Assembly (NCBI GenBank): GCA_003246625.1
Contig: QJZR01000010.1
Span: 124,001 to 188,000 of the forward strand
DNA from: Alphaproteobacteria bacterium
GTDB lineage: Bacteria > Pseudomonadota > Alphaproteobacteria > Rhodospirillales > Rhodospirillaceae
Reading direction: 5' to 3'
Length of the DNA: 64,000 nucleotides
Shown one piece after another: positions 1 to 64,000 of this stretch (its first letter is position 1; every line of letters starts with the position of its first letter). The position numbers and the translations under genes are program-made. The notes under the pieces were generated by a model. That model was not told the origin of the DNA. It did no database searches and was given only the letters and a program-made list of their open reading frames with translations.

Positions 1-178
1 GTTCGGTTTCTTCGCCGTCGCCGCCCGGCTCGTCGGCGCCCAGCATCGCCTCCCACTCGGCGGCGGCGCCGCCGTCCTTGGCGGCCTCGGCGGGCTTGTC
101 GTCGGCCATCGCCTCCCATTCCGCCATCAGGGCGTTCTCGTCATCGGCGCTGCGCGGCTTGTCCTCGCCCGGGGTCAT
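1..178 (-). CDS. fliM: Flagellar motor switch protein FliM, N-terminal fragment (runs off the window)
   Basis: Only the first 59 codons are inside the window. On the minus strand an ATG at 178, preceded by a purine-rich GAAAGGGCAGG, opens a very acidic, Ala-rich N-terminus. A short motif, AEWEAM, occurs twice (about residues 20 and 44). Acidic AEWEAM-type leaders before the CheY-binding segment are what I recall for alphaproteobacterial FliM. The gene starts 37 nt after fliL, the usual fliL-fliM order. The CheY-binding LNQxEIDxLL segment is not reached before the window ends, so the identity rests on gene order and the leader. FliM is the C-ring protein that binds CheY-P and FliG. Another acidic C-ring protein such as FliN is possible but less likely, because fliN is present at 57544. 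Confidence 0.68.
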   Translation of the reverse strand, partial: MTPGEDKPRSADDENALMAEWEAMADDKPAEAAKDGGAAAEWEAMLGADEPGGDGEETE

Positions 179-215
179 GGCCCGACCTGCCCTTTCGTCT
201 CGGCGTCAAACGCGC

Positions 216-749
216 CTATTGCACCAGCACGTCCTGGAACAGGACGTCGTTAATCTTGGCCGGGGCCGCGACGCGGTTGACCCGCATCATCAGCTCCTCG
301 CGCAGGCGGTACATCCCCGCCGCGCCTTGCAAATCCTCGACCCGAAGCTCCCGCAGGTAGACCTGGAAGGCGTCGACGATGCGCGGCAGCATCGCCTCGA
401 TCTTCGGGGTATCGACGGCGGAGGACAGTTCCAGACGCACCTTGATCTTCATGTGCGCCGGACGCCGACCCTGCCCGGGGCTGAGGTTGACCAGCATCTC
501 CGGCAGTTCATAGAACACCGGCGGCGCGGTCACCCCCTTCTCCTTGGGGGCCTCGGCCTCCTTCTTGCCGCCGCCCAGCATCGCCACCACCGGATCGGCG
601 AGCCCGGTGAAATAGGCCCCCGCCGCGGCGCCGACGATCAGCAGCAGCGGCAGGACCACCAGCAGAATCAGCTTTTTCTTTCCGCCGGAGGACTTGTCCG
701 TTTCGGGCGAGCCGCCATCCGCGGCATCGTCGTCATAGTCTTCGGCCAT
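216..749 (-). CDS. fliL: Flagellar basal body-associated protein FliL
   Basis: FliL is an inner-membrane protein that surrounds the stator and supports motor torque. The 177-residue product has a short acidic cytoplasmic N-terminus, a Lys-rich stop (GGKKK), one transmembrane helix (LILLVVLPLLLIVGAAAGAY, about residues 27-46) and a periplasmic domain with the FliL motif FYELPEMLVNL. The ORF track begins 40 codons earlier. I chose the ATG at 749 (MAEDYDDD) because this gives the usual FliL length and topology, while the upstream extension is basic and unlike FliL. It is followed closely by fliM. The 336-bp region upstream is shared with the divergent flgF operon. Confidence 0.93.
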   Translation of the reverse strand: MAEDYDDDAADGGSPETDKSSGGKKKLILLVVLPLLLIVGAAAGAYFTGLADPVVAMLGGGKKEAEAPKEKGVTAPPVFYELPEMLVNLSPGQGRRPAHMKIKVRLELSSAVDTPKIEAMLPRIVDAFQVYLRELRVEDLQGAAGMYRLREELMMRVNRVAAPAKINDVLFQDVLVQ

Positions 750-893
750 CGCCGTTTCCACCCGCTGATGCTTCCGGTCTTCTCCGCGTCCGAGGCGCAC
801 GCGGAGCGCATCCTTACGGTAGCCGGAATTGTTTAAAAAGACGTTGAAAGATACCACGCCCGCGCGCAAGCGGAACCCCGCGCCGCGTCCTCC

Positions 894-908
894 CGGCGAT
901 TTTTGCCG
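894..908. promoter_or_regulatory. Putative FlbD (ftr-like) operator upstream of flgF
   Basis: The sequence CGGCGATTTTTGCCG is a near-perfect inverted repeat (CGGCRA-N3-TTGCCG). It ends 88 bp before the -24 element of the flgF sigma-54 promoter, a typical enhancer distance for an NtrC-family activator. The same 15-mer pattern recurs at 6247, 43006 and 61575. FlbD, encoded at 55352, is the obvious candidate protein, but binding is inferred. Confidence 0.55.
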
Positions 909-995
909 CCCCGACCCGGCAGCAATGCGCTTTCCGCCCCGGAAACGCCCGCCGGAAAACCGATATCACCTTTATAAATCATACAGATAACCTGT

Positions 996-1011
996 TGGCA
1001 CAGGGGGTGCA
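996..1011 (+). promoter_or_regulatory. Sigma-54 (RpoN) promoter of the flgF-flgG-flgA-flgH operon
   Basis: TGGCACAGGGGGTGCA matches the -24/-12 consensus TGGCACG-N4-TTGCW closely. The GG and GC dinucleotides are correctly spaced and most other positions agree. It lies 75 bp upstream of the flgF ATG. Rod and hook operons under sigma-54 with FlbD are the rule in Caulobacter-type flagellar hierarchies. Confidence 0.85.
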
Positions 1012-1085
1012 TATGGAACGGCAAGAAACCCGAGCCGCCGCTTGAACGGCAGGCCGGAAACGACAAGACAAAGACGGGAACGATC

Positions 1086-1829
1086 ATGGAAAACGCCGGG
1101 TACATCGCGCTGAGCCGCCAGACCGCCCTATGGCGGCAGATGGACCAGATCGCCAACAACATGGCGAACGTCAACACCCCCGGATTCAAGGGGGAGAAGG
1201 TGCTCTTCACCGATTATCTGGCGAAGGTGCGCACCGACCGTTCGCTGTTCCGCGACACCATCGCCTACACCGAGGACTTCGGCATGGCCCGCGACCTCAC
1301 CGAGGGCGCGATGGAGACCACCGGCAACCCCTTCGACGTGGCGATCAAGGGCGACGGCTACTTCGCCGTGGAGGCGGAGAACGGCAACCGCTACTACACC
1401 CGCAACGGCCATTTCAAGCTGAACGCGGACGGCCAGATCACCACCACCTCGGGCGAGCTTCTGCTCTCCGACAACGACCAGCCGATCATCCTGGCCCCCA
1501 CCGAAAGCGAGATCACCATCGCCCGCGACGGCAGCATCTCCACCGAGAACGGCCCGATCGGCCGTCTGCGCCTGGTCGGCTTCGACGATCAGCGCGCCCT
1601 GAAGAAGGTGTCGAACGGCCTTTACGACGCGGGCGAGCAGACGCCGACGGCGGTCGCCAACCCCCACGTGGTGCAGGGAATGCTGGAAGGCTCCAACGTC
1701 AACCCGATCAACGAAATCACCCAGATGATCTCGGTGCAGCGGTCCTACGAGACGGCGCAGAAGATGATCGAAACCGAAAACGACCGGCAGCGCCAGGCGA
1801 TCGACGCCTTCGCCAAGCAGTTCAGCTGA
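1086..1829 (+). CDS. flgF: Flagellar proximal rod protein FlgF
   Basis: FlgF forms part of the proximal rod in the periplasm. The 247-residue protein carries the N-terminal rod/hook signature (IANNMANVNTPGFKGE), the central FlgE/F/G-like domain motif (GDGYFAVE... YTRNGHFKLNADG) and the C-terminal amphipathic helix (SNVNPINEITQMISVQRSYE). Length and motifs are normal for the family. It is the first gene behind the sigma-54 promoter at 996 and lies 25 nt before flgG, as in most flg operons. It is exported through the flagellar type III apparatus, so no signal peptide is expected and none is present. Confidence 0.97.
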   Translation: MENAGYIALSRQTALWRQMDQIANNMANVNTPGFKGEKVLFTDYLAKVRTDRSLFRDTIAYTEDFGMARDLTEGAMETTGNPFDVAIKGDGYFAVEAENGNRYYTRNGHFKLNADGQITTTSGELLLSDNDQPIILAPTESEITIARDGSISTENGPIGRLRLVGFDDQRALKKVSNGLYDAGEQTPTAVANPHVVQGMLEGSNVNPINEITQMISVQRSYETAQKMIETENDRQRQAIDAFAKQFS

Positions 1830-1854
1830 CCCCGGCTAGGAAAGGAAGACCACC

Positions 1855-2640
1855 ATGCGCTCCTTGAGCATTGCGGCGACCGGGATGCAGGCCCAGCAGA
1901 CCAACGTCGAGGTGATTTCGAACAACATCGCCAACATGAACACCACGGCGTACAGCCGCCGCCGGGCCGAGTTCAACGACCTGCTCTATCAGAACCTGCG
2001 CCGCCAGGGCGCGGCGACCTCGGACGCGGGCACGGTGGTTCCGGCGGGGGTGCAGTTGGGCCTGGGCGTGCGCACCGCGGCGGTCTACCGCATCACCGAA
2101 CAGGGCAGCCTGACCAACACCGACAACACCCTCGACCTCGCCATCGAGGGCAAGGGCTACTTCCAGATCACCCTGCCCTCGGGCGAGACCGCCTACACCC
2201 GCGCCGGTTCGTTCCAGCTGTCCTCCACCGGGCAGATGGTCACCAACGACGGCTACACGGTGCAGCCGGGCATCACCATTCCGAACAACGCCACCTCGGT
2301 CACCGTCAACGCCTCGGGCGAGGTGTGGGTGAAGATCGACGGCCAGACCACCCAGACCAACGTCGGCGCCCTGCAGATCGCCACCTTCATCAACGAGGCG
2401 GGGATGGAGGCGATCGGCGACAACCTCTACATGGAAACCACCGCCTCGGGCACGCCGACCACCGGCACGCCGGACTCCACGGGTTTCGGCTCGATCCTGC
2501 AGGGGTACCTGGAAACCTCGAACGTCAACGTGGTCACCGAGATCACCGACCTGATCAGCGCGCAACGCGCCTATGAAATGAACTCCAAGGTGATCCAGAC
2601 CTCGGACGAGATGCTCAACACCGTCACCTCGATGAAGTGA
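1855..2640 (+). CDS. flgG: Flagellar distal rod protein FlgG
   Basis: FlgG builds the distal rod that crosses the P and L rings. The 261-residue product has the N-terminal motif SNNIANMNTTAYSRRRAEF, the central GKGYFQITLPSG segment with YTRAGSFQLSSTGQ, and the C-terminal helix ending in DLISAQRAYEMNSK. The start is supported by AGGAAAGGAAG just upstream. It is about the usual 262 residues. Its neighbours flgF and flgA-flgH give the canonical rod/ring operon order. Confidence 0.98.
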   Translation: MRSLSIAATGMQAQQTNVEVISNNIANMNTTAYSRRRAEFNDLLYQNLRRQGAATSDAGTVVPAGVQLGLGVRTAAVYRITEQGSLTNTDNTLDLAIEGKGYFQITLPSGETAYTRAGSFQLSSTGQMVTNDGYTVQPGITIPNNATSVTVNASGEVWVKIDGQTTQTNVGALQIATFINEAGMEAIGDNLYMETTASGTPTTGTPDSTGFGSILQGYLETSNVNVVTEITDLISAQRAYEMNSKVIQTSDEMLNTVTSMK

Positions 2641-2668
2641 TCGGGAAAACGGCGTGAGGAGGTTCGCG

Positions 2669-3682
2669 ATGAAACGCATGGCATGGATACTGGGAACCCT
2701 GGCCGCCCTGGGCGCCGCCCTGCCGCCCGCGGCGGGCACGGCGCTGGCCGCCGGAACCGTGGAGGTCTCCCCCTCCCGCGCCGAGGCGTTCAACACCCTC
2801 AACCCGGTGATTCCGGTGCGCGGCGCGGTGGTCAAGGTCAGCGACATCTTCACCGGCCCGATTCCGCGCGGCGACCGCGCGGTGCTGGCCGCCCCCGCCC
2901 CCGGCGAGCGGAGCGTCCTCGACGCCGACCTGTTGCTGCGCATCGCGCGGGCCTATGGCCTGGACTGGAAGCCCGCCTCGCGCGAGATCAAGGCGGTGGT
3001 GAAGCGGGAAAGCCGCACCCTCAGCCAATCCGAGATCATCGCCGAGGTGCGCGCCGCCCTGGAAGCCGAGGGCGCGCCCCAATCGGCCGAAATCGTGCCG
3101 TCGTCGTCGTCGCTGTCCATCTCCCTGCCGGCCGACGCGGTTCCCACCGTCGACGTCGGCCAAGTGTCCTACGACCCGCGGACGAAGCGTTTCTCGACGG
3201 TGGTCGACATCACCGCGGCCGAGGACGGCCGCGTCGTCTTCACCCGGCAGATGACGGTGGGCGGACGCATCTATCCCACCGAGCCGGTGCTGGTGCTGAC
3301 CGCCTCGCTCAACCGCGGCGACATCATCCGGCCGGAACACGTGACCGTCGCCAACCTGCGCGCCGACACGGTGCGCGAAGGCGCCATCACCGATGCCTTC
3401 GCCCTGGTCGGCAAACAGGCCCGCCGCGCCATCCGCGAGGGCGAACCGATCCGCGCCAACCAGGTCCAGACGCCGGTCCTGGTGCGTCGCGGCGACGAGG
3501 TGGTGGTCTTCTACGCCCTGAAGACGATGAACCTGACCGCCAAGGGCAAGGCCCTGGACGCGGGCGGACAGGGCGAACACATCCGCGTCCTCAACCCGAA
3601 AAGCAACCGCATCCTGACGGCGAAGGTCGTCCAGGCCAATCAGGTGGTGGTCGATACCGCCACCCAGACGGCCCAGCGCTGA
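2669..3682 (+). CDS. flgA: P-ring assembly chaperone FlgA
   Basis: FlgA is the periplasmic chaperone needed for polymerisation of the FlgI P ring. The ORF track starts at a GTG (2654), but that GTG lies inside the GAGGAGG ribosome-binding site. The ATG at 2669 is the better start and gives 337 residues. The N-terminus is a Sec signal peptide (MAWILGTLAALGAALPPAAG..., probable cleavage near ALAA-G). The C-terminal third is a SAF-like FlgA domain (VLTASLNRGDIIRPEHVTVA, AIREGEPIRANQV). It is longer than enteric FlgA, with an extra alphaproteobacterial N-terminal region. It sits between flgG and flgH. Confidence 0.95.
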   Translation: MKRMAWILGTLAALGAALPPAAGTALAAGTVEVSPSRAEAFNTLNPVIPVRGAVVKVSDIFTGPIPRGDRAVLAAPAPGERSVLDADLLLRIARAYGLDWKPASREIKAVVKRESRTLSQSEIIAEVRAALEAEGAPQSAEIVPSSSSLSISLPADAVPTVDVGQVSYDPRTKRFSTVVDITAAEDGRVVFTRQMTVGGRIYPTEPVLVLTASLNRGDIIRPEHVTVANLRADTVREGAITDAFALVGKQARRAIREGEPIRANQVQTPVLVRRGDEVVVFYALKTMNLTAKGKALDAGGQGEHIRVLNPKSNRILTAKVVQANQVVVDTATQTAQR

Positions 3683-3698
3683 GGGAGGGAAGGCGACG

Positions 3699-4472
3699 AT
3701 GAGCACCCACGCGAAACGACCCGATCCGGCCCTGCGCCTTGCCGCGCTGACCCTGGCAGGGCTGCTCCTCACCGGTTGCAACGCCCTGACCCGCCTGTCC
3801 GAGCTGGGCGAGGAACCGAAGCTGAGCGAAATCTCCAACCCCACCGAGAAGGCGGGCTATCGGCCGGTGACGATGCCGATGCCGGACACCGAAACCCCGC
3901 GCCCGATGGCCAATTCCCTGTGGCGGCCCGGCGCCCGCGCCTTCTTCAAGGACCAGCGCGCCGCCAAGGTCGGCGACATCCTGACGGTGTCGGTCTCCAT
4001 CGCCGACAGCGCGTCGCTGTCCAACACCTCGAAGCAGAATCGCGGCGGCGACGGCGAAAGCATGGGGATCACCAGCCTGCTCGGCCTGGAAAACAGCATC
4101 AACAAGGTGCTGCCGAACACGGTGGACCCGACCACCATGGTCTCGGGCGTCACCAGTTCGCGCGACCACACCGGCACCGGCTCGATCGCCCGGACCGAGA
4201 CGATCAAGATTTCGGTCGCCGCGGTGGTGGTGCAGGTGCTGCCCAACGGCAACCTGGTGATCGCCGGCAGCCAAGAGGTCCGCGTCAACTACGAATTGCG
4301 GCAGTTGCAGGTTTCGGGCGTGATCCGGCGCGAGGACATCAGTTCCACCAACACCGTCGCTTCCAGCGCCATCGCCGAACTGCGCGTCGCCTATGGCGGG
4401 CGCGGCACCATCAGCGACATGCAGACGCCGCGTTACGGCTCGCAGCTCCTGGACGTCATCCTGCCCTTCTAA
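3699..4472 (+). CDS. flgH: Flagellar L-ring lipoprotein FlgH
   Basis: FlgH forms the outer-membrane L ring. The 257-residue precursor has a lipoprotein signal peptide with lipobox LLTGC (lipidated Cys about residue 27). The FlgH core follows, including SLWRPGARAFFKDQRAAKVG and ILTVSVSIADSASLSNTS, then VVVQVLPNGNLVIAGSQEVRVN and the C-terminal VIRREDISSTNTVASSAIAE. A strong GGGAGGGAAGG ribosome-binding site precedes the ATG. It is the last gene of the flgF-G-A-H operon, with a strong hairpin terminator 36 nt downstream. Confidence 0.98.
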   Translation: MSTHAKRPDPALRLAALTLAGLLLTGCNALTRLSELGEEPKLSEISNPTEKAGYRPVTMPMPDTETPRPMANSLWRPGARAFFKDQRAAKVGDILTVSVSIADSASLSNTSKQNRGGDGESMGITSLLGLENSINKVLPNTVDPTTMVSGVTSSRDHTGTGSIARTETIKISVAAVVVQVLPNGNLVIAGSQEVRVNYELRQLQVSGVIRREDISSTNTVASSAIAELRVAYGGRGTISDMQTPRYGSQLLDVILPF

Positions 4473-4507
4473 GTCTTTCGTTTCCGCGGCGTTTTCCCGT
4501 CTGCCGC

Positions 4508-4538
4508 AAGGGTCCGGCCTCTGGCCGGACCCTTTTTT
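4508..4538 (+). terminator. Rho-independent terminator after flgH
   Basis: AAGGGTCCGGCC, a TCT loop and GGCCGGACCC form a perfect GC-rich stem followed by six T residues. It closes the flgF-G-A-H operon and separates it from the flaF-like gene. Confidence 0.92.
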
Positions 4539-4705
4539 CATTCGCCGAAAACCCGGGTGCGTTGATGACTTGGTAAGGATTCCGGGTTAAACCTTAAGTG
4601 GAGAGTTTATGCATCCCCTCGGCGCGCCCGAATGGCGTGAAGGGAACCGCATCGTGAACGGCCCGTCGGCGAAAAATGGCGGGCGCACTCATGGGAGACA
4701 GCCGA
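4539..4705. other. Leader region of the flaF-like gene
   Basis: The 167-bp region between the flgH terminator and the flaF-like gene contains an AT-richer patch (gggttaaaccttaag, about 4584-4598) and, near the gene, CGGCGAAAAATGGCG (4667-4681), a poor relative of the FlbD-type palindrome. No sigma-54 promoter is visible. A small upstream ATG (4609) opens a reading frame with no family features. Confidence 0.4.
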
Positions 4706-5059
4706 ATGACCACCGAGAACAAAACGTTGTCCAGCTTCGAGGAAGACGCGTTCGCCCTGACCCGCGCGGCGGTGGACCTCTCCCAGGCGCTGGAAAATGG
4801 CGACCAGACGGCGTTGGCCGCCGCCCTGGACGAGAACCTGAACCTGTGGACGGCGATCAAGACCCTGGTCGCGCGCACCGACTGCAAGCTGCCGGAGGAC
4901 ATCCGCACCAACCTGACCCGACTGTCCGAATACACCGCCAAGGTGACCTTCGACCTGTCGAAGCAGCGGCAGACGGAAAAGATCGAGGTTCTGATCAACA
5001 CCAACCTGCAAATCGCCGAGGGCCTTCTGGAAGGCGCCGCCAAGTCGGCGAAGCAGTAA
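4706..5059 (+). CDS. FlaF-like protein (flagellin regulator paralogue)
   Basis: The 117-residue protein resembles FlaF, a small helical protein that works with FlbT on flagellin mRNA and secretion. It shares with the flaF product at 16287 the order ALTRAAVDLSQALENGD... LNLWTAIKTLVA...KLPEDIRTNLTRLSEYTAK... IEVLINTNLQIAEGL, matching LLWTII.. KLPPEIKANIMSLSIFVDKQTAK.. LETLININRNLAAGL. The ATG at 4706 follows a GGGAGAC box; the ORF-track start at 4676 adds ten residues without a ribosome-binding site. It stands alone between two terminators, away from flbT and fliC. Whether it serves flagellin, a second flagellin elsewhere or a hook protein cannot be told from sequence. Confidence 0.72.
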   Translation: MTTENKTLSSFEEDAFALTRAAVDLSQALENGDQTALAAALDENLNLWTAIKTLVARTDCKLPEDIRTNLTRLSEYTAKVTFDLSKQRQTEKIEVLINTNLQIAEGLLEGAAKSAKQ

Positions 5060-5085
5060 CCCTCGCGACGGCGCCCCGCCAAACG

Positions 5086-5115
5086 AAAACCCCCGCCGAA
5101 TTCGGCGGGGGTTTT
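5086..5115. terminator. Bidirectional terminator between flaF-like gene and dksA
   Basis: A 30-bp perfect palindrome with A4 at one side and T4 at the other (AAAACCCCCGCCGAATTCGG...) lies between two convergent genes, so it can stop transcription from both directions. Confidence 0.92.
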
Positions 5116-5138
5116 CGCATTCCGGAAGCGGCCCGGAA

Positions 5139-5555
5139 TCATTCGTCGCGGTGGGTACGCTCCAGCCGCTCGTGACGCTCCTGCGCCTCCAGCGACAAGG
5201 TGGCGATGGGGCGGGCCTCCAGACGGCGGATGCCGATCGGCTCGTTGGTTTCCTGGCAATAACCGTAGGTCCCGGTTTCGACCCGTTGCAGGGCCTCGTC
5301 GATCTTGGCGATCAGCTTGCGGGCCCGGTCGCGGGTGCGCAGTTCCAGCGCACGGTCGGTTTCCGACGAGGCGCGGTCGGCGATGTCCGCCTCGTTGACC
5401 GGACCTTCCTTGAGGTGGTCGAGGGTTTCCTCGGACTCGCGCAACAGGTCGGCCCGCCAGTCCAGAAGCTTACGGCGGAAGTACTCGACCATCCGCTCGT
5501 TCATGAATTCTTCGTCCTCGGACGGCCGATAATCCGGCGACAACACCACGGTCAT
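5139..5555 (-). CDS. dksA: DksA-type RNA polymerase-binding transcription factor (single-cysteine form)
   Basis: DksA enters the RNA polymerase secondary channel and, with ppGpp, controls stable RNA and amino-acid promoters. The 138-residue product has the coiled-coil pair (about residues 15-95), where helix-turn acidic residues are present (NEADIADRASSETDRALELR). The C-terminal globular motif is YGYCQETNEPIGIRRLEARP. Only the first of the four zinc-binding cysteines is kept (C-T-S-A in place of C-C-C-C), as in zinc-independent DksA forms such as Pseudomonas DksA2 and those of other alphaproteobacteria. The ATG at 5555 has a GGAGGATAAGG box; the longer ORF adds an unrelated 47-residue leader. 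Its place beside flagellar genes is probably incidental. Confidence 0.93.
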   Translation of the reverse strand: MTVVLSPDYRPSEDEEFMNERMVEYFRRKLLDWRADLLRESEETLDHLKEGPVNEADIADRASSETDRALELRTRDRARKLIAKIDEALQRVETGTYGYCQETNEPIGIRRLEARPIATLSLEAQERHERLERTHRDE

Positions 5556-5724
5556 ACCTGCCTTATCCTCCCCAGCTCGGACATGCCCCTTCCCGGGGCC
5601 CGGGCCGACGCCCAAAACTTCGCGGCTGGCAATATAGGGACGGACGGTCATCTGAGCAACAACTTCCGTATGGGGAAAAGCATCCGGAACGCGCATCCCA
5701 CCCGCGCGACCCGGCAGACGTGCG

Positions 5725-6162
5725 TCACATCCCCCGCCGCAGCTTGGCCAATTCGACCTCGGCGCGCAGTTCGATCTCGTCGAGAATGGCCGACAGACGG
5801 GGGTCGATTCCCTCTTCCCGCTTGCTGCGCACCATCCGCGCCAGGTCGGCCAGATCCTCTTTCGGCACCGCCCCCGCCAACAGGCCCAGGCGCACGCCGT
5901 CCAGCCGGTCCAGAATTTCCTCGCCGCGCCGCGCCTGACGCTCGCGCGATCGCGCGCCGCCGTCGGGGTCGACCATCTGGGTGGCGAGAATCGCCTCCAC
6001 CCCGCTCAGCGACACCGGACCGTCGACGGCGCCGACGTCGTCGGTCTCGCCGATCGCCCGGTCAAGGATGTCGGCGAAGCCCGCCGCGGCAACCTTGCCG
6101 CGCGTATCGGTCTTGCGGGTCCGCTGCGTCGCGGACGTCGAGCCGGTGGCACCGACCTTCAT
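5725..6162 (-). CDS. fliX: Flagellar assembly regulator FliX
   Basis: FliX is an alphaproteobacterial protein that couples completion of early basal-body assembly to the activity of the sigma-54 activator FlbD. The 145-residue protein has the expected pattern: a basic, Gly/Ser/Thr-rich start (MKVGATGSTSATQRTRKTD), a short FADILD segment and a helical C-terminal domain ending in DEIELRAEVELAKLRRGM. Divergent placement from flgI is the classic arrangement known from Caulobacter. The flbD gene is also in this window (55352), so both halves of the FliX/FlbD system are present. Confidence 0.88.
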   Translation of the reverse strand: MKVGATGSTSATQRTRKTDTRGKVAAAGFADILDRAIGETDDVGAVDGPVSLSGVEAILATQMVDPDGGARSRERQARRGEEILDRLDGVRLGLLAGAVPKEDLADLARMVRSKREEGIDPRLSAILDEIELRAEVELAKLRRGM

Positions 6163-6246
6163 ACGATGTTTTCCTTCCCGTATCCGCCCAGGCTGCCGCG
6201 CACCCCGGGCGGGGATATTCTATCGCCATCGGAGTCCCCGCTAAAT

Positions 6247-6261
6247 GGGCAATATTTGCCG
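6247..6261. promoter_or_regulatory. Putative FlbD (ftr-like) operator, flgI distal site
   Basis: GGGCAATATTTGCCG fits the recurring CGGCAA-N3-TTGCCG palindrome with one mismatch. It lies between fliX and flgI, 124 bp before the flgI -24 box, so it could also act on fliX. Confidence 0.5.
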
Positions 6262-6285
6262 CCCACGCAAGCCGGAAACGGCGGG

Positions 6286-6300
6286 CGGCAGTTCTTTCCC
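6286..6300. promoter_or_regulatory. Degenerate FlbD-type site, flgI proximal
   Basis: CGGCAGTTCTTTCCC has a good left half and a poor right half. Its interest is position: it ends 85 bp before the flgI -24 box, the same distance as the site at fliK and close to the 88 bp at flgF. Confidence 0.35.
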
Positions 6301-6384
6301 AGCACCTCGCGCTTTTTGCCGCCCGGCGGCCGGATTTTTCCGGAATTTTCCGGATTATGCGTTGCTTATCAAGCACATGACCTG

Positions 6385-6400
6385 TGGCACGGGTTTCGCA
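6385..6400 (+). promoter_or_regulatory. Sigma-54 (RpoN) promoter of the flgI-flgJ-flgN-flgK-flgL operon
   Basis: TGGCACGGGTTTCGCA matches the -24/-12 consensus TGGCACG-N4-TTGCW at all but one of the conserved positions. A start site about 12 nt beyond the -12 GC would place the mRNA 5' end near 6411. This rules out the GTG codons at 6384 and 6402 as flgI starts. Confidence 0.88.
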
Positions 6401-6408
6401 AGTGAATG

Positions 6409-6432
6409 CCGGGAAGGAGTCCCCCTTCCCGG
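6409..6432 (+). other. Stem-loop at the 5' end of the flgI leader
   Basis: CCGGGAAGG, a six-base AGTCCC loop and CCTTCCCGG form a perfect 9-bp stem. It falls at the transcription start expected for the sigma-54 promoter, so it may stabilise or gate the flgI mRNA. There is no T-run, so it is not a terminator. Confidence 0.55.
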
Positions 6433-6464
6433 ACTTTCGTGGTTTCAGCAATCGGGTTTCGACC

Positions 6465-7622
6465 ATGGGCATGCGGACTGACAGCAAAACCGGCTTGCGC
6501 GGCGGCCTCCTCGGACGGCTTTTCGCGGCGGCGGCGATGGCGGCGGCGGTCGTCGCGGCCCCCGCCGACGGCTGGGCTTCGTCCCGCATCAAGGACATCG
6601 CCACCGTCGAAGGGGTGCGCGAGAACGTCCTCATCGGCTACGGCCTGGTGGTCGGCCTGAACGGCACCGGCGACAGCGTCAACGACATGACCTTCACCAA
6701 GGAAAGCCTGATCGCGATGCTGGAACGGCTGGGCATCAACACCCGCGACGGCAAGGTCGACGCCGACAACATCGCGGCGGTGATGGTCACCGGCACCCTG
6801 CCGCCGTTCGGCCGCCAGGGCAGCCGCGTCGACATCACCGTTTCGGCGATGGGCGACGCGAAGAGCCTGCAGGGCGGCACCCTTCTGGTCACCCCCCTGA
6901 TCGGCGCCGACGGCGAGGTCTACGCCGTCGCCCAGGGCAACGTGACGATCGGCGGCTTTTCCGCCTCTGGCCAGGGGCAAAGCGTGGTCAAGGCGGTGCC
7001 GACCTCGGGCCGCATCGCCAACGGCGCGATCATCGAGCGCGAGATCCCCTTCTCGATGAACTCGATGCAGGACGTGAAGCTGTCGCTGCGCAGCCCCGAC
7101 TTCACCACCGCGCGGCGCATCGCGCAGGCGGTCAACGCCTTTCTCGGCACCCGCACCGCGCGCGCCATCGATCCCAGCACCGTGCAGATGACGATTCCGC
7201 CCAACTATTCGGGTAGCGTCGTCGACATGATCACCGACGTCGAGCAGCTGCGCGTCGAGCCCGATCAGACCGCCCGCGTGGTGATCGACGAACGCTCGGG
7301 CATCATCGTCATCGGTTCGCAGGTGCGGATCAGCGAGGTGGCGATCGCCCAGGGCAACCTGACCATCCGCGTCACCGAGACGCCGCAGGTGTCGCAGCCC
7401 GCGCCGTTCTCCACCACCGGCACGACGACGACGGTGCCGCGCACCGACATCCAGGTGGACGAGGACAAGAACAAGCGCTTGGCCATCGTCAACGAGGGCG
7501 TGTCGCTGCAGGAACTGGTCGACGGACTGAACGCGCTGGGCGTCGGCCCCCGCGACATGATCGGCATCCTGCAGGCGATCAAGGCCGCGGGCGCCCTGCA
7601 CGCCGAGATCGAGGTGATGTGA
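6465..7622 (+). CDS. flgI: Flagellar P-ring protein FlgI
   Basis: FlgI is the periplasmic P-ring subunit and is chaperoned by FlgA. From the ATG at 6465 the precursor is 385 residues, with a Sec signal peptide (GLLGRLFAAAAMAAAVVAAP, cleavage probably after GWA) and the mature start SSRIKDIATVEGVRENVLIG. Family motifs include GYGLVVGLNGTGDS, GTLPPFGRQGSRVDITVSAMGDA and the C-terminal SLQELVDGLNALGVGPRDMIGILQAIK. The ORF-track start at 6384 lies inside the sigma-54 promoter. No strong ribosome-binding site precedes 6465, so the nearby ATG at 6471 is an alternative. Its stop overlaps the flgJ start. Confidence 0.96.
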   Translation: MGMRTDSKTGLRGGLLGRLFAAAAMAAAVVAAPADGWASSRIKDIATVEGVRENVLIGYGLVVGLNGTGDSVNDMTFTKESLIAMLERLGINTRDGKVDADNIAAVMVTGTLPPFGRQGSRVDITVSAMGDAKSLQGGTLLVTPLIGADGEVYAVAQGNVTIGGFSASGQGQSVVKAVPTSGRIANGAIIEREIPFSMNSMQDVKLSLRSPDFTTARRIAQAVNAFLGTRTARAIDPSTVQMTIPPNYSGSVVDMITDVEQLRVEPDQTARVVIDERSGIIVIGSQVRISEVAIAQGNLTIRVTETPQVSQPAPFSTTGTTTTVPRTDIQVDEDKNKRLAIVNEGVSLQELVDGLNALGVGPRDMIGILQAIKAAGALHAEIEVM

Positions 7623-7966
7623 TGAGCACCGCCCTCCCCCTCTCCGCCACCGCTTCCGACCTCGCCTCCCTGACCGGGGGCGGGGCCCGTGCCGCCGCGG
7701 CGGCGAACGCGGCGAAGACGGCCTCGGGCCGCGACGGCGTCACCAAGGCGGCCCAGGACTTCGAGGCGATGTTCCTCAGCCAGATGCTGCAATGCATGTT
7801 CGAGGGGGTCGACGCCGACCCCGTCTTCGGCGGCGGCAACGCCGAGAACATGTACCGTTCGCTGATGATCGACGAATACGGCAAGCAGGTCGCCAAACGC
7901 GGCGGCATCGGCATCGCCGAACAGGTGAGCCGGACCCTGCTGGCCGCACAGGAGAAACGGATATGA
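7622..7966 (+). CDS. flgJ: Rod-binding protein FlgJ (single-domain form)
   Basis: FlgJ caps the growing rod. The 114-residue protein holds only the rod-binding domain (KAAQDFEAMFLSQMLQCMFEGV, then MYRSLMIDEYGKQVAKRGGIGIAEQV). The C-terminal muramidase domain of enteric FlgJ is absent, as is usual in alphaproteobacteria, where a separate lytic enzyme opens the peptidoglycan. The ATG at 7622 overlaps the flgI stop (TGATG), indicating translational coupling, and its own stop overlaps the next start. Confidence 0.93.
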   Translation: MSTALPLSATASDLASLTGGGARAAAAANAAKTASGRDGVTKAAQDFEAMFLSQMLQCMFEGVDADPVFGGGNAENMYRSLMIDEYGKQVAKRGGIGIAEQVSRTLLAAQEKRI

Positions 7967-8436
7967 CCCCCGCACCGCAGACCGAACCCGTCAAGACGGA
8001 CCGGAACCGCCGCAGCCTCGACGACCTGCGCCTGGTGATGGCCAACCTGGCCGAACTGATCGACGCCGAGAACAAGGCCCTGGCCGGGCACGACATCGAC
8101 GCGGTGAAGGCGCTGTCCGCCAACAAGTGGACGCTGACCCGGAATTACCGCAACCAGATGCAGGCGATCGCCGACGCCCCCGACATCCTGCAGATCCTGG
8201 AGGCGGACGAACGCGACAGCCTGCGCGACCTGGGCCTGCGCCTGCAAAACGTGACCGAACACAACGAACGCCTGCTCTCCGCCAACATCACCGCCGCCAA
8301 CCGGGTGATGCATGCGGTGGTCGAGGGCGTGCGCCAGTCCCAGGAACGCAACGCGATCTACGGAAAATCCGGTTCGCTGCGGGGCGGCACCGCCGACGGC
8401 CGCCCGATGGCGGTGAGCTTCAACAAGGAACTTTAG
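7963..8436 (+). CDS. flgN: FlgN-like flagellar export chaperone
   Basis: The 157-residue product is helical and fits the FlgN family, the cytoplasmic chaperone of the hook-filament junction proteins FlgK and FlgL. Visible features are a long N-terminal helix (LDDLRLVMANLAELIDAENK), heptad-like regions and a C-terminal segment with NITAANRVMHAVVEGVRQSQ and YGKSG, typical of alphaproteobacterial FlgN-like proteins. It overlaps flgJ by 4 nt and directly precedes its expected clients flgK and flgL. Sequence conservation in this family is low, so context carries much of the assignment. Confidence 0.8.
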   Translation: MTPAPQTEPVKTDRNRRSLDDLRLVMANLAELIDAENKALAGHDIDAVKALSANKWTLTRNYRNQMQAIADAPDILQILEADERDSLRDLGLRLQNVTEHNERLLSANITAANRVMHAVVEGVRQSQERNAIYGKSGSLRGGTADGRPMAVSFNKEL

Positions 8437-8491
8437 GACCCTACGCCCCCGGCGCCACGGCGCCGACAGGAACGCACGGGAGAAACGGAAT

Positions 8492-10687
8492 ATGTCGATC
8501 ACTCTCGCCTTGGGTGCCGCGATGTCCGGTCTGTCCACCGCCCAGCAGGGCCTGGACTCGGTGTCGCGCAACATCGCGAACGTCAACACCGCGGGCTACA
8601 CCCGCAAGGTTTTCGTGCAGGAAAGCCAGGTGCTGGCGGGCAAGGGCGTCGGGGTGCGCGCGGTCGGCCTGGAACGCACGGTGGACGAAAGCCTGCTGCG
8701 CGACATCCGGCGCGAGGCGGCGTTGGCTGGCGACTATTCGGTGAAGAACACCTACTACTCCCGCCTGCAGGACCTGTTCGGCACGCCCGAGGACAACAGC
8801 TCGATCTCGCACGCCGTGGAAAGCCTGGCCGAGCAGTTCGAGGCCCTGGGGCTCGACGTTTCCGACGTCACCCAGTCGCTCAACACCGTGCAGTCGGCGC
8901 TCGACGTCACCGACCAGCTGAACCGCATGGCGCAGTACATCCAGGACTTGCGCCTGGAGGCCGACCGCGGCATCGAAAGCGACGTCACCAAGGCCAACAG
9001 CCTGCTCTCGTCGATCGACACCCTGAACGCCGAGATCATGCGCAGCCAGAATACCTTCCAGGACACCGGCGACCTTGAGGACCAGCGCGACCAGGCCCTC
9101 AGCGACCTCGCCCAGTTGATGGACTTCACCTATTTCAAGCGCGACAGCGGCGAGGTGATCCTCCTCACCAACACCGGGCGCAGCCTGCTCGACAAGAACC
9201 CGGTGACGATCTCCCACCAGGCGGTGACCCAGACCTCGGCCGAGCTCAGCTACGACAGCGGCAACTTCAACACCATCTCCGCCGGCGGCTACGACCTCAC
9301 CAACGACCTCAAGAGCGGCAGCATCGCGGGCTATGTCGAGATGCGCGACACGGTGCTGCCCGCGATGCAGTCCGAACTGGACGAATTGGCGTCGCAGATG
9401 AAGGACGCGCTGAACGCGGTGCACAACCGCGGCACGCCCTATCCCTCGCTGGCGCAGGACTTCACCGGCACCCGGCGCTTCATCGACCCGACGACGCAGA
9501 CCGTCACCCTGGGGCCGGGCGACGTGCAACTGGTGCTCTACAACACCGACGGCAGCCAGGCGGCCAACGCCTCGCTCAAGGACCTGTTCGCCACCCTCAA
9601 CGGCGGCACCGCCACCAGCACCGCCACCATCGACGGCGCGGCGGGCACGGTCAGCGTGGTCAACGCGCTCAACAGCTTCTTCTCCGGCTATGCCGGGGCG
9701 CCGGTGACCTGGGCCTCGGTGAACGGCGACGGGCAGTTGTCGATCGACATCCCCTCCACCCAGAACGTCGGCTTCGCCATGCGCGACGAGGACACCACCG
9801 GCGCCGCCGCCGACATTCAGATGCGCTTCAACGCCGACGCCGACGTCGGCGGCATCTACGAGGAAACCGTGAACGGTTTCTCCACCTTCTTCGGGTTGAA
9901 CGACTTCTTCGTCAACGACACCAAGAACTACCTCTACGACAGCAAGATCGTCTCGACCTCGTGGAAGGCCTCGACCACCACCGGCATGAGCTTCGGCGTC
10001 GAGGGCAACCCGGGCATCGCCACCATCACCATCGGTCCGCAGGACACGGTGAAGACCATCGCCGAGAAGATCAACGCCAACACCGACCTGGCCGCCGCCA
10101 ACATCACCGCCAGCGTGGTCGACGAAGGATCCGGCGCGCGCCTGCGCATCCTGCAGAACGACGGCCTGGAAATGGTGGTCAGCGAAACCACGTCGCAGGG
10201 CGTGCTGAACAACCTGGGCCTTGCGCCGTCGAACGCGGGGGTTTCGTCGTCGATGACGGTACGGCCCGACCTGGCGAAGGATTCCTCGCTGCTCAGCACC
10301 GGCATCCTGCAATACAACGCCGACACCGGACAGTACGTCCTGGCGGAAAGCGACAACTCCATCGTCAACGCGATGGCGGCGACCTTTTCCTCCTCCTTCA
10401 GCTTCGGCGAGGCGGGCAAGCTTTCCTCCGGCCTGCAAAGCTTCTCGGAATACGCCGCGGCGATCCTGGCGCAGAACTCGGCCGAGGCCAGCACGGTCGA
10501 GGATCAGAGCAACACCCAGCAGACCCTGGTCAACACCCTGAGCCTGAAGCAGGGCGAGGTCAGCGGCGTCAACCTGGACGAGGAACTGACGCAGTTGATG
10601 ATTTTCCAGCAGGCCTATACCGCGGCGGCGCGGGTGATCACCACCACCCAAAGCCTATTCGACGTTCTTAACAGCATCGTGCAATAA
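8492..10687 (+). CDS. flgK: Hook-filament junction protein FlgK (HAP1)
   Basis: FlgK forms the first junction zone between hook and filament. The 731-residue protein has the N-terminal axial motif (RNIANVNTAGYTRKVFVQES), the FlgK helical region (ISHAVESLAEQFEALGL, EDQRDQALSDLAQLMDF) and the C-terminal D0 helix (SGVNLDEELTQLMIFQQAYT). It is longer than enteric FlgK (about 550), because of a large Thr/Asp/Gly-rich central domain (about residues 330-620), as in many alphaproteobacteria. GGGAGAAACGG precedes the ATG. Confidence 0.96.
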   Translation: MSITLALGAAMSGLSTAQQGLDSVSRNIANVNTAGYTRKVFVQESQVLAGKGVGVRAVGLERTVDESLLRDIRREAALAGDYSVKNTYYSRLQDLFGTPEDNSSISHAVESLAEQFEALGLDVSDVTQSLNTVQSALDVTDQLNRMAQYIQDLRLEADRGIESDVTKANSLLSSIDTLNAEIMRSQNTFQDTGDLEDQRDQALSDLAQLMDFTYFKRDSGEVILLTNTGRSLLDKNPVTISHQAVTQTSAELSYDSGNFNTISAGGYDLTNDLKSGSIAGYVEMRDTVLPAMQSELDELASQMKDALNAVHNRGTPYPSLAQDFTGTRRFIDPTTQTVTLGPGDVQLVLYNTDGSQAANASLKDLFATLNGGTATSTATIDGAAGTVSVVNALNSFFSGYAGAPVTWASVNGDGQLSIDIPSTQNVGFAMRDEDTTGAAADIQMRFNADADVGGIYEETVNGFSTFFGLNDFFVNDTKNYLYDSKIVSTSWKASTTTGMSFGVEGNPGIATITIGPQDTVKTIAEKINANTDLAAANITASVVDEGSGARLRILQNDGLEMVVSETTSQGVLNNLGLAPSNAGVSSSMTVRPDLAKDSSLLSTGILQYNADTGQYVLAESDNSIVNAMAATFSSSFSFGEAGKLSSGLQSFSEYAAAILAQNSAEASTVEDQSNTQQTLVNTLSLKQGEVSGVNLDEELTQLMIFQQAYTAAARVITTTQSLFDVLNSIVQ

Positions 10688-10699
10688 GGGAGCAACGCC

Positions 10700-12487
10700 A
10701 TGACCCGCGTTCCCACTCTCGCCTCCCATACCCTGATGTCGATTCGTCTGATGAACACGCAGTCGAAGGTCTACGACCTGGAGACGCAGCTCTCGACGAA
10801 AAAGAAGTCGCAGGACTATACCGGCATCGCCTCGGACACGCTGCGCCTGATCAACTTCGAGAACGAAGCGAACCGCACCAACACCTACATCACCACCAAC
10901 ACCGTGGCCAACACCCGCCTGTCGGCGATGAACTCGGCGGTCAGCGGCGCGCGGGATTCGCTGATCACCTTCCGCGACGACCTGTCGAGCTTCCTGTCGC
11001 GCGACCTGACCTCGATGGACGACACCGAGGTCTCCGATTTCGAGGACCTGCAGGCCCGCGCCTTCAACTTCATGAAGGACATGGAGGACTATTTCGACCT
11101 CAAGCTCGACGGCGAGTACGTGTTCGCGGGCGGCAAGTCGAAGACCCCGCCGGTCGACCTGGGCTTCGACAGCCTGGAGGAATTCCAGGCGGTCTACGAC
11201 GGCAACGACATCCTCGCGCCGGAATCCCGCTTCGCCCACATGAACAACACGGTGGTCACCTCGACCGACACCGGCAACCTGACCTTCGCCACCTCGCGCA
11301 GCTACGACAACACCGACACCGGCGGCGTCGGCTTCAACGCGGGTACCGGCGACATCATCGCCACCAACCCCGGCACCTTTTCCAGCGTCAAGGCGGGCAT
11401 GACGATCACCGTCGCTGGCAGCGCTACCGTCAACGACGGCAACTACACGGTGACCGGCGTCTCCGCCGACGGCACCACCCTGTCGGTCAACCCGCCGATC
11501 ACCACCGGCGCCATCGGCGACCCGGCCACGGTGGTCACGGTCAACGAGCTCGGCACGATTTCCGCCGCCAGCGCCGGGGCCTTCAACCTGCAAAGCTACA
11601 ACGCCGCGGCGACCGGCGGCGTCACCTTCGACACCGCCAACGGCACCATCACCGCGGCGACCGGCGGCGCCTTCTCGAACGTCGAGGCGGGGATGATGAT
11701 CCGCGTCGGCGACAGCGGCACCGACAACGACGGCTTCTATACCGTGCGATCCGTCTCCTCCGACGGACGCACCCTGACCCTGACGCCGGACCTGGCCGCC
11801 GACGGCGCGGGCGGCGCCAACGCGACGATCACGGTTCCGGCGATCCAGCCCGGCCAGATCACCATCACCGGCAGCGACAACAACGCCCGCACCTTCACCG
11901 TCTCCGACATTTCGACGGACGGCACCACCCTGACCGTTTCGCCCCCGCCGACGGCGGAAACCATCGCCGCGCCCAGCGACGCGACGCTCAGCAACGTCAT
12001 CTACTACAAGGGCGGCGAGACCTCGGTGGAACATCGGGTCAGCGAGACCCGCAGCATCGAATTCGGCATCAACGCCAAGGACGGCGCGGTGGAAAAGGCC
12101 TTCCGCGCCTTCGGCATCGTGTTGCAGGGAATGCCCACCGACGCCACCACCGGCGAGGTCGACGGCGTGGAACTGACCCGCCGCCTGGAACAGGCGCTGT
12201 CGGTGGTCAACGACGCGATCGAGCACGAGGTCGGCAACCCCAGCGAAAGCAACCAGGACTTCGGTCGCCTGGAAAACCAGCTGGCGAGCAACCAAGTGGT
12301 GCTCAACACCGCGATCACCAACCAGAAGACCTATTCCTCGTTCCTCGCCGTCCGCGCCTCGGACATGGAGAACGCCGACCTGACCGAGGTGGCGACCCGG
12401 ATCAACGACGAAAGCAACGCGTTGCAGTACTCCTATGCCGCGCTGAGCATGGTCAACCAGCTTTCGCTGCTCAACTACATGAATTGA
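10700..12487 (+). CDS. flgL: Hook-filament junction protein FlgL (HAP3) with a repeated insert
   Basis: FlgL is the second junction protein. Its conserved ends are clear: N-terminal TLASHTLMSIRLMNTQSKVYDL.. LSTKKKSQDYTGIAS, and C-terminal NQKTYSSFLAVRASDMENADLTEVATRI. At 595 residues it is about twice the enteric length. The extra mass is a beta-type insert (about residues 190-415) made of two ~90-residue copies and a partial third, each with GV(G/T)F...NGTI...GAF(S)(N)V(K/E)AGM and DGTTLSVNP-like endings. The insert would project from the filament base. The gene's last 13 nt overlap the 3' end of the convergent TPR/GT9-like gene, and no terminator is seen between them. Confidence 0.93.
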   Translation: MTRVPTLASHTLMSIRLMNTQSKVYDLETQLSTKKKSQDYTGIASDTLRLINFENEANRTNTYITTNTVANTRLSAMNSAVSGARDSLITFRDDLSSFLSRDLTSMDDTEVSDFEDLQARAFNFMKDMEDYFDLKLDGEYVFAGGKSKTPPVDLGFDSLEEFQAVYDGNDILAPESRFAHMNNTVVTSTDTGNLTFATSRSYDNTDTGGVGFNAGTGDIIATNPGTFSSVKAGMTITVAGSATVNDGNYTVTGVSADGTTLSVNPPITTGAIGDPATVVTVNELGTISAASAGAFNLQSYNAAATGGVTFDTANGTITAATGGAFSNVEAGMMIRVGDSGTDNDGFYTVRSVSSDGRTLTLTPDLAADGAGGANATITVPAIQPGQITITGSDNNARTFTVSDISTDGTTLTVSPPPTAETIAAPSDATLSNVIYYKGGETSVEHRVSETRSIEFGINAKDGAVEKAFRAFGIVLQGMPTDATTGEVDGVELTRRLEQALSVVNDAIEHEVGNPSESNQDFGRLENQLASNQVVLNTAITNQKTYSSFLAVRASDMENADLTEVATRINDESNALQYSYAALSMVNQLSLLNYMN

Positions 12488-13881
12488 AGCGCCGCCACCG
12501 CCTCCGCCAGCGGCTCTCTCCACTCTCCCAGGCACTGCTGGCGGAACAGGCGGACGGAGGGATACCACGGGGTATCCCTCCGCTCGCGTAACCAGCGCCA
12601 ATCCGCCCCCCGGATCAACAGAACGCAGGTCGGCACGCCCAGGGCTCCGGCCAGGTGGGCCAGCGCCGTGTCCACGGTCAGCACCGCGTCCATCCCGGCC
12701 AGCCAGGCGGCGGTGGCGGCGAAGTCGGCAAGTTCCCCCGACAGGTCGATCCATCCGGCGGGGATGGCCTTGGCCGGGGCGCCGAGCTGGAAGCTGAAGA
12801 CCTCGGCGGGAAATCCGGCCAGGGCCTCGTCCAGCAGCGCCGGGTCGATGGCGCGGTTGCGCGGGCGGGGCTTGCCCGCCCAGGCCACGCCCAGGCGCAT
12901 CCGTCCCTCCCGGCGGGGCGGCGCCCCACCGACAAGCGGCGGCGCGGCAAGATACGGCACCCGCCCGGCAATCGCCCGCGGCGTCGCCCCGAACAGTCCG
13001 GCCAGGCTTTGCATCGGAATCTCGGCGGCGCAGGCGGGCGGCACCGCCGTCAGGTCGACGCAGGCCGCCACCCCGGGCAGGGCGGCGAACAGCCGATGCA
13101 GCGAGGCGTTGGCGGAAACCGCCACCGGCGCCCCGGCGCGCGCCGCCGCCAGGGGGATGAAGCGGGCGAACTGGATCTGGTCGCCATAGCCCTGCTCGCC
13201 GCGCACCCACAACCGGGCGCCGGGCGGCAAGGGCTCGCCGCGCCAGCGGGGGCAGGACGGCCGGGGATAGGCGTCGCGGAAGACGCGGGTACGCCAGCGC
13301 GCCTCGTACTCCGGCCAGGCCTCGGCCCAACGCCCGGCCAGCAACAGGGCGATGGCGCGGGTCATCCGCGCCTCGGCATGGTCGGGGTCCAGGGCCAGCG
13401 CGCGGTCGCAGTCGGCGACCGCTTCCTCGCAGCGGTTGAGGTCGATCAGGGCCGCCGCCCGGTTCATCCAGGCGGTGGGGTCGCCGGGCCGCGCCACGAC
13501 GACACGGGCCAGATGCGGTTCGGCGCGGTCGGGCCGCGACACCGCCATCAGACAGGCGCCCAGGGTCTCGGCGAAGACCGGATCGTCCGACATCTCCACC
13601 GCGTCGGACAGGGGCGGCAACGCCGCCTCGACCCGGCCGCGCTTGAACAGCAGCAGCCCCCAGGCATGGCGCAGCAACGGGTCGTCCGGACGCAATTCGG
13701 CGGCACGGCCCAGATGATCCGCCGCCGCCGGATCCTCCAGCAGTTCCAGCGCGCCGCCCAAGATGTAATGGGCGTCGGCGTCGTCCGGCGTCTCGGCCAG
13801 CGCCTGCCGCGCCGCCTCGGCGGCGGCCTGCGGCAACCCGGCCTCCAGATATCCGGCGGCAAGGATCAGATCCTTCCTCAT
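12475..13881 (-). CDS. TPR protein with C-terminal GT9/heptosyltransferase-like domain
   Basis: The 468-residue protein has five to six TPR-like repeats in the N-terminal half (YLEAGLPQAAAEAARQALAE, DPTAWMNRAAALIDLNRCEEA, DHAEARMTRAIALLLAGRWAE). After a linker (WRGEPLPPGARLWVRGEQGYGDQIQFARFI) comes a GT-B half of the kind seen in GT9-like enzymes: RLGVAWAGKPRPRNRAIDP and a nucleotide-sugar side with LTVDTALAHLAGALGVPTCVL. Such proteins are usually encoded beside TPR/GT41 enzymes; acceptor and sugar are unknown. The ATG overlaps the stop of the upstream GT41 gene (ATGA), so the two are translated together. A close counterpart lies at 20240. Confidence 0.82.
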   Translation of the reverse strand: MRKDLILAAGYLEAGLPQAAAEAARQALAETPDDADAHYILGGALELLEDPAAADHLGRAAELRPDDPLLRHAWGLLLFKRGRVEAALPPLSDAVEMSDDPVFAETLGACLMAVSRPDRAEPHLARVVVARPGDPTAWMNRAAALIDLNRCEEAVADCDRALALDPDHAEARMTRAIALLLAGRWAEAWPEYEARWRTRVFRDAYPRPSCPRWRGEPLPPGARLWVRGEQGYGDQIQFARFIPLAAARAGAPVAVSANASLHRLFAALPGVAACVDLTAVPPACAAEIPMQSLAGLFGATPRAIAGRVPYLAAPPLVGGAPPRREGRMRLGVAWAGKPRPRNRAIDPALLDEALAGFPAEVFSFQLGAPAKAIPAGWIDLSGELADFAATAAWLAGMDAVLTVDTALAHLAGALGVPTCVLLIRGADWRWLRERRDTPWYPSVRLFRQQCLGEWREPLAEAVAALQFM

Positions 13882-16262
13882 CGCCGCCGCAGCTCCCGTT
13901 CGAAGACCGACGGCCCCAGACCGCCGCGCGGTCCCTCGGCGCACCAGCGGCGCCACATCGCGCGGTAGGCGTCCTCCAGCGCGACGATGAAGCCGCCCTC
14001 GTCGCACAGGGGCGAGGCCAGCAACCGCCGCCGGAAGTCGCCGCGCCGCGCCGCCAGCTCGTCCCGCCGCGCGGCGAACCCGATGGCGCGGCGGACATAG
14101 TCGCCGACGTCGCGGCCCAGGAACTCCTCCGCCAGGCCCAGCGCGGCCAGCAGGCTGCCGCCGACCCGGGCGCAATGGCGGTCGCCCGCCAGCGACAGCA
14201 CCGGCACCCCCATCGCCAGGGCCTCGCAGGTGGTGGTGGTGCCGTTGTAGGGGAAGGTGTCGAGGGCCAGGTCGATGCCGCCGTAAAGGTCGAGATGCGC
14301 CCCCAGGGTGGGGGTGAAGGCCAGCGCCGTCAGCCGTTCCGGCGCGACGCCGCGCGCCGCCAGGGCGCCGGTCACCCAGGCGCGGGTGCGCGGCGAGGCG
14401 AACTGCTTCGCCTTCAGCAGCAGCCGGGAATCCGGCACCGCGCGCAGGATCTCCGCCCAGGCGTCGAACAGGGGATCGTTCATCTTCATCGCGGTGTTGA
14501 ACGACCCGAAGGTCATCGGCAACCCCGCCGCCAGCGGCCCCGCCGCCACCGGCGGCAGGTCGGCGGTGGGCCGATAGCAAAGAAACGGGCGCGGCAGGCG
14601 CACCAGCCGCTCGGAGGCGAAGGCGTCGGCTTCCCCCGGCGGATCGCTGAGCGCATCGACGATGCGATAGTCCATCGCCGACAGACCGGTGGTGTCGGGA
14701 TAGCCCAGCCAGTTCACCTGCACCGGCGCGGCGCGGCGGGCGAACAGCGGCAGCAGGTTGTCGCCGGTGTGCCCGGCCAGGTCGACCAGGATGTCGACGC
14801 GATCGGCGCGGATGATGTCGCGCATCGCGGCGAAGGTCGTTCCCGAAACGTCGCGCCACAGGTCGACGCCGTCGCGGAACCAGCGGGTCGCCTCGTCGCG
14901 GCGGGAAACGTTGCCGTAGGCGACCACCTCGAAGCCCTGGCGGCGGTGCCCTTCCACCACCGCGGTCATGAAGAAGGCCACCGAATGCGCCCGGAAATCC
15001 GGCGAGACGTAACCGACGCGCAAGCGCCGTTCCGGGTCGGGCGGATTGGCGAAGACCGCCTCGGGGTCGTCGCCCGCGCCGCCGAAGCGGGTCTCGTACG
15101 CCCGGTGCGCGGCGAACAGCGCGGCGGGGGAAACCCGGGGGTCGTAGTGCAGGGCGTAGACGCGGTTCGAGGCATAGGCCGACGCCTGCGGCACGGACAG
15201 CGCGGCGGCGATGCCGAACGACCGCTCCGCCGCGTCGATCTCGCCGCAGGCCAGACGGGACAAGCCGATCAGGTCGTGCAGTTCCAAGGCCTCGGGGCGC
15301 AACGCCAGGGCGGCCTCCGCCTGGGCGACGGCGCCGTCGTAGTCGCCGTCCTCGTGCAGGATCAGGGCCAGGCGATAGCGCGCCGCATAGCAGTCCGGCA
15401 CCCGTGTCAGAAGGTCGCGCAGCAGCACCCGCGCCGCATCGACGCGGCGGCTGCGCGCCAGCAGGCGGGCCAAATGTTCCGTTGCCTCGGCATGGTCCGG
15501 CGTGTCCGCCAGGATGGCGCGGAAGCGGGGCTCGGCCGCCGCGTCGTCGCCCTCCTCGAATGCCGCCAGCGCCTCGCCCAGACGCGCCGAGGCAAGCCCG
15601 GGCGCGGCGGCGGCGGCCTGGGCGAAACAGGTCCGTGCCTCGGCGAAACGGGACAGGCCGCGCAACGCGCCGCCACGGTTGACCAGGGCCAGGGGATGAT
15701 CGGCGAACTCCGCGGGCAGCCGGTCGAGCACGGCCAGCGCCTCGGCGAAGCGCCCGGCGCCCAGGCGATGCGCCGCCAGCACGTTGAGCAGGTCGGGATG
15801 GTCGGGATGATGCGCCAGCGCCTCGTCCAGCACCCGGTCCACCGCCGCGTCGGCGCCCCCCGCCGCGCGTTCGCGCCGTGCCCAGGCCGCCCAGATCGCG
15901 GCGTCGTCGCGGGCCGCCGCCGCCTGGGCCAGGGCTTGCCGCCCGGCTTCCGGCTCGCCCAGGTCGAAGGCGGCCAACCCGGCCAGACAGGCCAGGGCGG
16001 CGGTTTCCGAGGAATCGGCGGCATGCGGCAGGGCGGCGCGCAACAGGGCGTGGGCGGTGGCGGCATCGCCCCGCGCGGCGGCGACCGCCGCCTTGAGGCG
16101 GGCCAGACCGACCGTCCCCGCCGCGTCCTCGGGCAGCGCCTCGGCGAAGAAGGCCGCGCCCTCCGGGTCGCCCAGATGCAAACGCCGCCAAGCCGGGAAC
16201 GATCCCGGCGCGACGGCGCAACCGAACAAATCCGGCAGAAGAAAGAGCGGGTCCAGGGTCAC
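13878..16262 (-). CDS. TPR-containing O-GlcNAc transferase-like (GT41) protein
   Basis: The 794-residue protein couples about ten N-terminal TPR units (residues ~1-340) to a GT41 (SPINDLY/OGT) catalytic domain. Seen in order: VGYVSPDFRAHSVAFFM with the His equivalent to the catalytic-site His of human OGT, DILVDLAGHTGDNLLPLFA, APVQVNWLGYPDTTGLSAMD, FGSFNTAMKMNDPLFDAW with the conserved UDP-contacting Lys, and LALDTFPYNGTTTTCEALAMG. These proteins add HexNAc-type sugars to Ser/Thr; bacterial members often modify flagellin. The start is GTG at 16262 after a GAGGGGGC box. It follows flaF by 24 nt, so it may be co-transcribed with flbT-flaF. An active enzyme is expected; flagellin as acceptor is inferred from location. 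Confidence 0.9.
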   Translation of the reverse strand: MTLDPLFLLPDLFGCAVAPGSFPAWRRLHLGDPEGAAFFAEALPEDAAGTVGLARLKAAVAAARGDAATAHALLRAALPHAADSSETAALACLAGLAAFDLGEPEAGRQALAQAAAARDDAAIWAAWARRERAAGGADAAVDRVLDEALAHHPDHPDLLNVLAAHRLGAGRFAEALAVLDRLPAEFADHPLALVNRGGALRGLSRFAEARTCFAQAAAAAPGLASARLGEALAAFEEGDDAAAEPRFRAILADTPDHAEATEHLARLLARSRRVDAARVLLRDLLTRVPDCYAARYRLALILHEDGDYDGAVAQAEAALALRPEALELHDLIGLSRLACGEIDAAERSFGIAAALSVPQASAYASNRVYALHYDPRVSPAALFAAHRAYETRFGGAGDDPEAVFANPPDPERRLRVGYVSPDFRAHSVAFFMTAVVEGHRRQGFEVVAYGNVSRRDEATRWFRDGVDLWRDVSGTTFAAMRDIIRADRVDILVDLAGHTGDNLLPLFARRAAPVQVNWLGYPDTTGLSAMDYRIVDALSDPPGEADAFASERLVRLPRPFLCYRPTADLPPVAAGPLAAGLPMTFGSFNTAMKMNDPLFDAWAEILRAVPDSRLLLKAKQFASPRTRAWVTGALAARGVAPERLTALAFTPTLGAHLDLYGGIDLALDTFPYNGTTTTCEALAMGVPVLSLAGDRHCARVGGSLLAALGLAEEFLGRDVGDYVRRAIGFAARRDELAARRGDFRRRLLASPLCDEGGFIVALEDAYRAMWRRWCAEGPRGGLGPSVFERELRRR

Positions 16263-16286
16263 CGGCGCCCCCTCGGCGGCGACGGA

Positions 16287-16670
16287 TCAGCCCGCCGTCG
16301 TTTCCTCGGGCTTCATACGCAGGCCCGCGGCAAGATTACGGTTGATGTTGATCAGGGTCTCCAGATCGGCCGGATCGCGGGTGCGCAACGCCTTGGCCGT
16401 CTGTTTGTCGACGAAGATGCTGAGGCTCATGATGTTGGCCTTGATCTCCGGCGGCAGCTTGTTCTCGGGCTCGACGATGTCGGCCTGGATGATCGTCCAC
16501 AGCAGGTGGTTGAAGCGCAGCGCCTTGCCGTATTCCTGAGGATTGTCGGTCAGCTTCTTCGCGTCTTCCAGCTTCAGCGCGGCGCGGGTGAACGCCATCG
16601 CTTCGAGCTCACGCCCCGACAGGTTGGCCTGCTGGGCTTGCTGGTAGGCTCGCAACTGATCATTCGCCAT
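16287..16670 (-). CDS. flaF: Flagellin biosynthesis regulatory protein FlaF
   Basis: FlaF works with FlbT in alphaproteobacteria to control flagellin translation and secretion. The 127-residue protein has the family order AYQQAQQANLSGRELEAMAF, AALKLEDAKKL, LRFNHLLWTIIQADIVEPEN, KLPPEIKANIMSLSIFVDKQ and LETLININRNLAAGLR. It overlaps the 3' end of flbT by 11 nt, so translation is coupled. A diverged paralogue is at 4706. Confidence 0.95.
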   Translation of the reverse strand: MANDQLRAYQQAQQANLSGRELEAMAFTRAALKLEDAKKLTDNPQEYGKALRFNHLLWTIIQADIVEPENKLPPEIKANIMSLSIFVDKQTAKALRTRDPADLETLININRNLAAGLRMKPEETTAG

Positions 16671-17055
16671 GTGACATGACCTCCGACTCGTAATCGATCA
16701 ACTTCCGGCACGTTTTCAACGCTTTATAGTGATCTCCAGCGATGATGTGCTCGGACATCTCCATCATCATGTCCAAACCCTCTTCCCCAAGAGGCATGAC
16801 CAACAACTGCTTTAACAGCAAAAAGTAAAATTTGTGGAAACTCCGCTCCTGCTCGGGCGTCACGTACATATTGAGGATGGTGTAGTAGATCCGTTTTGCA
16901 ACGGTATCCGCTTCCTCCTCGGTCATGATGTCCTTTTCGCGCAACACCGGCACATGGTTCAGCACCACGAACTCGGACTTGCCCTCGCCGTTCTGGAGGA
17001 CGGCGTTGCCGATCAGGATTTTTTCGTTTTTTCGGAGCGTCAGTTTCAGAGGCAT
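16660..17055 (-). CDS. flbT: Flagellin mRNA regulator FlbT
   Basis: FlbT binds flagellin mRNA and blocks its translation until hook assembly is complete (established in Caulobacter). The 131-residue protein shows the conserved start MPLKLTLRKNEKILIGNAVL, followed by VPVLREKDIMTEEEADTVAKR, IYYTILNMYVTPEQERSFHKF and a C-terminal helical region. It is encoded downstream of flagellin, behind the fliC terminator, and is coupled to flaF. Confidence 0.96.
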   Translation of the reverse strand: MPLKLTLRKNEKILIGNAVLQNGEGKSEFVVLNHVPVLREKDIMTEEEADTVAKRIYYTILNMYVTPEQERSFHKFYFLLLKQLLVMPLGEEGLDMMMEMSEHIIAGDHYKALKTCRKLIDYESEVMSHGE

Positions 17056-17160
17056 GGCCGGTCCTTGTCGGTCGATCGGCCGCAGGAATCCGCGGCGGCG
17101 CGCCGCGACAGGCGCCGCGGACCGCCATTATGCGCAAAGCCGCCGCGTCTGGCAAAACGA

Positions 17161-17184
17161 AACGGCGGGCCGAAGCCCGCCGTT
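17161..17184 (-). terminator. Terminator after flagellin gene
   Basis: On the minus strand AACGGCGGGC-TTCG-GCCCGCCGTT is followed by TCGTTTTG: a 10-bp perfect stem with a stable TTCG-type tetraloop and a T-rich tail. It lies 26 nt past the flagellin stop. Confidence 0.9.
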
Positions 17185-17210
17185 TGCAACCATGAAACGG
17201 AAAGTCCCGA

Positions 17211-18095
17211 TCAGAACAGACGCAGGATCGACTGTTCGGACTGCTGGGCGATCGACAGGGCGATCGAACCCAGGGACTGACGAGTCTGCAACGACAGCAT
17301 GTTCGCGGACTCTTCGTTGAGGTCGGCGTTGACCAGGTTGGACGCGCCGGATTCCAGGGTCTTCACCAGGTTGTCGGTGAATTCCTGACGAATCTGCAGC
17401 AGCGAGGCGTTGGTACCGAAGGTCTGCGCCGTGGTGCGCACCGTGGTCAGGGCGGAATCGATTTCGTTGATCACGGAGTCCAGACGCGCGGCGTGCGTGC
17501 CGTCCGAGATACCCCAGCCGGCGCCGGTGCCACCGGACGCGGCGGCGGAACCGATGGTCGCCGACTTGACGCTCAGGGCGCTGGCGGTGGTGTTCGAACC
17601 GGCGATCGACAACTGGCGCTTCGGCGTCACGTTGTTCTGTTCCGAGAACTTCACCGTCAGGGTGTCGGCGCCGCTCTTGATCAGGTTGACGCCGTTGTAG
17701 GACGCGTCGTTGACCAGATGGTCGACCTGGCTGCGCAGTTCGTTGAACTGGCTGGAGAGCTTGTCGCGGGTGGTGCTGTCGGCAGCGGAGGTGGACTTCG
17801 CCGAGGAGGCGACGGCCTTCATCTGCTTCAGGATGTCTTCGATGCTGGTCAGCGCCTCGGTGGTGGTGGTCAGCACCTGAATGCCTTCGTCGATACCGGA
17901 CTTGATGGAGGTCAAGTCGGAAGCGCGGTCGTTCAGGTTACGCGAGGTGAAGAACGACAGGGCGTCGTCGATGGCGCTGTTGACCTTCTTGCCCGACGAC
18001 AGGCGGTCCTGCGTGCGGCTGATCAGATCGGTGGTCTTTTGCAGGGAAAGCAGATTGCTCCGCGTGGCGGACGACAACGTGATATCACTGGCCAT
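17211..18095 (-). CDS. fliC: Flagellin
   Basis: This is the filament subunit. The 294-residue protein has the flagellin N-terminal D0/D1 region (SNLLSLQKTTDLISRTQDRL, SSGKKVNSAIDDALSFFTSR, IDEGIQVL) and C-terminal region (NASLLQIRQEFTDNLVKTLE, LVNADLNEESANMLSLQTRQ, AQQSEQSILRLF). The central variable part is short and Ser/Thr-rich (SNTTASALSVKSATIGSAAA), offering many possible O-glycosylation sites. AGGAGAA precedes the ATG. It is flanked on both sides by GT41/GT9-like pairs and followed by flbT-flaF. Confidence 0.97.
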   Translation of the reverse strand: MASDITLSSATRSNLLSLQKTTDLISRTQDRLSSGKKVNSAIDDALSFFTSRNLNDRASDLTSIKSGIDEGIQVLTTTTEALTSIEDILKQMKAVASSAKSTSAADSTTRDKLSSQFNELRSQVDHLVNDASYNGVNLIKSGADTLTVKFSEQNNVTPKRQLSIAGSNTTASALSVKSATIGSAAASGGTGAGWGISDGTHAARLDSVINEIDSALTTVRTTAQTFGTNASLLQIRQEFTDNLVKTLESGASNLVNADLNEESANMLSLQTRQSLGSIALSIAQQSEQSILRLF

Positions 18096-18365
18096 GGCTC
18101 ATTCTCCTATTCTAGGTTGGGGCCGGACATATCGGCGACGGGCAGAGACGTTTCTCGGCTCCTTCCCGGCGTGAAGACAATAATGACAGCCCGACAGTCC
18201 ATAATCAAGCCTCAAAGCCGGAGTCCCGACCCCGGTACAATCCTATTTATACATCCCGAGAGTTACCAAAGCCCTAACGAAATCGCCCACCGCCCCGAGC
18301 GGAGGTTTGACGCGGGGGGCGGGAACCGCCATGCTGCGACTCGGACGTCCGCACCGGGAATCGCC
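18096..18365. promoter_or_regulatory. Divergent flagellin / GT41 intergenic region
   Basis: This is the 270-bp region between flagellin (leftward) and the second GT41 gene (rightward). Besides the candidate sigma-28 element near the flagellin start, it contains an AT-richer central stretch (caatcctatttatacatccc, about 18239-18258), unusual for this genome and a plausible promoter zone for the rightward genes. No clear -35/-10 pair could be fixed. Confidence 0.45.
18129..18154 (-). promoter_or_regulatory. Candidate sigma-28 (FliA) promoter of flagellin
   Basis: On the minus strand GAAA, a 14-bp spacer and GCCGATAT resemble the sigma-28 consensus (TAAA-N15-GCCGATAA); the -10 octamer differs at one position, but the spacer is one base short. 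It lies about 34 nt upstream of the flagellin ATG and would give a short leader holding the AGGAG box. No sigma-54 element was found here. Confidence 0.5.
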
Positions 18366-20243
18366 ATGAGCAACCCCGCCCTGATCGCGCGCATCGCGCT
18401 GCTAAGCCGGACCGCGCTGACCGAGAACCGGCCGGACGCGGCGGAGACCTTCTGCCGCCTCGGCCTGATGACCGATCCCCGCGCCGGCGTCCTGCATCAT
18501 CACCTGGGCCTGTGCTCCCTGCTCAAGGACGACACCCGGGCGGCGCAGCCCTTTCTCGACGAGGCGGTGGACCTGTTCGGCGAGGACGCCTCGCCCGAGG
18601 CGGAGGACGCGCACCGCGACCGCATCGTCGCCCTGCTGATGACCGGGCGCAACGCCGACGCCCTGGCCGCCGCCGACCCCGCCTGCCGCCGCTGGCCGAA
18701 AAGCGCGCCGCTGGCCCGGCTGTGCGCGCAGGCGGCGGAACTGTGCGGCGACGGCATCCTCGCCGCCGAACGCTATGCCCAGGCGCTGGAGCTGCTGCCG
18801 CCGGACCACCCCGAACGCGCCGAGGTCGCCTTCTCCCTCGGCGTCGCGGAATACGCCCGCCACCGCCTGGGCGCCGCCTACGCCGCCTACCGCGCCGCCA
18901 TCGACGCCGACCGGGGGCACGCGCGGGGCTGGTGCAACCTCGGCACCGTGCTGTCCGAAATGGCCCGCCCCGCCGAGGCGCTCAAGGCCTACGAAACCGC
19001 CCTGACCATCGACCCCGCCTATCGCTTCGCCCACGGCAACGCCCTGCACGCCCTGCACTATCTGCCCGGGCAGAGCGCCCCCTCGCTGCTCGCCGCGCAC
19101 CGCGCCTTCGCCGCCCGCCACTTCCCCGCCGACCCGCCGCGCCCGGATGCCCCGGGACGGTCGCGTCCCCTGGTCGGCCTGGTTTCCGAGGACCTGCGCC
19201 GCCACCCGGTGGGATACTTCTGCATGGGCTGGCTGCCCTTCGCCGCCGAGGCGGGTTTCGACGTCGCCGTCTATTCCTCCGCCCGCGTCGAGGACGAAAT
19301 GACCGCCGCGATGCGGCAATCGGTCGCCCTTTGGCGCGACGTCGGCAAACTCGACGACGCGGCGCTCGCCCGCGCCATCCGCGCCGACGCTCCCGACCTT
19401 CTGATCGATCTGGCCGGGCACACCGGACGCAACCGTCTGGCGGCCTTCGCCCTGCGCCCGGCGGCGTTGCAGGCGACCTGGATGGGGTACGTCGGCACCA
19501 CCGGCATGAAGCAGATCGACGGCCTGATCGCCGACCGCGTTCACGTGCCGCGCCTGGAGGAATCCTCCTACGTCGAGGAAATCTGGCGCATGCCCAACGG
19601 CTACGTCTGCTATGCGCCGCCCGCCTACGCGCCGAAACCGCGCGGCGGCGCGGCGAAGCGCAACGGCTTCGTCAGCTTCGCCGCCTTCCACAACCCGGCG
19701 AAGGTCAACGCCGACCTGATCGCCGTCTGGGCGAAGATCCTTGCCGCCGTGCCGGACAGCCGCATCCGCCTGGCCTTCCGCGGCTTCGACGAGCCGCAGG
19801 TGCGGGATTTCGTGGTCCGCACCTTCCAGGCCCACGGCATCGCCGCCGAACGCCTGGACATCCGGGGCGCGGTGCCGCACGCCGAGCTGCTGGGGCTCTA
19901 CAACGACTGCGACTTCGCCCTCGATTCCTTCCCCTACGCGGGGGGGCTGACCACCCTGGAAGCGCTGTGGATGGGCATCCCGGTGGTCGCCGCGCCGGGC
20001 ACCACCTTCGCCGGGCGTCACGCCGCCAGCCACGTCACCTTCGCCGGGTTCGGCGACGAACTCGCCACCGGGCATTCCGACTACGTGCGCACCGCCACCG
20101 CCTGGGCGAATTCCCCCGCCATGCTGGCCGCCGACCGCGCGGCGCGGCGGGCGCGGTTCGCCGCCTCGCCCCTGCTCGACGGGCGGCGCTTCGCCGCCGA
20201 CTTCCGCGCCCTGCTAGCGCTTGCCCTGGCGAAGCCGCGATGA
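18366..20243 (+). CDS. Second TPR-containing O-GlcNAc transferase-like (GT41) protein
   Basis: The 625-residue protein has TPR units in the N-terminal ~230 residues (including AGVLHHHLGLCSLLKDDTRA, GHARGWCNLGTVLSEMARPA) and a GT41 catalytic domain: GLVSEDLRRHPVGYFCMGWL with the active-site-type His, DLLIDLAGHTGRNRLAAFAL, ATWMGYVGTTGMKQIDGLIA, FAAFHNPAKVNADLIAVW with the conserved Lys, and FALDSFPYAGGLTTLEALWM. It has fewer TPRs than the protein at 13878, suggesting a different acceptor range. The true start is the ATG at 18366; the ORF-track extension reads antisense through flagellin. Its stop overlaps the next start (ATGA). Confidence 0.9.
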   Translation: MSNPALIARIALLSRTALTENRPDAAETFCRLGLMTDPRAGVLHHHLGLCSLLKDDTRAAQPFLDEAVDLFGEDASPEAEDAHRDRIVALLMTGRNADALAAADPACRRWPKSAPLARLCAQAAELCGDGILAAERYAQALELLPPDHPERAEVAFSLGVAEYARHRLGAAYAAYRAAIDADRGHARGWCNLGTVLSEMARPAEALKAYETALTIDPAYRFAHGNALHALHYLPGQSAPSLLAAHRAFAARHFPADPPRPDAPGRSRPLVGLVSEDLRRHPVGYFCMGWLPFAAEAGFDVAVYSSARVEDEMTAAMRQSVALWRDVGKLDDAALARAIRADAPDLLIDLAGHTGRNRLAAFALRPAALQATWMGYVGTTGMKQIDGLIADRVHVPRLEESSYVEEIWRMPNGYVCYAPPAYAPKPRGGAAKRNGFVSFAAFHNPAKVNADLIAVWAKILAAVPDSRIRLAFRGFDEPQVRDFVVRTFQAHGIAAERLDIRGAVPHAELLGLYNDCDFALDSFPYAGGLTTLEALWMGIPVVAAPGTTFAGRHAASHVTFAGFGDELATGHSDYVRTATAWANSPAMLAADRAARRARFAASPLLDGRRFAADFRALLALALAKPR

Positions 20244-21721
20244 ACCGGAACGACGACGCCGACTGGCGGCCCGACGCCCCTTCCGCCGACCTCGCCGCCG
20301 GGCTGGACGCACTGGCGGGCGGGCGCCTGGCCGAGGCCGCCCACCGCCTGGCCGCCGCGCCGGAAAACGCCGACGACCCTCACGCCGCCTATCGCCTGGG
20401 GGTGGTGCAGTCGCTGTCCGGCGACCCCGCCGCCGCCATCGCCACTTGGCGGCGCGTCCTGCGCATGGACGCGCAGTTCGCCCCCGCCCTTTACGACTTG
20501 GCGCTCGCCTATCTGGCGGCCGACGACATGGGCCAGGCGATGCTCGCCTTCACCCGCCTGCTCGGCGCCTGCCCGGACCATGCCGAGGGCCGCTTCAACT
20601 TCGGCAATCTGCTTTTCCGCCTCGGCCGCACCGAGGAAGCGGTGGCGGCCTACGCCCCCCTCACCGGGGGAGAAAACCCGCCGCGCGGCGTTCTGGTCAA
20701 CCTGGGGCGCGCCCTGCGCCGCCAGGGCCGCCTGGAAGAGGCCCTGGCCTGCTACGGCCGCGCCCTGCTCGCCGACCCCGCCGACCATTTCACCTGGTGG
20801 AACCGTTCCCACGCGCTGTTCCTGATGGGGCGTTGGGCGGAGGGCTTCACCGATTGGGAACACCGCCTGTTCATCGGCAAGGGGCCGCCGTTCAAGCCCG
20901 CCCTGCCGCGCTGGACCTCGGGCGGCCCGCCGCCCACCCTGCTGGTGATGGGGGAACAGGGACACGGCGACGCCCTGCATGCCCTGCGCTGGCTGCCGCC
21001 CCTGCTCGACCGGAGGTGCCGCCCCACCCTGGCCCTGCATCCGGCCCTAGTCCCGCTGGCGCGGGCGCTGCTGCCGGGAATTCCGGTTCTGCCCTTCGAC
21101 CGGGCCGCGTCGGCCGACGCCGAGGCTTGGTCGCCGCTGTTCAGCCTACCGAGTCGCCTGGACCTGCCCGCGCCCGCCGACACCGCCGAGCCCGCCGCCT
21201 GCCCCCTCTGCGCGCCGGGCATCGCGGCGATCCGCGCCGCCGCCGGAGGTGCCGGCCCGCGCCCGCGCATCGGCCTGGTCTGGGCGGGAAACCCGGAACA
21301 CGACAACGACCGCTGGCGGTCGATGCCTCTCTCCGCCCTGGCGCCGCTGTTCGCGGCGATGCCGGACGCCGCCTGGATCGGCCTGCAAACCGGCGCGGCG
21401 GCGGCGCAGGCGGACGCCTTCCCGCGGCTTTCGTGCGCCGAACCGCCCGCCGATTTCCTGGAAAGCGCCCGCCGCGTCGCCGGGCTCGATCTTCTGATCA
21501 CCGTGGACACCGCCGCCGCCCACCTGGGCGGCTGCCTCGGCGTGCCGACCTGGATGCTGGTCGCCGCCGAGCCCGACTGGCGCTGGGGGCTGAAAAGCCG
21601 CCGCACGCCGTGGTACGCCTCGCTGCGCCTGTTCCGTCAGATCGACCTCGGCGACTGGAGCGCGCCGGTGGCCGCCGCCGCCGAGGCCCTGCGCGCGTGG
21701 ATGCCGGAACCCCGGTCATAA
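20240..21721 (+). CDS. Second TPR protein with GT9-like domain
   Basis: The 493-residue protein repeats the plan of the product at 12475: TPR units in the N-terminal ~230 residues (HAAYRLGVVQSLSGDPAAAI, FAPALYDLALAYLAADDMGQ, GVLVNLGRALRRQGRLEEAL, HFTWWNRSHALFLMGRWAEG), then LLVMGEQGHGDALHALRWLP and a GT9-like C-terminal half (RIGLVWAGNPEHDNDRWRSM, LLITVDTAAAHLGGCLGVPT). Both paralogues end in a similar motif, (R)RTPWY.S(V/L)RLFRQ. It overlaps the GT41 gene by 4 nt. The domain could be catalytic or may only pair with the GT41 partner. Confidence 0.82.
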   Translation: MNRNDDADWRPDAPSADLAAGLDALAGGRLAEAAHRLAAAPENADDPHAAYRLGVVQSLSGDPAAAIATWRRVLRMDAQFAPALYDLALAYLAADDMGQAMLAFTRLLGACPDHAEGRFNFGNLLFRLGRTEEAVAAYAPLTGGENPPRGVLVNLGRALRRQGRLEEALACYGRALLADPADHFTWWNRSHALFLMGRWAEGFTDWEHRLFIGKGPPFKPALPRWTSGGPPPTLLVMGEQGHGDALHALRWLPPLLDRRCRPTLALHPALVPLARALLPGIPVLPFDRAASADAEAWSPLFSLPSRLDLPAPADTAEPAACPLCAPGIAAIRAAAGGAGPRPRIGLVWAGNPEHDNDRWRSMPLSALAPLFAAMPDAAWIGLQTGAAAAQADAFPRLSCAEPPADFLESARRVAGLDLLITVDTAAAHLGGCLGVPTWMLVAAEPDWRWGLKSRRTPWYASLRLFRQIDLGDWSAPVAAAAEALRAWMPEPRS

Positions 21722-21880
21722 AACCGGGCCGGGGCCAGTCCCGAACCCGATTCCTGTCTTTTCGCCGCGTCAGCGGCTGTCGACCGTGACGCCGCATGAC
21801 GGTGCGATCGCGCTACCGAAAAATGGGATCAAAGGGTCCGCGACCCTTTGCGGGCGCGGGCAGCGCCCGTGGATTTTTCC
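21722..21880 (-). terminator. Intergenic hairpins between convergent GT9-like and GT4 genes
   Basis: Two stem-loops lie in this 159-bp gap. AAAGGGTC-CGC-GACCCTTT (21831-21849) is followed on the minus strand by ATCCCATTTTTCGG, a reasonable terminator for the leftward GT4 gene. GGGCGC-GGGCA-GCGCCC (about 21852-21868) adds a second hairpin. Nothing else is seen. Confidence 0.65.
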
Positions 21881-23062
21881 CTACCCCCAGCCGAGGGCGG
21901 CGAAAAGGGCGTCGATCCGCTCCGTCCACGCCCATTCGCGCATGAAGTCCGCCCCGGCGCGGCCGATCGCCGCCGCCTCGGCGCGGTGGGCGCGGACCCA
22001 TTCCAGACGTTCGACGATCTCGTCCGGGTCGCTTTCCCCCCAGTCGAGGAACAGGTCCGAATCGTCCCGCGCGCCGCCCGTCACCGGCCCCTGGACATTC
22101 AGGGGAATCGCCGCGCCCGCGCGCTCCAACAGGTCCAGGTGCCCGGTATTGCGCGACAGCAGGACGGGCACGCCGCAGGCCATGCACTCCATCGCCACCA
22201 GATTGGTGCCGCCCTCGCAGCGGTTGGGGAACAGCCCGGCGTCGCATTCGCGCAACAGGCGGGGCATGTGTTCGTGCGGCACCTCGCCCAGGTCGATCAC
22301 CGCGTCGGAGGGAATTCCCAGGCCGGACAGCCACTCGGTCATCCGCCAGGGACCGTTGCCGTCGCGCCCGGGCCTGCCCAGGCGGTGCGGCGACAGACGC
22401 AGGCTGTCGACCGAAAGGTCCCAATGATTGTGCCAGGCACACATCAGCAACGCCTCGGGATGACGGGCGTGGAAGCGGCGGAACGCCTCCACCGCGATGT
22501 CCTGCCCCTTGCGGAACTCCAGCTTGCCGCCGGAAAAGACGACGAAGCGTCCGGCCAGCGCGCCGCTGCGGGGCGCGGGGTGGAAGCGGGTCGGATCGAT
22601 CCCCTGCGGACAGAAGACGACGTTGGAAAATCCCAGTTCGCGCAGAATTTGCGCGTTCCACGACGACCCGGCGATCATGCCGGCGAAACGGTCGCGGGCG
22701 CGCGCCACGTCGGCGGCGGGAATCGCCCGGTGCTCGAAGAAGACGACGCCGGTTTCGGGCTCGCCGCGGATGTGGGCGATGGGGTCGGCGACCGACAGGT
22801 CGTTGCCCAGCCCCATCAGGAAGGGATAACCGGTGCGGACCTCGCCCTCGTCCAGGGAAAAGAATTCCTTTTCGACGATCCAGGTCCGATGCAGGGGGGA
22901 AAGCAGGCGTTTTTCCAGCGCGTCGGGAACGAACTTGGACGATATGTAGACCGGCACCGGGATCAGGCCGCGCTGCGCCCCCCGCAGGGTCAACGCCAGG
23001 CCATAGACCCCCCATCCGGTGGTGCCGCCGACCTGCCAGCCGATGCCGAATTTCGTTGCCAT
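21881..23062 (-). CDS. GT4-family glycosyltransferase
   Basis: The 393-residue GT-B enzyme shows the GT4 signatures in the C-terminal half: RFVVFSGGKLEFRKGQDIAV (start of the sugar-nucleotide domain) and FPNRCEGGTNLVAMECMACG (E-x7-E motif). Its N-terminal half (GIGWQVGGTTGWGVYGLALT) would bind the acceptor. The ATG at 23062 follows GAGAGGACG; the ORF-track extension of 24 residues overlaps the divergent promoter region. Substrate is unknown, but it opens the glycan island and is divergent from the small-protein/cytidylyltransferase genes. Confidence 0.85.
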   Translation of the reverse strand: MATKFGIGWQVGGTTGWGVYGLALTLRGAQRGLIPVPVYISSKFVPDALEKRLLSPLHRTWIVEKEFFSLDEGEVRTGYPFLMGLGNDLSVADPIAHIRGEPETGVVFFEHRAIPAADVARARDRFAGMIAGSSWNAQILRELGFSNVVFCPQGIDPTRFHPAPRSGALAGRFVVFSGGKLEFRKGQDIAVEAFRRFHARHPEALLMCAWHNHWDLSVDSLRLSPHRLGRPGRDGNGPWRMTEWLSGLGIPSDAVIDLGEVPHEHMPRLLRECDAGLFPNRCEGGTNLVAMECMACGVPVLLSRNTGHLDLLERAGAAIPLNVQGPVTGGARDDSDLFLDWGESDPDEIVERLEWVRAHRAEAAAIGRAGADFMREWAWTERIDALFAALGWG

Positions 23063-23180
23063 CGTCCTCTCCACCGGACCGGGAAGGCGCGGAAAGCCCC
23101 CCCCGGAATTGCCCCATGACAGTCCCCGACGCATCCGCTATGGTGGCCGGACCATTCGCTTTTTACCAGGGGTCGGAGCC

Positions 23181-23468
23181 ATGAGTGAAGGATTGATTGA
23201 ACGGGTGCAGGGACTTCTGCAAACCGTCTCGGATGACGTCAACCGTCTGTTCAACGAGGCCCAGAACAGCAACGAGGTGTTTCTCGAGGCTCTCGACGAC
23301 GTGGCCGCCAACGTTCTCGGCCTGCAATCGATCATCGCCGCGATGGTGAAGAAGTATCCGGTGGACGCCGACGAGGCGAAGTCCTGGCTGAAATCCAACA
23401 TGACGCCCGACGCCGAGGGCACCGAAAAGGCCGAGGCGGTGGTGGACTTCCTGCTCGGCAACAAGTGA
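23181..23468 (+). CDS. Small acidic helical protein of unknown function
   Basis: A 95-residue acidic protein with predicted helices (GLIERVQGLLQTVSDDVNRL, EVFLEALDDVAANVLGLQSI, AEAVVDFLLGNK) and no Cys. I do not recognise the family. The ATG at 23181 has GGTCGGAG upstream; the ORF-track extension reads through the divergent promoter. Its stop overlaps the start of the cytidylyltransferase gene (TGATG), so the two are made together and the small protein may be a partner or regulator of that pathway. Confidence 0.7.
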   Translation: MSEGLIERVQGLLQTVSDDVNRLFNEAQNSNEVFLEALDDVAANVLGLQSIIAAMVKKYPVDADEAKSWLKSNMTPDAEGTEKAEAVVDFLLGNK

Positions 23469-24034
23469 TGCCCGCTTCGCCCGCCTATATCGGCGTGATC
23501 CCGGCGAAGGGCGGCTCCAGCCGCCTGCCGAACAAGAACATGGCGGACCTGCTGGGCCGTCCGATGCTGGACTACACCGTCCTCGCGGCGAAGGAATCCC
23601 GCCGCCTGGGCGCCCTTTACATCTCCACCGACAGCGACGAGGTCGCCGCCCATGCCCAGTCGCTGGGGGTGCCGGTGATCCGCCGCGGCGCGGAACTGGC
23701 GGGCGACGCGCCGATCATCGCGGTCTACCGCCACGCCTGGGAAAGCCTGGGCCGCCCGGCGCTGACCGCCGTGGTCGGCCTGCAGCCCGACCACCCCGAC
23801 CGCGAGGTGACGATCGACGCGGCGATCGACGCGTTCGAGGCCGCGAAGGCCGACATGCTGGTCTCCACCGAGGCGGACGGCACCAAGAACGGCTCCCACT
23901 ACATCGTCTCGCTGGCGGTGCTGGAAGGCGCCGAGCCGCGGGCCAAGCACGTCGTCGTCGACGACTGCACCAACGTCCATTATCAAGCCGACCTCGACCG
24001 CGCCGCCGCGCGCCTGGCCGGGGCGAAGGACTGA
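23468..24034 (+). CDS. Short acylneuraminate cytidylyltransferase-like protein (NeuA/PseF type)
   Basis: The family activates nonulosonic acids (sialic, legionaminic, pseudaminic) as CMP-sugars. The 188-residue protein keeps the CTP-binding N-terminal motif IPAKGGSSRLPNKNMADLLG, then RPMLDYTVLAA and LYISTDSDEVAAHAQSLGVP. It is shorter than typical NeuA or PseF (about 220-230), and the usual LQPTSPLR motif reads LQPDHPDRE. It ends soon after NVHYQADLDRAAA, so it may be compact, or altered in substrate or activity. An ATG at 23468, rather than the GTG one codon earlier, couples it to the upstream small gene. A neuB-type gene lies at 28224 in the same island. Confidence 0.78.
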   Translation: MPASPAYIGVIPAKGGSSRLPNKNMADLLGRPMLDYTVLAAKESRRLGALYISTDSDEVAAHAQSLGVPVIRRGAELAGDAPIIAVYRHAWESLGRPALTAVVGLQPDHPDREVTIDAAIDAFEAAKADMLVSTEADGTKNGSHYIVSLAVLEGAEPRAKHVVVDDCTNVHYQADLDRAAARLAGAKD

Positions 24035-24039
24035 GCGCG

Positions 24040-24999
24040 ATGGCCGCGCCGGTGATCGTGTCGGGCGTCGCGCTCGACGACGCGCCGGAGGCCGTCGCCC
24101 TCCTGCAAGCGGCGGGCACCCTGCGCTGCCTGCCGCCGGACCGCGACGCCCTTCTGTCCGGCATCGCCGACTGCACCGCCTATGTCGCCTCGGCGGCGGT
24201 GCGGGTCGACGCCGCGTTCCTGGACGCCGCCCCCAACCTGCGCTTCATCGGCTCGCCGCACACCGGACGCGACCACCTGGACCAGGCGGCAATCGCGGCG
24301 CGCGGCATCGTGCTGCGCCACATCGCCGAGGAACGCGCCCTGCTCGACGGCTTTTCCGCCACCGCCGAACACGCCTTCGCCCTGATCCTGGCGGTGATCC
24401 GCCACGTCGGCCCGGCGATGCTGGCGGCGCGGCAGGGCGACTGGGCGCGCGAACGCTTCACCGGGTTTCAGCTTCTCGGCAAGACCCTGGGTCTGGTCGG
24501 CCTGGGCCGCCTGGGCAGCATCGCGGCGCGCATCGGCCAGGGGTTCGGCATGCGAGTGATCGGCTGCGACCCGCGCCCCGTCGACCTGCCGGGGGTAACG
24601 CGCCTGCCCTTCGACCGCGTCCTGGCGGACGCCGACGTGGTGTCCCTGCATCTGCACCTCGCCCCCGAGACCGAGGGCCTGATCGGCCGCGCCGCCTTCG
24701 CCGCGATGAAGCCCGGCGCCATCCTGATCAACACCAGCCGCGGCCGCATCGTCGACGAGGCGGCGCTGATCGAAGCCCTCGACTCCGGCCGCCTGGGCGG
24801 CGCGGGGCTGGACGTCATCGACGGCGAATGGATGGACGACGCGGCGCGGCGCGAACACCCGCTGCTGGCTTATGCCCGCGCCCACGACAATCTGGTGGTC
24901 ACCCCGCACATCGGCGGCGCCACCGTCGAATCGATCACCGGGGCGCGCATCTTCATCGCGCGCAAGGTGGCCGATTTCCTGGCCGGACGGCCGGTCTGA
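24040..24999 (+). CDS. D-isomer-specific 2-hydroxyacid dehydrogenase
   Basis: The 319-residue NAD-dependent enzyme has the C-terminal/N-terminal split of the D-2-hydroxyacid dehydrogenase family: the Rossmann motif GLVGLGRLGSIAARIG (about residues 150-165), HLHLAPETEGLIG, the catalytic-Arg segment INTSRGRIVDEAALIEAL and the catalytic-His segment VVTPHIGGATVESI. The acidic catalytic residue is likely in DVIDGEWMDD. It starts 5 nt after the cytidylyltransferase stop, so it is in the same operon. Members in sugar clusters often oxidise or reduce 3-carbon or sugar acids; the substrate here is not known. Confidence 0.87.
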   Translation: MAAPVIVSGVALDDAPEAVALLQAAGTLRCLPPDRDALLSGIADCTAYVASAAVRVDAAFLDAAPNLRFIGSPHTGRDHLDQAAIAARGIVLRHIAEERALLDGFSATAEHAFALILAVIRHVGPAMLAARQGDWARERFTGFQLLGKTLGLVGLGRLGSIAARIGQGFGMRVIGCDPRPVDLPGVTRLPFDRVLADADVVSLHLHLAPETEGLIGRAAFAAMKPGAILINTSRGRIVDEAALIEALDSGRLGGAGLDVIDGEWMDDAARREHPLLAYARAHDNLVVTPHIGGATVESITGARIFIARKVADFLAGRPV

Positions 25000-25086
25000 G
25001 ACGCCGGATTAAGGCATTTTTCACCGGCACGGGTAGAGACTGACGGCACGGTCGAGAAACGGCCGTCGCACGGAACGGAGGCCGCA

Positions 25087-26883
25087 TTGATCGTCCTGGG
25101 CATCGCCGACAGCCATGAATCCCATGCCTGCGTCCTGCGCGACGGGGTCCTGCTTGCCGCCGTCGCCGAGGAACGCCTCTCCCGCCTCAAGGCCGACATG
25201 GGCTATCCGCGCCTGGCGATTGACCGCGCCCTCGCCATCGCCGGGGTGGCGCCGTCCGAGATCGACCTCGTCGCCTTCGCCGGGCGCGACGGCAACGCCT
25301 TCATGCGCCTGTACAAGCGCAGCGCCCTGTTCTCGGTCGGCGACTGGGTGGCGCAGAACCGCGAATACTTCCGCCCCCGCATGTTCGAGGGCAAGGCGCT
25401 GACCCCGCTGGACGACTTCCGCCAGCGGCGGCACCTGCGCCCGGACGTCGAGGACGACCCCTATTACCCCTTCGTGCCGCTGGCGGAAAAGGCCGACCCC
25501 AAGGACTGGCCCGCGCTGTTCCGCCGCGTCCGCACCGAGGCGGCGGTGCGGCAACTGGGCATCCCGGCGGAACGGGTGCGCTTCTACCGGCACGAGGACT
25601 GCCACCAGATCTACGGCGTGCATTCCGCCCCCTGGCGGCCGGAACGCGCCCTGATCGTCACCGCCGAGGGCGGCGGCGACGATTCCTCGGCCACCCTGTC
25701 GCTGCTGGAAAACGGCACGCCGCGCGAGATCTGGAAGTCGAACCAGGCCAGCCTGGGACGCTTGTACCGTAACGTCACCCTGATTCTCGGCATGAAACCC
25801 AGCCAGCACGAATACAAGGTGATGGGGCTGGCGCCGCACGGCAGCGACTATGTCGGCCGCCGCAGCCTGGAGCTGTTCCGCCGCGTCGACAAGGTGGAGG
25901 GCCACGCCCTGGTGCGGCAGCCGGACCTGCCCGACCTCTATTTCTCGCTGCGCGACGCGCTGGAGGGCGAACGCTTCGACGGCATCGCCTGGGGCCTGCA
26001 AACCTATGTCGAGGAAACCCTCTGCGCCTGGATCGACAACGCCTGCGCCGAATTCGGCGTCGGCGACGTGCTATTTTCCGGCGGCGTGGCGCAGAACATC
26101 AAGGCCTGCAAGGCGATCCTCGACGGCACGCGGGCGGAACGCCTGTGGTCGGGGCCGGTGGCGGGCGACGGCTCGCTCGGCATCGGCGCCGCGTGGCTGG
26201 CGCATGTCGAGGCCACCGGCACGCCGCCCGCCGGCCTATCCTCGGTCTACCTGGGCAGCGCCCACGACGCGGCGGCGGTGCGCCAGGCGGCGGAAAAGGA
26301 AGGCGTGGCGGCCCTGGGCACGGTGGTCGAACGCCCCACTCCGGAGCAGGCGGCGGCCTGGCTGGCGGCGGGCAAGGTGGTCGCCCGTTTCTCCGGCCGC
26401 ATGGAATTCGGCCAGCGCGCCCTCGGCAACCGTTCGATCCTGGCCGATCCGCGCGGCATCGCGACGGTGGAGCGGATCAACGCCAAGATCAAGCACCGCG
26501 ACTTCTGGATGCCGTTCACCCCGTCGATGCTGGACGCCGACTGCCCGCGCTATCTGGTCAACCCGAAGGGCATCGATTCGCCGTTCATGACCATGGCCTT
26601 CGACACCACGGCGGCGGCGCACGCCGATTTGCCCGCCGCCCTGCACCCCGCCGACAAGACGGCGCGGCCGCAGATGCTGAAACGCGACGCCAATCCCGGC
26701 TATTACGACCTGATCGCCGCCTTCAAGGCGAAAACCGGGGTCGGAGCGGTGCTCAACACCTCGTTCAACCTGCACGGCGAGGCGATCGTCGATTCCCCCA
26801 CCGACGCCATCGACACCTTCCGCCGTTCCGAACTCGACGTGCTTCTGTTCGACGACCTTGCGGTGGTGCGCGATGCCCCATAA
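25087..26883 (+). CDS. Carbamoyltransferase of the NodU/CmcH/TobZ family
   Basis: These enzymes transfer a carbamoyl group from carbamoyl phosphate, through carbamoyl-AMP, to sugar or antibiotic hydroxyls. The 598-residue product has the N-terminal Kae1-like domain (GIADSHESHACVLRDGVLLA, HEDCHQIYGVHSAPW, VTAEGGGDDSSATLSLLENG, QHEYKVMGLAPHG) and the C-terminal YrdC-unrelated carbamoyl domain (FSGRMEFGQRALGNRSILAD, KHRDFWMPFTPSML, VLNTSFNLHGEAIVDSPTDA). The start codon is TTG at 25087, eight bases after a clear GGAGG. The target is probably a sugar of the island's glycan. The 87-bp gap before it may hold a promoter. It overlaps the next gene by 11 nt. Confidence 0.93.
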   Translation: MIVLGIADSHESHACVLRDGVLLAAVAEERLSRLKADMGYPRLAIDRALAIAGVAPSEIDLVAFAGRDGNAFMRLYKRSALFSVGDWVAQNREYFRPRMFEGKALTPLDDFRQRRHLRPDVEDDPYYPFVPLAEKADPKDWPALFRRVRTEAAVRQLGIPAERVRFYRHEDCHQIYGVHSAPWRPERALIVTAEGGGDDSSATLSLLENGTPREIWKSNQASLGRLYRNVTLILGMKPSQHEYKVMGLAPHGSDYVGRRSLELFRRVDKVEGHALVRQPDLPDLYFSLRDALEGERFDGIAWGLQTYVEETLCAWIDNACAEFGVGDVLFSGGVAQNIKACKAILDGTRAERLWSGPVAGDGSLGIGAAWLAHVEATGTPPAGLSSVYLGSAHDAAAVRQAAEKEGVAALGTVVERPTPEQAAAWLAAGKVVARFSGRMEFGQRALGNRSILADPRGIATVERINAKIKHRDFWMPFTPSMLDADCPRYLVNPKGIDSPFMTMAFDTTAAAHADLPAALHPADKTARPQMLKRDANPGYYDLIAAFKAKTGVGAVLNTSFNLHGEAIVDSPTDAIDTFRRSELDVLLFDDLAVVRDAP

Positions 26884-28219
26884 GCCCTGCGATACCGGCG
26901 AAGACGTCCTGGCCGTCCTTGAACGCACCTATCTGCTCGACCGCCACGCGGCCACCGCGGGTTCCTGGAAGGCCCTGGATATCCTGAACGAATACCTCGA
27001 CATCGAGGTCCATTCCTTCGCCTCCGGCAGCGAGTGCTTCACCTGGCGCGTCCCGCCGGGCTGGGCGGTGGAACACGCGGAAATCCGCCTGGGCGACCGG
27101 GTGCTGCTGCGCCACGCCGACCACCCGCTGACGGTGCAGCCCTATTCCGATTCCTTTACCGGCCGCGTCGGCCGCGACGACCTGCTGAAGCATCTGGTGT
27201 GGTCCGAGGCGCGTCCCGACGCCTATGCCTATCGCTCGCAGCTCGCCTATCAGACCGACCTGCGCCGCGACTGGCAGATGTCGCTGCCCTGGGCCCTGGT
27301 GCGCGACCTGCCCGAGGGCGACTACGACGTCGACCTGCGCACCCGCTTCTTCGACGGCGCGATGCCGGTGGGCGAGGCGTTGCTGGAGGGCGACAGCCCG
27401 CACTCCATCCTGATCGTCGCCCACATCTGCCACCCCGGCATCGCCGACGACGGCCTGTCGGGCGCGGTCACCGGCATCCGCCTGATGCGCTGGCTGGCCA
27501 CCCTGCCGCGCCGCCGCTACACCTATCGCCTGCTGCTGCCGGTAGAGACCATCGGCTCGGTCGCCTGGCTGTGGAAACGCCGCGACCTGCTGCCCCACCT
27601 GGCGGCGGGACTGGTGCTGGAAAGCCTGGGCAACGCCGCGCCCTTCGCCTGGAAGCGCAGCTATCCCGGCGACACCCGGATCGACCGCGTCGCCCGCCAC
27701 GTGGCGCGCCGCTTCGGCGAGATCGAGGAACGGGACTTCCGCGACAAGGTCGGCAACGACGAACTGGTGTTCGGCGACCCCGACTTCGCGGTGCCGATGG
27801 TCGGCCTGCAACGCTGGCCGTACCCGGAATACCACACCAGCGACGACGCCCCCGCCGCCCTCACCGCCGCGCGCCTGGACGAAGGCTTCGCCTTCGCCCG
27901 GGGGATCGTCGAGGTTCTGGAGGCCGACGCGGTGCCGGAACGCCGCTTCGTCGGCCCCCTGCACCTCAGCCGCCACGACCTGTACGTCGACGCGCGGCAG
28001 GACTTCGCCCTCTATTCCCGCATCTGGCGGATCATGCAGATGATGGACGGCGAGACCACCCTGTTCGACATCGCCGAGGCCACCGGCCTCGACTTCGCCG
28101 CGTTGCAGGCCTACCTCGACCGCTGGCGGGAAAAGGGGCTGATCCGCGACCGCGCCCTCGACCCGCGCGCGGTGTTCCCGCGCGGCGCGCCGATGTGGCT
28201 GGTCTGCGGCCGGGACTGA
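26873..28219 (+). CDS. M28-like (DUF4910-type) aminopeptidase-fold protein with winged-helix tail
   Basis: The 448-residue protein fits the DUF4910/DUF2172 group: a zinc-peptidase fold with likely metal ligands in AHICHPGIADDGLSGAV (His and Asp), the Glu of LLPVETIGS or LVLESLG, and the His of EYHTSDDAP. An inserted domain (VHSFASGSECFTWRVPPGWA to DHPLTVQPYSDSF) lies between the first helix and the peptidase fold. A C-terminal winged-helix-like part (FDIAEATGLDFAALQAYLDR) completes it. Such proteins are common in polysaccharide clusters; their reaction is not established, and amide hydrolysis on a sugar is one guess. The ATG at 26873 overlaps the carbamoyltransferase end. Confidence 0.75.
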   Translation: MPHKPCDTGEDVLAVLERTYLLDRHAATAGSWKALDILNEYLDIEVHSFASGSECFTWRVPPGWAVEHAEIRLGDRVLLRHADHPLTVQPYSDSFTGRVGRDDLLKHLVWSEARPDAYAYRSQLAYQTDLRRDWQMSLPWALVRDLPEGDYDVDLRTRFFDGAMPVGEALLEGDSPHSILIVAHICHPGIADDGLSGAVTGIRLMRWLATLPRRRYTYRLLLPVETIGSVAWLWKRRDLLPHLAAGLVLESLGNAAPFAWKRSYPGDTRIDRVARHVARRFGEIEERDFRDKVGNDELVFGDPDFAVPMVGLQRWPYPEYHTSDDAPAALTAARLDEGFAFARGIVEVLEADAVPERRFVGPLHLSRHDLYVDARQDFALYSRIWRIMQMMDGETTLFDIAEATGLDFAALQAYLDRWREKGLIRDRALDPRAVFPRGAPMWLVCGRD

Positions 28220-28223
28220 GGGG

Positions 28224-29234
28224 CTATTCCACCGCGCCGCGCGGCAACGGCTGCCCGGCGGCCACCGCCCGGGTCAGGCGGCGGCCCAGCACCAGATCGA
28301 TCTCGCCGCTGGAAAATTCCGACGCCGGGCGGGCGAACACCAGATCGTCCGCCGTCAGCACCGTCCCCGCGGGCAGGTCGCGCGCCGCCGCCAATCCCTT
28401 GCGCAACGCCGCGCGGGCGGCCGCCTCGCACTGCTGGGGGCGTTTCTCGCCGTCGCCCAGGGCGGCGTGCACGGCGCGCACCGAAACCACCAGATCGGCC
28501 AGTTCGGCGGGTTCCAGCGACAGCGCATGGTCGCGGAACACCCGGTCGGCGCGGGTTTCGGTGACGTGGACCTCGACCATCTCCGCCCCCAGGGCGACCG
28601 CCGCCAGGCAGGCCTGGGTGCCGATGACGTGGTTCGACCACCCCACCGGCAGGCCGAAACGCCGCTTCAGCGCCGGAATGGCGCGCAGGTTAGCCTCTTC
28701 CACCGGCGTCGGATAGGCCGACACGCAGTGCATCAGGACCAGCCGTTCGGCCAGGGGCACGCCGTCCAACGCCGCCTCGAACAGGCGCACCGCCGCCGCC
28801 ACTTCCTCCATGTCGGCGCAGCCGGTGGACAGGATCGCCGGACGCCCGCTCCGCGCCACGGCGCGCAGCACCGGGGCGAAATCGATGTCGCCGCTGGCGA
28901 TTTTCAGCACCGGGCAGATTTCCGCCAGCAGGGGAACCCAGTCCTCGGACACCGGGGTGGAAAAGAAGCCGATGCCGCGCCGCTCCGCCTCCGCCGCCAG
29001 ACGGCGGTGCGCCGCCGCGTCCAGGCCGAAGCGCCGCACCCGCGCCAGACGCTCGGCGTCGGTGGCGGCGATGAAGCGTTCCGGCGTATAGCTTTGGAAC
29101 TTGATCGCGTCCGCCCCCGCTTCCGCCGCCAGCGCCACCAGGCGCAACGCGGCCTCCAGGCTGCCCTCGTGGTTGACCCCCGCCTCGGCGACGACCAGGG
29201 GCGCGCCGCCCAGAACCTTGCCGAACATCTCCAT
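28224..29234 (-). CDS. neuB: NeuB-family nonulosonic acid synthase
   Basis: NeuB-type enzymes condense phosphoenolpyruvate with a 6-carbon N-acyl amino sugar to make sialic, legionaminic or pseudaminic acid. The 336-residue protein has the TIM-barrel motifs VVAEAGVNHEGSLEAALRLV, DAIKFQSYTPERF, GIGFFSTPVSEDWVPLL, KIASGDIDFAPVLRAVA, LMHCVSAYPTPVEEANLRAI, PVGWSNHVIG and EVHVTETRADRVFRDHALSL, and a C-terminal SAF domain (GLAAARDLPAGTVLTADDLV). Which nonulosonate is made cannot be told. It is the last gene of the leftward sugar operon and converges on the DUF4910 gene with a 4-nt gap and no terminator. Confidence 0.93.
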   Translation of the reverse strand: MEMFGKVLGGAPLVVAEAGVNHEGSLEAALRLVALAAEAGADAIKFQSYTPERFIAATDAERLARVRRFGLDAAAHRRLAAEAERRGIGFFSTPVSEDWVPLLAEICPVLKIASGDIDFAPVLRAVARSGRPAILSTGCADMEEVAAAVRLFEAALDGVPLAERLVLMHCVSAYPTPVEEANLRAIPALKRRFGLPVGWSNHVIGTQACLAAVALGAEMVEVHVTETRADRVFRDHALSLEPAELADLVVSVRAVHAALGDGEKRPQQCEAAARAALRKGLAAARDLPAGTVLTADDLVFARPASEFSSGEIDLVLGRRLTRAVAAGQPLPRGAVE

Positions 29235-29238
29235 CCGT

Positions 29239-31710
29239 CTATGCCTCTTCGCTGATCGCCAAATGGCGCTCGACCAGGGTCTGCGCCAACTGCGCCGCCG
29301 CCGCCAGAATCTCGCTTTCCCGCCCGCCGCTGGCCGCCCGTTGCGCGGTCAGCGCGGCGTTGACCGTCGCCGCCAGGGCCTCGTGCAGCGGGCGGCTGTC
29401 CCGGTGCATCCAGGCGGCATCGAGCAACAGGAAGGCCGCCGCCTCGTGCGCGTGCGCCGACGCCAGCCGCCGCGCCAGGGCCAGAATCGGCGGCACCGCC
29501 AGGGGATCGCGGTCCACCGCCGCGGTCAGGGGATCGACCGCCGCCTCGGCGTTGGGAAACAGGGTGTCGACCGCCGCCAGACGGCGGTATTGCGCCTCGT
29601 AGGCGGCGGCGACGGCGGGCCAGGCGAACACCGCCTCCACCCGCTTGCGGCCCGCCGCGCCCAAGGCCGCGCCGCCGTCGGCCCGCGCCAGCACCCGGAT
29701 CGTCGCCGCCGCCAGGCGCTGCGGCGACGGCGCCTTGACCAGCACGCCGGTCTGGCCGTCCACCACCTGGAAGCGGGTGCCCGGCGCGTCGGCGGCGACG
29801 ACCGGCAGGCCGCAGGCCATCGCCTCGCAGGTGACGTTGCCGAAGGTTTCCAGCACGCTGGGATTGAGGAACAGGCTGGCGGCGCGATAGACGCCGGGCA
29901 GTTCGGCGTGCGGCACCGCCCCCAGCAGGTGCACGCGGTCGGCGACGCCCAGTTCCGCCGCCAGGGCGGCCAGCGCCCCGGCATCCTTGCCCGCGTGCAG
30001 CAGGTGCGCATCCGGGAAGGCGGCAAGAACCTGGGCGAACGCCTCCACCCCCGCGTCGAAGCGCTTGCTCGGAATCGCGCGTCCGGCCATCAGCAACACC
30101 GGCGCCGCCGCCGGAATTCCCAGGCGGGAGCGCAGGTCCGCGCCGTTCCCCGGCGAAAACGCCGCGGCGTCGACGCCGTTGGGGATGCGGACGATGCGCG
30201 CCGGATCGGCCATCGCCGCCAGTTCCGCCACCACGTCGTCGCTGATCGCGACGCACAGGTCGCTGCCCGCGATGGCGGCGGAAATCGCCGCATCGTTCGC
30301 CGGGTCGAGCCGCCAGCCATAGCCGATTTCCGGCATGCGGTTGATGTCCATGCCATGGCAGCGGGTCAGCACCGGCACCCCGTGCAAGGCGCGCAGGGCC
30401 AGGGCGAAGGGCGCCGCCTCGAAGGCGCTGTGCGCGGAAATCGCGTCGAAGCGCCGCACCAGATGGCGGCGCAGGAACTGCTGGTGCAACGACCCCGGCA
30501 ACAGGCCGAGCGGGCGATGGCGCGGCCGTTCGGCCAGCGGCCCACGGGCGAAACCGCCGGAAAAGCGGGCCAGCGCGTAGGGAGCCTCGGCATCGCCTCC
30601 CGGTTGCTGCTCGGCGGGGGCGAACACCGTCACCGCGTGGCCGCGCGCCACCAGTTCGCGGGCCAGCCGGTCCAGTTGCAGCTCCAGACCGCCGACCACC
30701 GGCAGGAAGGAATTGGTCAGCATCGCCAGGTTGAGGGGCTTTTCCGGCGGCGCGGCGGCGGGCAGCGGCACCTTCGCCGCCGACGGGCAGAGCACCGCGC
30801 AGCGGGTCTTTTCGCCGCCATAGACCGGGAACACCGTGGCGAGACGGCTTTTCGCGCTCATCGTATAGGCGCGCATGCCGAAGCGTTCGGCGAACAGTTC
30901 CGCCATGTCGCGCAGGATCTGCCGGATCGGGAAACGCCGCCCGCCGCCGCCCTCGTGCGGGTGGCGCATGTCGGTCTTGCGCGGCGGCAGCAGCGGCGCG
31001 AAGGATTCGTATTCCGGCATCTCGTAGAAATGCAGCGCGTCGGTCATGTCGACGCCGCAGAACACCACGTTGCGGCAGCCCAGCATCGCGGCCAGCGCGA
31101 ACATCGCGGGCACCGTCGCGGTCGGCTTGGGCAGGAAGGCCGCCCCCCGCCCGAAGCCGAACAGACCGTGATCGATCAAATGGCGCAGCAGCAGCACCGG
31201 ATTGGCCGCGCAGCCGGAATACTGGAACAGTTCGCGGGTGAACAGGCAGCGCGGCCCGCATTCCCGCATCAGGGTGCGGCCGAAGGGCCGTTCGTGGAAG
31301 CGGAAGAAGTTCACCTCGTCGCCACGACAGATGAAGGTGGTGTCGCGATAGTCGGGCAGGCGCAGGCGCAGCAGCTTCTCGATGCCGCTTTCGCCGTTGT
31401 CGGCAACGCGGGTGGTGGAGATGGTCAGGTAATAGTCGGTGGCGAAGGGATGGACCAGCCAATGGTTCATGCCGATGCTGGTCTGCCCGGCGATGTGCGC
31501 CCACTCGCGGTCGGTGATGTCGAGAATCGACGGCCCGCTGCCCATCAGGAAGGCGGTGTCGCCCTTTATCGGCAGCACCGTGCGCCGGTTGAGGTCGGCA
31601 TAGCCCATCTTCATGTAGGCGGCGACCGAACGCGCGGCGTGGCCGGTCTGGTCGGTGGGGTCCCAAAGGGTGCGCACCGCGGCGCGCAGGCCCATGCCGA
31701 AATCAGGCAT
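29239..31710 (-). CDS. Fusion: Maf/GT42-like domain plus GT4 glycosyltransferase
   Basis: The 823-residue protein has three parts. Residues ~1-310 resemble the GT42-like core of flagellar Maf (DUF115) proteins and sialyltransferases: FLMGSGPSILDIT (residues 55-65), then a Cys-rich stretch, TATVPAMFALAAMLGC, VVFCGVDMTD (about 216-224), RHPHEGG and AYTMSAKSRLATVFPVY. Residues ~327-700 are a GT4 glycosyltransferase (MLTNSFLPVVGGLELQLDRL, TRCHGMDINR, MAGRAIPSKRFDAGVEAFA, SVLETFGNVTCEAMACG with the E-x7-E motif). The last ~120 residues are helical. With NeuB encoded next door and a CMP-sugar synthetase nearby, the N-terminal half may transfer a nonulosonic acid. This is inferred; a non-catalytic pterin-enzyme-like fold is an alternative. 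Confidence 0.78.
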   Translation of the reverse strand: MPDFGMGLRAAVRTLWDPTDQTGHAARSVAAYMKMGYADLNRRTVLPIKGDTAFLMGSGPSILDITDREWAHIAGQTSIGMNHWLVHPFATDYYLTISTTRVADNGESGIEKLLRLRLPDYRDTTFICRGDEVNFFRFHERPFGRTLMRECGPRCLFTRELFQYSGCAANPVLLLRHLIDHGLFGFGRGAAFLPKPTATVPAMFALAAMLGCRNVVFCGVDMTDALHFYEMPEYESFAPLLPPRKTDMRHPHEGGGGRRFPIRQILRDMAELFAERFGMRAYTMSAKSRLATVFPVYGGEKTRCAVLCPSAAKVPLPAAAPPEKPLNLAMLTNSFLPVVGGLELQLDRLARELVARGHAVTVFAPAEQQPGGDAEAPYALARFSGGFARGPLAERPRHRPLGLLPGSLHQQFLRRHLVRRFDAISAHSAFEAAPFALALRALHGVPVLTRCHGMDINRMPEIGYGWRLDPANDAAISAAIAGSDLCVAISDDVVAELAAMADPARIVRIPNGVDAAAFSPGNGADLRSRLGIPAAAPVLLMAGRAIPSKRFDAGVEAFAQVLAAFPDAHLLHAGKDAGALAALAAELGVADRVHLLGAVPHAELPGVYRAASLFLNPSVLETFGNVTCEAMACGLPVVAADAPGTRFQVVDGQTGVLVKAPSPQRLAAATIRVLARADGGAALGAAGRKRVEAVFAWPAVAAAYEAQYRRLAAVDTLFPNAEAAVDPLTAAVDRDPLAVPPILALARRLASAHAHEAAAFLLLDAAWMHRDSRPLHEALAATVNAALTAQRAASGGRESEILAAAAQLAQTLVERHLAISEEA

Positions 31711-32620
31711 CGCCGTCCTCCCGCCTCGCGGGCAGGCCCGGGCCGTCGGCGGCGAAAACGCCGGAGGGCAACGGGCCGCCGTCCTCCGCCGCCCAGTCGG
31801 TCAGCAGCAGGGCGCCGTCGCGGCAGATCAGGAACGGGCCTTCCCCGCCGACGCGGACGATCCGCCCCGGGGTGCCGCGCACCTGCGGCGCCGCGTGCCG
31901 CGCCGCGAAGACGCGGACGATCCGCCCCGCCACCTCCAGCCAGGCGCCGGGATAGGGGCGGGTCAGGGCGCGGATGAAGCGCAGGGCCTCCGCCGCCGTC
32001 GTCCGCGCCGGGGCCAGCCGCCCGTCGGCGTCGGCGCGCTGATGCCAATAGGCGGCGCGCGCGGCGTCCTGCGGGGTGCCCGTCTCGCCGCGCTCCAGGG
32101 CGGCGATGGCGGCCAGCGCCAGGCCGGGAAACGCGGCGTTGGCCTTGTCGTGCAGGGTGGCGATGGTGTCGTCGTCGCCGATCGGGATACGCGTTTCGGC
32201 AAGCAGCGGCCCGCTGTCGATCCCCGCGTCGACGCGGATGGCGGAAATTCCCGCCGCCGCCTCGCCCATGATCATCTGCCAGTTGAGGGGGGAACCGCCG
32301 CGGTATTCGGGCAGGCGGCCGCCGTGCAGGTTGACCGCGCCCAGCCGCGCCGCCGCCAGCAGCGGCGAACGGAAGATCTGCGAGAACCCGGCGATCAGCA
32401 GCACGTCCGGCGCCAGCCCGGCCAGTTCGGCCAGGAAGTCCGCATGGTTGACGTCCGCCACCGTCTCCACCGCCAGGCCCAGGCCGCGCAGCTCGTCGGC
32501 GACGCCGGCCGGCGCGGCGGGCGGCACCACCGCCAGAACCACGCCGTGCCCGGCGGCCAGAACCGCCCGCACCGCCGCCAGGCCCCGCGCCCCGTTGAGG
32601 AAGACGACGACGCGGCGCAT
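31703..32620 (-). CDS. Methionyl-tRNA formyltransferase-like sugar N-formyltransferase
   Basis: The 305-residue protein has the formyltransferase core: AVNLHGGRLPEYRGGSPLNW (Asn and His of the active site) followed by VDAGIDSGPLLAETRIPIG (conserved Asp), and a C-terminal OB-like domain (TRPYPGAWLEVAGRIVRVFA). In sugar clusters such enzymes use N10-formyltetrahydrofolate to N-formylate amino sugars. The true start is the ATG at 32620, overlapping the epimerase stop (ATGA); the ORF-track version reads upstream through that gene. It overlaps the fusion gene by 8 nt. An upstream DegT aminotransferase could make its amino-sugar substrate. Confidence 0.87.
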   Translation of the reverse strand: MRRVVVFLNGARGLAAVRAVLAAGHGVVLAVVPPAAPAGVADELRGLGLAVETVADVNHADFLAELAGLAPDVLLIAGFSQIFRSPLLAAARLGAVNLHGGRLPEYRGGSPLNWQMIMGEAAAGISAIRVDAGIDSGPLLAETRIPIGDDDTIATLHDKANAAFPGLALAAIAALERGETGTPQDAARAAYWHQRADADGRLAPARTTAAEALRFIRALTRPYPGAWLEVAGRIVRVFAARHAAPQVRGTPGRIVRVGGEGPFLICRDGALLLTDWAAEDGGPLPSGVFAADGPGLPARREDGDA

Positions 32621-33699
32621 CAGCCCTGCCCCAGACTCGCGGCGGTCTTTTCCCACTGCGCCTTGTACCAGTCGCAATAGGCGGCATAGCCGACCGACAG
32701 GTCCCTTTTCGGGGTGAAGCCCAGGAACTCGCGCGCGCGGTCGATGCGCAGGGTGCCGCGCTTCGGCTTTTCCTTGGCGGCGGGGGCTTCCTCGAAGCGG
32801 GCGTCCGGGAAGCGGTCGCGGATGATCGCCGCCAGTTCGCTGACCGGGCGCGCCGCGCCGTAGGTCAGGTTGAAGGTGCGGCTGAGACCGCCGGGCAGGG
32901 CCATGGAACGCACCAGCCCGTCGGTCAGATCGTCGATGTGGGTGAAGTCGAGCAGGCCGGAACCGCCGCCCTCCAGCCGCGAGGGCTTGCCCATCAGGGC
33001 GTTCTCGACGAATTTCTGGGTGACCCGCTGGGAGATGCAGCGGATGCCGTACAGCGCGCTCGGCCGGACGATGGTGTAGGGAATGCCGTACAGGCGTTCG
33101 TGTTCGCGCATCATCCGCTCGCCGATGTACTTGGCGTTGGCATAGACGCCGCGCGGACGCGGGCGCACGGTTTCGTCGACCCAGTCGTTTTCGAAGTCGC
33201 CGTAAACGGTGCTGGAGGAGAAGAACACCACCTGCCCGGTCTCGGACTGGCGCAGGCGGCACAGTTCCAGCAGGTTGCGCAGGCTGGTGATTTGCAGGTC
33301 GTAGGCCAGGGCCGGGGCCTTGTTGGCGGTGACCGCGCTGGAAATCGCCGCCAGGTGCACCGCCTTGGTCGGCATGAACTCGTTGAACACCTCGGACAGC
33401 TCGTACATGTTGCGGGCGTCGACCACCCGCATATCGACGTCGGCGTCGCGCATCAGGGCGAAGCGTTCCAGGACGAACCCCTGATAGAGGGCGCGGCGCA
33501 CCGGATCGATGTCGCGGCGCACCACCAGGCTGACCAGATTGTTGATCAGCACCGAATCCGCGACCATCACCTCGGCCCCGGCGCGGCGCAGCGCCAACGC
33601 CAGGTGGTGGCCGATGAACCCGGCGCCGCCGACCAGAAGAATGCGTTCCCCCTTCAGGGAAAGGGCCTCGGTGGGCATGTCGATGGTATTGGCGGACAC
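32620..33699 (-). CDS. NAD-dependent epimerase/dehydratase (extended SDR)
   Basis: The 359-residue protein is an extended short-chain dehydrogenase acting on a nucleotide sugar. It has the NAD motif LLVGGAGFIGHHLALALR (about residues 21-38), VDARNMYELSEVF, AVHLAAISSAVTANKAPALA, the Ser/Thr segment VVFFSSSTVYGDFEN and the catalytic Tyr-Lys in YANAKYIGER (about 190). The C-terminal substrate domain follows (TIVRPSALYGIRCISQRVTQ). It could be a 4,6-dehydratase, a 4-epimerase or a related enzyme; the active-site residues alone do not settle this. A long 70-residue insertion-like region lies between the first and second beta strands (INNLVSLVVRRDIDPVRRAL). Confidence 0.88.
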   Translation of the reverse strand: MSANTIDMPTEALSLKGERILLVGGAGFIGHHLALALRRAGAEVMVADSVLINNLVSLVVRRDIDPVRRALYQGFVLERFALMRDADVDMRVVDARNMYELSEVFNEFMPTKAVHLAAISSAVTANKAPALAYDLQITSLRNLLELCRLRQSETGQVVFFSSSTVYGDFENDWVDETVRPRPRGVYANAKYIGERMMREHERLYGIPYTIVRPSALYGIRCISQRVTQKFVENALMGKPSRLEGGGSGLLDFTHIDDLTDGLVRSMALPGGLSRTFNLTYGAARPVSELAAIIRDRFPDARFEEAPAAKEKPKRGTLRIDRAREFLGFTPKRDLSVGYAAYCDWYKAQWEKTAASLGQG

Positions 33700-33714
33700 T
33701 TTGCGTTCCTCCCT

Positions 33715-34875
33715 CTAGCCTTCCTGGAAAAAGTCGGCGACCGCCGCGGCGATCGCGTCCATGTCGTCGGCGCCGAGATGCGGGCCGCAAGGCAGGGACA
33801 AGGTCTGCGCCGCGATCCAGCGCGCCACCGGAAAGGCCTCGGCGGCGGGATGGTTCCGCGCGGCATGATAGCGCGAAAACGGCAGGGCGACCGGATAATG
33901 CACGCTGAAACCGATGCCGCGCGCCTGCAAATGGCGCATCAGGGCATCGCGCGACACCGACCCGTCGCGCGGCAGGGTCAGGTTGACGCAGAAGCAGCAG
34001 CTTTCCGCCGCGCCGTGACGCAGCGGGAACAGGGTGACCCCGGGCAGACCGGCCAGGGCGGCGTGCAGGCGCTCGGCGTTGGCGCGGCGGCGGGCCAGAA
34101 AGTCCGGCAGGCGCGTCAACTGGCACAGGCCGATCGCCGCCTGCACCTCGTTCATCCGGTAGTTCCAGCCCAGGTCCTCGATGTCGTAGAGGCCGGGCAT
34201 GGCGCGTTCGCCCAGCCCCTTGTCATAGGAAAAGGCGCGTTTCTTGCGCGCCGCCTCGGCCAGGGCGTCGTCGTCGGTGACCAGCATGCCGCCCTCCAGG
34301 GTGGTCATCAGCTTGGTCGGATAGAAGGAATAGGCCCCGGCGGTGCCGATCGTCCCCGCCTGGCGGCCGCCGAAGCGTCCGCCCAGGGCGGCGGCGGCGT
34401 CCTCGATCACCGCCAGACCGCGCGCCGCGGCGACGGCGCCGATTTCGTCCATGGCGCAGGGCAGGCCGATATAGTGCACCGGCATCACCGCGCGGCTGCG
34501 CGGCGTCAGCGCGGCGCGCAGGGCCGCCGGGTCCAAACCGCCGGTTTCCGCCGAGACGTCGGCGAAGACCGGGGTGGCGCCACAATGTTCGACCGCATGG
34601 GCGGTGGCGACGTGGGTCATCGCGGGGACAATCACCTCGTCCCCCGGGCCGACCCCGGCGGCGACCAGGGCCAGATGCAGCGCGGTGGTGCAGGACGAGG
34701 TGGCGACGGCGTGCCGCGCCCCGACGAATTCGGCGAACGCCGCCTCGAAGGCGCGGCCTTCCGGCCCGTGGGTCAGTACGTGGCCGGACAGGACGCGTTG
34801 CGCGGCGGCCCGTTCGGCATCGCCGAGCAGCGGGCGGGCGAAGGGAATCTCGCGTTTGCTTTCCCGGTCGGTCAT
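33715..34875 (-). CDS. DegT/DnrJ/EryC1/StrS-family PLP-dependent sugar aminotransferase
   Basis: The 386-residue enzyme uses pyridoxal phosphate to put an amino group on a keto sugar nucleotide. Seen: IPFARPLLGDAERAAAQRVL at the start, VATSSCTTALHLALVAAGVG (phosphate-binding), VIEDAAAALGG (Asp contacting the PLP ring), the Lys in SFYPTKLMTTLEGGMLVTDD that forms the Schiff base, and GWNYRMNEVQAAIGL. The ATG at 34875 follows GGGGAGGGGACG; the longer ORF adds an unrelated leader. It lies between Gfo/Idh oxidoreductase and epimerase genes, a standard amino-sugar combination. Confidence 0.94.
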   Translation of the reverse strand: MTDRESKREIPFARPLLGDAERAAAQRVLSGHVLTHGPEGRAFEAAFAEFVGARHAVATSSCTTALHLALVAAGVGPGDEVIVPAMTHVATAHAVEHCGATPVFADVSAETGGLDPAALRAALTPRSRAVMPVHYIGLPCAMDEIGAVAAARGLAVIEDAAAALGGRFGGRQAGTIGTAGAYSFYPTKLMTTLEGGMLVTDDDALAEAARKKRAFSYDKGLGERAMPGLYDIEDLGWNYRMNEVQAAIGLCQLTRLPDFLARRRANAERLHAALAGLPGVTLFPLRHGAAESCCFCVNLTLPRDGSVSRDALMRHLQARGIGFSVHYPVALPFSRYHAARNHPAAEAFPVARWIAAQTLSLPCGPHLGADDMDAIAAAVADFFQEG

Positions 34876-34892
34876 GGCTTCGTCCCCTCCCC

Positions 34893-35921
34893 CTACATCA
34901 GATAATCGACGGCGACGGAGCGGCCGCTCTGCACCGCCTGCCAGATCGCGAAACAAACGTCCATGACGCGGAAGATCTCCACCTCGCGCACCGGCGGTTC
35001 GCCGCCCGAACGCAGGGCGGCGACGAAATCCGGCAGGTGGTCGCCCTTCTCGACGCCGGGATAGGGCGTGGCGAAGGCTTCCTCGTCGCCCTCGCCGTCA
35101 CCGTGGAACAGGCGGGCGTCGGGCATGCCGTTCTCGAACGAAAGCCGGGTACCATAGAGGTTCAAGGCATGGAACTTCCGCCGCTTCGGCCCGTACATGG
35201 TGGTAGTCTTGCCGGTGGCGCCCGAGGCGAAACGCAACAGCGCGGTGATGGTGTCGGGCCAGCGATAGGCGGACCCCCGCGTCAGGATGCCGTTGCCCAT
35301 GGCGCAGACCTCGGTCACCTCTTCCCCGGCGATCCAGCGCATCAGGTCGATCAGGTGGATGCCGCCGCCGTAGACGGTGCAATAGAACGCCATCTTGCCG
35401 CGCCAGCCCTCGGTGATCTTCCACAGGATGTCGTGCAGATAGTCGCCCTCGATGTGCACCAGGTCGCCGAAGGCGCCCTCGTCCATCATCGCCTTGATCC
35501 GCTTGAAGCGCGGGCTTTGCCGCAGGATCAGGTTCGAGGTCAGGCGGCGCTTGCTGTCGGCCAGGGCGCGGGCGACGCGTTCGGCGTCGCTGCGGAACAG
35601 CACCACCGGTTTTTCCACCATCACATGCTTGCCCGCGGTCAGCGCGGCGATGGTCTGTTCGGCGTGGGCGTCGTCGTAGGAGCAGATCGAAATCACGTCG
35701 AGGTCGGCTTCCACCAGCCGCCGCCAGTCGGCATGGCGGCGCGGCACGTCGTGGCGGTCGGCGACCTCGGCCAGACGGACCGGATCGATGTCGCAGACGT
35801 CGGTGACGGTGCAGCCGGGAATCGCGTTATAGGCGACGACGTGGCGTTCCCCCACGCCCAGGCCGATGACCCCGGCGCGGATCGGGCGGAACGGCGGAAC
35901 GGCGGTGCGGCTATCGTCCAT
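34893..35921 (-). CDS. Gfo/Idh/MocA-family NAD(P)-dependent oxidoreductase
   Basis: The 342-residue protein has an N-terminal Rossmann domain (AGVIGLGVGERHVVAYNAIP), the conserved EKP motif (GKHVMVEKPVVL) with the catalytic-site Lys, and the C-terminal Gfo/Idh domain (GGGIHLIDLMRWIAGEEVTE, with the usual His-x2-Asp). These enzymes oxidise or reduce a hydroxyl or keto group on sugars or nucleotide sugars. Its position between the methyltransferase and the aminotransferase suggests it makes the keto sugar that DegT aminates. Confidence 0.92.
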   Translation of the reverse strand: MDDSRTAVPPFRPIRAGVIGLGVGERHVVAYNAIPGCTVTDVCDIDPVRLAEVADRHDVPRRHADWRRLVEADLDVISICSYDDAHAEQTIAALTAGKHVMVEKPVVLFRSDAERVARALADSKRRLTSNLILRQSPRFKRIKAMMDEGAFGDLVHIEGDYLHDILWKITEGWRGKMAFYCTVYGGGIHLIDLMRWIAGEEVTEVCAMGNGILTRGSAYRWPDTITALLRFASGATGKTTTMYGPKRRKFHALNLYGTRLSFENGMPDARLFHGDGEGDEEAFATPYPGVEKGDHLPDFVAALRSGGEPPVREVEIFRVMDVCFAIWQAVQSGRSVAVDYLM

Positions 35922-35924
35922 GGG

Positions 35925-36653
35925 TCACCGCCGCGCGATCAGAAGGTGTTTGTTCTTAAGGATCCCCGCGCCGTTGGTCTGCAGGTTGCGGCCCGCCGCG
36001 TCGCGGAAGGTCCAGGTGCGGATGGCGGCCAGGTCGGGGCGGAAGGGCAGGTCGGCATCCATCTCCACCGCCTCGAAGCGCAGGCTCGCCACCCGGCCAT
36101 CGAGGATTTCCCGCACCGTGCGCTGCGCGTGCACGTTCCAGTCGGTGTTCCAGACCTGCGAGCGGCTGCCCGGCGAACGGTCGCGGAACTGCATGCGCAC
36201 GTCGACGTCCAGCGGGTTGAAGCGCCCGTCGACGATCAGCAGGCCGCCCGGCGCGACCAGGGAGGCGAGCTTTTGCAGGACCTCCGTGGGGTCGGTGAAG
36301 ATTTCGACGACGCCGGTGGAGATCACCACGTCCCACTGTCCCTCGGCGGCGAAGACCGAGGCGGCGGAAAAATCGATCCCCGCCAGTTCCGGCGCGGCGG
36401 CGGCGGCGGCGATGTAATCCGGCGACAGGTCGATACCGGACAGGCGCCAGCCGGGAAAGGCCTGTTTCAGGCGATAGAGGCATTCGCCGTTGGCGCAGCC
36501 GACGTCGAGCAGGCGCAGACCGGGCGCCCCGGCGGTCTCGGCGGCCAGCACGCGGATCAGGTTCTTGTGGTCTTCCTTGAACAGGTCGGCGACGCCGCGC
36601 CGCGCATAGGGCGTGTTGGCGGGTTCGACCACGAACAGTTTCTCGTCGCTCAT
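35925..36653 (-). CDS. SAM-dependent class I methyltransferase
   Basis: The 242-residue protein shows the S-adenosylmethionine motif LRLLDVGCANGECLYRLKQA, the acidic ribose contact in WRLSGIDLSPDYIAAAA, WDVVISTGVVEIFTDPTEVL and GGLLIVDGRFNPLDVD. It starts the leftward sugar operon and is followed 3 nt later by the Gfo/Idh gene. The methyl acceptor is not known; a sugar hydroxyl or amine of the same glycan is likely. Confidence 0.87.
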   Translation of the reverse strand: MSDEKLFVVEPANTPYARRGVADLFKEDHKNLIRVLAAETAGAPGLRLLDVGCANGECLYRLKQAFPGWRLSGIDLSPDYIAAAAAAPELAGIDFSAASVFAAEGQWDVVISTGVVEIFTDPTEVLQKLASLVAPGGLLIVDGRFNPLDVDVRMQFRDRSPGSRSQVWNTDWNVHAQRTVREILDGRVASLRFEAVEMDADLPFRPDLAAIRTWTFRDAAGRNLQTNGAGILKNKHLLIARR

Positions 36654-36731
36654 CGAGGGATTCTTCCCGTGCGGAGGTGACGGCTCCGGGCCCCCTTCGG
36701 AGCCCCAACCGGTACTGTGCGCCCCCGCCGG
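36654..36731. other. Gap between giant glycosyltransferase gene and methyltransferase operon
   Basis: The 78-bp spacer holds a GGCTCCG/CGGAGCC stem-loop (about 36681-36703) without a T-run. It may attenuate transcription between the two genes, or nothing. No promoter was identified. Confidence 0.4.
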
Positions 36732-39700
36732 TTAAGAAGTGGTTGACCCTTCGGGGGGCACGGCGCGTTCCAGAATCATCCGGCGCAAATGCGCGCCGAT
36801 GCGGGCATACGCGTCGGACCGGAAGTGACGGATGCTGTCGGTGTGGTCCTGCGGCCCCAGCACGTCGAGCCGCAGATCGCACAACCCGACGCCAGGATGA
36901 CGGGCAACCACCGCGTCCAGGATGGCGTTGAAGGCACGATGCCGCAGGTGGCGGTTCTTTTCCGTCGAATGCGGAAACTCCGTCTCCACCGCGTTGACCA
37001 GGATCAACGGACAGCGCCCTTCCAGACGCGCGATGATTTCCTCCAGATTCGCTTCGAAGCGTTGCGGCGAAATGCCGCCGAGAAAACGGTAATTCTCGGC
37101 GAACCAGGGCAAGAATCCGGGGTCCGCGCCAAGGCCGGGAACCCGCGATATCTGGTGCGCCCAGTTCGCCGGGTCGGTGATGTCCCATTCCAGGTTGGCG
37201 AAGGGCACCACGAACCCGCTGTCGCGATGCTGATATAGCCCCTGCGTGTAATCCATCAGGGTGCCGAGAACCCGCACCGCGCCATCGTCGCCGAAGACCC
37301 GCGAGGCATAGGCGGAGCGGTCGATGAAGGGCAACCGGTCGATCAACGCGCCATGACGGTCGAGCACGTCCGTGCCGTTGCGCACCAGAATCTCGGTGTG
37401 GTCGAGGTGCATCGGAATCCCGTGACGCCCGGGCGTGGTGAATTCGGTAACCGCCGTGATTCCGCCGCCGATGTGGGGCGTGGATTCGAACAGGTCGCAA
37501 CTGCCCTTGAGCAACGCCACCACCGGCGGCGGCGACGTGCGGACACGGGGGGCGGCGTCGGCCGCCAACGCGACGTAAAGGTCGCGCAACGACGCCGCCA
37601 ACCGGTCGTAGGCATACCGCTTGCGCGCGAAATCACGCAGCGCGGCGCGATAGGCGGGGTCGCGCCCGCGTTCCATCGCCTCCTTCACCGCGGCGTTGAT
37701 CGCCGGCGGATCGGTGGGGTCGAAATAGGTGGCGAAGCCGCCGAAATATTCCCGTTCCGACGAACGGTCGCTCAGCGCCAGGGGGGTCCCCGCCGCCGCC
37801 GCTTCCAGCGCCGACAGGGGCGCGCCCTCGGCCAGGCTGGGCAGGACGAAGGCCGCCGCCCCGGCATAGGCCGAGGCCAGCAACGCGTTGTCGCCGACCT
37901 GCCCGGTGGCCAGCCAGCCCGGCCGCAGGTGCCGCCGCACCTGCTCGGCATAGGGGACGTCGCCGCCGCCGCCGATCAGGACCAGGGGCTGCGGTTCGTC
38001 CCGCCAGGCCACCGCCAGGGAGAGCTGGTTCTTCCGCCGTTCCAGGTTGCCGACGCAGAGGACGTAATCGGCAAGGCCGCTGACGCGGCGGAAGGCGTCG
38101 GGGTCGGCCCCCTCCAGCCAGTCGGTTCCGGCGGCGTTGCGGATGATCGAATGACCGCAGGCGCCCAGGGGCTCCAGCGCGGTCATCGCCGCCTTTTCGT
38201 GCTCGGAAAGGAAGACGACGTGGTCGACGGTGTCGAGAATCCGCCGCAGGCAGAGGCGATAGTTCGGCGACAGCGCCCGCAGGTTGCCGTCGACGCCGGG
38301 ATTGATCCGCCGCAACTGCTCCATCATCGGCGCGTACAGGCCCGCCGCCTCGTCGAGGTCGGAGGACTCGGTGAACATCTTGGTCAGGCCGAAGCCGATG
38401 CTGAATTCGCTCTGGTCGAGGAAGATCGGCGAAAACACCAGACGGCGGCAGCGCGGACGGAAGTATTCCACCTGCGCCAGCGCCTCCTCGGGCGACCAGA
38501 TGTTGTGGACGTGGACGACGTCGAAGCCGCCCGCCAGCATCTGGTTGCCATAAACCACGTCGGCCCGCACCCCCAGGCCGTCGAGGGCGCGGGCGGTCGC
38601 CAGGACCCGCCGGGTGGGACCGCCGAACTGGCCGTTCCTCCCCTCCGGCGGATGCAGCGCCAACAGCACCCGTGGCCCCGGAACGGCGCGCTGGCTCCCC
38701 TCGGCCAGATCCTCCAGGGCCCGACGCACGGCGCCCGCGATGTCGCTCCAGGAAAAGTCGGCCAGACGCTTCTGCCCGCGCATCACCAGACGGCTGGACA
38801 CCCGCAGATCGCCAAGTTCGCGGATCGCCTCGGCCAGTTTCGCGGCGTTCCCGGCGGGAAAGATCAGGGCGGCGGCGCCCGCCACCTCGGGCAGCGCGCC
38901 GCCGTCGGAACAGATCACCGGGCAGCCGCAGGCGAAGGCCTCCAGCACGGTCAGGCCGAAACCCTCGTAATGGCTGGGGTTGACCAGGGCGAAGGCATGC
39001 GCCAGCAGGCAACGCAGTTCCTCGTCGCCAGCCTCCATGCCATAAACGCCGTCCTCGCCCAGTTGCTGGACGAAGTCCTCCTGCACCGTGCCGTCGCCGA
39101 CGAAGACCACCAGGGGGCGCTCCGCCTCGGGCAGCAGGGCGACCGCCGAAACCAGGACGTCCGCCCCCTTGTAGCCGCCCTGCGACCCCAGATAGACGAC
39201 GTAGTCGCGGTCGATGCGATGCTTCTTCAGCACCGCGCCGGGGTTGTCCGGCAGCGGCGTCAGGAACGCCGGGTCGACCGAGGAATGGGCGACCGACACC
39301 GGGCGCGCCGCGGTCTCGGGGAACAGGCGCAAAAGGTCGCGGCGGGTCGTTTCGGAAACGCAGACGAAGCGGTCGGCGCGGTGGATCAGATCGTGTTTTT
39401 CCACCCACATCGGCGACGTCAGGTCGAAGCCCAGAACCTCGGGGATCATGTCGTGGATCATCGCCAGGGTCGGCGTGGTCAGCGGCCGCGCGTAATAGGT
39501 GGAGCAGAAGGCGGCGGCGTCGAGATCGTCGCAATAGGCCTGCATCACCGCCGGATCGCTGTCCAGGCGGTTATAGTGATGCGGCTCGACGGTCAGGGTT
39601 TCCAGCCCCTCGAAACGGGGCGCGGTGCCGCCCCGGTCGAGCAGCACGACGCGGTCGAGGAAACCGTCCTTGCGCCATTCGGCGAAGATGTTCTTCCACA

Positions 39701-41738
39701 CCCGGGCGATGCCGCTTTTCGTGCTCAAGTGGAAGAAGCTGCCGTCGATGACGAAGGGCTTCCGCTTGGCGGAAAGGGCGCGGCGCGGCGCGGCGGCCCC
39801 GGCGGCGGCAAAGGGCGCGGCGACGCCGAGGTCGCGGCGCAGCCAGACCCCCGCCTGTTCGCGGCGGCTGCGGCGCAGGGAATCGACCAACTGGGGGAAG
39901 AAACTGTCGTTGGCCAGCTTCCAGCACATCTCCTCGACCGCCTGCGCCCTCAGCTTGCGCGGCGGATCGAGGACGAGAAGATGGATGCGGCCGGTGCTGT
40001 GCAGGCGATAGCCGATGCCTTCCGCCAGGCGTTGCAGGCCGGTCATCGCGGGCAGGAAGCGGGTCTCGTCGCGCAGGTCGTCGAGGACGCCGCCGCCCCG
40101 CGCCTCGCTCCACACCGGGCAGTCGAGGACGATCACGTCGGGACGCGCGGCGGCGGCGCGGGCCAGGGCGGCGGCGGGATCGGCCTCCGCCTCGAACCGG
40201 CTCCACAGCACCGCCTCGGCGAAGTCGCCGGACAGGTTCGGCACCCCCGCGTGGGCCGAGGCCGGGGCCCGGCGCGGACGGCAGGCGGCATGCCCCCGCT
40301 CGCGCAGCAGGGCGGCCAGCAGGCCGTCGTCCATGCCCTCGACCAGCAGGGGCTCGGTGCGCGGCGCCCCGGCCAGAAACAGGGCGGCGTCGGCGCGGTC
40401 GGCCAGGGTTTCGGCATGACCGGCGAAGCCGGGCGGCAGGGGACCGGGGGCGGCAAACGCCCCCTCCACGCTCAGGCTGCCGCACGCGGCGCACTGAAAG
40501 ACGGCGCGGGCGGGCCGTCCGTCCGCGACGCCGCGGACGAAGCGTTCCCCGGTCTCGCCGCCGCACACCCGGCAGGGCGGCGCGGCGACGGCACGCGGCG
40601 CGGAAACGGCGGAGGCGGCGTCCCCTTCCACCCGCAGCATCGCCGCGACCAGGGTTTCCGCCGCGGCGGCCCAGGTGGACGACGCGGCGTGACGGCGCGC
40701 CCGGTCGCCCAGGACGCCGCGGTCGAGGCGGCCGTCGCGGAAATCGCCGATCAGGCGGGCGACCGCCGCGATATCGTTGGGATCGACCTGGATGCCGACG
40801 TCGCCCGCCACCTCGGGCAGCGAGGCGCGGTTGGAAACCACCGCCGGGCAGCCGCAGGCGAAGGCCTCCATCGGCGGCAGGCCATAGCCCTCGTAGTACG
40901 ACAGATAGAAGAAGCACATCGCCCCGGCATAGAGGGCGGGCAGGTCGGCGTCGGGCACGTAGCCGGTGACCGTCACCTTCTCGCGCAGGCCGGGAACCGC
41001 CGCGATCTGGCGCTGCAACTGTTCGTTCCCCCAGCCGCTGGCGCCGGTGAGAACCAGCGAGGTCGGCGCGCCGCCCGCCGCGACGAAGGCGGCGAAGGCG
41101 TCGACCACCGCCTCCATGTTCTTACGCGGCTCCAGGGTGCCGACGCTGAGGATATAGGGCTGCCCCTCGGGAATGCCGTAGGCGCGGCACACCCGCGCCA
41201 CCTCCGCCGCCGCGACCGGGCGGTGGAAGCGGTCGTCCACCGCCGGATAAAGAACGTGGGTGCGCGCCGCGGTACCGGGATAGAGGCTGAGGAAATCCCG
41301 CCGGGTACACTCCGAAATGCAGACCACCTGGGTGTCCGGGCGGATGAACTGCAAGGTGTCCTTGCGGAACCACGCCTCGTAGTTGCCGGGGAACAGCTCG
41401 GGATAAAGGACGGGCAGCAGGTCGCAGATCACCAGCCAGTCGTGGATCGCCGGATTGCGCAGTTCGCCGAGCTCGACGCCGTAATAGGGGGCGAAGACGT
41501 GCAGCGGCTCGTCCCCGGCATAGGGCGGCTTGCCGATCAGGTCAGACATGCCGGATTCCGCCAGGTAACGCGAAAGCGGCACGTGCCAACGCGGCGCATA
41601 GGCCAGCGACAGGTCGACGTCCGGCCTGTCGTGCAGAGCCCGCAAAAGCTGGCTGGACAGGCTGTAGACGCCGGTACGGGCCAGCACCTCGGCCTGGGCG
41701 AACCCGATCACCGAGGCCTCGAACAGGATGCGAACCAC
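36732..41738 (-). CDS. Giant multidomain protein: three GT4 modules, zinc-ribbon-like motif and SGNH-like tail
   Basis: The single 1668-residue ORF has no internal stop. Residues ~1-370 are a GT4 module (LSVGTLEPRKNMEAVVDAFA, YYEGYGLPPMEAFACG). Residues ~389-420 have two Cys pairs (CRVCGG, CAACGS), like a zinc ribbon, followed by a poorly characterised region to ~655. Residues ~660-1015 are a second GT4 module (YLGSQGGYKGADVLVSAVAL, HYEGFGLTVLEAFACG). Residues ~1022-1395 are a third (CVGNLERRKNQLSLAVAW, LAEGAPLSALEAAAAG). Residues ~1405-1668 begin with LLKGSCDLFES and end with DHTDSIRHFRSDAYARIG, resembling an SGNH-type hydrolase or acyltransferase. It probably builds several linkages of one oligosaccharide in the cytoplasm. 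No signal peptide or membrane segment is seen. Confidence 0.85.
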   Translation of the reverse strand: MVRILFEASVIGFAQAEVLARTGVYSLSSQLLRALHDRPDVDLSLAYAPRWHVPLSRYLAESGMSDLIGKPPYAGDEPLHVFAPYYGVELGELRNPAIHDWLVICDLLPVLYPELFPGNYEAWFRKDTLQFIRPDTQVVCISECTRRDFLSLYPGTAARTHVLYPAVDDRFHRPVAAAEVARVCRAYGIPEGQPYILSVGTLEPRKNMEAVVDAFAAFVAAGGAPTSLVLTGASGWGNEQLQRQIAAVPGLREKVTVTGYVPDADLPALYAGAMCFFYLSYYEGYGLPPMEAFACGCPAVVSNRASLPEVAGDVGIQVDPNDIAAVARLIGDFRDGRLDRGVLGDRARRHAASSTWAAAAETLVAAMLRVEGDAASAVSAPRAVAAPPCRVCGGETGERFVRGVADGRPARAVFQCAACGSLSVEGAFAAPGPLPPGFAGHAETLADRADAALFLAGAPRTEPLLVEGMDDGLLAALLRERGHAACRPRRAPASAHAGVPNLSGDFAEAVLWSRFEAEADPAAALARAAAARPDVIVLDCPVWSEARGGGVLDDLRDETRFLPAMTGLQRLAEGIGYRLHSTGRIHLLVLDPPRKLRAQAVEEMCWKLANDSFFPQLVDSLRRSRREQAGVWLRRDLGVAAPFAAAGAAAPRRALSAKRKPFVIDGSFFHLSTKSGIARVWKNIFAEWRKDGFLDRVVLLDRGGTAPRFEGLETLTVEPHHYNRLDSDPAVMQAYCDDLDAAAFCSTYYARPLTTPTLAMIHDMIPEVLGFDLTSPMWVEKHDLIHRADRFVCVSETTRRDLLRLFPETAARPVSVAHSSVDPAFLTPLPDNPGAVLKKHRIDRDYVVYLGSQGGYKGADVLVSAVALLPEAERPLVVFVGDGTVQEDFVQQLGEDGVYGMEAGDEELRCLLAHAFALVNPSHYEGFGLTVLEAFACGCPVICSDGGALPEVAGAAALIFPAGNAAKLAEAIRELGDLRVSSRLVMRGQKRLADFSWSDIAGAVRRALEDLAEGSQRAVPGPRVLLALHPPEGRNGQFGGPTRRVLATARALDGLGVRADVVYGNQMLAGGFDVVHVHNIWSPEEALAQVEYFRPRCRRLVFSPIFLDQSEFSIGFGLTKMFTESSDLDEAAGLYAPMMEQLRRINPGVDGNLRALSPNYRLCLRRILDTVDHVVFLSEHEKAAMTALEPLGACGHSIIRNAAGTDWLEGADPDAFRRVSGLADYVLCVGNLERRKNQLSLAVAWRDEPQPLVLIGGGGDVPYAEQVRRHLRPGWLATGQVGDNALLASAYAGAAAFVLPSLAEGAPLSALEAAAAGTPLALSDRSSEREYFGGFATYFDPTDPPAINAAVKEAMERGRDPAYRAALRDFARKRYAYDRLAASLRDLYVALAADAAPRVRTSPPPVVALLKGSCDLFESTPHIGGGITAVTEFTTPGRHGIPMHLDHTEILVRNGTDVLDRHGALIDRLPFIDRSAYASRVFGDDGAVRVLGTLMDYTQGLYQHRDSGFVVPFANLEWDITDPANWAHQISRVPGLGADPGFLPWFAENYRFLGGISPQRFEANLEEIIARLEGRCPLILVNAVETEFPHSTEKNRHLRHRAFNAILDAVVARHPGVGLCDLRLDVLGPQDHTDSIRHFRSDAYARIGAHLRRMILERAVPPEGSTTS

Positions 41739-41872
41739 GTCCCCCTCCGAAAACCGTCTTCGTGCCAGTGTCTTTTCTGACCCGTTAACGATTTGCGAAC
41801 AACCCCGGATTATTCTGTGATAGGTTTAATGAATCACCACCACGGGCAGAATGCCCCGGGAGGAGATGTCTC
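41739..41872. promoter_or_regulatory. Divergent region upstream of giant GT and the unidentified flagellar-locus protein
   Basis: This 134-bp spacer is AT-rich in its middle (ttattctgtgataggtttaa, about 41810-41829) and contains GTTAAC with a partial CtrA-like spacing (TTAA-N7-CGAA, 41784-41798). A strong GGGAGGAG ribosome-binding site serves the rightward gene. No sigma-54 element or FlbD-type palindrome was found, which sets this gene apart from fliK-flgD-flgE. Confidence 0.4.
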
Positions 41873-42964
41873 ATGAGCACGACGATCCTCAGCAACGACG
41901 GGCTGGCCGGCATCAGCTGGCAGCAGGTCGTCTACAACCAGATCACCGAGCGCAAGGCGACGGAGCTGGAAAGCGAAACCGCCGACATCGAGGCGCGGTA
42001 CGACGCGAAGACCGCCGCCTTCGACTCCCAGGCCAACAACTGGGCCAAGGTCAAGGCCAGCATCAGCAACGCCGAACTGGCGGTGGACAACGGCCAGGAA
42101 GGCATCGACGAGATCAAGGACATCCTGCTGGAGATGCGGATTCTGCTGGGCAACTACCCGGAGTCCCTGTCCCCCGACCAGCAGCGCGACCAGTTCGACG
42201 AATACGTCGACCAGATCAACCGCATCGCCGACACCTATTCCAAGGCCTACAACCCGATCGGCAACGTGGTCAGCACCGACTGGACGCCCAACACCATCGC
42301 GTTCACCACCGACCTGGCCGGGAACGAGACCTCGATGACCGGCACCTACGTCGGCGCGGATTTCTATATCGAGTCCGACGACGACACCATCTGGGTGCCC
42401 GAATCCGGTACGTCGACGATCACTCAGTACACCGTCTACAACACCGAGAACGAACCCGACAGCACCAAGGCGGAGGGCTTCGCCTCCACCCGCAACGGCC
42501 TCAAGCTGCTCGACTACAACGCCGAAACCGGCGAGGTGACCGTCGTCGTCGACCCGGAAAACGATCCTCAGACGGTGCACGGCACCCTGAAGACCGGCGG
42601 CCTGGACCTGATGCAGTCCTGGTTCTACAAGGGCCTCGACACCGAGGACGGGCGCGCCGCCGCCCTGGCCGCGATCGAACACGCGGAAACCATGATCACC
42701 GCCGCGGAATCCAAGATGGTCGGCATGTCGGCAACGGTGAAGGCCGCCGACCTTAAGGCCGACGACGCGATGAGCGAGCTCAAGGACGACCGCTCCGAGG
42801 CGATGCGCGACCAGTTGACCGAAACCTACGCCGCGCAGATCAAGCAGCAGCAGGAACTCCAGATCCTGCAAAACACCTTCTCGAACATGGCGACGCAACA
42901 GGCCTACATCGAGCAGATCTTCGCCTCGGTCAACAAAGGCCCCTTCTACGACATCTCCGCCTGA
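41873..42964 (+). CDS. Unidentified, possibly axial or secreted, coiled-coil protein upstream of fliK
   Basis: The 363-residue protein is not one I recognise. It has long amphipathic helices at both ends (residues ~20-95: QVVYNQITERKATELESETA and NAELAVDNGQEGIDEIKDIL; ~275-350: AEFWISE-like helices such as DQLTETYAAQIKQQQELQIL). A Thr/Asp/Glu-rich beta-type middle lies between them (MTGTYVGADFYIESDDDTIW). That plan, with no signal peptide and no Cys, is like flagellin, FlgL or other flagellar axial/secreted proteins, and it sits beside hook genes. It has its own strong GGGAGGAG box. A cap, junction or filament-associated protein is possible; this is inference only. Confidence 0.65.
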   Translation: MSTTILSNDGLAGISWQQVVYNQITERKATELESETADIEARYDAKTAAFDSQANNWAKVKASISNAELAVDNGQEGIDEIKDILLEMRILLGNYPESLSPDQQRDQFDEYVDQINRIADTYSKAYNPIGNVVSTDWTPNTIAFTTDLAGNETSMTGTYVGADFYIESDDDTIWVPESGTSTITQYTVYNTENEPDSTKAEGFASTRNGLKLLDYNAETGEVTVVVDPENDPQTVHGTLKTGGLDLMQSWFYKGLDTEDGRAAALAAIEHAETMITAAESKMVGMSATVKAADLKADDAMSELKDDRSEAMRDQLTETYAAQIKQQQELQILQNTFSNMATQQAYIEQIFASVNKGPFYDISA

Positions 42965-43005
42965 ACGGCGCCTTCGCCGGGTGGGTAAGAATCCACCCGG
43001 CGGGG

Positions 43006-43020
43006 CGGCAGAAGTTGCCG
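43006..43020. promoter_or_regulatory. Putative FlbD (ftr-like) operator upstream of fliK
   Basis: CGGCAGAAGTTGCCG fits the CGGCAA-N3-TTGCCG palindrome with one mismatch. It ends 85 bp before the -24 box of the fliK promoter, matching the spacing at flgF (88 bp) and flgI (85 bp). Confidence 0.55.
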
Positions 43021-43104
43021 CCCACCCCCCTTCATCGCGGCCGCCACGGCCACCCACATCCATAAAATCCATTATATAACAACGGGCTGAAAACCGGCCC
43101 GGAT

Positions 43105-43120
43105 TGGCCCAAGGCTTGCT
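43105..43120 (+). promoter_or_regulatory. Sigma-54 (RpoN) promoter of fliK-flgD-flgE
   Basis: TGGCCCAAGGCTTGCT keeps the -24 GG and the -12 TTGCT exactly, with A to C and G to A changes in the -24 box extension. It lies 51 bp upstream of the fliK ATG. Confidence 0.75.
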
Positions 43121-43171
43121 GGATACCCGACGCAATCGTGTTTTCCGGCCAAAGCTTGAAGAGGACGGGCC

Positions 43172-45013
43172 ATGGATCTTTATGCGCTGCTCGCGAAAAA
43201 ATCGGCGGAGACCTCGCAGACCGGCACCGCCACGGCGTCCCGCGCCAAATCGTCGCAGGGTTTTGCCGACGCGTTGAGTGCCGCGCGCGTCCGTCTGACC
43301 TCGAACGACCCCACCGCTGCGCTGGGCAACCTGTTCAAGCCGTCCACCGACGCCTCCTCCGACAACACGTCGGAATTGGTCGACGACGGCGCCTCGTCCC
43401 GCCGCCGCGCCGTGCGCGCCGAGGCCGCCGACGACAGCGACAAGCCCCGGACGCGCGGCCGCCGCGCCGACAAGTCCCGCGACACGGAAACCGCCGCCGA
43501 GGCGCCGCGCGACGCCGCCGCCGAGGACACCGCGTCCGCCGACGCCACGGCCGAAACCGCCGACGCCGCCAAGCCGGCGAAGGACAAGCCCAAGACCGAA
43601 GCCGCCGAAACCGATCCGGCGGAACAGGCCGCCGCCCCGGCCCAGGCCGAGGTCCCCGCCGACGCCGCCCAGGCGCAGGCCGCCGCCGCGGCCGCCGCCG
43701 CCCAGGCGCAGGCGGAACTGCCGGTCGCCACGGCGAAGACGGACGGCCAGACGGCAGCCCCGGCCGCCGCCCCGGCGGAGATCGCCGCCCAACCGCAGGA
43801 CCCGACCGCGCAGCAGCAGATCGCGGCGCCCCAGGCGCAGACGCAGGCCCAGGCCGCCCCCACCGCCGGGGAAAACGCCCCGGCGCAGAACCCGGCGCAG
43901 CAGGCCCAGACGACTCAGACCCAGGCGCCTCAGGCGCAGGCACAGACCGACGCCGCCCCCACCGCCCAGCCGCAGGACCGGAACGGCGAGGCCGCCGACG
44001 CCCTGGCCCGCGCCCAGGCGGCGGGCATCGCCGAGCGTCTGGACGACGGCGACAAGGTCGCGGTTTCGGTGAGGGTGACCGCCCCGGCGCAAACCGCGCA
44101 GCAGGCCGCCCAGCCGCAGGCGCAGACCGCCCGCGCCCAGACGCAGCAGACCGCGCAGACCGCCGACACCGCCGTCCGCCAGACCGCCGCCGCGCCGCTT
44201 GAGACCGCGGACGCGGTGACCGCCGCCGCCACCGCCGCCGACGGCAGCGGTAACGACGCCTCGCGGAACTTCACCGGCGCTCAGGCGCAGGCGCAAACCC
44301 AGGCCGCCGCCCCCGGCACCCAGGCCGCCCTGGCGCAGAACCAGACCGCCGCCGCGCCCGGCGCCTTCCAGCAGGCCCTGGCGGCGCAGTCCGCCCAGGC
44401 GCAGCCGCAGGCCGCCGCCGCCACGACCGCCACCGCCACGGCGGCCCCGGTCGAAGCCGCCACGGGGATCGGCGACGCCGCGCCGCAGACGCAGGCCCCC
44501 GCCGCCGCGGTCGCCACGGCGCAGACCGCCGAGGACACCGCCACGGCGCAGACCGCCCGCGCCCAGATGCCGAAGACCCCGGTGCCGCCGAAGCAAATCG
44601 CCGACCAGGTCAAGGTCAGCATCGCCAAGGGCGTCGACGAGGGGATGGACAAGATCAACATCCGCCTGCGCCCGAACGAGCTCGGACGGATCGAGATCAA
44701 GCTCAACGTCGCCAACGACGGCACGGTGCAGGCCATGGTCACCGCCGACCGGCCGGAAACCCTCGACGTTCTCAAGCGGGATGCCGCCGGTCTGGAAAAG
44801 GCCTTGCAGGATGCCGGACTGAAGACCGGGCAGGATTCGCTCAATTTCAGCCTGCGCGACCAGGGCAACCAAGGCTCCGCCAACAACGAAAACCGCAACC
44901 GCACCCCCTATGGCCGGGTCGCCGCCTCGTCGGACGATCTGGACGCCGGGGACGCGGCGGCCGCGGCCTATGCCGGATCGGCCCGCGCCGACGGCATCGA
45001 CATCCGGGTCTAG
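43172..45013 (+). CDS. fliK: Flagellar hook-length control protein FliK
   Basis: FliK measures hook length and switches export specificity. The 613-residue protein has a long low-complexity Ala/Gln/Pro-rich N-terminal ruler region (~70-460, e.g. AQAQTDAAPTAQPQ), with an early basic patch SSRRRAVRAEAADD. The conserved C-terminal Flg_hook domain follows (about 475-580): ADQVKVSIAKGVDEGMDKIN, IRLRPNELGRIEIKLNVAND and GLEKALQDAGLKTGQDSLNF. It precedes flgD and flgE, as in most hook operons. The compositional bias explains the many shadow ORFs on both strands here. Confidence 0.93.
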   Translation: MDLYALLAKKSAETSQTGTATASRAKSSQGFADALSAARVRLTSNDPTAALGNLFKPSTDASSDNTSELVDDGASSRRRAVRAEAADDSDKPRTRGRRADKSRDTETAAEAPRDAAAEDTASADATAETADAAKPAKDKPKTEAAETDPAEQAAAPAQAEVPADAAQAQAAAAAAAAQAQAELPVATAKTDGQTAAPAAAPAEIAAQPQDPTAQQQIAAPQAQTQAQAAPTAGENAPAQNPAQQAQTTQTQAPQAQAQTDAAPTAQPQDRNGEAADALARAQAAGIAERLDDGDKVAVSVRVTAPAQTAQQAAQPQAQTARAQTQQTAQTADTAVRQTAAAPLETADAVTAAATAADGSGNDASRNFTGAQAQAQTQAAAPGTQAALAQNQTAAAPGAFQQALAAQSAQAQPQAAAATTATATAAPVEAATGIGDAAPQTQAPAAAVATAQTAEDTATAQTARAQMPKTPVPPKQIADQVKVSIAKGVDEGMDKINIRLRPNELGRIEIKLNVANDGTVQAMVTADRPETLDVLKRDAAGLEKALQDAGLKTGQDSLNFSLRDQGNQGSANNENRNRTPYGRVAASSDDLDAGDAAAAAYAGSARADGIDIRV

Positions 45014-45034
45014 GCCGGAAAAGGACGACACAAG

Positions 45035-45784
45035 ATGACCGATGTCACCACACTCGCCGCATTGAACGCCGACTACAGCAAGTCGTCGACCTCGCGTTCC
45101 ACGCTGGCCAACGACCTCGACAGCTTCCTGACGCTCCTCACCGCGCAGTTGAAGAACCAGGACCCGCTGTCGCCGATGGACAGCACCGAATTCACCAACC
45201 AGTTGGTGCAGTTCGCGGGCGTCGAACAGCAGATCAACGCCAACACCAACCTGGAAACCCTGATCGGCCTCAACCAGGCCAGCATCGGCGCCCAGGCGGT
45301 CAGCTATATCGGCAAGGAAGTGCAGGCGGAATCCACCACCCTGCCGCTGCAGGACGGATCGGCCAAGTACACCTACACCCTGCCGCAAGACGCCAAGACC
45401 TGTCAGATCGTGATCAAGGACAGCTCGGGCGCGGTGGTGAAGCTGGTGCAGGGCGAACTCTCCGCCGGCACCTATCACATGACCTGGGACGGCACCAACA
45501 GCTACGGCGAGAAGGTGGACGACGGCGCCTATACCCTGGAGGTACAGGCCTCCAACGCCGACGACGGCGAAACCATGGAAGACATCTACACCACCACCTT
45601 CGGCAAGGTGACCGCGATCGCCAGCGACGGCGACGACGTGCTGATCGCCGCGGGTCCGGTGCTGTACAGCATGAGCTACATCATCTCGGTGCGCGAGATC
45701 GAGGCGACGGAGGCCGCCGCCACGACGACCGACACCGGCACCACCACGACCGACACCACGACGGCAACCGAAACCAACGGCTGA
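45035..45784 (+). CDS. flgD: Hook assembly scaffold protein FlgD
   Basis: FlgD caps the growing hook. The 249-residue protein has the conserved N-terminal motif (LDSFLTLLTAQLKNQDPLSP, MDSTEFTNQLVQFAGVEQQI), a FLN-like/tudor domain (SSGAVVKLVQGELSAGTYHM, WDGTNSYGEKVDDGAYTLEV) and a short Thr-rich C-terminal tail (TDTGTTTTDTTTATETNG), an odd low-complexity ending. GGAAAAGGACG precedes the ATG. It lies between fliK and flgE. Confidence 0.96.
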   Translation: MTDVTTLAALNADYSKSSTSRSTLANDLDSFLTLLTAQLKNQDPLSPMDSTEFTNQLVQFAGVEQQINANTNLETLIGLNQASIGAQAVSYIGKEVQAESTTLPLQDGSAKYTYTLPQDAKTCQIVIKDSSGAVVKLVQGELSAGTYHMTWDGTNSYGEKVDDGAYTLEVQASNADDGETMEDIYTTTFGKVTAIASDGDDVLIAAGPVLYSMSYIISVREIEATEAAATTTDTGTTTTDTTTATETNG

Positions 45785-45850
45785 GGCCGGAAACCATCCC
45801 CGGCGCGTTGACCAAGGCCCCGCCGGTCAGGAAGTCAAGGAGACGAAACC

Positions 45851-48103
45851 ATGAGCCTCTACGGTGCACTTTTCTCGGGCGTTTCCGGCCTTTCCGCGCA
45901 GTCGAGCGCGATGGGCGCGATCGCCGACAACATCACCAACGTCAACACCATCGGCTACAAGGGCACCTCCGTCAATTTCCAGACCCTGGTGACCAAGCAG
46001 ACCTCGCTGACCACCTATTCGGCGGGCGGCGCGCAGCCGAAGCCCCGGGCCAACATCGACATCCAGGGCCTGCTGTCGGCGACCAGTTCCTCCACCGACA
46101 TCGGCATCTCCGGTTCCGGCTTCTTCATCGTCAACGAAGCGGCGAACCCGGGTTCGGGCAACGTCTGGGGTTACACCCGCGCCGGTTCGTTCAAGCTGGA
46201 CGACGAAGGCTACCTGACCAACGTCGCGGGCTACTACCTGCAGGCCTGGCCGCTGTCCACCTATGACGGCAGCACCAACGCCTCGCTGGTGACGGTGGGC
46301 GACAACGTCTACATGAAGGCCTATCAGGACCAGAACGGCGTCACCACCTACGTCAACGACAACGTCATCGACAGCCGCAACCTGAAGCCGATCAACCTGA
46401 ACCGCATCGGCGGCACCGCGACGGCGACGCAGAACATCCGCGTCGGCGCCAACCTGCCGTCCTCGGACCCGATCTTCGACGCGGGCAACGCCAGCGCGGG
46501 CGGCCGCCACAGCCTGTCGACCCTGGTCTACGACAGCCTGGGCAACGACCATAACCTGAACATGCAGTTCACCAAGCAGTCCTCCAACTCGTGGGGCCTG
46601 GACGTCGAAATGCCCTCGGGCGCCGCCACCCTGATCGTCTACGACGAACGCGAGGTGACCACCGACGCGGGCGCGGAAGACGTCTACGCGGCACGCGGCC
46701 AGATCGAACTGTCCGACATCCCCGAATACGGCGAATACCTGACCGTCACCGACGGCTCGGGCAGCACCTACGTCTTCGAATTCACCGACGGCGCGGGCGC
46801 CAACCATGTCGCCGGCGCCGGCGAGGTCGTGGTGGAAGTCGACATCCACACCGCCACCAGCATCTCGGACGTGATTTCCGACCTGAAGACCGAGATCGAC
46901 GCCAACGTGCGCGATTCCGACCGCTTCGTCAGCAACGGTGCGAAGATGGACATCATCCAGTCGGCGGCGGGCGACGAGCTCGAGGTGGACGCCTCCTCGT
47001 GCCTGACCTGCTTGCAGTCCCAGGCCAACCCCAACGCCTCCACCGGCATTCCCACCGGCCGCTACACCATTCCGGAAATCGACACCGCGCTGAAGAACAC
47101 CGCGCGCATCGACTTCCGCGGCGGCGTCAACGTGCCCGCCGACGATTCCACGATCTCCCTGGCCGGCGTCACCTTCGAATTCGACAACGACTCCTCCGGC
47201 CCCAGCGCGGTGGGTAACATCGCCGTCGATATCACCGGCATGACCGACCCGGCGGACATCGTTTCCGCCCTGAAGACCGCGATCGACGCCAACGTCGCCG
47301 AGCCCGGACGTTTCGTCGCCTCCGGCCGCAGCCTGAACATCTATCAGTCGTCTTCCGGCGCCGACATCGGCGTCACCGCCGGGGCGACCACCAACACCTT
47401 CGTCAGCCAGAACGTCGGCAACACCGACACCTACGCGGCGGCGGCGGGCACCACCTTCACCATCGCCAACACCTTCTCCTTCAACAACGTCGGCAATTCG
47501 GAATCCGGCTACATCGTCCCGGCGGTGCGTTTCAACGCCGACGGCACGCCGATGTACTTCAACGTCAACAGCGTCGAGATCGATTGGGCGAACGGCGCCG
47601 AGAACATGGAACAGACGGTGAAGAACGGCCAGAACGTCGACCTGCGTATCGACCTGTTCTTCGGCAACACCTCCACCGCCGACGGCCTGACCCACCTGTC
47701 CGGCGACTTCGCGCCGAACTACATCAACCAGGACGGTGCGAAGTTCGGCAGCTACGCGGGCGTCACCATCGGTTCCGACGGCATCGTCACCGCCCTGTTC
47801 GACAACGGCGAAAGCCGCCCGATCGGACAGATTCCGCTGGCCACCTTCGTCAACCCGAACGGCATGGAAGCGCGCACCGGCAACATGTGGATCGAAACCG
47901 ACGTGTCCGGCCAGCCGACGGTGCGCACCGCCGGTTCGGGCGGCGCGGGCACGGTCAACGCGGCCTCCCTGGAAGCCTCGACCGTCGACCTCGGCACCGA
48001 GTTCACCAACATGATCACCACGCAGCGCGCCTATTCCGCCGCGGCGAAGGTGATCACCTCGGCCGACGAAATGCTGGACGAACTGGTCCGCATCAAGCGG
48101 TAA
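45851..48103 (+). CDS. flgE: Flagellar hook protein FlgE (enlarged)
   Basis: FlgE is the hook subunit. It has the N-terminal motif MGAIADNITNVNTIGYKGTS, a GSGFFIVNE... YTRAGSFKLDDEGYLTN segment and the C-terminal D0 helix SLEASTVDLGTEFTNMITTQRA-type with KVITSADEMLDELV. At 750 residues it is far larger than enteric FlgE (about 400). The excess is a central region (~280-515) with two related ~95-residue units, each having a beta-rich (T)F(E)F segment followed by a helix (ISDLKTEIDANV / VSALKTAIDANV) and (R)FVSNG/(R)FVASG. A CLTC pair (residues ~384-387) lies between them. This gives hooks a bulky outer domain. Confidence 0.96.
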   Translation: MSLYGALFSGVSGLSAQSSAMGAIADNITNVNTIGYKGTSVNFQTLVTKQTSLTTYSAGGAQPKPRANIDIQGLLSATSSSTDIGISGSGFFIVNEAANPGSGNVWGYTRAGSFKLDDEGYLTNVAGYYLQAWPLSTYDGSTNASLVTVGDNVYMKAYQDQNGVTTYVNDNVIDSRNLKPINLNRIGGTATATQNIRVGANLPSSDPIFDAGNASAGGRHSLSTLVYDSLGNDHNLNMQFTKQSSNSWGLDVEMPSGAATLIVYDEREVTTDAGAEDVYAARGQIELSDIPEYGEYLTVTDGSGSTYVFEFTDGAGANHVAGAGEVVVEVDIHTATSISDVISDLKTEIDANVRDSDRFVSNGAKMDIIQSAAGDELEVDASSCLTCLQSQANPNASTGIPTGRYTIPEIDTALKNTARIDFRGGVNVPADDSTISLAGVTFEFDNDSSGPSAVGNIAVDITGMTDPADIVSALKTAIDANVAEPGRFVASGRSLNIYQSSSGADIGVTAGATTNTFVSQNVGNTDTYAAAAGTTFTIANTFSFNNVGNSESGYIVPAVRFNADGTPMYFNVNSVEIDWANGAENMEQTVKNGQNVDLRIDLFFGNTSTADGLTHLSGDFAPNYINQDGAKFGSYAGVTIGSDGIVTALFDNGESRPIGQIPLATFVNPNGMEARTGNMWIETDVSGQPTVRTAGSGGAGTVNAASLEASTVDLGTEFTNMITTQRAYSAAAKVITSADEMLDELVRIKR

Positions 48104-48123
48104 ACCGGCAGACGGACGAAACC

Positions 48124-48151
48124 AAAGGCCCCGCCATCGGCGGGGCCTTTT
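48124..48151. terminator. Bidirectional terminator after flgE
   Basis: AAAGGCCCCGCC-ATC-GGCGGGGCCTTTT is a perfect GC-rich stem with T residues on the plus strand and a TTTGGTTT tail on the minus strand. It ends the fliK-flgD-flgE operon and may also stop read-through from the leftward J-domain gene. Confidence 0.92.
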
Positions 48152-48176
48152 CCGTTGCGGAACCATGGCTTCCTCA

Positions 48177-48271
48177 TCCCGTCACCCTCGGACTTGTTCC
48201 GAGGGTCCACGTCTTGTTTTCCAGGGCTTTGAAAAACCCGTGGATGCCCGTGACGAGCACGGGCATGACGG
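48177..48271. repeat. REP-like intergenic palindromic element
   Basis: Two nested inverted repeats occur: CCCTCGGA-CTTGT-TCCGAGGG (about 48185-48205) and TGCCCGTG-ACGA-GCACGGGCA (about 48245-48264), bracketed by GGTCCACG and CGTGGATG in opposite orientation. This 'CCCGGACTTGTCCGGG ... GTGGATGCCCG' layout is typical of dispersed alphaproteobacterial intergenic repeats. Copy number in the genome cannot be checked here. Confidence 0.6.
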
Positions 48272-48314
48272 ACCGGGAGAGGCGCGCACGACGGGAGGGG
48301 AACGACGACGCGGC

Positions 48315-49451
48315 TTACTTCAAATCGTCGATCTCGACGAAACCCAACCGCCCGTCGGGCAGGCGCACCTGCACCCAGGAACCGCCGGGAACCAGGGCGG
48401 TCATCGTCACCTGGGTTCCCTTTTCCGCCCAGGCGAGCACCGGCGACATGCGGCCGGGGCCGCCGTAAAGGGCGATGCGGCCGCGCGACACCACATAGAC
48501 CGGCAGGGGCGTCGCCGGGCCGTCGGGCAGGGCGACCAGGGCCTGCACCGGCGGCAGGGAGGGCGTCGGACGCGGCGGCGGCGGCGGCGACGCACGATGC
48601 AGGGAAAACGCCATCGCCAGGACGACGATCAGGACGATCCCGGCGAAGGGCGACAGTTGCAGCCAGAAGGCGCGGCCGAAACGCGGCCAGCGGCTTTTCA
48701 GCGCCTTCGCCCCGCCCAGGGCGGAGACCAGGGTCTCCGCCTCGTGACGGAAGGCGGTCCGGGCGGCGAAGGGCAACGCCTGGGCGACACTGGCGCGGGC
48801 CAGGTCGACGTCGCCCTTGCCCAGGAACGCCCGCGCCTGGGACAGCAGCATGCGGGCGTTGGCCTCGGCCGGCATTTCGCCGCCCGCGAGGTTGCGGAAC
48901 AAGGCGGGAAAAGCCCACAGCGTCCCCTTGGGCAGGGCGGTCAGGCCGCGCACCCAGGTATGCAGCGAGGCCCGCACCGCGGCCTTTTCGGCGCAACGCG
49001 GGCAGAACACCCCGGCGACGGTACGCCGCGTCGCGGCGAAGGGGCGCCCCCCGACCTCGCGGAACGACACCACGCGCGGCTGCGCGGACAGGGTGCCGCA
49101 GGCGCGGCAGGCATGAAAACGGGCACGCGGCGGCGGTTCGCGTTGGGGCTCCGGGCGGGGACGCGCGGCTTCGGCGCGCGCTTCCGGCGGCGGCTCCGGC
49201 GGCGGCGGCGGGGTCCGCGCCCGCTTCCGCTGCGTCGCGGCGTGATAGCGCTGGCGTCTCTCGGGGTCGCCCAGCACCCGATAGGCCTCGTTGAGCAGGC
49301 GGAATTCCGCCTCGGCGTCCGGGGACGCGTTGTGGTCCGGGTGCAGCCGCTTGGCGCGGGCGCGGAACGCCGCCTTGATCGCGTCGAGGTCGGCGTCGGC
49401 GGCGACGCCGAGGATGCCATAGTAGTTGCGGGGATCGGAGAAGCCGCCCAT
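48315..49451 (-). CDS. J-domain protein with zinc-ribbon-like motif, membrane helix and SH3-like tail
   Basis: The 378-residue protein starts with a J domain (NYYGILGVAADADLDAIKAA, HPD motif in KRLHPDHNASP, LLNEAYRVLGDPERRQRYHA), so it should stimulate a DnaK-type ATPase. A Pro-rich linker leads to two Cys pairs (CRACGT, CPRC), then a helical region with a predicted membrane helix (LSPFAGIVLIVVLAMAFSL, about residue 280). The C-terminal 70 residues look like a bacterial SH3 domain (GSWVQVRLPDGRLGFVEIDD), on the far side of the membrane. The true ATG is 49451, 2 nt after the upstream gene; the longer ORF is spurious. It ends the fli/flh operon; a link to flagella is by position only. Confidence 0.82.
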   Translation of the reverse strand: MGGFSDPRNYYGILGVAADADLDAIKAAFRARAKRLHPDHNASPDAEAEFRLLNEAYRVLGDPERRQRYHAATQRKRARTPPPPPEPPPEARAEAARPRPEPQREPPPRARFHACRACGTLSAQPRVVSFREVGGRPFAATRRTVAGVFCPRCAEKAAVRASLHTWVRGLTALPKGTLWAFPALFRNLAGGEMPAEANARMLLSQARAFLGKGDVDLARASVAQALPFAARTAFRHEAETLVSALGGAKALKSRWPRFGRAFWLQLSPFAGIVLIVVLAMAFSLHRASPPPPPRPTPSLPPVQALVALPDGPATPLPVYVVSRGRIALYGGPGRMSPVLAWAEKGTQVTMTALVPGGSWVQVRLPDGRLGFVEIDDLK

Positions 49452-49453
49452 CG

Positions 49454-51316
49454 CTAGACCACCACGCCGGGATGGGCCGCCGCGTCGTCGGCGGGCAGCG
49501 GCAAGACGAAATCCTGGGTGACGCGGAAGGACAGGACGCCGGTATAGTTCACCGCCAGCAGCGCCTCGGCGAACAGGCCGCGCAGGTCGGCGGGCATCGG
49601 CGCGGGCAAATCCTGCCGGGTGCGGATCACCAGGTCGAGATTGTGGGCGGCGGCGTTGACCAGCCCGTCGATCTGCATCTCCCCCAGGCGGGACAGGGTG
49701 AGGTCGAGAAGGAAACGGGTATCCCGGCGCCCGCCGCGTTTGCCGCCGCCCTCGGCGTCGTCGGCGTTGGGGGCGCGGCGCACCAGCATCTGGATGCGTT
49801 CCACCTGCCCCCCCGCGACGAATGGCAGGGGATAGACCCGCCACTCCCCTTCCGCCCGGTTGGCGCCGCGCGCCGCCCCCTTGAGGTCGTCGGTCAGGCG
49901 TTGCGCCAGCTTGGCGACGCGGGTGTCCTCGCGCGATTGCGCCCGCTGGGCGATATCGGGAACCCCCAGCCAGGCGGAAGCGTCGCCGCCGCGCACCGCC
50001 GCCATCGCCGCGGTCAGGTTGGCCAAAAGCTGCGGCCCCGCCTGCGGCAGGGCGGCGGCAAGGCGGGCGGCCGCCTCGGGATCGGTCAGGGAAAGGCTCT
50101 GCCACAGGGCTTCCAGCGTCGTCCACGGGCTGGCCGCCGTCGCGCCGAAGGCCAGCGGCGATGGCGCCCCGGCCTCGGGCAGGGTGCGGGACAGAATGTC
50201 GAAGCTGACCTGGGTGCCGTTGGGCAGCGGCGCGCGCACGTCGAGGGCGACGAACCCCGCCGGGGTTTGCACCGTCGGCTGGCCCAGGGCGGAGCGGCTG
50301 ATCACCAGGCCGGACAGGGAAGCGGGCATCGCCACCCCCGGCGTCGCGGCGGCGGGCGGCGCGCCCGGCGCCGGCGCGGCGGCGGGGCTGCCTCCGGAGG
50401 CGGCGGGGGACGACGGAACGGCAGGCGCGGACGCCGCCGGATTGCTCCCCGGCACCGGCGTTGCGGCGGACGGGAAGGCGGACGCGCCGGGAACCGCCGC
50501 CGGAGCACCCGGCAACGGCGCCGCCCCGGCGAAGCGGCCGATCGCGGCATAGCGGGCCGCCGCCTCGCCGACCACGGCGGATGCCGGACCCGGCGTCGCG
50601 CCGGGGAGCGCGGGCGCCACGGAAGCGGTGGCGGCCTTAGCGGAAGCGGCGGACGGCGCCACGGCGGCGGAAGCGGCGGCGGCCTTGCCGACAACGGCGG
50701 ATGGCGCCACGGCGGACGGCGCGGCGGCGGCGGAAGCGGCGGCACCGCGCGGCACCGCGTCAGGCAGGGTGAACTGGGTCAGACGCACCACCAGGCGGGT
50801 GCCGGGGGCCAGGGCCTCGGCGCCGCCCTGCGCCTGCCCGTCGCGCATCACGTCGCCCTGCAACACCAGGGCGGGAACCGGACGGCCGACGCCGACGGTG
50901 GTGGCGGCGACCACCACCGCGGCGGCATCCGGCGCCTGCGCCTGCGCCGAGACGGCGGACGACGACATCCCGGCATCGGCCATCGCCAACGCCGGGGGAC
51001 GCCCGTTGATCGCGGTCAGGCGCAGGGTGGCCGCTTCCCCCGGTTGGGTAACCTTGAGGGTGAGTTCGGTGCCGACGGGCAGGGCGGCGGGCAGACGGAC
51101 GGGAATCTCCACCGTCTCGCCCTCGATCACCGCCGACAGCACCGCCATGCCGCCCTCGGCGGGGACCGAGACCCGCGCCTCCACCGTCGCGCCGCGCGAC
51201 AGGATGGCCAGGGCGGGCGGGGCGGCGGGAACCGTCACCACGACGCCGCCGGACGCCGGGGTCGGCACCGTGACCGGCGGAGGAGACGGCGGAATGCCGC
51301 TGCTGTTGCTGCTCAT
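49454..51316 (-). CDS. FliK-like protein of unknown function downstream of flhG
   Basis: The 620-residue protein is Ala/Pro/Gly-rich with low-complexity runs (e.g. AVAPSAVVGKAAAASAAVAP). Its C-terminal 200 residues contain a domain with FliK-like features (EGEWRVYPLPFVAGGQVERI, RFLLDLTLSRLGEMQIDGLV), recalling the Flg_hook fold without a close match. The middle (SRTLPEAGAPSPLAFGATAA) is unique. It has no signal peptide. Its place between flhG and the J-domain gene, with 18-nt and 2-nt gaps, suggests one operon. It could be a second export-substrate or ruler-type protein; a bona fide fliK is at 43172. Confidence 0.7.
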   Translation of the reverse strand: MSSNSSGIPPSPPPVTVPTPASGGVVVTVPAAPPALAILSRGATVEARVSVPAEGGMAVLSAVIEGETVEIPVRLPAALPVGTELTLKVTQPGEAATLRLTAINGRPPALAMADAGMSSSAVSAQAQAPDAAAVVVAATTVGVGRPVPALVLQGDVMRDGQAQGGAEALAPGTRLVVRLTQFTLPDAVPRGAAASAAAAPSAVAPSAVVGKAAAASAAVAPSAASAKAATASVAPALPGATPGPASAVVGEAAARYAAIGRFAGAAPLPGAPAAVPGASAFPSAATPVPGSNPAASAPAVPSSPAASGGSPAAAPAPGAPPAAATPGVAMPASLSGLVISRSALGQPTVQTPAGFVALDVRAPLPNGTQVSFDILSRTLPEAGAPSPLAFGATAASPWTTLEALWQSLSLTDPEAAARLAAALPQAGPQLLANLTAAMAAVRGGDASAWLGVPDIAQRAQSREDTRVAKLAQRLTDDLKGAARGANRAEGEWRVYPLPFVAGGQVERIQMLVRRAPNADDAEGGGKRGGRRDTRFLLDLTLSRLGEMQIDGLVNAAAHNLDLVIRTRQDLPAPMPADLRGLFAEALLAVNYTGVLSFRVTQDFVLPLPADDAAAHPGVVV

Positions 51317-51334
51317 CGCCCCCCCTTCCCCGCG

Positions 51335-52129
51335 CTATCTGGCGAGCAGCCGCTCCGCGATCGCCTCGACGTCGATCGCCGCCTCGGCGTTGGGATGGCG
51401 GGTAAGGATCGGGGTCTGGTTGCGAATCGCCTCGCGCACGCGGGTGTCGCGGCGCACCACCCCGGCCAGCGGCGGCGAAATCTTCAGGAAGCCCTGGCAG
51501 GCCTTGAGCAGGGTGTTGTAGGTGCGTTCGCCCTCGCGCGTCGAATTCGCCGCGTTGACCACGATGCGGATGTCGGCGCCGGGCGATTCCGCCGCCGAGA
51601 TCTTGATGAAGGCATAGGCGTCGGTCAGCGCGGTGGGCTCGTCGGTGGTGACCACCAGAATGGTCCCGGCGCACCGCGCCAGGGCGCGGATCGACTTTTC
51701 CACCCCGGCGCCCAGATCCAGCACCGTCTTGTCGTAGGCGTCGGCGGTGATGCGCAGGTCCTCGGTCAGGGTCTGCAGGCGCGACAGCGGAATGTTGGCC
51801 AGCGAGCCGGAACCGGAACGCCCCGCCACCACGTCGAAGCCGCCCGCCTCGTACCGCATCATCGCCTGGTTCAGGGTCAGCCGCCCCGCCACCACCGAGC
51901 CCAGGTCGTGCTTCGGCATCAGGCCCAGCTGAATGTCGACGTTGGCCAGTCCCAGGTCGCCGTCGAACAGCAGGGCGCGGCGGCCGCGCCGGGCGAAGGC
52001 GTGGGTCAGGGTGATGGCGAACCAAGTCTTGCCGACGCCGCCCTTGCCGGAAGCGACGGCCATGATGTTCCTGCCGCGTGGCGGCACGGCGCGGGCGAGA
52101 ACCGGTGCGGGGGGGGTGGGGGTGGTCAT
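51335..52129 (-). CDS. flhG: Flagellar number regulator FlhG (MinD-like ATPase)
   Basis: FlhG is a ParA/MinD-type ATPase that limits flagellar number and antagonises FlhF. The 264-residue protein has the deviant Walker A motif ASGKGGVGKTWFAITL, switch region LLFDGDLGLANVDIQLGL, TVLDLGAGVEKSIRAL and VVTTDEPTALTDAYAFIK. The start overlaps the flhF stop by 4 nt. The N-terminal DQAxxLR helix that, in other FlhG proteins, stimulates the FlhF GTPase is not evident; the start reads MTTPTPPAPVLARAVPPRGR. Confidence 0.95.
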   Translation of the reverse strand: MTTPTPPAPVLARAVPPRGRNIMAVASGKGGVGKTWFAITLTHAFARRGRRALLFDGDLGLANVDIQLGLMPKHDLGSVVAGRLTLNQAMMRYEAGGFDVVAGRSGSGSLANIPLSRLQTLTEDLRITADAYDKTVLDLGAGVEKSIRALARCAGTILVVTTDEPTALTDAYAFIKISAAESPGADIRIVVNAANSTREGERTYNTLLKACQGFLKISPPLAGVVRRDTRVREAIRNQTPILTRHPNAEAAIDVEAIAERLLAR

Positions 52130-53130
52130 GCGGGAACCTCATTCTCGTCGGCCCAGGGCGGGGGCGGCAGTTCGGCGGCATCATCGGGCGGCAAAATCAG
52201 CCGCGCCAGGGAAATCGGAGAGATCGGACACAACCCGTCGGCGACGTGCGGATTGATCGTCACGTCGCAGAACTTCAACTTGCCCGCCTCGGCGGCGGCC
52301 AGGATGCCGCCCAGCCGCCGGGTCATGTCGAGACGGGTGGCCAGCAGGCGGCTCGCCCCCACCTCGGCGAAGGCGCGCGCGATGTCCCAGCTTTCCACCG
52401 GGTCGCCGCCAGCGGAAAGCACCAGCACCGGCTCGACCTCGGCGCAGGTACACAGGGTCTTGAGATAGGCCATGTCGGGGGGGCTGAACGGATTGAGGCC
52501 GGGGCTGTCGATCAGGGTCAAATCGGCGCCGACCCCCGTGGCAAGAAGCTTGCCCAGGGAATCGCCGCCGCGCGCCCGTTCCAGTTCGATCTTCAGGATG
52601 TCGGTGAAGGCGCGCAACTGGTCCATCGCCCCCGCCCGCACCGCGTCGGCGGAAATCACCCGCACCTTGCACCCGGCCAGATGAGAACGCGCCGCCAGCT
52701 TGGCGATGGTCAGGCTTTTCCCCACCCCCGGCGGACCGACCAGGATGATCGGCGCCTTCTGCCCCTTTTCCGGCAGCGGCGCGAAACCGAAGGCGGCGTC
52801 CAGGGCGGCGGCGCAGGCCATCACCGCCCCCTCGTCGTCGAGACCGCGCGCCGTCGCCATCAGGCGGTCGACCAGCCGGTCGGGCACGCCGTGATAGGCC
52901 AGCGCCTCGCGCACCCGCGTCAGCGAGGCGGGCAGCGTGCCGGGCTCGGCCAGGGCTTGTTCGATGTCGTCGTCGATCGCCTGGGAGTCCTCGATCGCCG
53001 CGGTGATGCGCACGCCCTGGCCGCCGACGCCGCGCTGGGTAGAGACGATGATCGCGTCGTCCCCCAACTCGGCGCGCACCATTTCCATGGCTTCCGCCAT
53101 GTTGGGCGCGGCATAGGTCTTCAGGCGCAT
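52126..53130 (-). CDS. flhF: Flagellar placement SRP-like GTPase FlhF
   Basis: FlhF is the signal-recognition-particle-type GTPase that sets flagellar position, usually at the pole. The 334-residue product has the B-domain start (MRLKTYAAPNMAEAMEMVRA, AIIVSTQRGVGGQGVRIT), the P loop (ILVGPPGVGKSLTIAKLAAR), VRVISADAVRAGAMDQLRAF, a G3-like DSPGLNPFSPPD and the G4 element ATRLDMTRRLGG. The first ATG follows GGGAG by 11 nt. It is encoded between flhA and flhG in the standard order. Confidence 0.95.
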   Translation of the reverse strand: MRLKTYAAPNMAEAMEMVRAELGDDAIIVSTQRGVGGQGVRITAAIEDSQAIDDDIEQALAEPGTLPASLTRVREALAYHGVPDRLVDRLMATARGLDDEGAVMACAAALDAAFGFAPLPEKGQKAPIILVGPPGVGKSLTIAKLAARSHLAGCKVRVISADAVRAGAMDQLRAFTDILKIELERARGGDSLGKLLATGVGADLTLIDSPGLNPFSPPDMAYLKTLCTCAEVEPVLVLSAGGDPVESWDIARAFAEVGASRLLATRLDMTRRLGGILAAAEAGKLKFCDVTINPHVADGLCPISPISLARLILPPDDAAELPPPPWADENEVPA

Positions 53131-53176
53131 GGCGCGGCGGTGCTCCCTTTTCCCTCATGGTCCCGGCGGGACCGGA

Positions 53177-55345
53177 TCAAATCTGCCCCAGGGTGCGGAT
53201 CTTCGCCTTGGAGTGGATCTCGTTCTGACTCATGATAACCGTAACCGGACGGAATCGCTCGATAATCGAACGCACGAAGGGACGCGCCCCCGGGCTGGTC
53301 AAAAGCACCGGGGTTTCCCCCTGCTTGGCGAAGTTCTCGAACGCCTGACGCACGCGGGAGATGAACTCCTGCAACTGCGACGGCGGCATCGCCAACTGAC
53401 GGTCCTCGCCCTGGCCGACGATGGTGTCGGCGAAGGCCTGTTCCCAGGCCGGGGACATGGTCACCAGCGGCACCACGCCCGAGGCGTCGGCGTTGGCGTC
53501 GCACAACTGGCGGGCCAGGCGGCTGCGCACGTGCTCGGTGATCAGGGTGATGTTGCGGGTGTGGGCGCAGGCCTCGGAGACCCCTTCCAGGATGGTCGGC
53601 AGGTCGCGGATGGAGACCCGCTCCTGCAACAGGTTCTGCAACACCCGCTGCACGCCGGACACCGAGATCTGGCCGGGGATCACCTCGGCCACCAGCTTCT
53701 GGTGTTCCTTGTCCATTTCGTCCAGAAGCTTCTGCGTCTCGGTGAAGGACAACAGGTCGGCCATGCTTTCCCGCACCACCTCGGTCAGGTGGGTGGTGAT
53801 CACGGTGGGCGGATCGACCACGGTATAGCCGCGGAACATCGCCTCCTCGCGGTGGCCGATGTCCACCCACATGGCGGGTAGGCCGAAGGTGGGCTCGGTG
53901 GTCTTTTCGCCGGGCAGGGTGATTTCGTCGCCGCGCGGGTCCATCACCAGCAGCATGTTGGGGCGCAGGTCGCCGTGCCCGGCCTCCACCTCCTTGATGT
54001 GGATGACGTACTGGTTGGCGGCCAGCTGCATGTTGTCCTGGATGCGCACCGAGGGCATGACGAAGCCCATTTCCGAGGCCAGCGCCCGCCTGAGCGCGCG
54101 GATCTGGTCGGTCAGGCGATAGTTGCCGTTCTCGTTGATCAGGGACAACAGGCCGTAGCCCAGTTCCAGGCGGACGTTGTCGATCTTCAGCACCTGAGAG
54201 ATCGGCTCCTCGGCGGGGGGCGGCGCGCTGCGGCCCTTCGCCTCGTCCTCGGCCTTCTTTTCCTCGACGACGCGGTTCTGCTGGCGGCCGACGAAGTACG
54301 CCCCCGCCCCCGCCGCGGAACCGATCAGCAGGAAGGGCAGCATCGGCGTGCCGGGCAGGAAGGCCAGCGCCACGGCCAGCAGCGCCGACAGCCCCATCGC
54401 CTTCGGCGTGTTGCCCATCTGGGTGAACAGCGCCTTGTCGGTGCTTTCGGTCAGGCCGCCCTTGGACACCATGATACCGGCGGCGACCGACACGATCAGG
54501 GCGGGAATCTGCGACACCAGGCCGTCGCCGACGGTCAGGCGGGTATAGGTGTCGGCCGCCTTGGAGAAGGGCAGCCCCCCCTGCGCCATGCCGATGATCA
54601 TGCCGCCGATGACGTTGATGCCGGTGATCATCAGGCCCGCCACCGCGTCGCCGCGCACGAACTTCGAGGCACCGTCCATGGCGCCGAAGAAGGCGCTTTC
54701 CTCGGACAGGACCTCGCGGCGCTTGCGCGCCTCCATCTCGTCGATCAGGCCGGCGGAAAGATCGGCGTCGATCGCCATCTGCTTGCCGGGCAACGCATCC
54801 AGGGTGAAGCGGGCGGACACTTCGGCGATACGTCCGGAACCCTTGGTGATGACCACGAAGTTGACGATCACCAGGATGGTGAAGACGATCACCCCGATGA
54901 CGAAGTTGCCCCCCATGATGAAGCCGCCGAAGGCCTGAATCACCTTGCCCGCGGCGTCGGTGCCAAGATGCCCTTCGGACAGGATCAGGCGGGTCGAGGC
55001 CAGGTTGAGCGACAGGCGCATCAGGGTGCCGATCAGAAGCACCAGGGGGAACGAGGAAAAGTCCACCGGCTTCTCGATGAAGATCGAGATCATCAGCACC
55101 AGCACCGAGAAGACCAGCGACAAGGCCAACGCGATGTCGAGCAGCCAGGACGGCAGCGGCAGGATCAGGACGACGAGGATCAGCACCACGCCCAGGGCGA
55201 AGCCCAGGTCGCCGCGGCGCATTGCCTGGCGCACGTGGCCCCAGGCCTTGACCCCGAAGTCCCCGGCGAAGGACGAAGCGGCGCCGCCCCCGGCCTTTTC
55301 GGCGGGGACCTCGGCGGGCAGCGGAGTGTCGTCGCGCTCTGCCAT
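53177..55345 (-). CDS. flhA: Flagellar type III export gate protein FlhA
   Basis: FlhA is the large ring of the export gate. The 722-residue protein has an N-terminal membrane half with about eight helices (e.g. FALGVVLILVVLILPLPSWL), the FHIPEP-type conserved loop (RFTLDALPGKQMAIDADLSA, LSEESAFFGAMDGASKFVRG), and a C-terminal cytoplasmic domain (EPTFGLPAMWVDIGHREEAM, VVDPPTVITTHLTEVVRESM) ending in SKAKIRTLGQI. Length is about that of the family (~690). It lies 6 nt after flbD. Confidence 0.98.
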   Translation of the reverse strand: MAERDDTPLPAEVPAEKAGGGAASSFAGDFGVKAWGHVRQAMRRGDLGFALGVVLILVVLILPLPSWLLDIALALSLVFSVLVLMISIFIEKPVDFSSFPLVLLIGTLMRLSLNLASTRLILSEGHLGTDAAGKVIQAFGGFIMGGNFVIGVIVFTILVIVNFVVITKGSGRIAEVSARFTLDALPGKQMAIDADLSAGLIDEMEARKRREVLSEESAFFGAMDGASKFVRGDAVAGLMITGINVIGGMIIGMAQGGLPFSKAADTYTRLTVGDGLVSQIPALIVSVAAGIMVSKGGLTESTDKALFTQMGNTPKAMGLSALLAVALAFLPGTPMLPFLLIGSAAGAGAYFVGRQQNRVVEEKKAEDEAKGRSAPPPAEEPISQVLKIDNVRLELGYGLLSLINENGNYRLTDQIRALRRALASEMGFVMPSVRIQDNMQLAANQYVIHIKEVEAGHGDLRPNMLLVMDPRGDEITLPGEKTTEPTFGLPAMWVDIGHREEAMFRGYTVVDPPTVITTHLTEVVRESMADLLSFTETQKLLDEMDKEHQKLVAEVIPGQISVSGVQRVLQNLLQERVSIRDLPTILEGVSEACAHTRNITLITEHVRSRLARQLCDANADASGVVPLVTMSPAWEQAFADTIVGQGEDRQLAMPPSQLQEFISRVRQAFENFAKQGETPVLLTSPGARPFVRSIIERFRPVTVIMSQNEIHSKAKIRTLGQI

Positions 55346-55351
55346 CGCCGG

Positions 55352-56683
55352 TTACGGAGCCGCCGTCTCGCCCTCGCCGGGCGCGGGAACGGCGTGACCC
55401 TCGTCCAGGTACTGCCGCAGTTTGTTCCGCAGGGTGCGGATGGAAATGCCCAGGATGTTGGCGGCGTGGGTGCGGTTGCCGACGCAGTGCTTCAAGGTGT
55501 CGATGATCAGGTCGCGTTCGACGTCGGCGACGGTGCGCCCGACCAGGGACCCCACGCTCCCCTCGATGGCGGCGGCCTCGTCGCCGTCCTCCAGCAGCAG
55601 AATCGCCTCCTCGCCGATCTCGTCGCCGGTGGCCAGCAGCACGGCGCGGTGCAGGGTGTTTTCCAGTTCGCGCACGTTGCCCGGCCAGGAATGGCGGGAA
55701 AGCGCCTCGCGCGCCGCGTCGGACAGCGGTCGGAAGGGCATGCCGTTGGCCTCGGCGTATTTCTTGACGAAATGGTCGGCGAGCATCGGGATGTCCGCCT
55801 TGCGCTCGCGCAGGGGCGGCAGCGCCAGGTTGAGGACGTTCAAGCGGAAATAGAGGTCCTCGCGGAAGCGCCCGGCCTTGACCTCGGCCTTCAGGTCGCG
55901 GTTCGAGGTGGCGATGATGCGGGTGTCCACCTTCACCGGCTTGCCGCCGCCCAGGCGGTCGATTTCCTTTTCCTGGATGGCGCGCAACAGCTTCGCCTGC
56001 AGGCGGGTGTCCATTTCCGAGATTTCGTCGAGCAGCAGGGTGCCGCCCGAGGCTTCCTCGAAACGGCCGACGCGGCGCGCCACGGCGCCGGTGAAAGCCC
56101 CTTTCTCATAGCCGAAGAGTTCGGATTCCAGCAGGTTCTCGGGAATCGCGGCGCAGTTGACGGCGACGAAGCGCGACCCCGCCCGGCGGCTCTTCGCATG
56201 GATGAAGCGGGCGATGACCTCCTTGCCGGTGCCGCTTTCGCCGGTGATCAGGATCGACGCCTCAGAGGGCGCCACCTGCGCCGCCAGCTTGACCAGGCGA
56301 TCCATGCGCGGATCGGCGTAAAGCAGGGCGTGGCTTTCCTCGGCGATCGCCTCCAGCACCGCGGCGATCAGGTCGGCGTCGGGGGGCAGCGGAATGTATT
56401 CCTTCGCCCCCGCCTGAATGGCGCGCACCGCCGCCTTGGTGTCGGTCTCGGTGCCGCAGGCGACCACCGGCACGCCGATGCGTTCCGCCTCCAGGCTTTG
56501 CATGAACGAGACGATGTCCAGGCGGATGTCGAACATCACCACGTCGGCGCCCTTGCCGGCGCGCAGCACCTCCAACCCGGCGGCGATCCCCTCCGCGTGC
56601 AGCACCGACGCGCCGCGCGCCACCACGATGCGGCTGGCCGCACCTATCTGGTTGCTGAGCGATCCGATGATCAGAAGACGCAT
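55352..56683 (-). CDS. flbD: Sigma-54-dependent flagellar activator FlbD
   Basis: FlbD is the NtrC-type activator of late flagellar promoters and, in Caulobacter, a repressor of fliF; FliX controls it. The 443-residue protein has an N-terminal receiver-like domain that lacks the usual acidic pocket (starts MRLLIIGSLSN), an AAA+ domain with Walker A LITGESGTGKEVIARFIH, the sigma-54 contact loop YEKGAFTGAV, GGTLLLDEISEMDTRLQAKL, and an HTH (Fis) C-terminus (HCVGNRTHAANILGISIRTL). It is inside the fliF operon, so it is made early and can then act on the flgF, flgI and fliK promoters, whose sites recur here. Confidence 0.95.
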   Translation of the reverse strand: MRLLIIGSLSNQIGAASRIVVARGASVLHAEGIAAGLEVLRAGKGADVVMFDIRLDIVSFMQSLEAERIGVPVVACGTETDTKAAVRAIQAGAKEYIPLPPDADLIAAVLEAIAEESHALLYADPRMDRLVKLAAQVAPSEASILITGESGTGKEVIARFIHAKSRRAGSRFVAVNCAAIPENLLESELFGYEKGAFTGAVARRVGRFEEASGGTLLLDEISEMDTRLQAKLLRAIQEKEIDRLGGGKPVKVDTRIIATSNRDLKAEVKAGRFREDLYFRLNVLNLALPPLRERKADIPMLADHFVKKYAEANGMPFRPLSDAAREALSRHSWPGNVRELENTLHRAVLLATGDEIGEEAILLLEDGDEAAAIEGSVGSLVGRTVADVERDLIIDTLKHCVGNRTHAANILGISIRTLRNKLRQYLDEGHAVPAPGEGETAAP

Positions 56684-56699
56684 GGCGAAGAGTTTCCCT

Positions 56700-57512
56700 T
56701 CAATCGTAGAAGCGGATGCGCTTGGCGGGCGGCATCAGGCTGTTAAGCAGCATTTCCAGACGGCGCGGATTTTCCTGCCGACCGATCGATCCGGCGGCGA
56801 CCAGGTTGAGCTGGCCGACCAGCGCTTCCTCGGCGGAGTTGCGTTCGAGCTTCGAGGCCAGCGGATTGAGAACCATGTGCGCCAGCACCGCGCCGTAGAA
56901 CGTGGTCAACAGCGCCACCGCCATGGCCGGGCCGATCGCCGCCGGATCGGACAGGCGGCCCAGCATCTGCACCAGGCCGATCAGGGTGCCGATCAGGCCC
57001 ATCGCCGGGGCGATGTCGGCGGCGCGGCGCAACACCGTCGCCGACTTGCGGTGCCGTCCCAGCATGGCGCCGAGCTCGCGGGAAAGAACGTCCTCGACGT
57101 CCTCCACCTTGATGCCGTCGACCACCATGATCAGCCCCTTGCTGAGCAGGGGGTCGCCGATCTCGCCGCGTGACAGCGGCGCCTGCAACGACAGAAGGCC
57201 GCCGCGCCGCGCCGAATCCGCCAGGCGGACCAGCTCCATCGCCACCGCCGAGGGGTCGCGCCGCTGGTAGGAAACGGTGCGGAAGATCGCCGCCGCCGTC
57301 ACCCCCATGTCGGCGACGGTGAAGCTGGCCATGGTCAGCATCACGGTGCCGCCGATGACGATCAGCACGGACGGCACGTCGACGAACGCCTGCGGCGCGC
57401 CGCCCAGATACAGCGCGGCGACGACCAGACCGATCGCCCCCACCAACCCGATCAGGGTCGCGGGGTCGAAGGCATTTTCTGCCGTCCGGTTGCCGTCCTC
57501 GTCTTCCGCCAT
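56700..57512 (-). CDS. MotA/PomA-family stator protein within the fli operon
   Basis: The 270-residue protein has the four membrane helices of MotA/PomA (TLIGLVGAIGLVVAALYLGG, VPSVLIVIGGTVMLTMASFT, IAPAMGLIGTLIGLVQMLGR, PAMAVALLTTFYGAVLAHMV), with the two conserved prolines in the last pair. The cytoplasmic loop has RRGGLLSLQAPL and a charged region for FliG contact. A motB partner is not adjacent; one is probably elsewhere. It sits between fliN and flbD, a known position in Rhodospirillales, and could be the main MotA or a second stator protein. Confidence 0.9.
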   Translation of the reverse strand: MAEDEDGNRTAENAFDPATLIGLVGAIGLVVAALYLGGAPQAFVDVPSVLIVIGGTVMLTMASFTVADMGVTAAAIFRTVSYQRRDPSAVAMELVRLADSARRGGLLSLQAPLSRGEIGDPLLSKGLIMVVDGIKVEDVEDVLSRELGAMLGRHRKSATVLRRAADIAPAMGLIGTLIGLVQMLGRLSDPAAIGPAMAVALLTTFYGAVLAHMVLNPLASKLERNSAEEALVGQLNLVAAGSIGRQENPRRLEMLLNSLMPPAKRIRFYD

Positions 57513-57543
57513 GGAATACCGCCTCGTTGTCCCGTTCCGCCGG

Positions 57544-57906
57544 TCAGGTGCGTTCGCTCTTGATGATTTCGGTCATCGTCACGCCCAGCCGGTTTTCCAC
57601 CACCACCACCTCGCCGCGCGCCACCAGGCGGTCGTTGACGTAGATGTCGATCGCCTCGCCGACCTTGCGGTCCAGTTCCACCACCGCGCCGCGCCCCAGC
57701 TTAAGCAGTTGGCTGACCTGCATCGAGGACTTGCCCAGCACCGCCGAAACCCGCACCGGAATGTCGTAGACCGCCTCCAGGTCGGCGGCGGAGCGCGGCT
57801 TGTCCATCGCGGCGAACTCGTTCGGCCCGTCGTCGTCCATGTCGGACATGGACGGCGGCGGCGCACCGTTCAATTCGTTGAGTTCAAGGTCGTCGTTGTC
57901 GGCCAT
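57544..57906 (-). CDS. fliN: Flagellar motor switch protein FliN
   Basis: FliN is the C-ring protein that, with FliM, forms the switch and export docking site. The 120-residue protein has an acidic leader (NDDLELNELNGAPPPSMSDM) and the conserved SpoA domain (VRVSAVLGKSSMQVSQLLKL, GAVVELDRKVGEAIDIYVND, ARGEVVVVENRLGVTMTEII). Length is normal. It lies between fliH and the motA-like gene. Confidence 0.97.
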   Translation of the reverse strand: MADNDDLELNELNGAPPPSMSDMDDDGPNEFAAMDKPRSAADLEAVYDIPVRVSAVLGKSSMQVSQLLKLGRGAVVELDRKVGEAIDIYVNDRLVARGEVVVVENRLGVTMTEIIKSERT

Positions 57907-57933
57907 CGTCGTCTCCTTCCCCCGGTTCGGGGA

Positions 57934-58725
57934 TCATTCGGTCTCGGGCGGCGGCGCCGCCGGAGCGTCCGCCACGGGGGCGCGGTCCGAATTCCGCGCC
58001 ACGATATCCTGAATCCTTTGAAAAAGCGTTTCCACGTCGCGTTCCGCGCCGCCGTCGTTCCATTCCAGGCGGCAGTCGGCGGGTCCGGTCTCGGGATCGG
58101 CCATGATCACCACCGAGCCCTCGAAACCGCGGTCGCGGGCCAGGGGCTCGACGCGGTCGCGCACCGCCTCGGCGTTTTCCGGCGCGACGCGCAGAATCAG
58201 GCGCGGCTCGTTCAACAGATGCGGCAGGCAGGCGGCGACCAGGGCCTCGACCTCGGCGACGCCGTGTTCGCGGGCATAGACCGGCAGCAGCTTCTTCACC
58301 ACCGCCACCGCCAGGGCGGCGGCCATGCGATGGGTTTCGGCGTTGGCCACGTCCTGCGCGGCGCGCGCCGCGGTCAACTGGTCGGCGATGGCTTCCAGCG
58401 CCAGCACCTGGAAATGCAGGGCGGAATCCTCGGCGTCCTTCAGCCCCTGGGCATGGCCGAGGACGCGGGCCTCCTCGCGCGTGGCGACCAGGTCCGCCTC
58501 GGTAAAAAGCGGCGGCGGCGGCGGCGGCGGCGCGTCCACCACCTCGGCCTGGGCGTCGATGTCGGGCTCCGGCGCGGTCTTCGGCGGCGTCGCGGGCGCG
58601 TCGAAATCGCGGGAGAACAGGAAACGCCGCACCGCCATCGCCGCGGCGATCTCGTCCCCCGCCGGGGCGGCGATGTCGAAGGCGCGGAAGTCCTCCTCCT
58701 TCTTCGATTTGATGGTGGTCGCCAT
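57934..58725 (-). CDS. fliH: Flagellar export regulator FliH
   Basis: FliH regulates the FliI ATPase and links it to the C ring. The 263-residue protein has a disordered N-terminal half with a six-proline run (APPPPPPPLFTEAD), a helical middle (GLKDAEDSALHFQVLALEAI) and the C-terminal domain with AVVKKLLPVYAREHGVAEVE and RLILRVAPENAEAVRDRVEP. It is a diverged family; the FliG-FliH-FliN order supports the call. fliI and fliJ are encoded separately, 3 kb upstream. Confidence 0.88.
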   Translation of the reverse strand: MATTIKSKKEEDFRAFDIAAPAGDEIAAAMAVRRFLFSRDFDAPATPPKTAPEPDIDAQAEVVDAPPPPPPPLFTEADLVATREEARVLGHAQGLKDAEDSALHFQVLALEAIADQLTAARAAQDVANAETHRMAAALAVAVVKKLLPVYAREHGVAEVEALVAACLPHLLNEPRLILRVAPENAEAVRDRVEPLARDRGFEGSVVIMADPETGPADCRLEWNDGGAERDVETLFQRIQDIVARNSDRAPVADAPAAPPPETE

Positions 58726-58767
58726 GCCTGCCTTTCCCGGCTCCGGGGGGAACCCTTCCCCCGGCTA

Positions 58768-59787
58768 TCAATACACCAGTTCGTCTTCTTCCCGGCCTTC
58801 CGAGATCACGATCTGACCGGAATTCGCCAGTTCCTTGGCCAGGGTGACGATCAGGGCCTGGGACTCGTCGACCTCGCGCAGGCGGACCGGCCCCATCGCC
58901 TCCATGTCCTCGCGCAGCATCTTGCCGGCGCGTTCGGACATGTTCTTGAAGAACATTTCCTTGATCGGATCGGACGAACCCTTGAGGGCCAGCGCCAGCT
59001 TGTCCTTCTCGACATGCCGCAGCAGGGTCTGCACGCCCTGCGCGTCGAGCCGCACCAAGTCCTCGAAGGTAAACATCAGGGCCTTGATGCGTTCGGCGGA
59101 TTCGCGGTTGCGCTCCTCCAGGGCCGACATGAAGCGGTTTTCCGAATTGCGGTCGAGGTTGTTGAAGATGTCGGCGATGAGTTCGTGGGAATCGCGGCGG
59201 TTGGTGCGGGCCAGGTTGCTCATGAATTCCGTCCTCAGGGTCTTTTCGACGCCGTCCAGAACCTCCTTCTGCACCGATTCCATGCGCAGCATGCGCATGA
59301 TCACTTCCATCGAGAAGTTCTCGGGCAGCAGGGACAGCACGCGGGCGGCATGGTCGACCTTGATCTTGGACAGCACCACCGCCACCGTCTGCGGATATTC
59401 GTTCTTGAAATAGTTGGCCAACACCTGCTCGTTGACGTTGCCCAGCTTGTCCCACATGGTGCGGCCGGCGGGACCGCGGATTTCCTCCATGATCGTGCTG
59501 ACGCGGTCCTTGGGCAGCGCCTTCATCAACAGGCGCTCGGTGCTTTCGTAGGTGCCGACCAGGGAACCGGTGGCGGAAATCGCGTCGGCGAACTCGATGA
59601 ACAGGCGTTCGACCAGGGCGGCGTTGACCGTGCCCAGGCTGGCCATCACCTGCGAGATTTCCTTGATCTCCTCGTCGTCCATCAACGAGAACAGACGCGC
59701 CGAATGTTCCTCGCCCAACGACAGCAGGAACAAGGCCGCCTTCTGCGGTCCGGTCAGGCTGCGGTAGTCTTCCTTCGCTCGCGCCAC
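58768..59787 (-). CDS. fliG: Flagellar motor switch protein FliG
   Basis: FliG is the rotor protein that contacts MotA. The 339-residue protein has the N-terminal FliF-binding domain ([20 protein letters not shown]), the middle EHPQ-type region reading [20 protein letters not shown] and the C-terminal torque domain ([40 protein letters not shown]) with the expected charged residues. Length is normal. It follows fliF by 51 nt. Confidence 0.98.
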
Positions 59788-59838
59788 GGTGTGCCGTCTC
59801 CGTCCTGATCAGGGGGCGTTCGCCCGTTGTTCGGGGCC

Positions 59839-61473
59839 TCAGATTTCCTGATACATCCAGTTGCGCACGATGCTCAAGGCCTCCTCGGGGTGTTTGGTGA
59901 CGATCTCGCCGATCTTGCGCAGCGAGGACGCCTTCACCCGGCCTTCCACCTTGTCGATGTCGATCAGTTCCTCGGCCTCGAATTCCTCTTCCTCGTCGGC
60001 GGGAACCATCGCGCCCGAGGGGGCGGCCAGTTGCGGCGCCGTCTGTTCGGTCAACAGCTGGCGGCTGGCCTGTTCGGACGGCGTCGGCAGGCTTTCGAAG
60101 GCGCGGGTGACCAACGGCCGGACGATCAAGAGGATGACCAGGATCGCCACCACCGCGACACCCAGGCCCTCGGCCATGCGCATGATCTCGGCCTTGGTGA
60201 AGCCCAGGAACAGGGTGCCGTCGCCGGGGCCGAAGGCCTCGTCGAGGGACTGGAAGCGCATGTTGATGATTTCCACCTGGTCGCCGCGCGCCGGATCGTA
60301 GCCGACGGCGGAACGCACCAGGGCGCCGATCTTGTCCATCTCGGCGGAGCTGCGGTCCTGGTAATCCTTGCTGCCGTCGGCCTTGGTCGTGGTCGTGCCG
60401 TCGACCAGAACCGCCACCGACAGACGCTTGACCACGCCGTTCTCGCGGATCGAGTTGGCGACCTTCTTGGTGATCTCGTAGTTGGTGGTCTCCACCGTGC
60501 GCGACTGCGCACTGGTGGCGCGGCCGTTTTCGCTGCCCAGGTTGTTGTCGGGCAGGTTCTGCTGCACCGAGACCGCGTCGCTTTGCTTTTCGTCGGTCTG
60601 CGACTTTTCCGCCTCGGTCACCGTGGACCGCACCACCTGGCCGTCCGGATCATAGGTTTCCTGGTTGGTGACGACGCGGTCGAAATCCATTTCCAGGCTG
60701 ACCTGGGCGCGCACCTTGCCGGGGCCGATGGTCCGCGACAGCAGGTCCTCCACCGATTGGGAGAGACGGCGTTCCTGCGTCTGGCGCATTTCCTCCTGGT
60801 TGGAGAACATCACCGCCTTGTCGTCCTCGAAACCGCGGGCCAGCAGCGACCCCCGGTCGTCGACGATGGAAATCCGCGACGGCTTCAGCTTCGGTATCGC
60901 GGCGGCGACCAGATACTGGATGGCGCTGACCTGACCCTTCGACAGGCTGGCCCCCTGCATCCGCAGAATCACCGAGGCGGAGGGTTCCTGGCTCTCGCGC
61001 GAGAACATCTCGCGGCGCGGCAGCACCAGATGCACGCGCGCCGCCTTGACCGCGCCGATCGACATGATGGTGCGGGCCAGTTCGCCTTCCAGGGCGCGCA
61101 CCAGATTGATGTTTTGCATGAAGTTGGTGGCGCCCAGGGCGTCCATCTTGTCGAACAGCTCGTAGCCGTTAACCACGCCGGAGTTGTGCGCCACCTCGGC
61201 GGTTTCCAGGCGCATTTTCAGCATCTGGTCGGAGGGAACGAAGATCGACCGCCCTTCGTCGCGCAACTGGTAGGGAATGACCTTCTCCTCCAGTTGGTGG
61301 GTGATCGCCCGCGCCGCGGCAGGGTCGAGGTCGCCGTAGAGCAGCTCCATCTTCGGGGAGCCCATGCGCATCGAGAAATAGACGATGAACCCAAGAAGCC
61401 CGACGGATACCGCGGCCATCGCCATCAGACGGCCGGGACCCAGACTGCGCAAGGATTGAATGAAGGCGTTCAC
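59839..61473 (-). CDS. fliF: Flagellar MS-ring protein FliF
   Basis: FliF makes the MS ring in the inner membrane. The 544-residue protein has a first membrane helix (LMAMAAVSVGLLGFIVYFSM), ring-building motifs (LYGDLDPAAARAITHQLEEK, ARVHLVLPRREMFSRESQEP, ASVILRMQGASLSKGQVSAI), a large periplasmic part and a second helix (GLGVAVVAILVILLIVRPLV), then a short C-terminal tail that binds FliG (SSLRKIGEIVTKHPEEALSI). It heads the long fliF operon, and the region upstream carries a perfect FlbD-type palindrome and TTAA repeats. Confidence 0.98.
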   Translation of the reverse strand: MNAFIQSLRSLGPGRLMAMAAVSVGLLGFIVYFSMRMGSPKMELLYGDLDPAAARAITHQLEEKVIPYQLRDEGRSIFVPSDQMLKMRLETAEVAHNSGVVNGYELFDKMDALGATNFMQNINLVRALEGELARTIMSIGAVKAARVHLVLPRREMFSRESQEPSASVILRMQGASLSKGQVSAIQYLVAAAIPKLKPSRISIVDDRGSLLARGFEDDKAVMFSNQEEMRQTQERRLSQSVEDLLSRTIGPGKVRAQVSLEMDFDRVVTNQETYDPDGQVVRSTVTEAEKSQTDEKQSDAVSVQQNLPDNNLGSENGRATSAQSRTVETTNYEITKKVANSIRENGVVKRLSVAVLVDGTTTTKADGSKDYQDRSSAEMDKIGALVRSAVGYDPARGDQVEIINMRFQSLDEAFGPGDGTLFLGFTKAEIMRMAEGLGVAVVAILVILLIVRPLVTRAFESLPTPSEQASRQLLTEQTAPQLAAPSGAMVPADEEEEFEAEELIDIDKVEGRVKASSLRKIGEIVTKHPEEALSIVRNWMYQEI

Positions 61474-61554
61474 GGCTTGGCGACCTCGACGTTGACCAGG
61501 GACAGAGTCCCCCCGGGTTGCGGAATCTCCGGGTATCGAGCCTACGCCACGGCG

Positions 61555-61571
61555 TTAAACAGTTGGTTAAC
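61555..61571 (-). promoter_or_regulatory. CtrA-like TTAA repeat at fliF
   Basis: TTAAACAGTTGGTTAAC has two TTAA half-sites with an 8-bp spacer, one more than the CtrA consensus of 7. ctrA itself is encoded 2 kb away. The spacer difference lowers confidence. Confidence 0.45.
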
Positions 61572-61574
61572 ACG

Positions 61575-61589
61575 CGGCAATTTTTGCCG
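61575..61589. promoter_or_regulatory. Perfect FlbD-type palindrome upstream of fliF
   Basis: CGGCAATTTTTGCCG is a perfect inverted repeat (CGGCAA-N3-TTGCCG) and the best copy of the 15-mer found in three other flagellar control regions. It lies 102 nt before the fliF ATG and 22 nt after the fliJ stop. The absence of a T-run on either strand argues against a terminator. Confidence 0.6.
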
Positions 61590-61610
61590 GGTAACCGTCC
61601 GCCCGCGTTC

Positions 61611-62051
61611 TCAGGGCGCTTCGCCGCGATGACGGCGGGAATGGTTGATCGCCGCGACCTCGTCCATCACCACCTGTTCCTTGCGGTTGCGTTCGATCGC
61701 CGCGCGCTGGTCGCGGTTTTTCTGGATCTGTTCCAGGGTCTTGAACTCCTGGAAGGCCTCGGCCACCTTGTCGCGCTGCGCCGCCACCGCGCGGGCAGCG
61801 TCGGCGCGCTGTTTTTGCAGCCGTTCGCGCAGGACCACCGCGGCGGCGGCGAAGGCGGCATAGGCCTGCCCCGCCAGCCCGGTGGGATCGGCGGCGGCCA
61901 CCGCCTGCTCGCGGCGGATTTCCTCCTCCAGGGTCTGCTGCCGGTGGATCACCGCCGCCTCCCGCGCCAGCAGGTCGGCGAGGGCGCGGCGTTCCTCGTC
62001 CACCGTCCACTTCCTCAGCCGGATCAGGGGCCGGATGTCCTGGTTGGCCAT
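61611..62051 (-). CDS. fliJ: Flagellar export stalk protein FliJ
   Basis: FliJ is the coiled-coil stalk of the FliI ATPase. The 146-residue protein is almost wholly helical (LIRLRKWTVDEERRALADLL, IHRQQTLEEEIRREQAVAAA, FKTLEQIQKNRDQRAAIERN) and basic at the end. Its start is 17 nt after the fliI stop. Sequence conservation is low in this family, so size, coiled coil and gene order carry the assignment. Confidence 0.9.
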   Translation of the reverse strand: MANQDIRPLIRLRKWTVDEERRALADLLAREAAVIHRQQTLEEEIRREQAVAAADPTGLAGQAYAAFAAAAVVLRERLQKQRADAARAVAAQRDKVAEAFQEFKTLEQIQKNRDQRAAIERNRKEQVVMDEVAAINHSRRHRGEAP

Positions 62052-62068
62052 CGCCGGTTATCCGCCTT

Positions 62069-63394
62069 TCAGTGCGACAGAATCTGTTCCAGTGCGGCAT
62101 AGCCCGAGGCCAAGTCGGTCGCCTCGGTCTTCGCCTGGGCGAGGAACTGCTCCAGCCCCGTCTGATAGTGAATCGCCTCGTCCACCTCGGGGGTGGTGCC
62201 CTTGCGATAGGCGCCCAGACGGATCAGTTCCGCCATGTCCTCGTAGGTCGCCATCAGCCGCCGCGCGCGGGAAACCAGGGTGTTTTCCTCCACCGAGTTG
62301 CAGGCGGGCATGGTTCGCGACACGCTGCGCAGGATGTTGATCGCCGGATAGCGGCCGCGCTCGGCGATGGCGCGATCGAGGACGATGTGCCCGTCCAGGA
62401 TGCCGCGCACCGCGTCGGCGATCGGCTCGTTCATGTCGTCGCCCTCGACCAGCACGGTGAACAGGCCGGTGATGCTGCCGACGCCGCCCACCCCCGGCCC
62501 GGCGCGTTCGAGCAGGCGGGGCAGCTCGGCGAAGACCGAGGGGGTATAGCCCTTCGACGCCGGCGGCTCCCCGGCGGACAGGCTGATTTCGCGTTGCGCC
62601 ATGGCGAAACGGGTGACGCTGTCCATCAGCACCAGAACGTCCTTGCCGATGTCGCGCAGGTATTCCGCCACCGCCATCGCGGTATAGGCCGCCTGGCGGC
62701 GCATCAGGGGGCTTTCGTCCGAGGTGGCGCAGACGACGATGCTGCGCGCCAGACCTTCCGGCCCCAGGTCGTCCTCCAGAAACTCGCGCGCCTCGCGTCC
62801 GCGTTCGCCGATCAGCCCCATCACCGTGGCGTCCAGGCGGGTGTGACGCGCCATCATCGCCATCAGCGACGACTTGCCGACGCCGGAACCGGAAAAGATG
62901 CCCATGCGCTGGCCACGGCAGCAGGTGAGGAAGGTGTTGAGGGCGCGCACCCCCAGGTCCACCTTGCCGCGCACCCGGTCGCGAGTATGGGCGGACGGCG
63001 GCTGCGCGTGCACCGGATAGGCGACGTCGCCCTTGCGCAGCGGCCCCAGGCCGTCCACCGGCTCGCCGAAGGCGTTGATCACCCGCCCCAGCCACGACGG
63101 ATGCGGATAGATCGAGGGCTGGGTTTCCGCCACCTCGGCGCGGCAGCCCAGGCCCACCCCCTCCAGCGCGGTGAACGCCATCAGAAGCGCCGCGCCGGAG
63201 CGGAAGCCCACCACCTCGCACGGAACGCGGCGGCCGGAGCGGGCGATCAGGTTGCAGCGGTCGCCCACCGACAGCGCGCCGCGCGCGCCGCCGACCTCGA
63301 CCAGCATGCCGGAAACCCCGGTGACGCGGCCGAAGACCTCGTAATCGGGCAACCCCTCGATCTCGTGCAGCATGTTCTGGATAAGAACCGTCAT
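62069..63394 (-). CDS. fliI: Flagellar export ATPase FliI
   Basis: FliI is the hexameric ATPase of flagellar type III export. From the ATG at 63394 the product is 441 residues. It has the Walker A GIFSGSGVGKSSLMAMMARH, GLIGERGREAREFLED, Walker B-type DVLVLMDSVTRFAMAQREIS, GEPPASKGYTPSVFAELPRL and the arginine-finger region (DRAIAERGRYPAINILRSVS). The ORF-track extension of 46 residues would run into the divergent promoter region and lacks family features. It is divergent from ctrA. Confidence 0.97.
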   Translation of the reverse strand: MTVLIQNMLHEIEGLPDYEVFGRVTGVSGMLVEVGGARGALSVGDRCNLIARSGRRVPCEVVGFRSGAALLMAFTALEGVGLGCRAEVAETQPSIYPHPSWLGRVINAFGEPVDGLGPLRKGDVAYPVHAQPPSAHTRDRVRGKVDLGVRALNTFLTCCRGQRMGIFSGSGVGKSSLMAMMARHTRLDATVMGLIGERGREAREFLEDDLGPEGLARSIVVCATSDESPLMRRQAAYTAMAVAEYLRDIGKDVLVLMDSVTRFAMAQREISLSAGEPPASKGYTPSVFAELPRLLERAGPGVGGVGSITGLFTVLVEGDDMNEPIADAVRGILDGHIVLDRAIAERGRYPAINILRSVSRTMPACNSVEENTLVSRARRLMATYEDMAELIRLGAYRKGTTPEVDEAIHYQTGLEQFLAQAKTEATDLASGYAALEQILSH

Positions 63395-63530
63395 TTCCGC
63401 CGTCCCGGTCCGTAAACGCCGCAGTCTAGGCCCACGGGCGTTAAGGTCCGGTAAATTCGTTGCGCGGCGCGGCGCGACTCGGTAATCTGAGGTGGCGTTA
63501 ACCAAAGTTAACAGCAAGGGAATCGAAGCC
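63395..63530. promoter_or_regulatory. Divergent fliI / ctrA control region
   Basis: The 136-bp region contains several CtrA-like half-sites: TTAA-N7-TAAA (63441-63455) and GTTAAC-CAAA-GTTAAC (63497-63512). It also has two GANTC sites (GACTC at 63476, GAATC at 63520), which CcrM would methylate. In Caulobacter ctrA is autoregulated and its P1 promoter is GANTC-methylation-sensitive, so this region is a good candidate for the same type of cell-cycle control. Confidence 0.6.
63441..63455. promoter_or_regulatory. Candidate CtrA box between fliI and ctrA
   Basis: TTAAGGTCCGGTAAA matches TTAA-N7-TTAA with one mismatch in the second half-site, at the correct 7-bp spacing. It lies 46 bp before the fliI ATG and 75 bp before ctrA, so it could serve either gene. 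Confidence 0.45.
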
Positions 63531-64000
63531 ATGCGGGTTCTTCTGGTCGAGGACGACCCCCATCAGGCACGCGCCGTCGAACTGATGCTGCGGTCCGAGG
63601 CGATGGTGGTGGACACCACCGGCCTGGGCGAGGACGGCCTGGAAATCGGCCGTCTGTACGAATACGACATCATCATTCTCGATCTCGGCCTGCCCGACAT
63701 GGACGGCCTGGACGTGCTGCGGCAACTGCGCGCGACCAAGGTGGCGACGCCGGTCCTCATCCTCTCCGGCATGGACGACACCGACCGCAAGATCAAAAGC
63801 CTGGGCCTGGGGGCCGACGACTACCTGACCAAGCCCTTCGAAAAGGGCGAACTGGTCGCCCGCCTGCACGCCATCATCCGCCGCTCCAAGGGACACGCCG
63901 CCTCGGTGATCCGCACCGGCCGCCTCAGCGTCGACCTGGACGCCCGCGCGGTGACCATCGACGACGCGCCGGTGCACCTGACCGGCAAGGAATACGGCAT
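63531..64000 (+). CDS. ctrA: Cell-cycle response regulator CtrA, N-terminal part (runs off the window)
   Basis: CtrA is the master cell-cycle and flagellar regulator of alphaproteobacteria. The first 156 codons encode a receiver domain with the acidic pocket ([20 protein letters not shown]), the phosphoacceptor Asp in [20 protein letters not shown], the conserved Thr/Ser in [10 protein letters not shown] and the Lys in [20 protein letters not shown]. This is followed by the linker [20 protein letters not shown] and the start of the winged-helix DNA-binding domain (VHLTGKEYG). The RRSKGHA linker and the HLTGKEY start are hallmarks of CtrA. The window ends inside the DNA-binding domain. It is divergent from fliI, as in other Rhodospirillales. 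Confidence 0.95.

Follow-up and report, generated by a model that had tools for sequence, protein, structure and literature searches.

A great many bacteria make nonulosonates, but only a small number of the transferases has been identified; according to work on Bacillus subtilis published in 2020, there was no report of an enzyme that puts legionaminic acid onto bacterial surfaces (PMC7439481). In the GT42 sialyltransferase CstII of Campylobacter, H188 is catalytic and Arg129, Asn51 and Tyr81 bind the acceptor (review, PMC4202792). Two described proteins join a Kdo transferase to further glycosyltransferase activity: WbbB, an O-antigen-capping protein in which an N-terminal Kdo transferase is accompanied by two GT domains (PMC9587256), and KrkA, a protein of capsule building that is Kdo transferase and ribosyltransferase at once (PMC12887879). 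The Caulobacter protein FlmG, of the TPR-GT type, transfers pseudaminic acid to flagellin without any Maf (PMC7591256).

The stretch of DNA analyzed here, 64,000 nucleotides long and called the window below, belongs to a Rhodospirillaceae genome of 2.69 Mb (20 contigs, rated 100% complete). The initial annotation had marked an open reading frame at exactly 29239-31710; its strand is the minus one, and its product has 823 residues. Our analyses confirmed it as a real feature, a one-chain fusion with a GT4 glycosyltransferase, with this layout:

29239..31710, minus strand: fusion gene, 823 aa, single ORF; GT42-like domain, GT4 domain and helical tail
30811..31710, minus strand: N-terminal GT42/Maf-like domain (N-domain), residues 1-300, predicted CMP-nonulosonate transferase (AlphaFold2, Foldseek, family profile)
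30730..30810, minus strand: Ala/Pro-rich linker, residues 301-327, low confidence in the model
29578..30729, minus strand: GT4 domain, residues 328-711 (PF00534 5.5e-31, PF13439 2.5e-24)
29824..29850, minus strand: GT4 EX7E motif, E621-E629, intact
29242..29577, minus strand: C-terminal helical tail, residues 712-823, without a known domain

The frame was continuous and GC3 was uniform across the fusion junction (0.89/0.96/0.90), so the junction bears no sign of an assembly join. Pfam assigned only the GT4 part of the protein (residues 339-689), in agreement with the earlier reading of everything beyond the N-domain as a GT4 enzyme. With the two halves modeled separately, this half showed a GT-B fold in addition to its Pfam GT4 domains and EX7E motif, and Foldseek matched it to MshA (PDB 3c48, 9e-22), to sucrose-phosphate synthase (5e-21) and also to BshA structures. 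The likeness to MshA/BshA-type GT4 enzymes includes 25% identity to PDB 3c48 and the EX7E motif, although it is a likeness of fold that does not predict the donor or acceptor of the GT4 half. The tail (~110 aa, residues 712-823), absent from the initial annotation, had no Pfam match and was predicted, at low confidence, to be helical.

The N-domain alone matched no Pfam or NCBIfam model above cut-off, its match to PF01973 (MptE-like) being sub-threshold (E 0.024, 14.9 bits against a cut-off of 34.6). The GT42 model PF06002 did not match the window protein, and its best result, in one of 41 homologues, was E 0.08; when 299 genomes of the phylum were searched with PF06002, a single match passed the cut-off, which was not enough to make a GT42 profile. 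The commonest Pfam match of the N-domain family was PF01973 (30/41, best 2.5e-7), and weak matches were found to the PHROG "alpha-2,3-sialyltransferase" (8/41 members) and to the model of the CMP-Kdo transferase WaaZ (4/41). In profile searches with the family, the nine best PDB matches of a four-sequence profile were all GT42 sialyltransferases (E 0.0026), and a 41-sequence profile reached CstII at E 2.9e-4, with an hhalign E of 1.6e-6 (the CstII sequence compared was that of PDB 2wqq save two positions). Judged by sequence, the family seems to lie outside the PF06002 model and is not clearly a GT42 member.

The AlphaFold2 model of the N-domain (pLDDT 84.9, pTM 0.86) gave GT42 enzymes at Foldseek ranks 1-12 (CstI 8.8e-7, CstII 4.4e-6), Maf (PDB 5mu5) at rank 13 (8.8e-5), and MptE/archaeal HPPK below both (Mj HPPK, 5.7e-4). 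TM-scores to the CST-I fold were modest, 0.42/0.48 (range 0.4-0.5). Because both profiles (E 0.0026 and 2.9e-4) and the structure model (CstI 8.8e-7, Maf 8.8e-5) gave this resemblance, we do not regard the likeness to GT42 and Maf as chance. The structural comparison with Maf and CstII that the initial annotation had proposed thus returned CstI/CstII first and Maf next, and MptE as the sole match of the N-domain, the outcome it had named as refuting, was rejected by this ranking. Among viral proteins, the best fold match in the BFVD library was an unnamed entry, G3GNW1 (3.7e-10); this entry and Caudovirales proteins have the predicted fold in common, with E-values from 3.7e-10 to 4e-4, and several are labeled MptE-like. 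By sequence, no relatives of the N-domain were found in plasmids, phages or viral contigs.

The three motifs recognized at the outset occur in the order first described, and their positions, with that of N82, are:

31528..31542, minus strand: GSGPS motif, residues 57-61, aligning with CstII G8-S12; S61 in 41/41
31465..31467, minus strand: N82, aligning with CstII N31; kept in 40/41
31048..31056, minus strand: GVD motif, residues 219-221 (then MTD), aligning with CstII G152-D154; G219 and D221 in 41/41
30961..30963, minus strand: H250 of RHPHEGG, a candidate for the catalytic His; 31/41 sequences have His in the column

Residues S61, N82, G219 and D221 align with CstII S12, N31, G152 and D154, and S58/G59/P60/S61 is the equivalent of GxGPS. 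From the alignment, the near-invariant GSGPS, N82 and D221 would be equivalents of the GT42 nucleotide site. The H250 column aligns with CstII H184 across a gapped loop, four residues short of the catalytic H188, and given this nearness a catalytic role for H250 appears likely. Conservation of an Asp and a His in homologues, on which the initial annotation had staked its case, was complete for the Asp; ten of the 41 lack the His at its column, some of them having a His a few residues away. The CstII acceptor residues N51, Y81 and R129 showed no conservation in the family alignment, as expected if the acceptor of the N-domain differs.

Of the known systems, CstI and CstII are the best fold match, with equivalents of GxGPS, N31, D154 and the C-terminal S-x-L kept in the N-domain. 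The N-domain differs from them in being unrecognized by PF06002, in its longer loops, in the loss of N51, Y81 and R129, and in its fusion to GT4. With Maf (PDB 5mu5) it has the central fold in common, and both are linked to nonulosonates and flagellin; however, the window protein lacks PF20157, GT4 takes the place of the C-terminal part of Maf, and the relatives are standalone. By domain content the fusion protein is not a Maf, and by the PF06002 test it is not GT42. The proposal of a GT42/Maf-like N-domain therefore stood for the fold and the nucleotide-site residues and fell for membership of Maf, the protein being without PF20157 and its relatives single-domain and not beside flagellin. Whole Maf membership was rejected on the same absence, a true Maf (L105) showing PF20157 and PF01973.

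The first relatives, found in whole-genome searches, were three genes of ~300 codons, two of which adjoin CMP-sugar synthetase or PseC-like genes. A scan of the genomes of 84,980 species then yielded 40 homologue loci in Bacteroidota, Verrucomicrobiota, Acidobacteriota, Pseudomonadota, Chloroflexota, Actinomycetota and other phyla, and the domain was standalone (~300 aa) in all 40. By strict cut-offs, NeuB, NeuA or PseC was present at 32 of these loci and at none of 20 control loci centered on other GT4 genes (for NeuB/NeuA alone, Fisher p 8e-7); the controls came mainly from the window's own order and the homologues from many phyla, so that the comparison is matched for GT4 and unmatched for taxonomy. 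Neighbors of single homologues included a DUF4910 gene (adjoining L041) and carbamoyltransferases (near L043 and L051).

Several candidates did not survive inspection. Two apparent fusions, L028 (499 aa) and L054 (569 aa), were rejected as upstream read-through in GC-rich DNA; L105 was rejected as a fusion, being the true Maf mentioned above; and L106 was rejected as a family fusion, since it is another kind of protein, whose MptE-like domain is C-terminal. In the latter (1-1959), the PF01973 domain follows a region of ~400 residues without a Pfam match.

No flagellin was found within 10 kb at any homologue locus, and FlaF and FlbT were also absent from the sampled loci. The family therefore appears to be a general one of nonulosonate clusters, its flagellar setting being special to this genome among those examined, and any flagellar role rests on this one genome because the homologue loci lack flagellin. 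The gene neighborhood of the standalone family points to CMP-nonulosonate transferases that would be distinct from Maf and outside PF06002. The family is widespread and apparently undescribed, without an assigned name; a partial literature search found no description of DUF115 with nonulosonic acid.

The search for the same domain order that the initial annotation had called for met the GT4 fusion in the window gene only: there was none in the 40 loci or in ~1,100 genomes of the family, order, class and phylum, nor in plasmids searched with the full protein. In the tree, the window domain sits on a very long branch and groups (98/90) with Myroides, Denitrobaculum and Pelagibius. The alphaproteobacterial sister genes, those of Denitrobaculum and Pelagibius, have a GT4 gene ~170-190 nt downstream of the domain, and GT4 genes also follow the standalone domain directly in Sulfitobacter and in a Chloroflexi MAG. 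This placement of GT4 genes suggests that the fusion gene may have arisen from the joining of adjacent genes. The adjacent GT4 genes show no special similarity to the fused GT4 domain.

The surroundings of the fusion gene in the window comprise the following genes:

28224..29234, minus strand: NeuB (PF03102 1.2e-65), the sole NeuB in the genome by own-genome search
31703..32653, minus strand: sugar formyltransferase, start approximate (PF00551 1e-19)
32620..33699, minus strand: SDR of 4,6-dehydratase/epimerase type (PF01370 5.8e-36)
33715..34887, minus strand: PseC/LegC-type aminotransferase, start approximate (PF01041 7.7e-115; TIGR03588 1.6e-85, below its cut-off)
34893..35921, minus strand: GFO/IDH/MocA oxidoreductase
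35925..36653, minus strand: methyltransferase
36732..41738, minus strand: triple-GT4 protein of 1668 aa; Pfam matches nothing in its C-terminal region
23465..24034, plus strand: CMP-sugar synthetase-like protein (CTP_transf_3), short, 189 aa (PF02348 2.5e-17)
17211..18095, minus strand: flagellin (PF00669 3.8e-22)
13878..16262, minus strand: TPR-GT41 protein, FlmG-like (PF13844 1.1e-38)
18366..20243, plus strand: TPR-GT41 protein, FlmG-like, divergent from flagellin (PF13844 4.5e-31)

NeuB, which had already been noted beside the fusion, is the next gene downstream and starts 4 nt past the fusion stop, and the upstream formyltransferase overlaps the fusion start by 8 nt. On account of this overlap and short gap, the genes for the methyltransferase, GFO/IDH oxidoreductase, aminotransferase, SDR, formyltransferase, fusion and NeuB are probably co-transcribed in that order. 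The protein with three GT4 domains is encoded upstream of the operon on the same strand. Among the pathway genes and their neighbors in the cluster, neither a NeuC/PseG hydrolase nor an acetyltransferase was seen, and PADLOC gave no match.

The operon lies in a flagellin-glycosylation island in which flagellin, FlaF and FlbT were verified with Pfam and which has further GT4 proteins; flagellar genes, read from translations, flank the island on both sides within the window. An association of the fusion with nonulosonate synthesis and flagellin had been anticipated, and the sole NeuB of the genome in an operon within this island bears it out. Also within the island are a NodU-type carbamoyltransferase and a DUF4910 protein (25087-28219, plus strand), and further TPR proteins are encoded at 12475-13827 (minus strand; weak GT9-like match at its C-terminus) and 20240-21721 (plus strand). 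The setting is one shared with FlmG, flagellin glycosylation without Maf, but where FlmG is one TPR-GT protein, its counterpart here is two separate TPR-GT41 genes and is not the fusion. Both TPR-GT41 proteins are better candidates than the fusion for placing the first, protein-linked flagellin sugar.

We give slightly better than even credence to the fusion being a bifunctional glycosyltransferase of the flagellin-glycosylation island, in which a CMP-nonulosonate transferase and a GT4 enzyme would lay down two consecutive sugars in the flagellin glycan, most likely a nonulosonate and one more. Its activity, stereochemistry, donor, acceptor and order of sugars, with flagellin as the target, we infer as follows. 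The operon (SDR, aminotransferase, formyltransferase, NeuB, CMP-transferase) would make a nonulosonate, which the N-domain, a putative inverting, metal-independent CMP-nonulosonate transferase of GT42/Maf-type fold, would transfer to a glycan acceptor. The GSGPS motif, N82 and D221 would hold CMP, and H250 is a candidate for the base. The GT4 domain would act as a retaining NDP-sugar transferase and add the neighboring sugar. The acceptor would most likely be a sugar already put in place by the FlmG-like TPR-GT41 enzymes, which would make the link to the protein.

The same two activities could instead serve a surface polysaccharide (LPS, O-antigen or EPS), with the GT4 domain building or extending a chain that the N-domain adds to or caps with an ulosonate, in the way that WbbB and KrkA use Kdo. 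Like WbbB (GT99; PMC9587256) and KrkA (GT140; PMC12887879), the window protein has, by domain order, a putative N-terminal CMP-ulosonate transferase joined to a second GT; the standalone homologue loci are without flagellin, and the protein with three GT4 domains can be counted in the same operon. WbbB and KrkA themselves, however, use a retaining mechanism, have a modified GT-B-type fold, a class other than that of the N-domain, belong to other families and build capsule or O-antigen, and no sequence or fold match between them and the N-domain appeared. With the operon inside a flagellar region, near flagellin, FlaF, FlbT and the TPR-GT41 genes, and holding the genome's only NeuB, we consider a role in surface polysaccharide rather unlikely. 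Among the genes annotated in the operon, none was noted as a polymerase or an exporter.

Direct linkage of the nonulosonate to flagellin Ser/Thr by the N-domain in the manner of Maf, with extension by GT4, seems less probable again. The fold match to Maf 5mu5 (8.8e-5) and the flagellin locus speak for it, a family profile (A2) weakly reaches a true Maf, and, more speculatively, the helical tail could bind flagellin. Yet there is no PF20157, the relatives are single-domain proteins away from flagellin, the best fold match is to oligosaccharide sialyltransferases, and FlmG-like enzymes are at hand for direct O-linkage. Least probable, and in our view quite improbable, is that the N-domain is no glycosyltransferase at all but either an enzyme of the MptE/HPPK kind or a module that binds the acceptor without catalysis, leaving GT4 as the one catalytic part. 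Both PF01973 as the family's commonest Pfam match (30/41) and the fold match to Mj HPPK (5.7e-4) could be read in this way; since the central domain of Maf also carries a PF01973 assignment (PMC11339370), the PF01973 name does not discriminate, while MptE ranks below GT42 and Maf and the genomic link is to CMP-nonulosonate genes.

If the reading as a two-sugar enzyme of the flagellin glycan is correct, the fusion would carry out two steps of flagellin glycosylation in one compact enzyme, a parallel to WbbB and KrkA with their Kdo transferases. The standalone family is the more valuable lead, since a sialyltransferase-fold family beside pathway genes in most sampled genomes offers concrete transferase candidates. 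We tentatively propose, at somewhat less than even confidence, that the N-domain represents a widespread family, as yet without a name, of CMP-nonulosonate transferases that stand alone in a variety of phyla, a family which may supply the legionaminic/pseudaminic-type transferases still missing for many surface-glycan clusters, and which here would have been fused to GT4 for a two-sugar step in the flagellin glycan.
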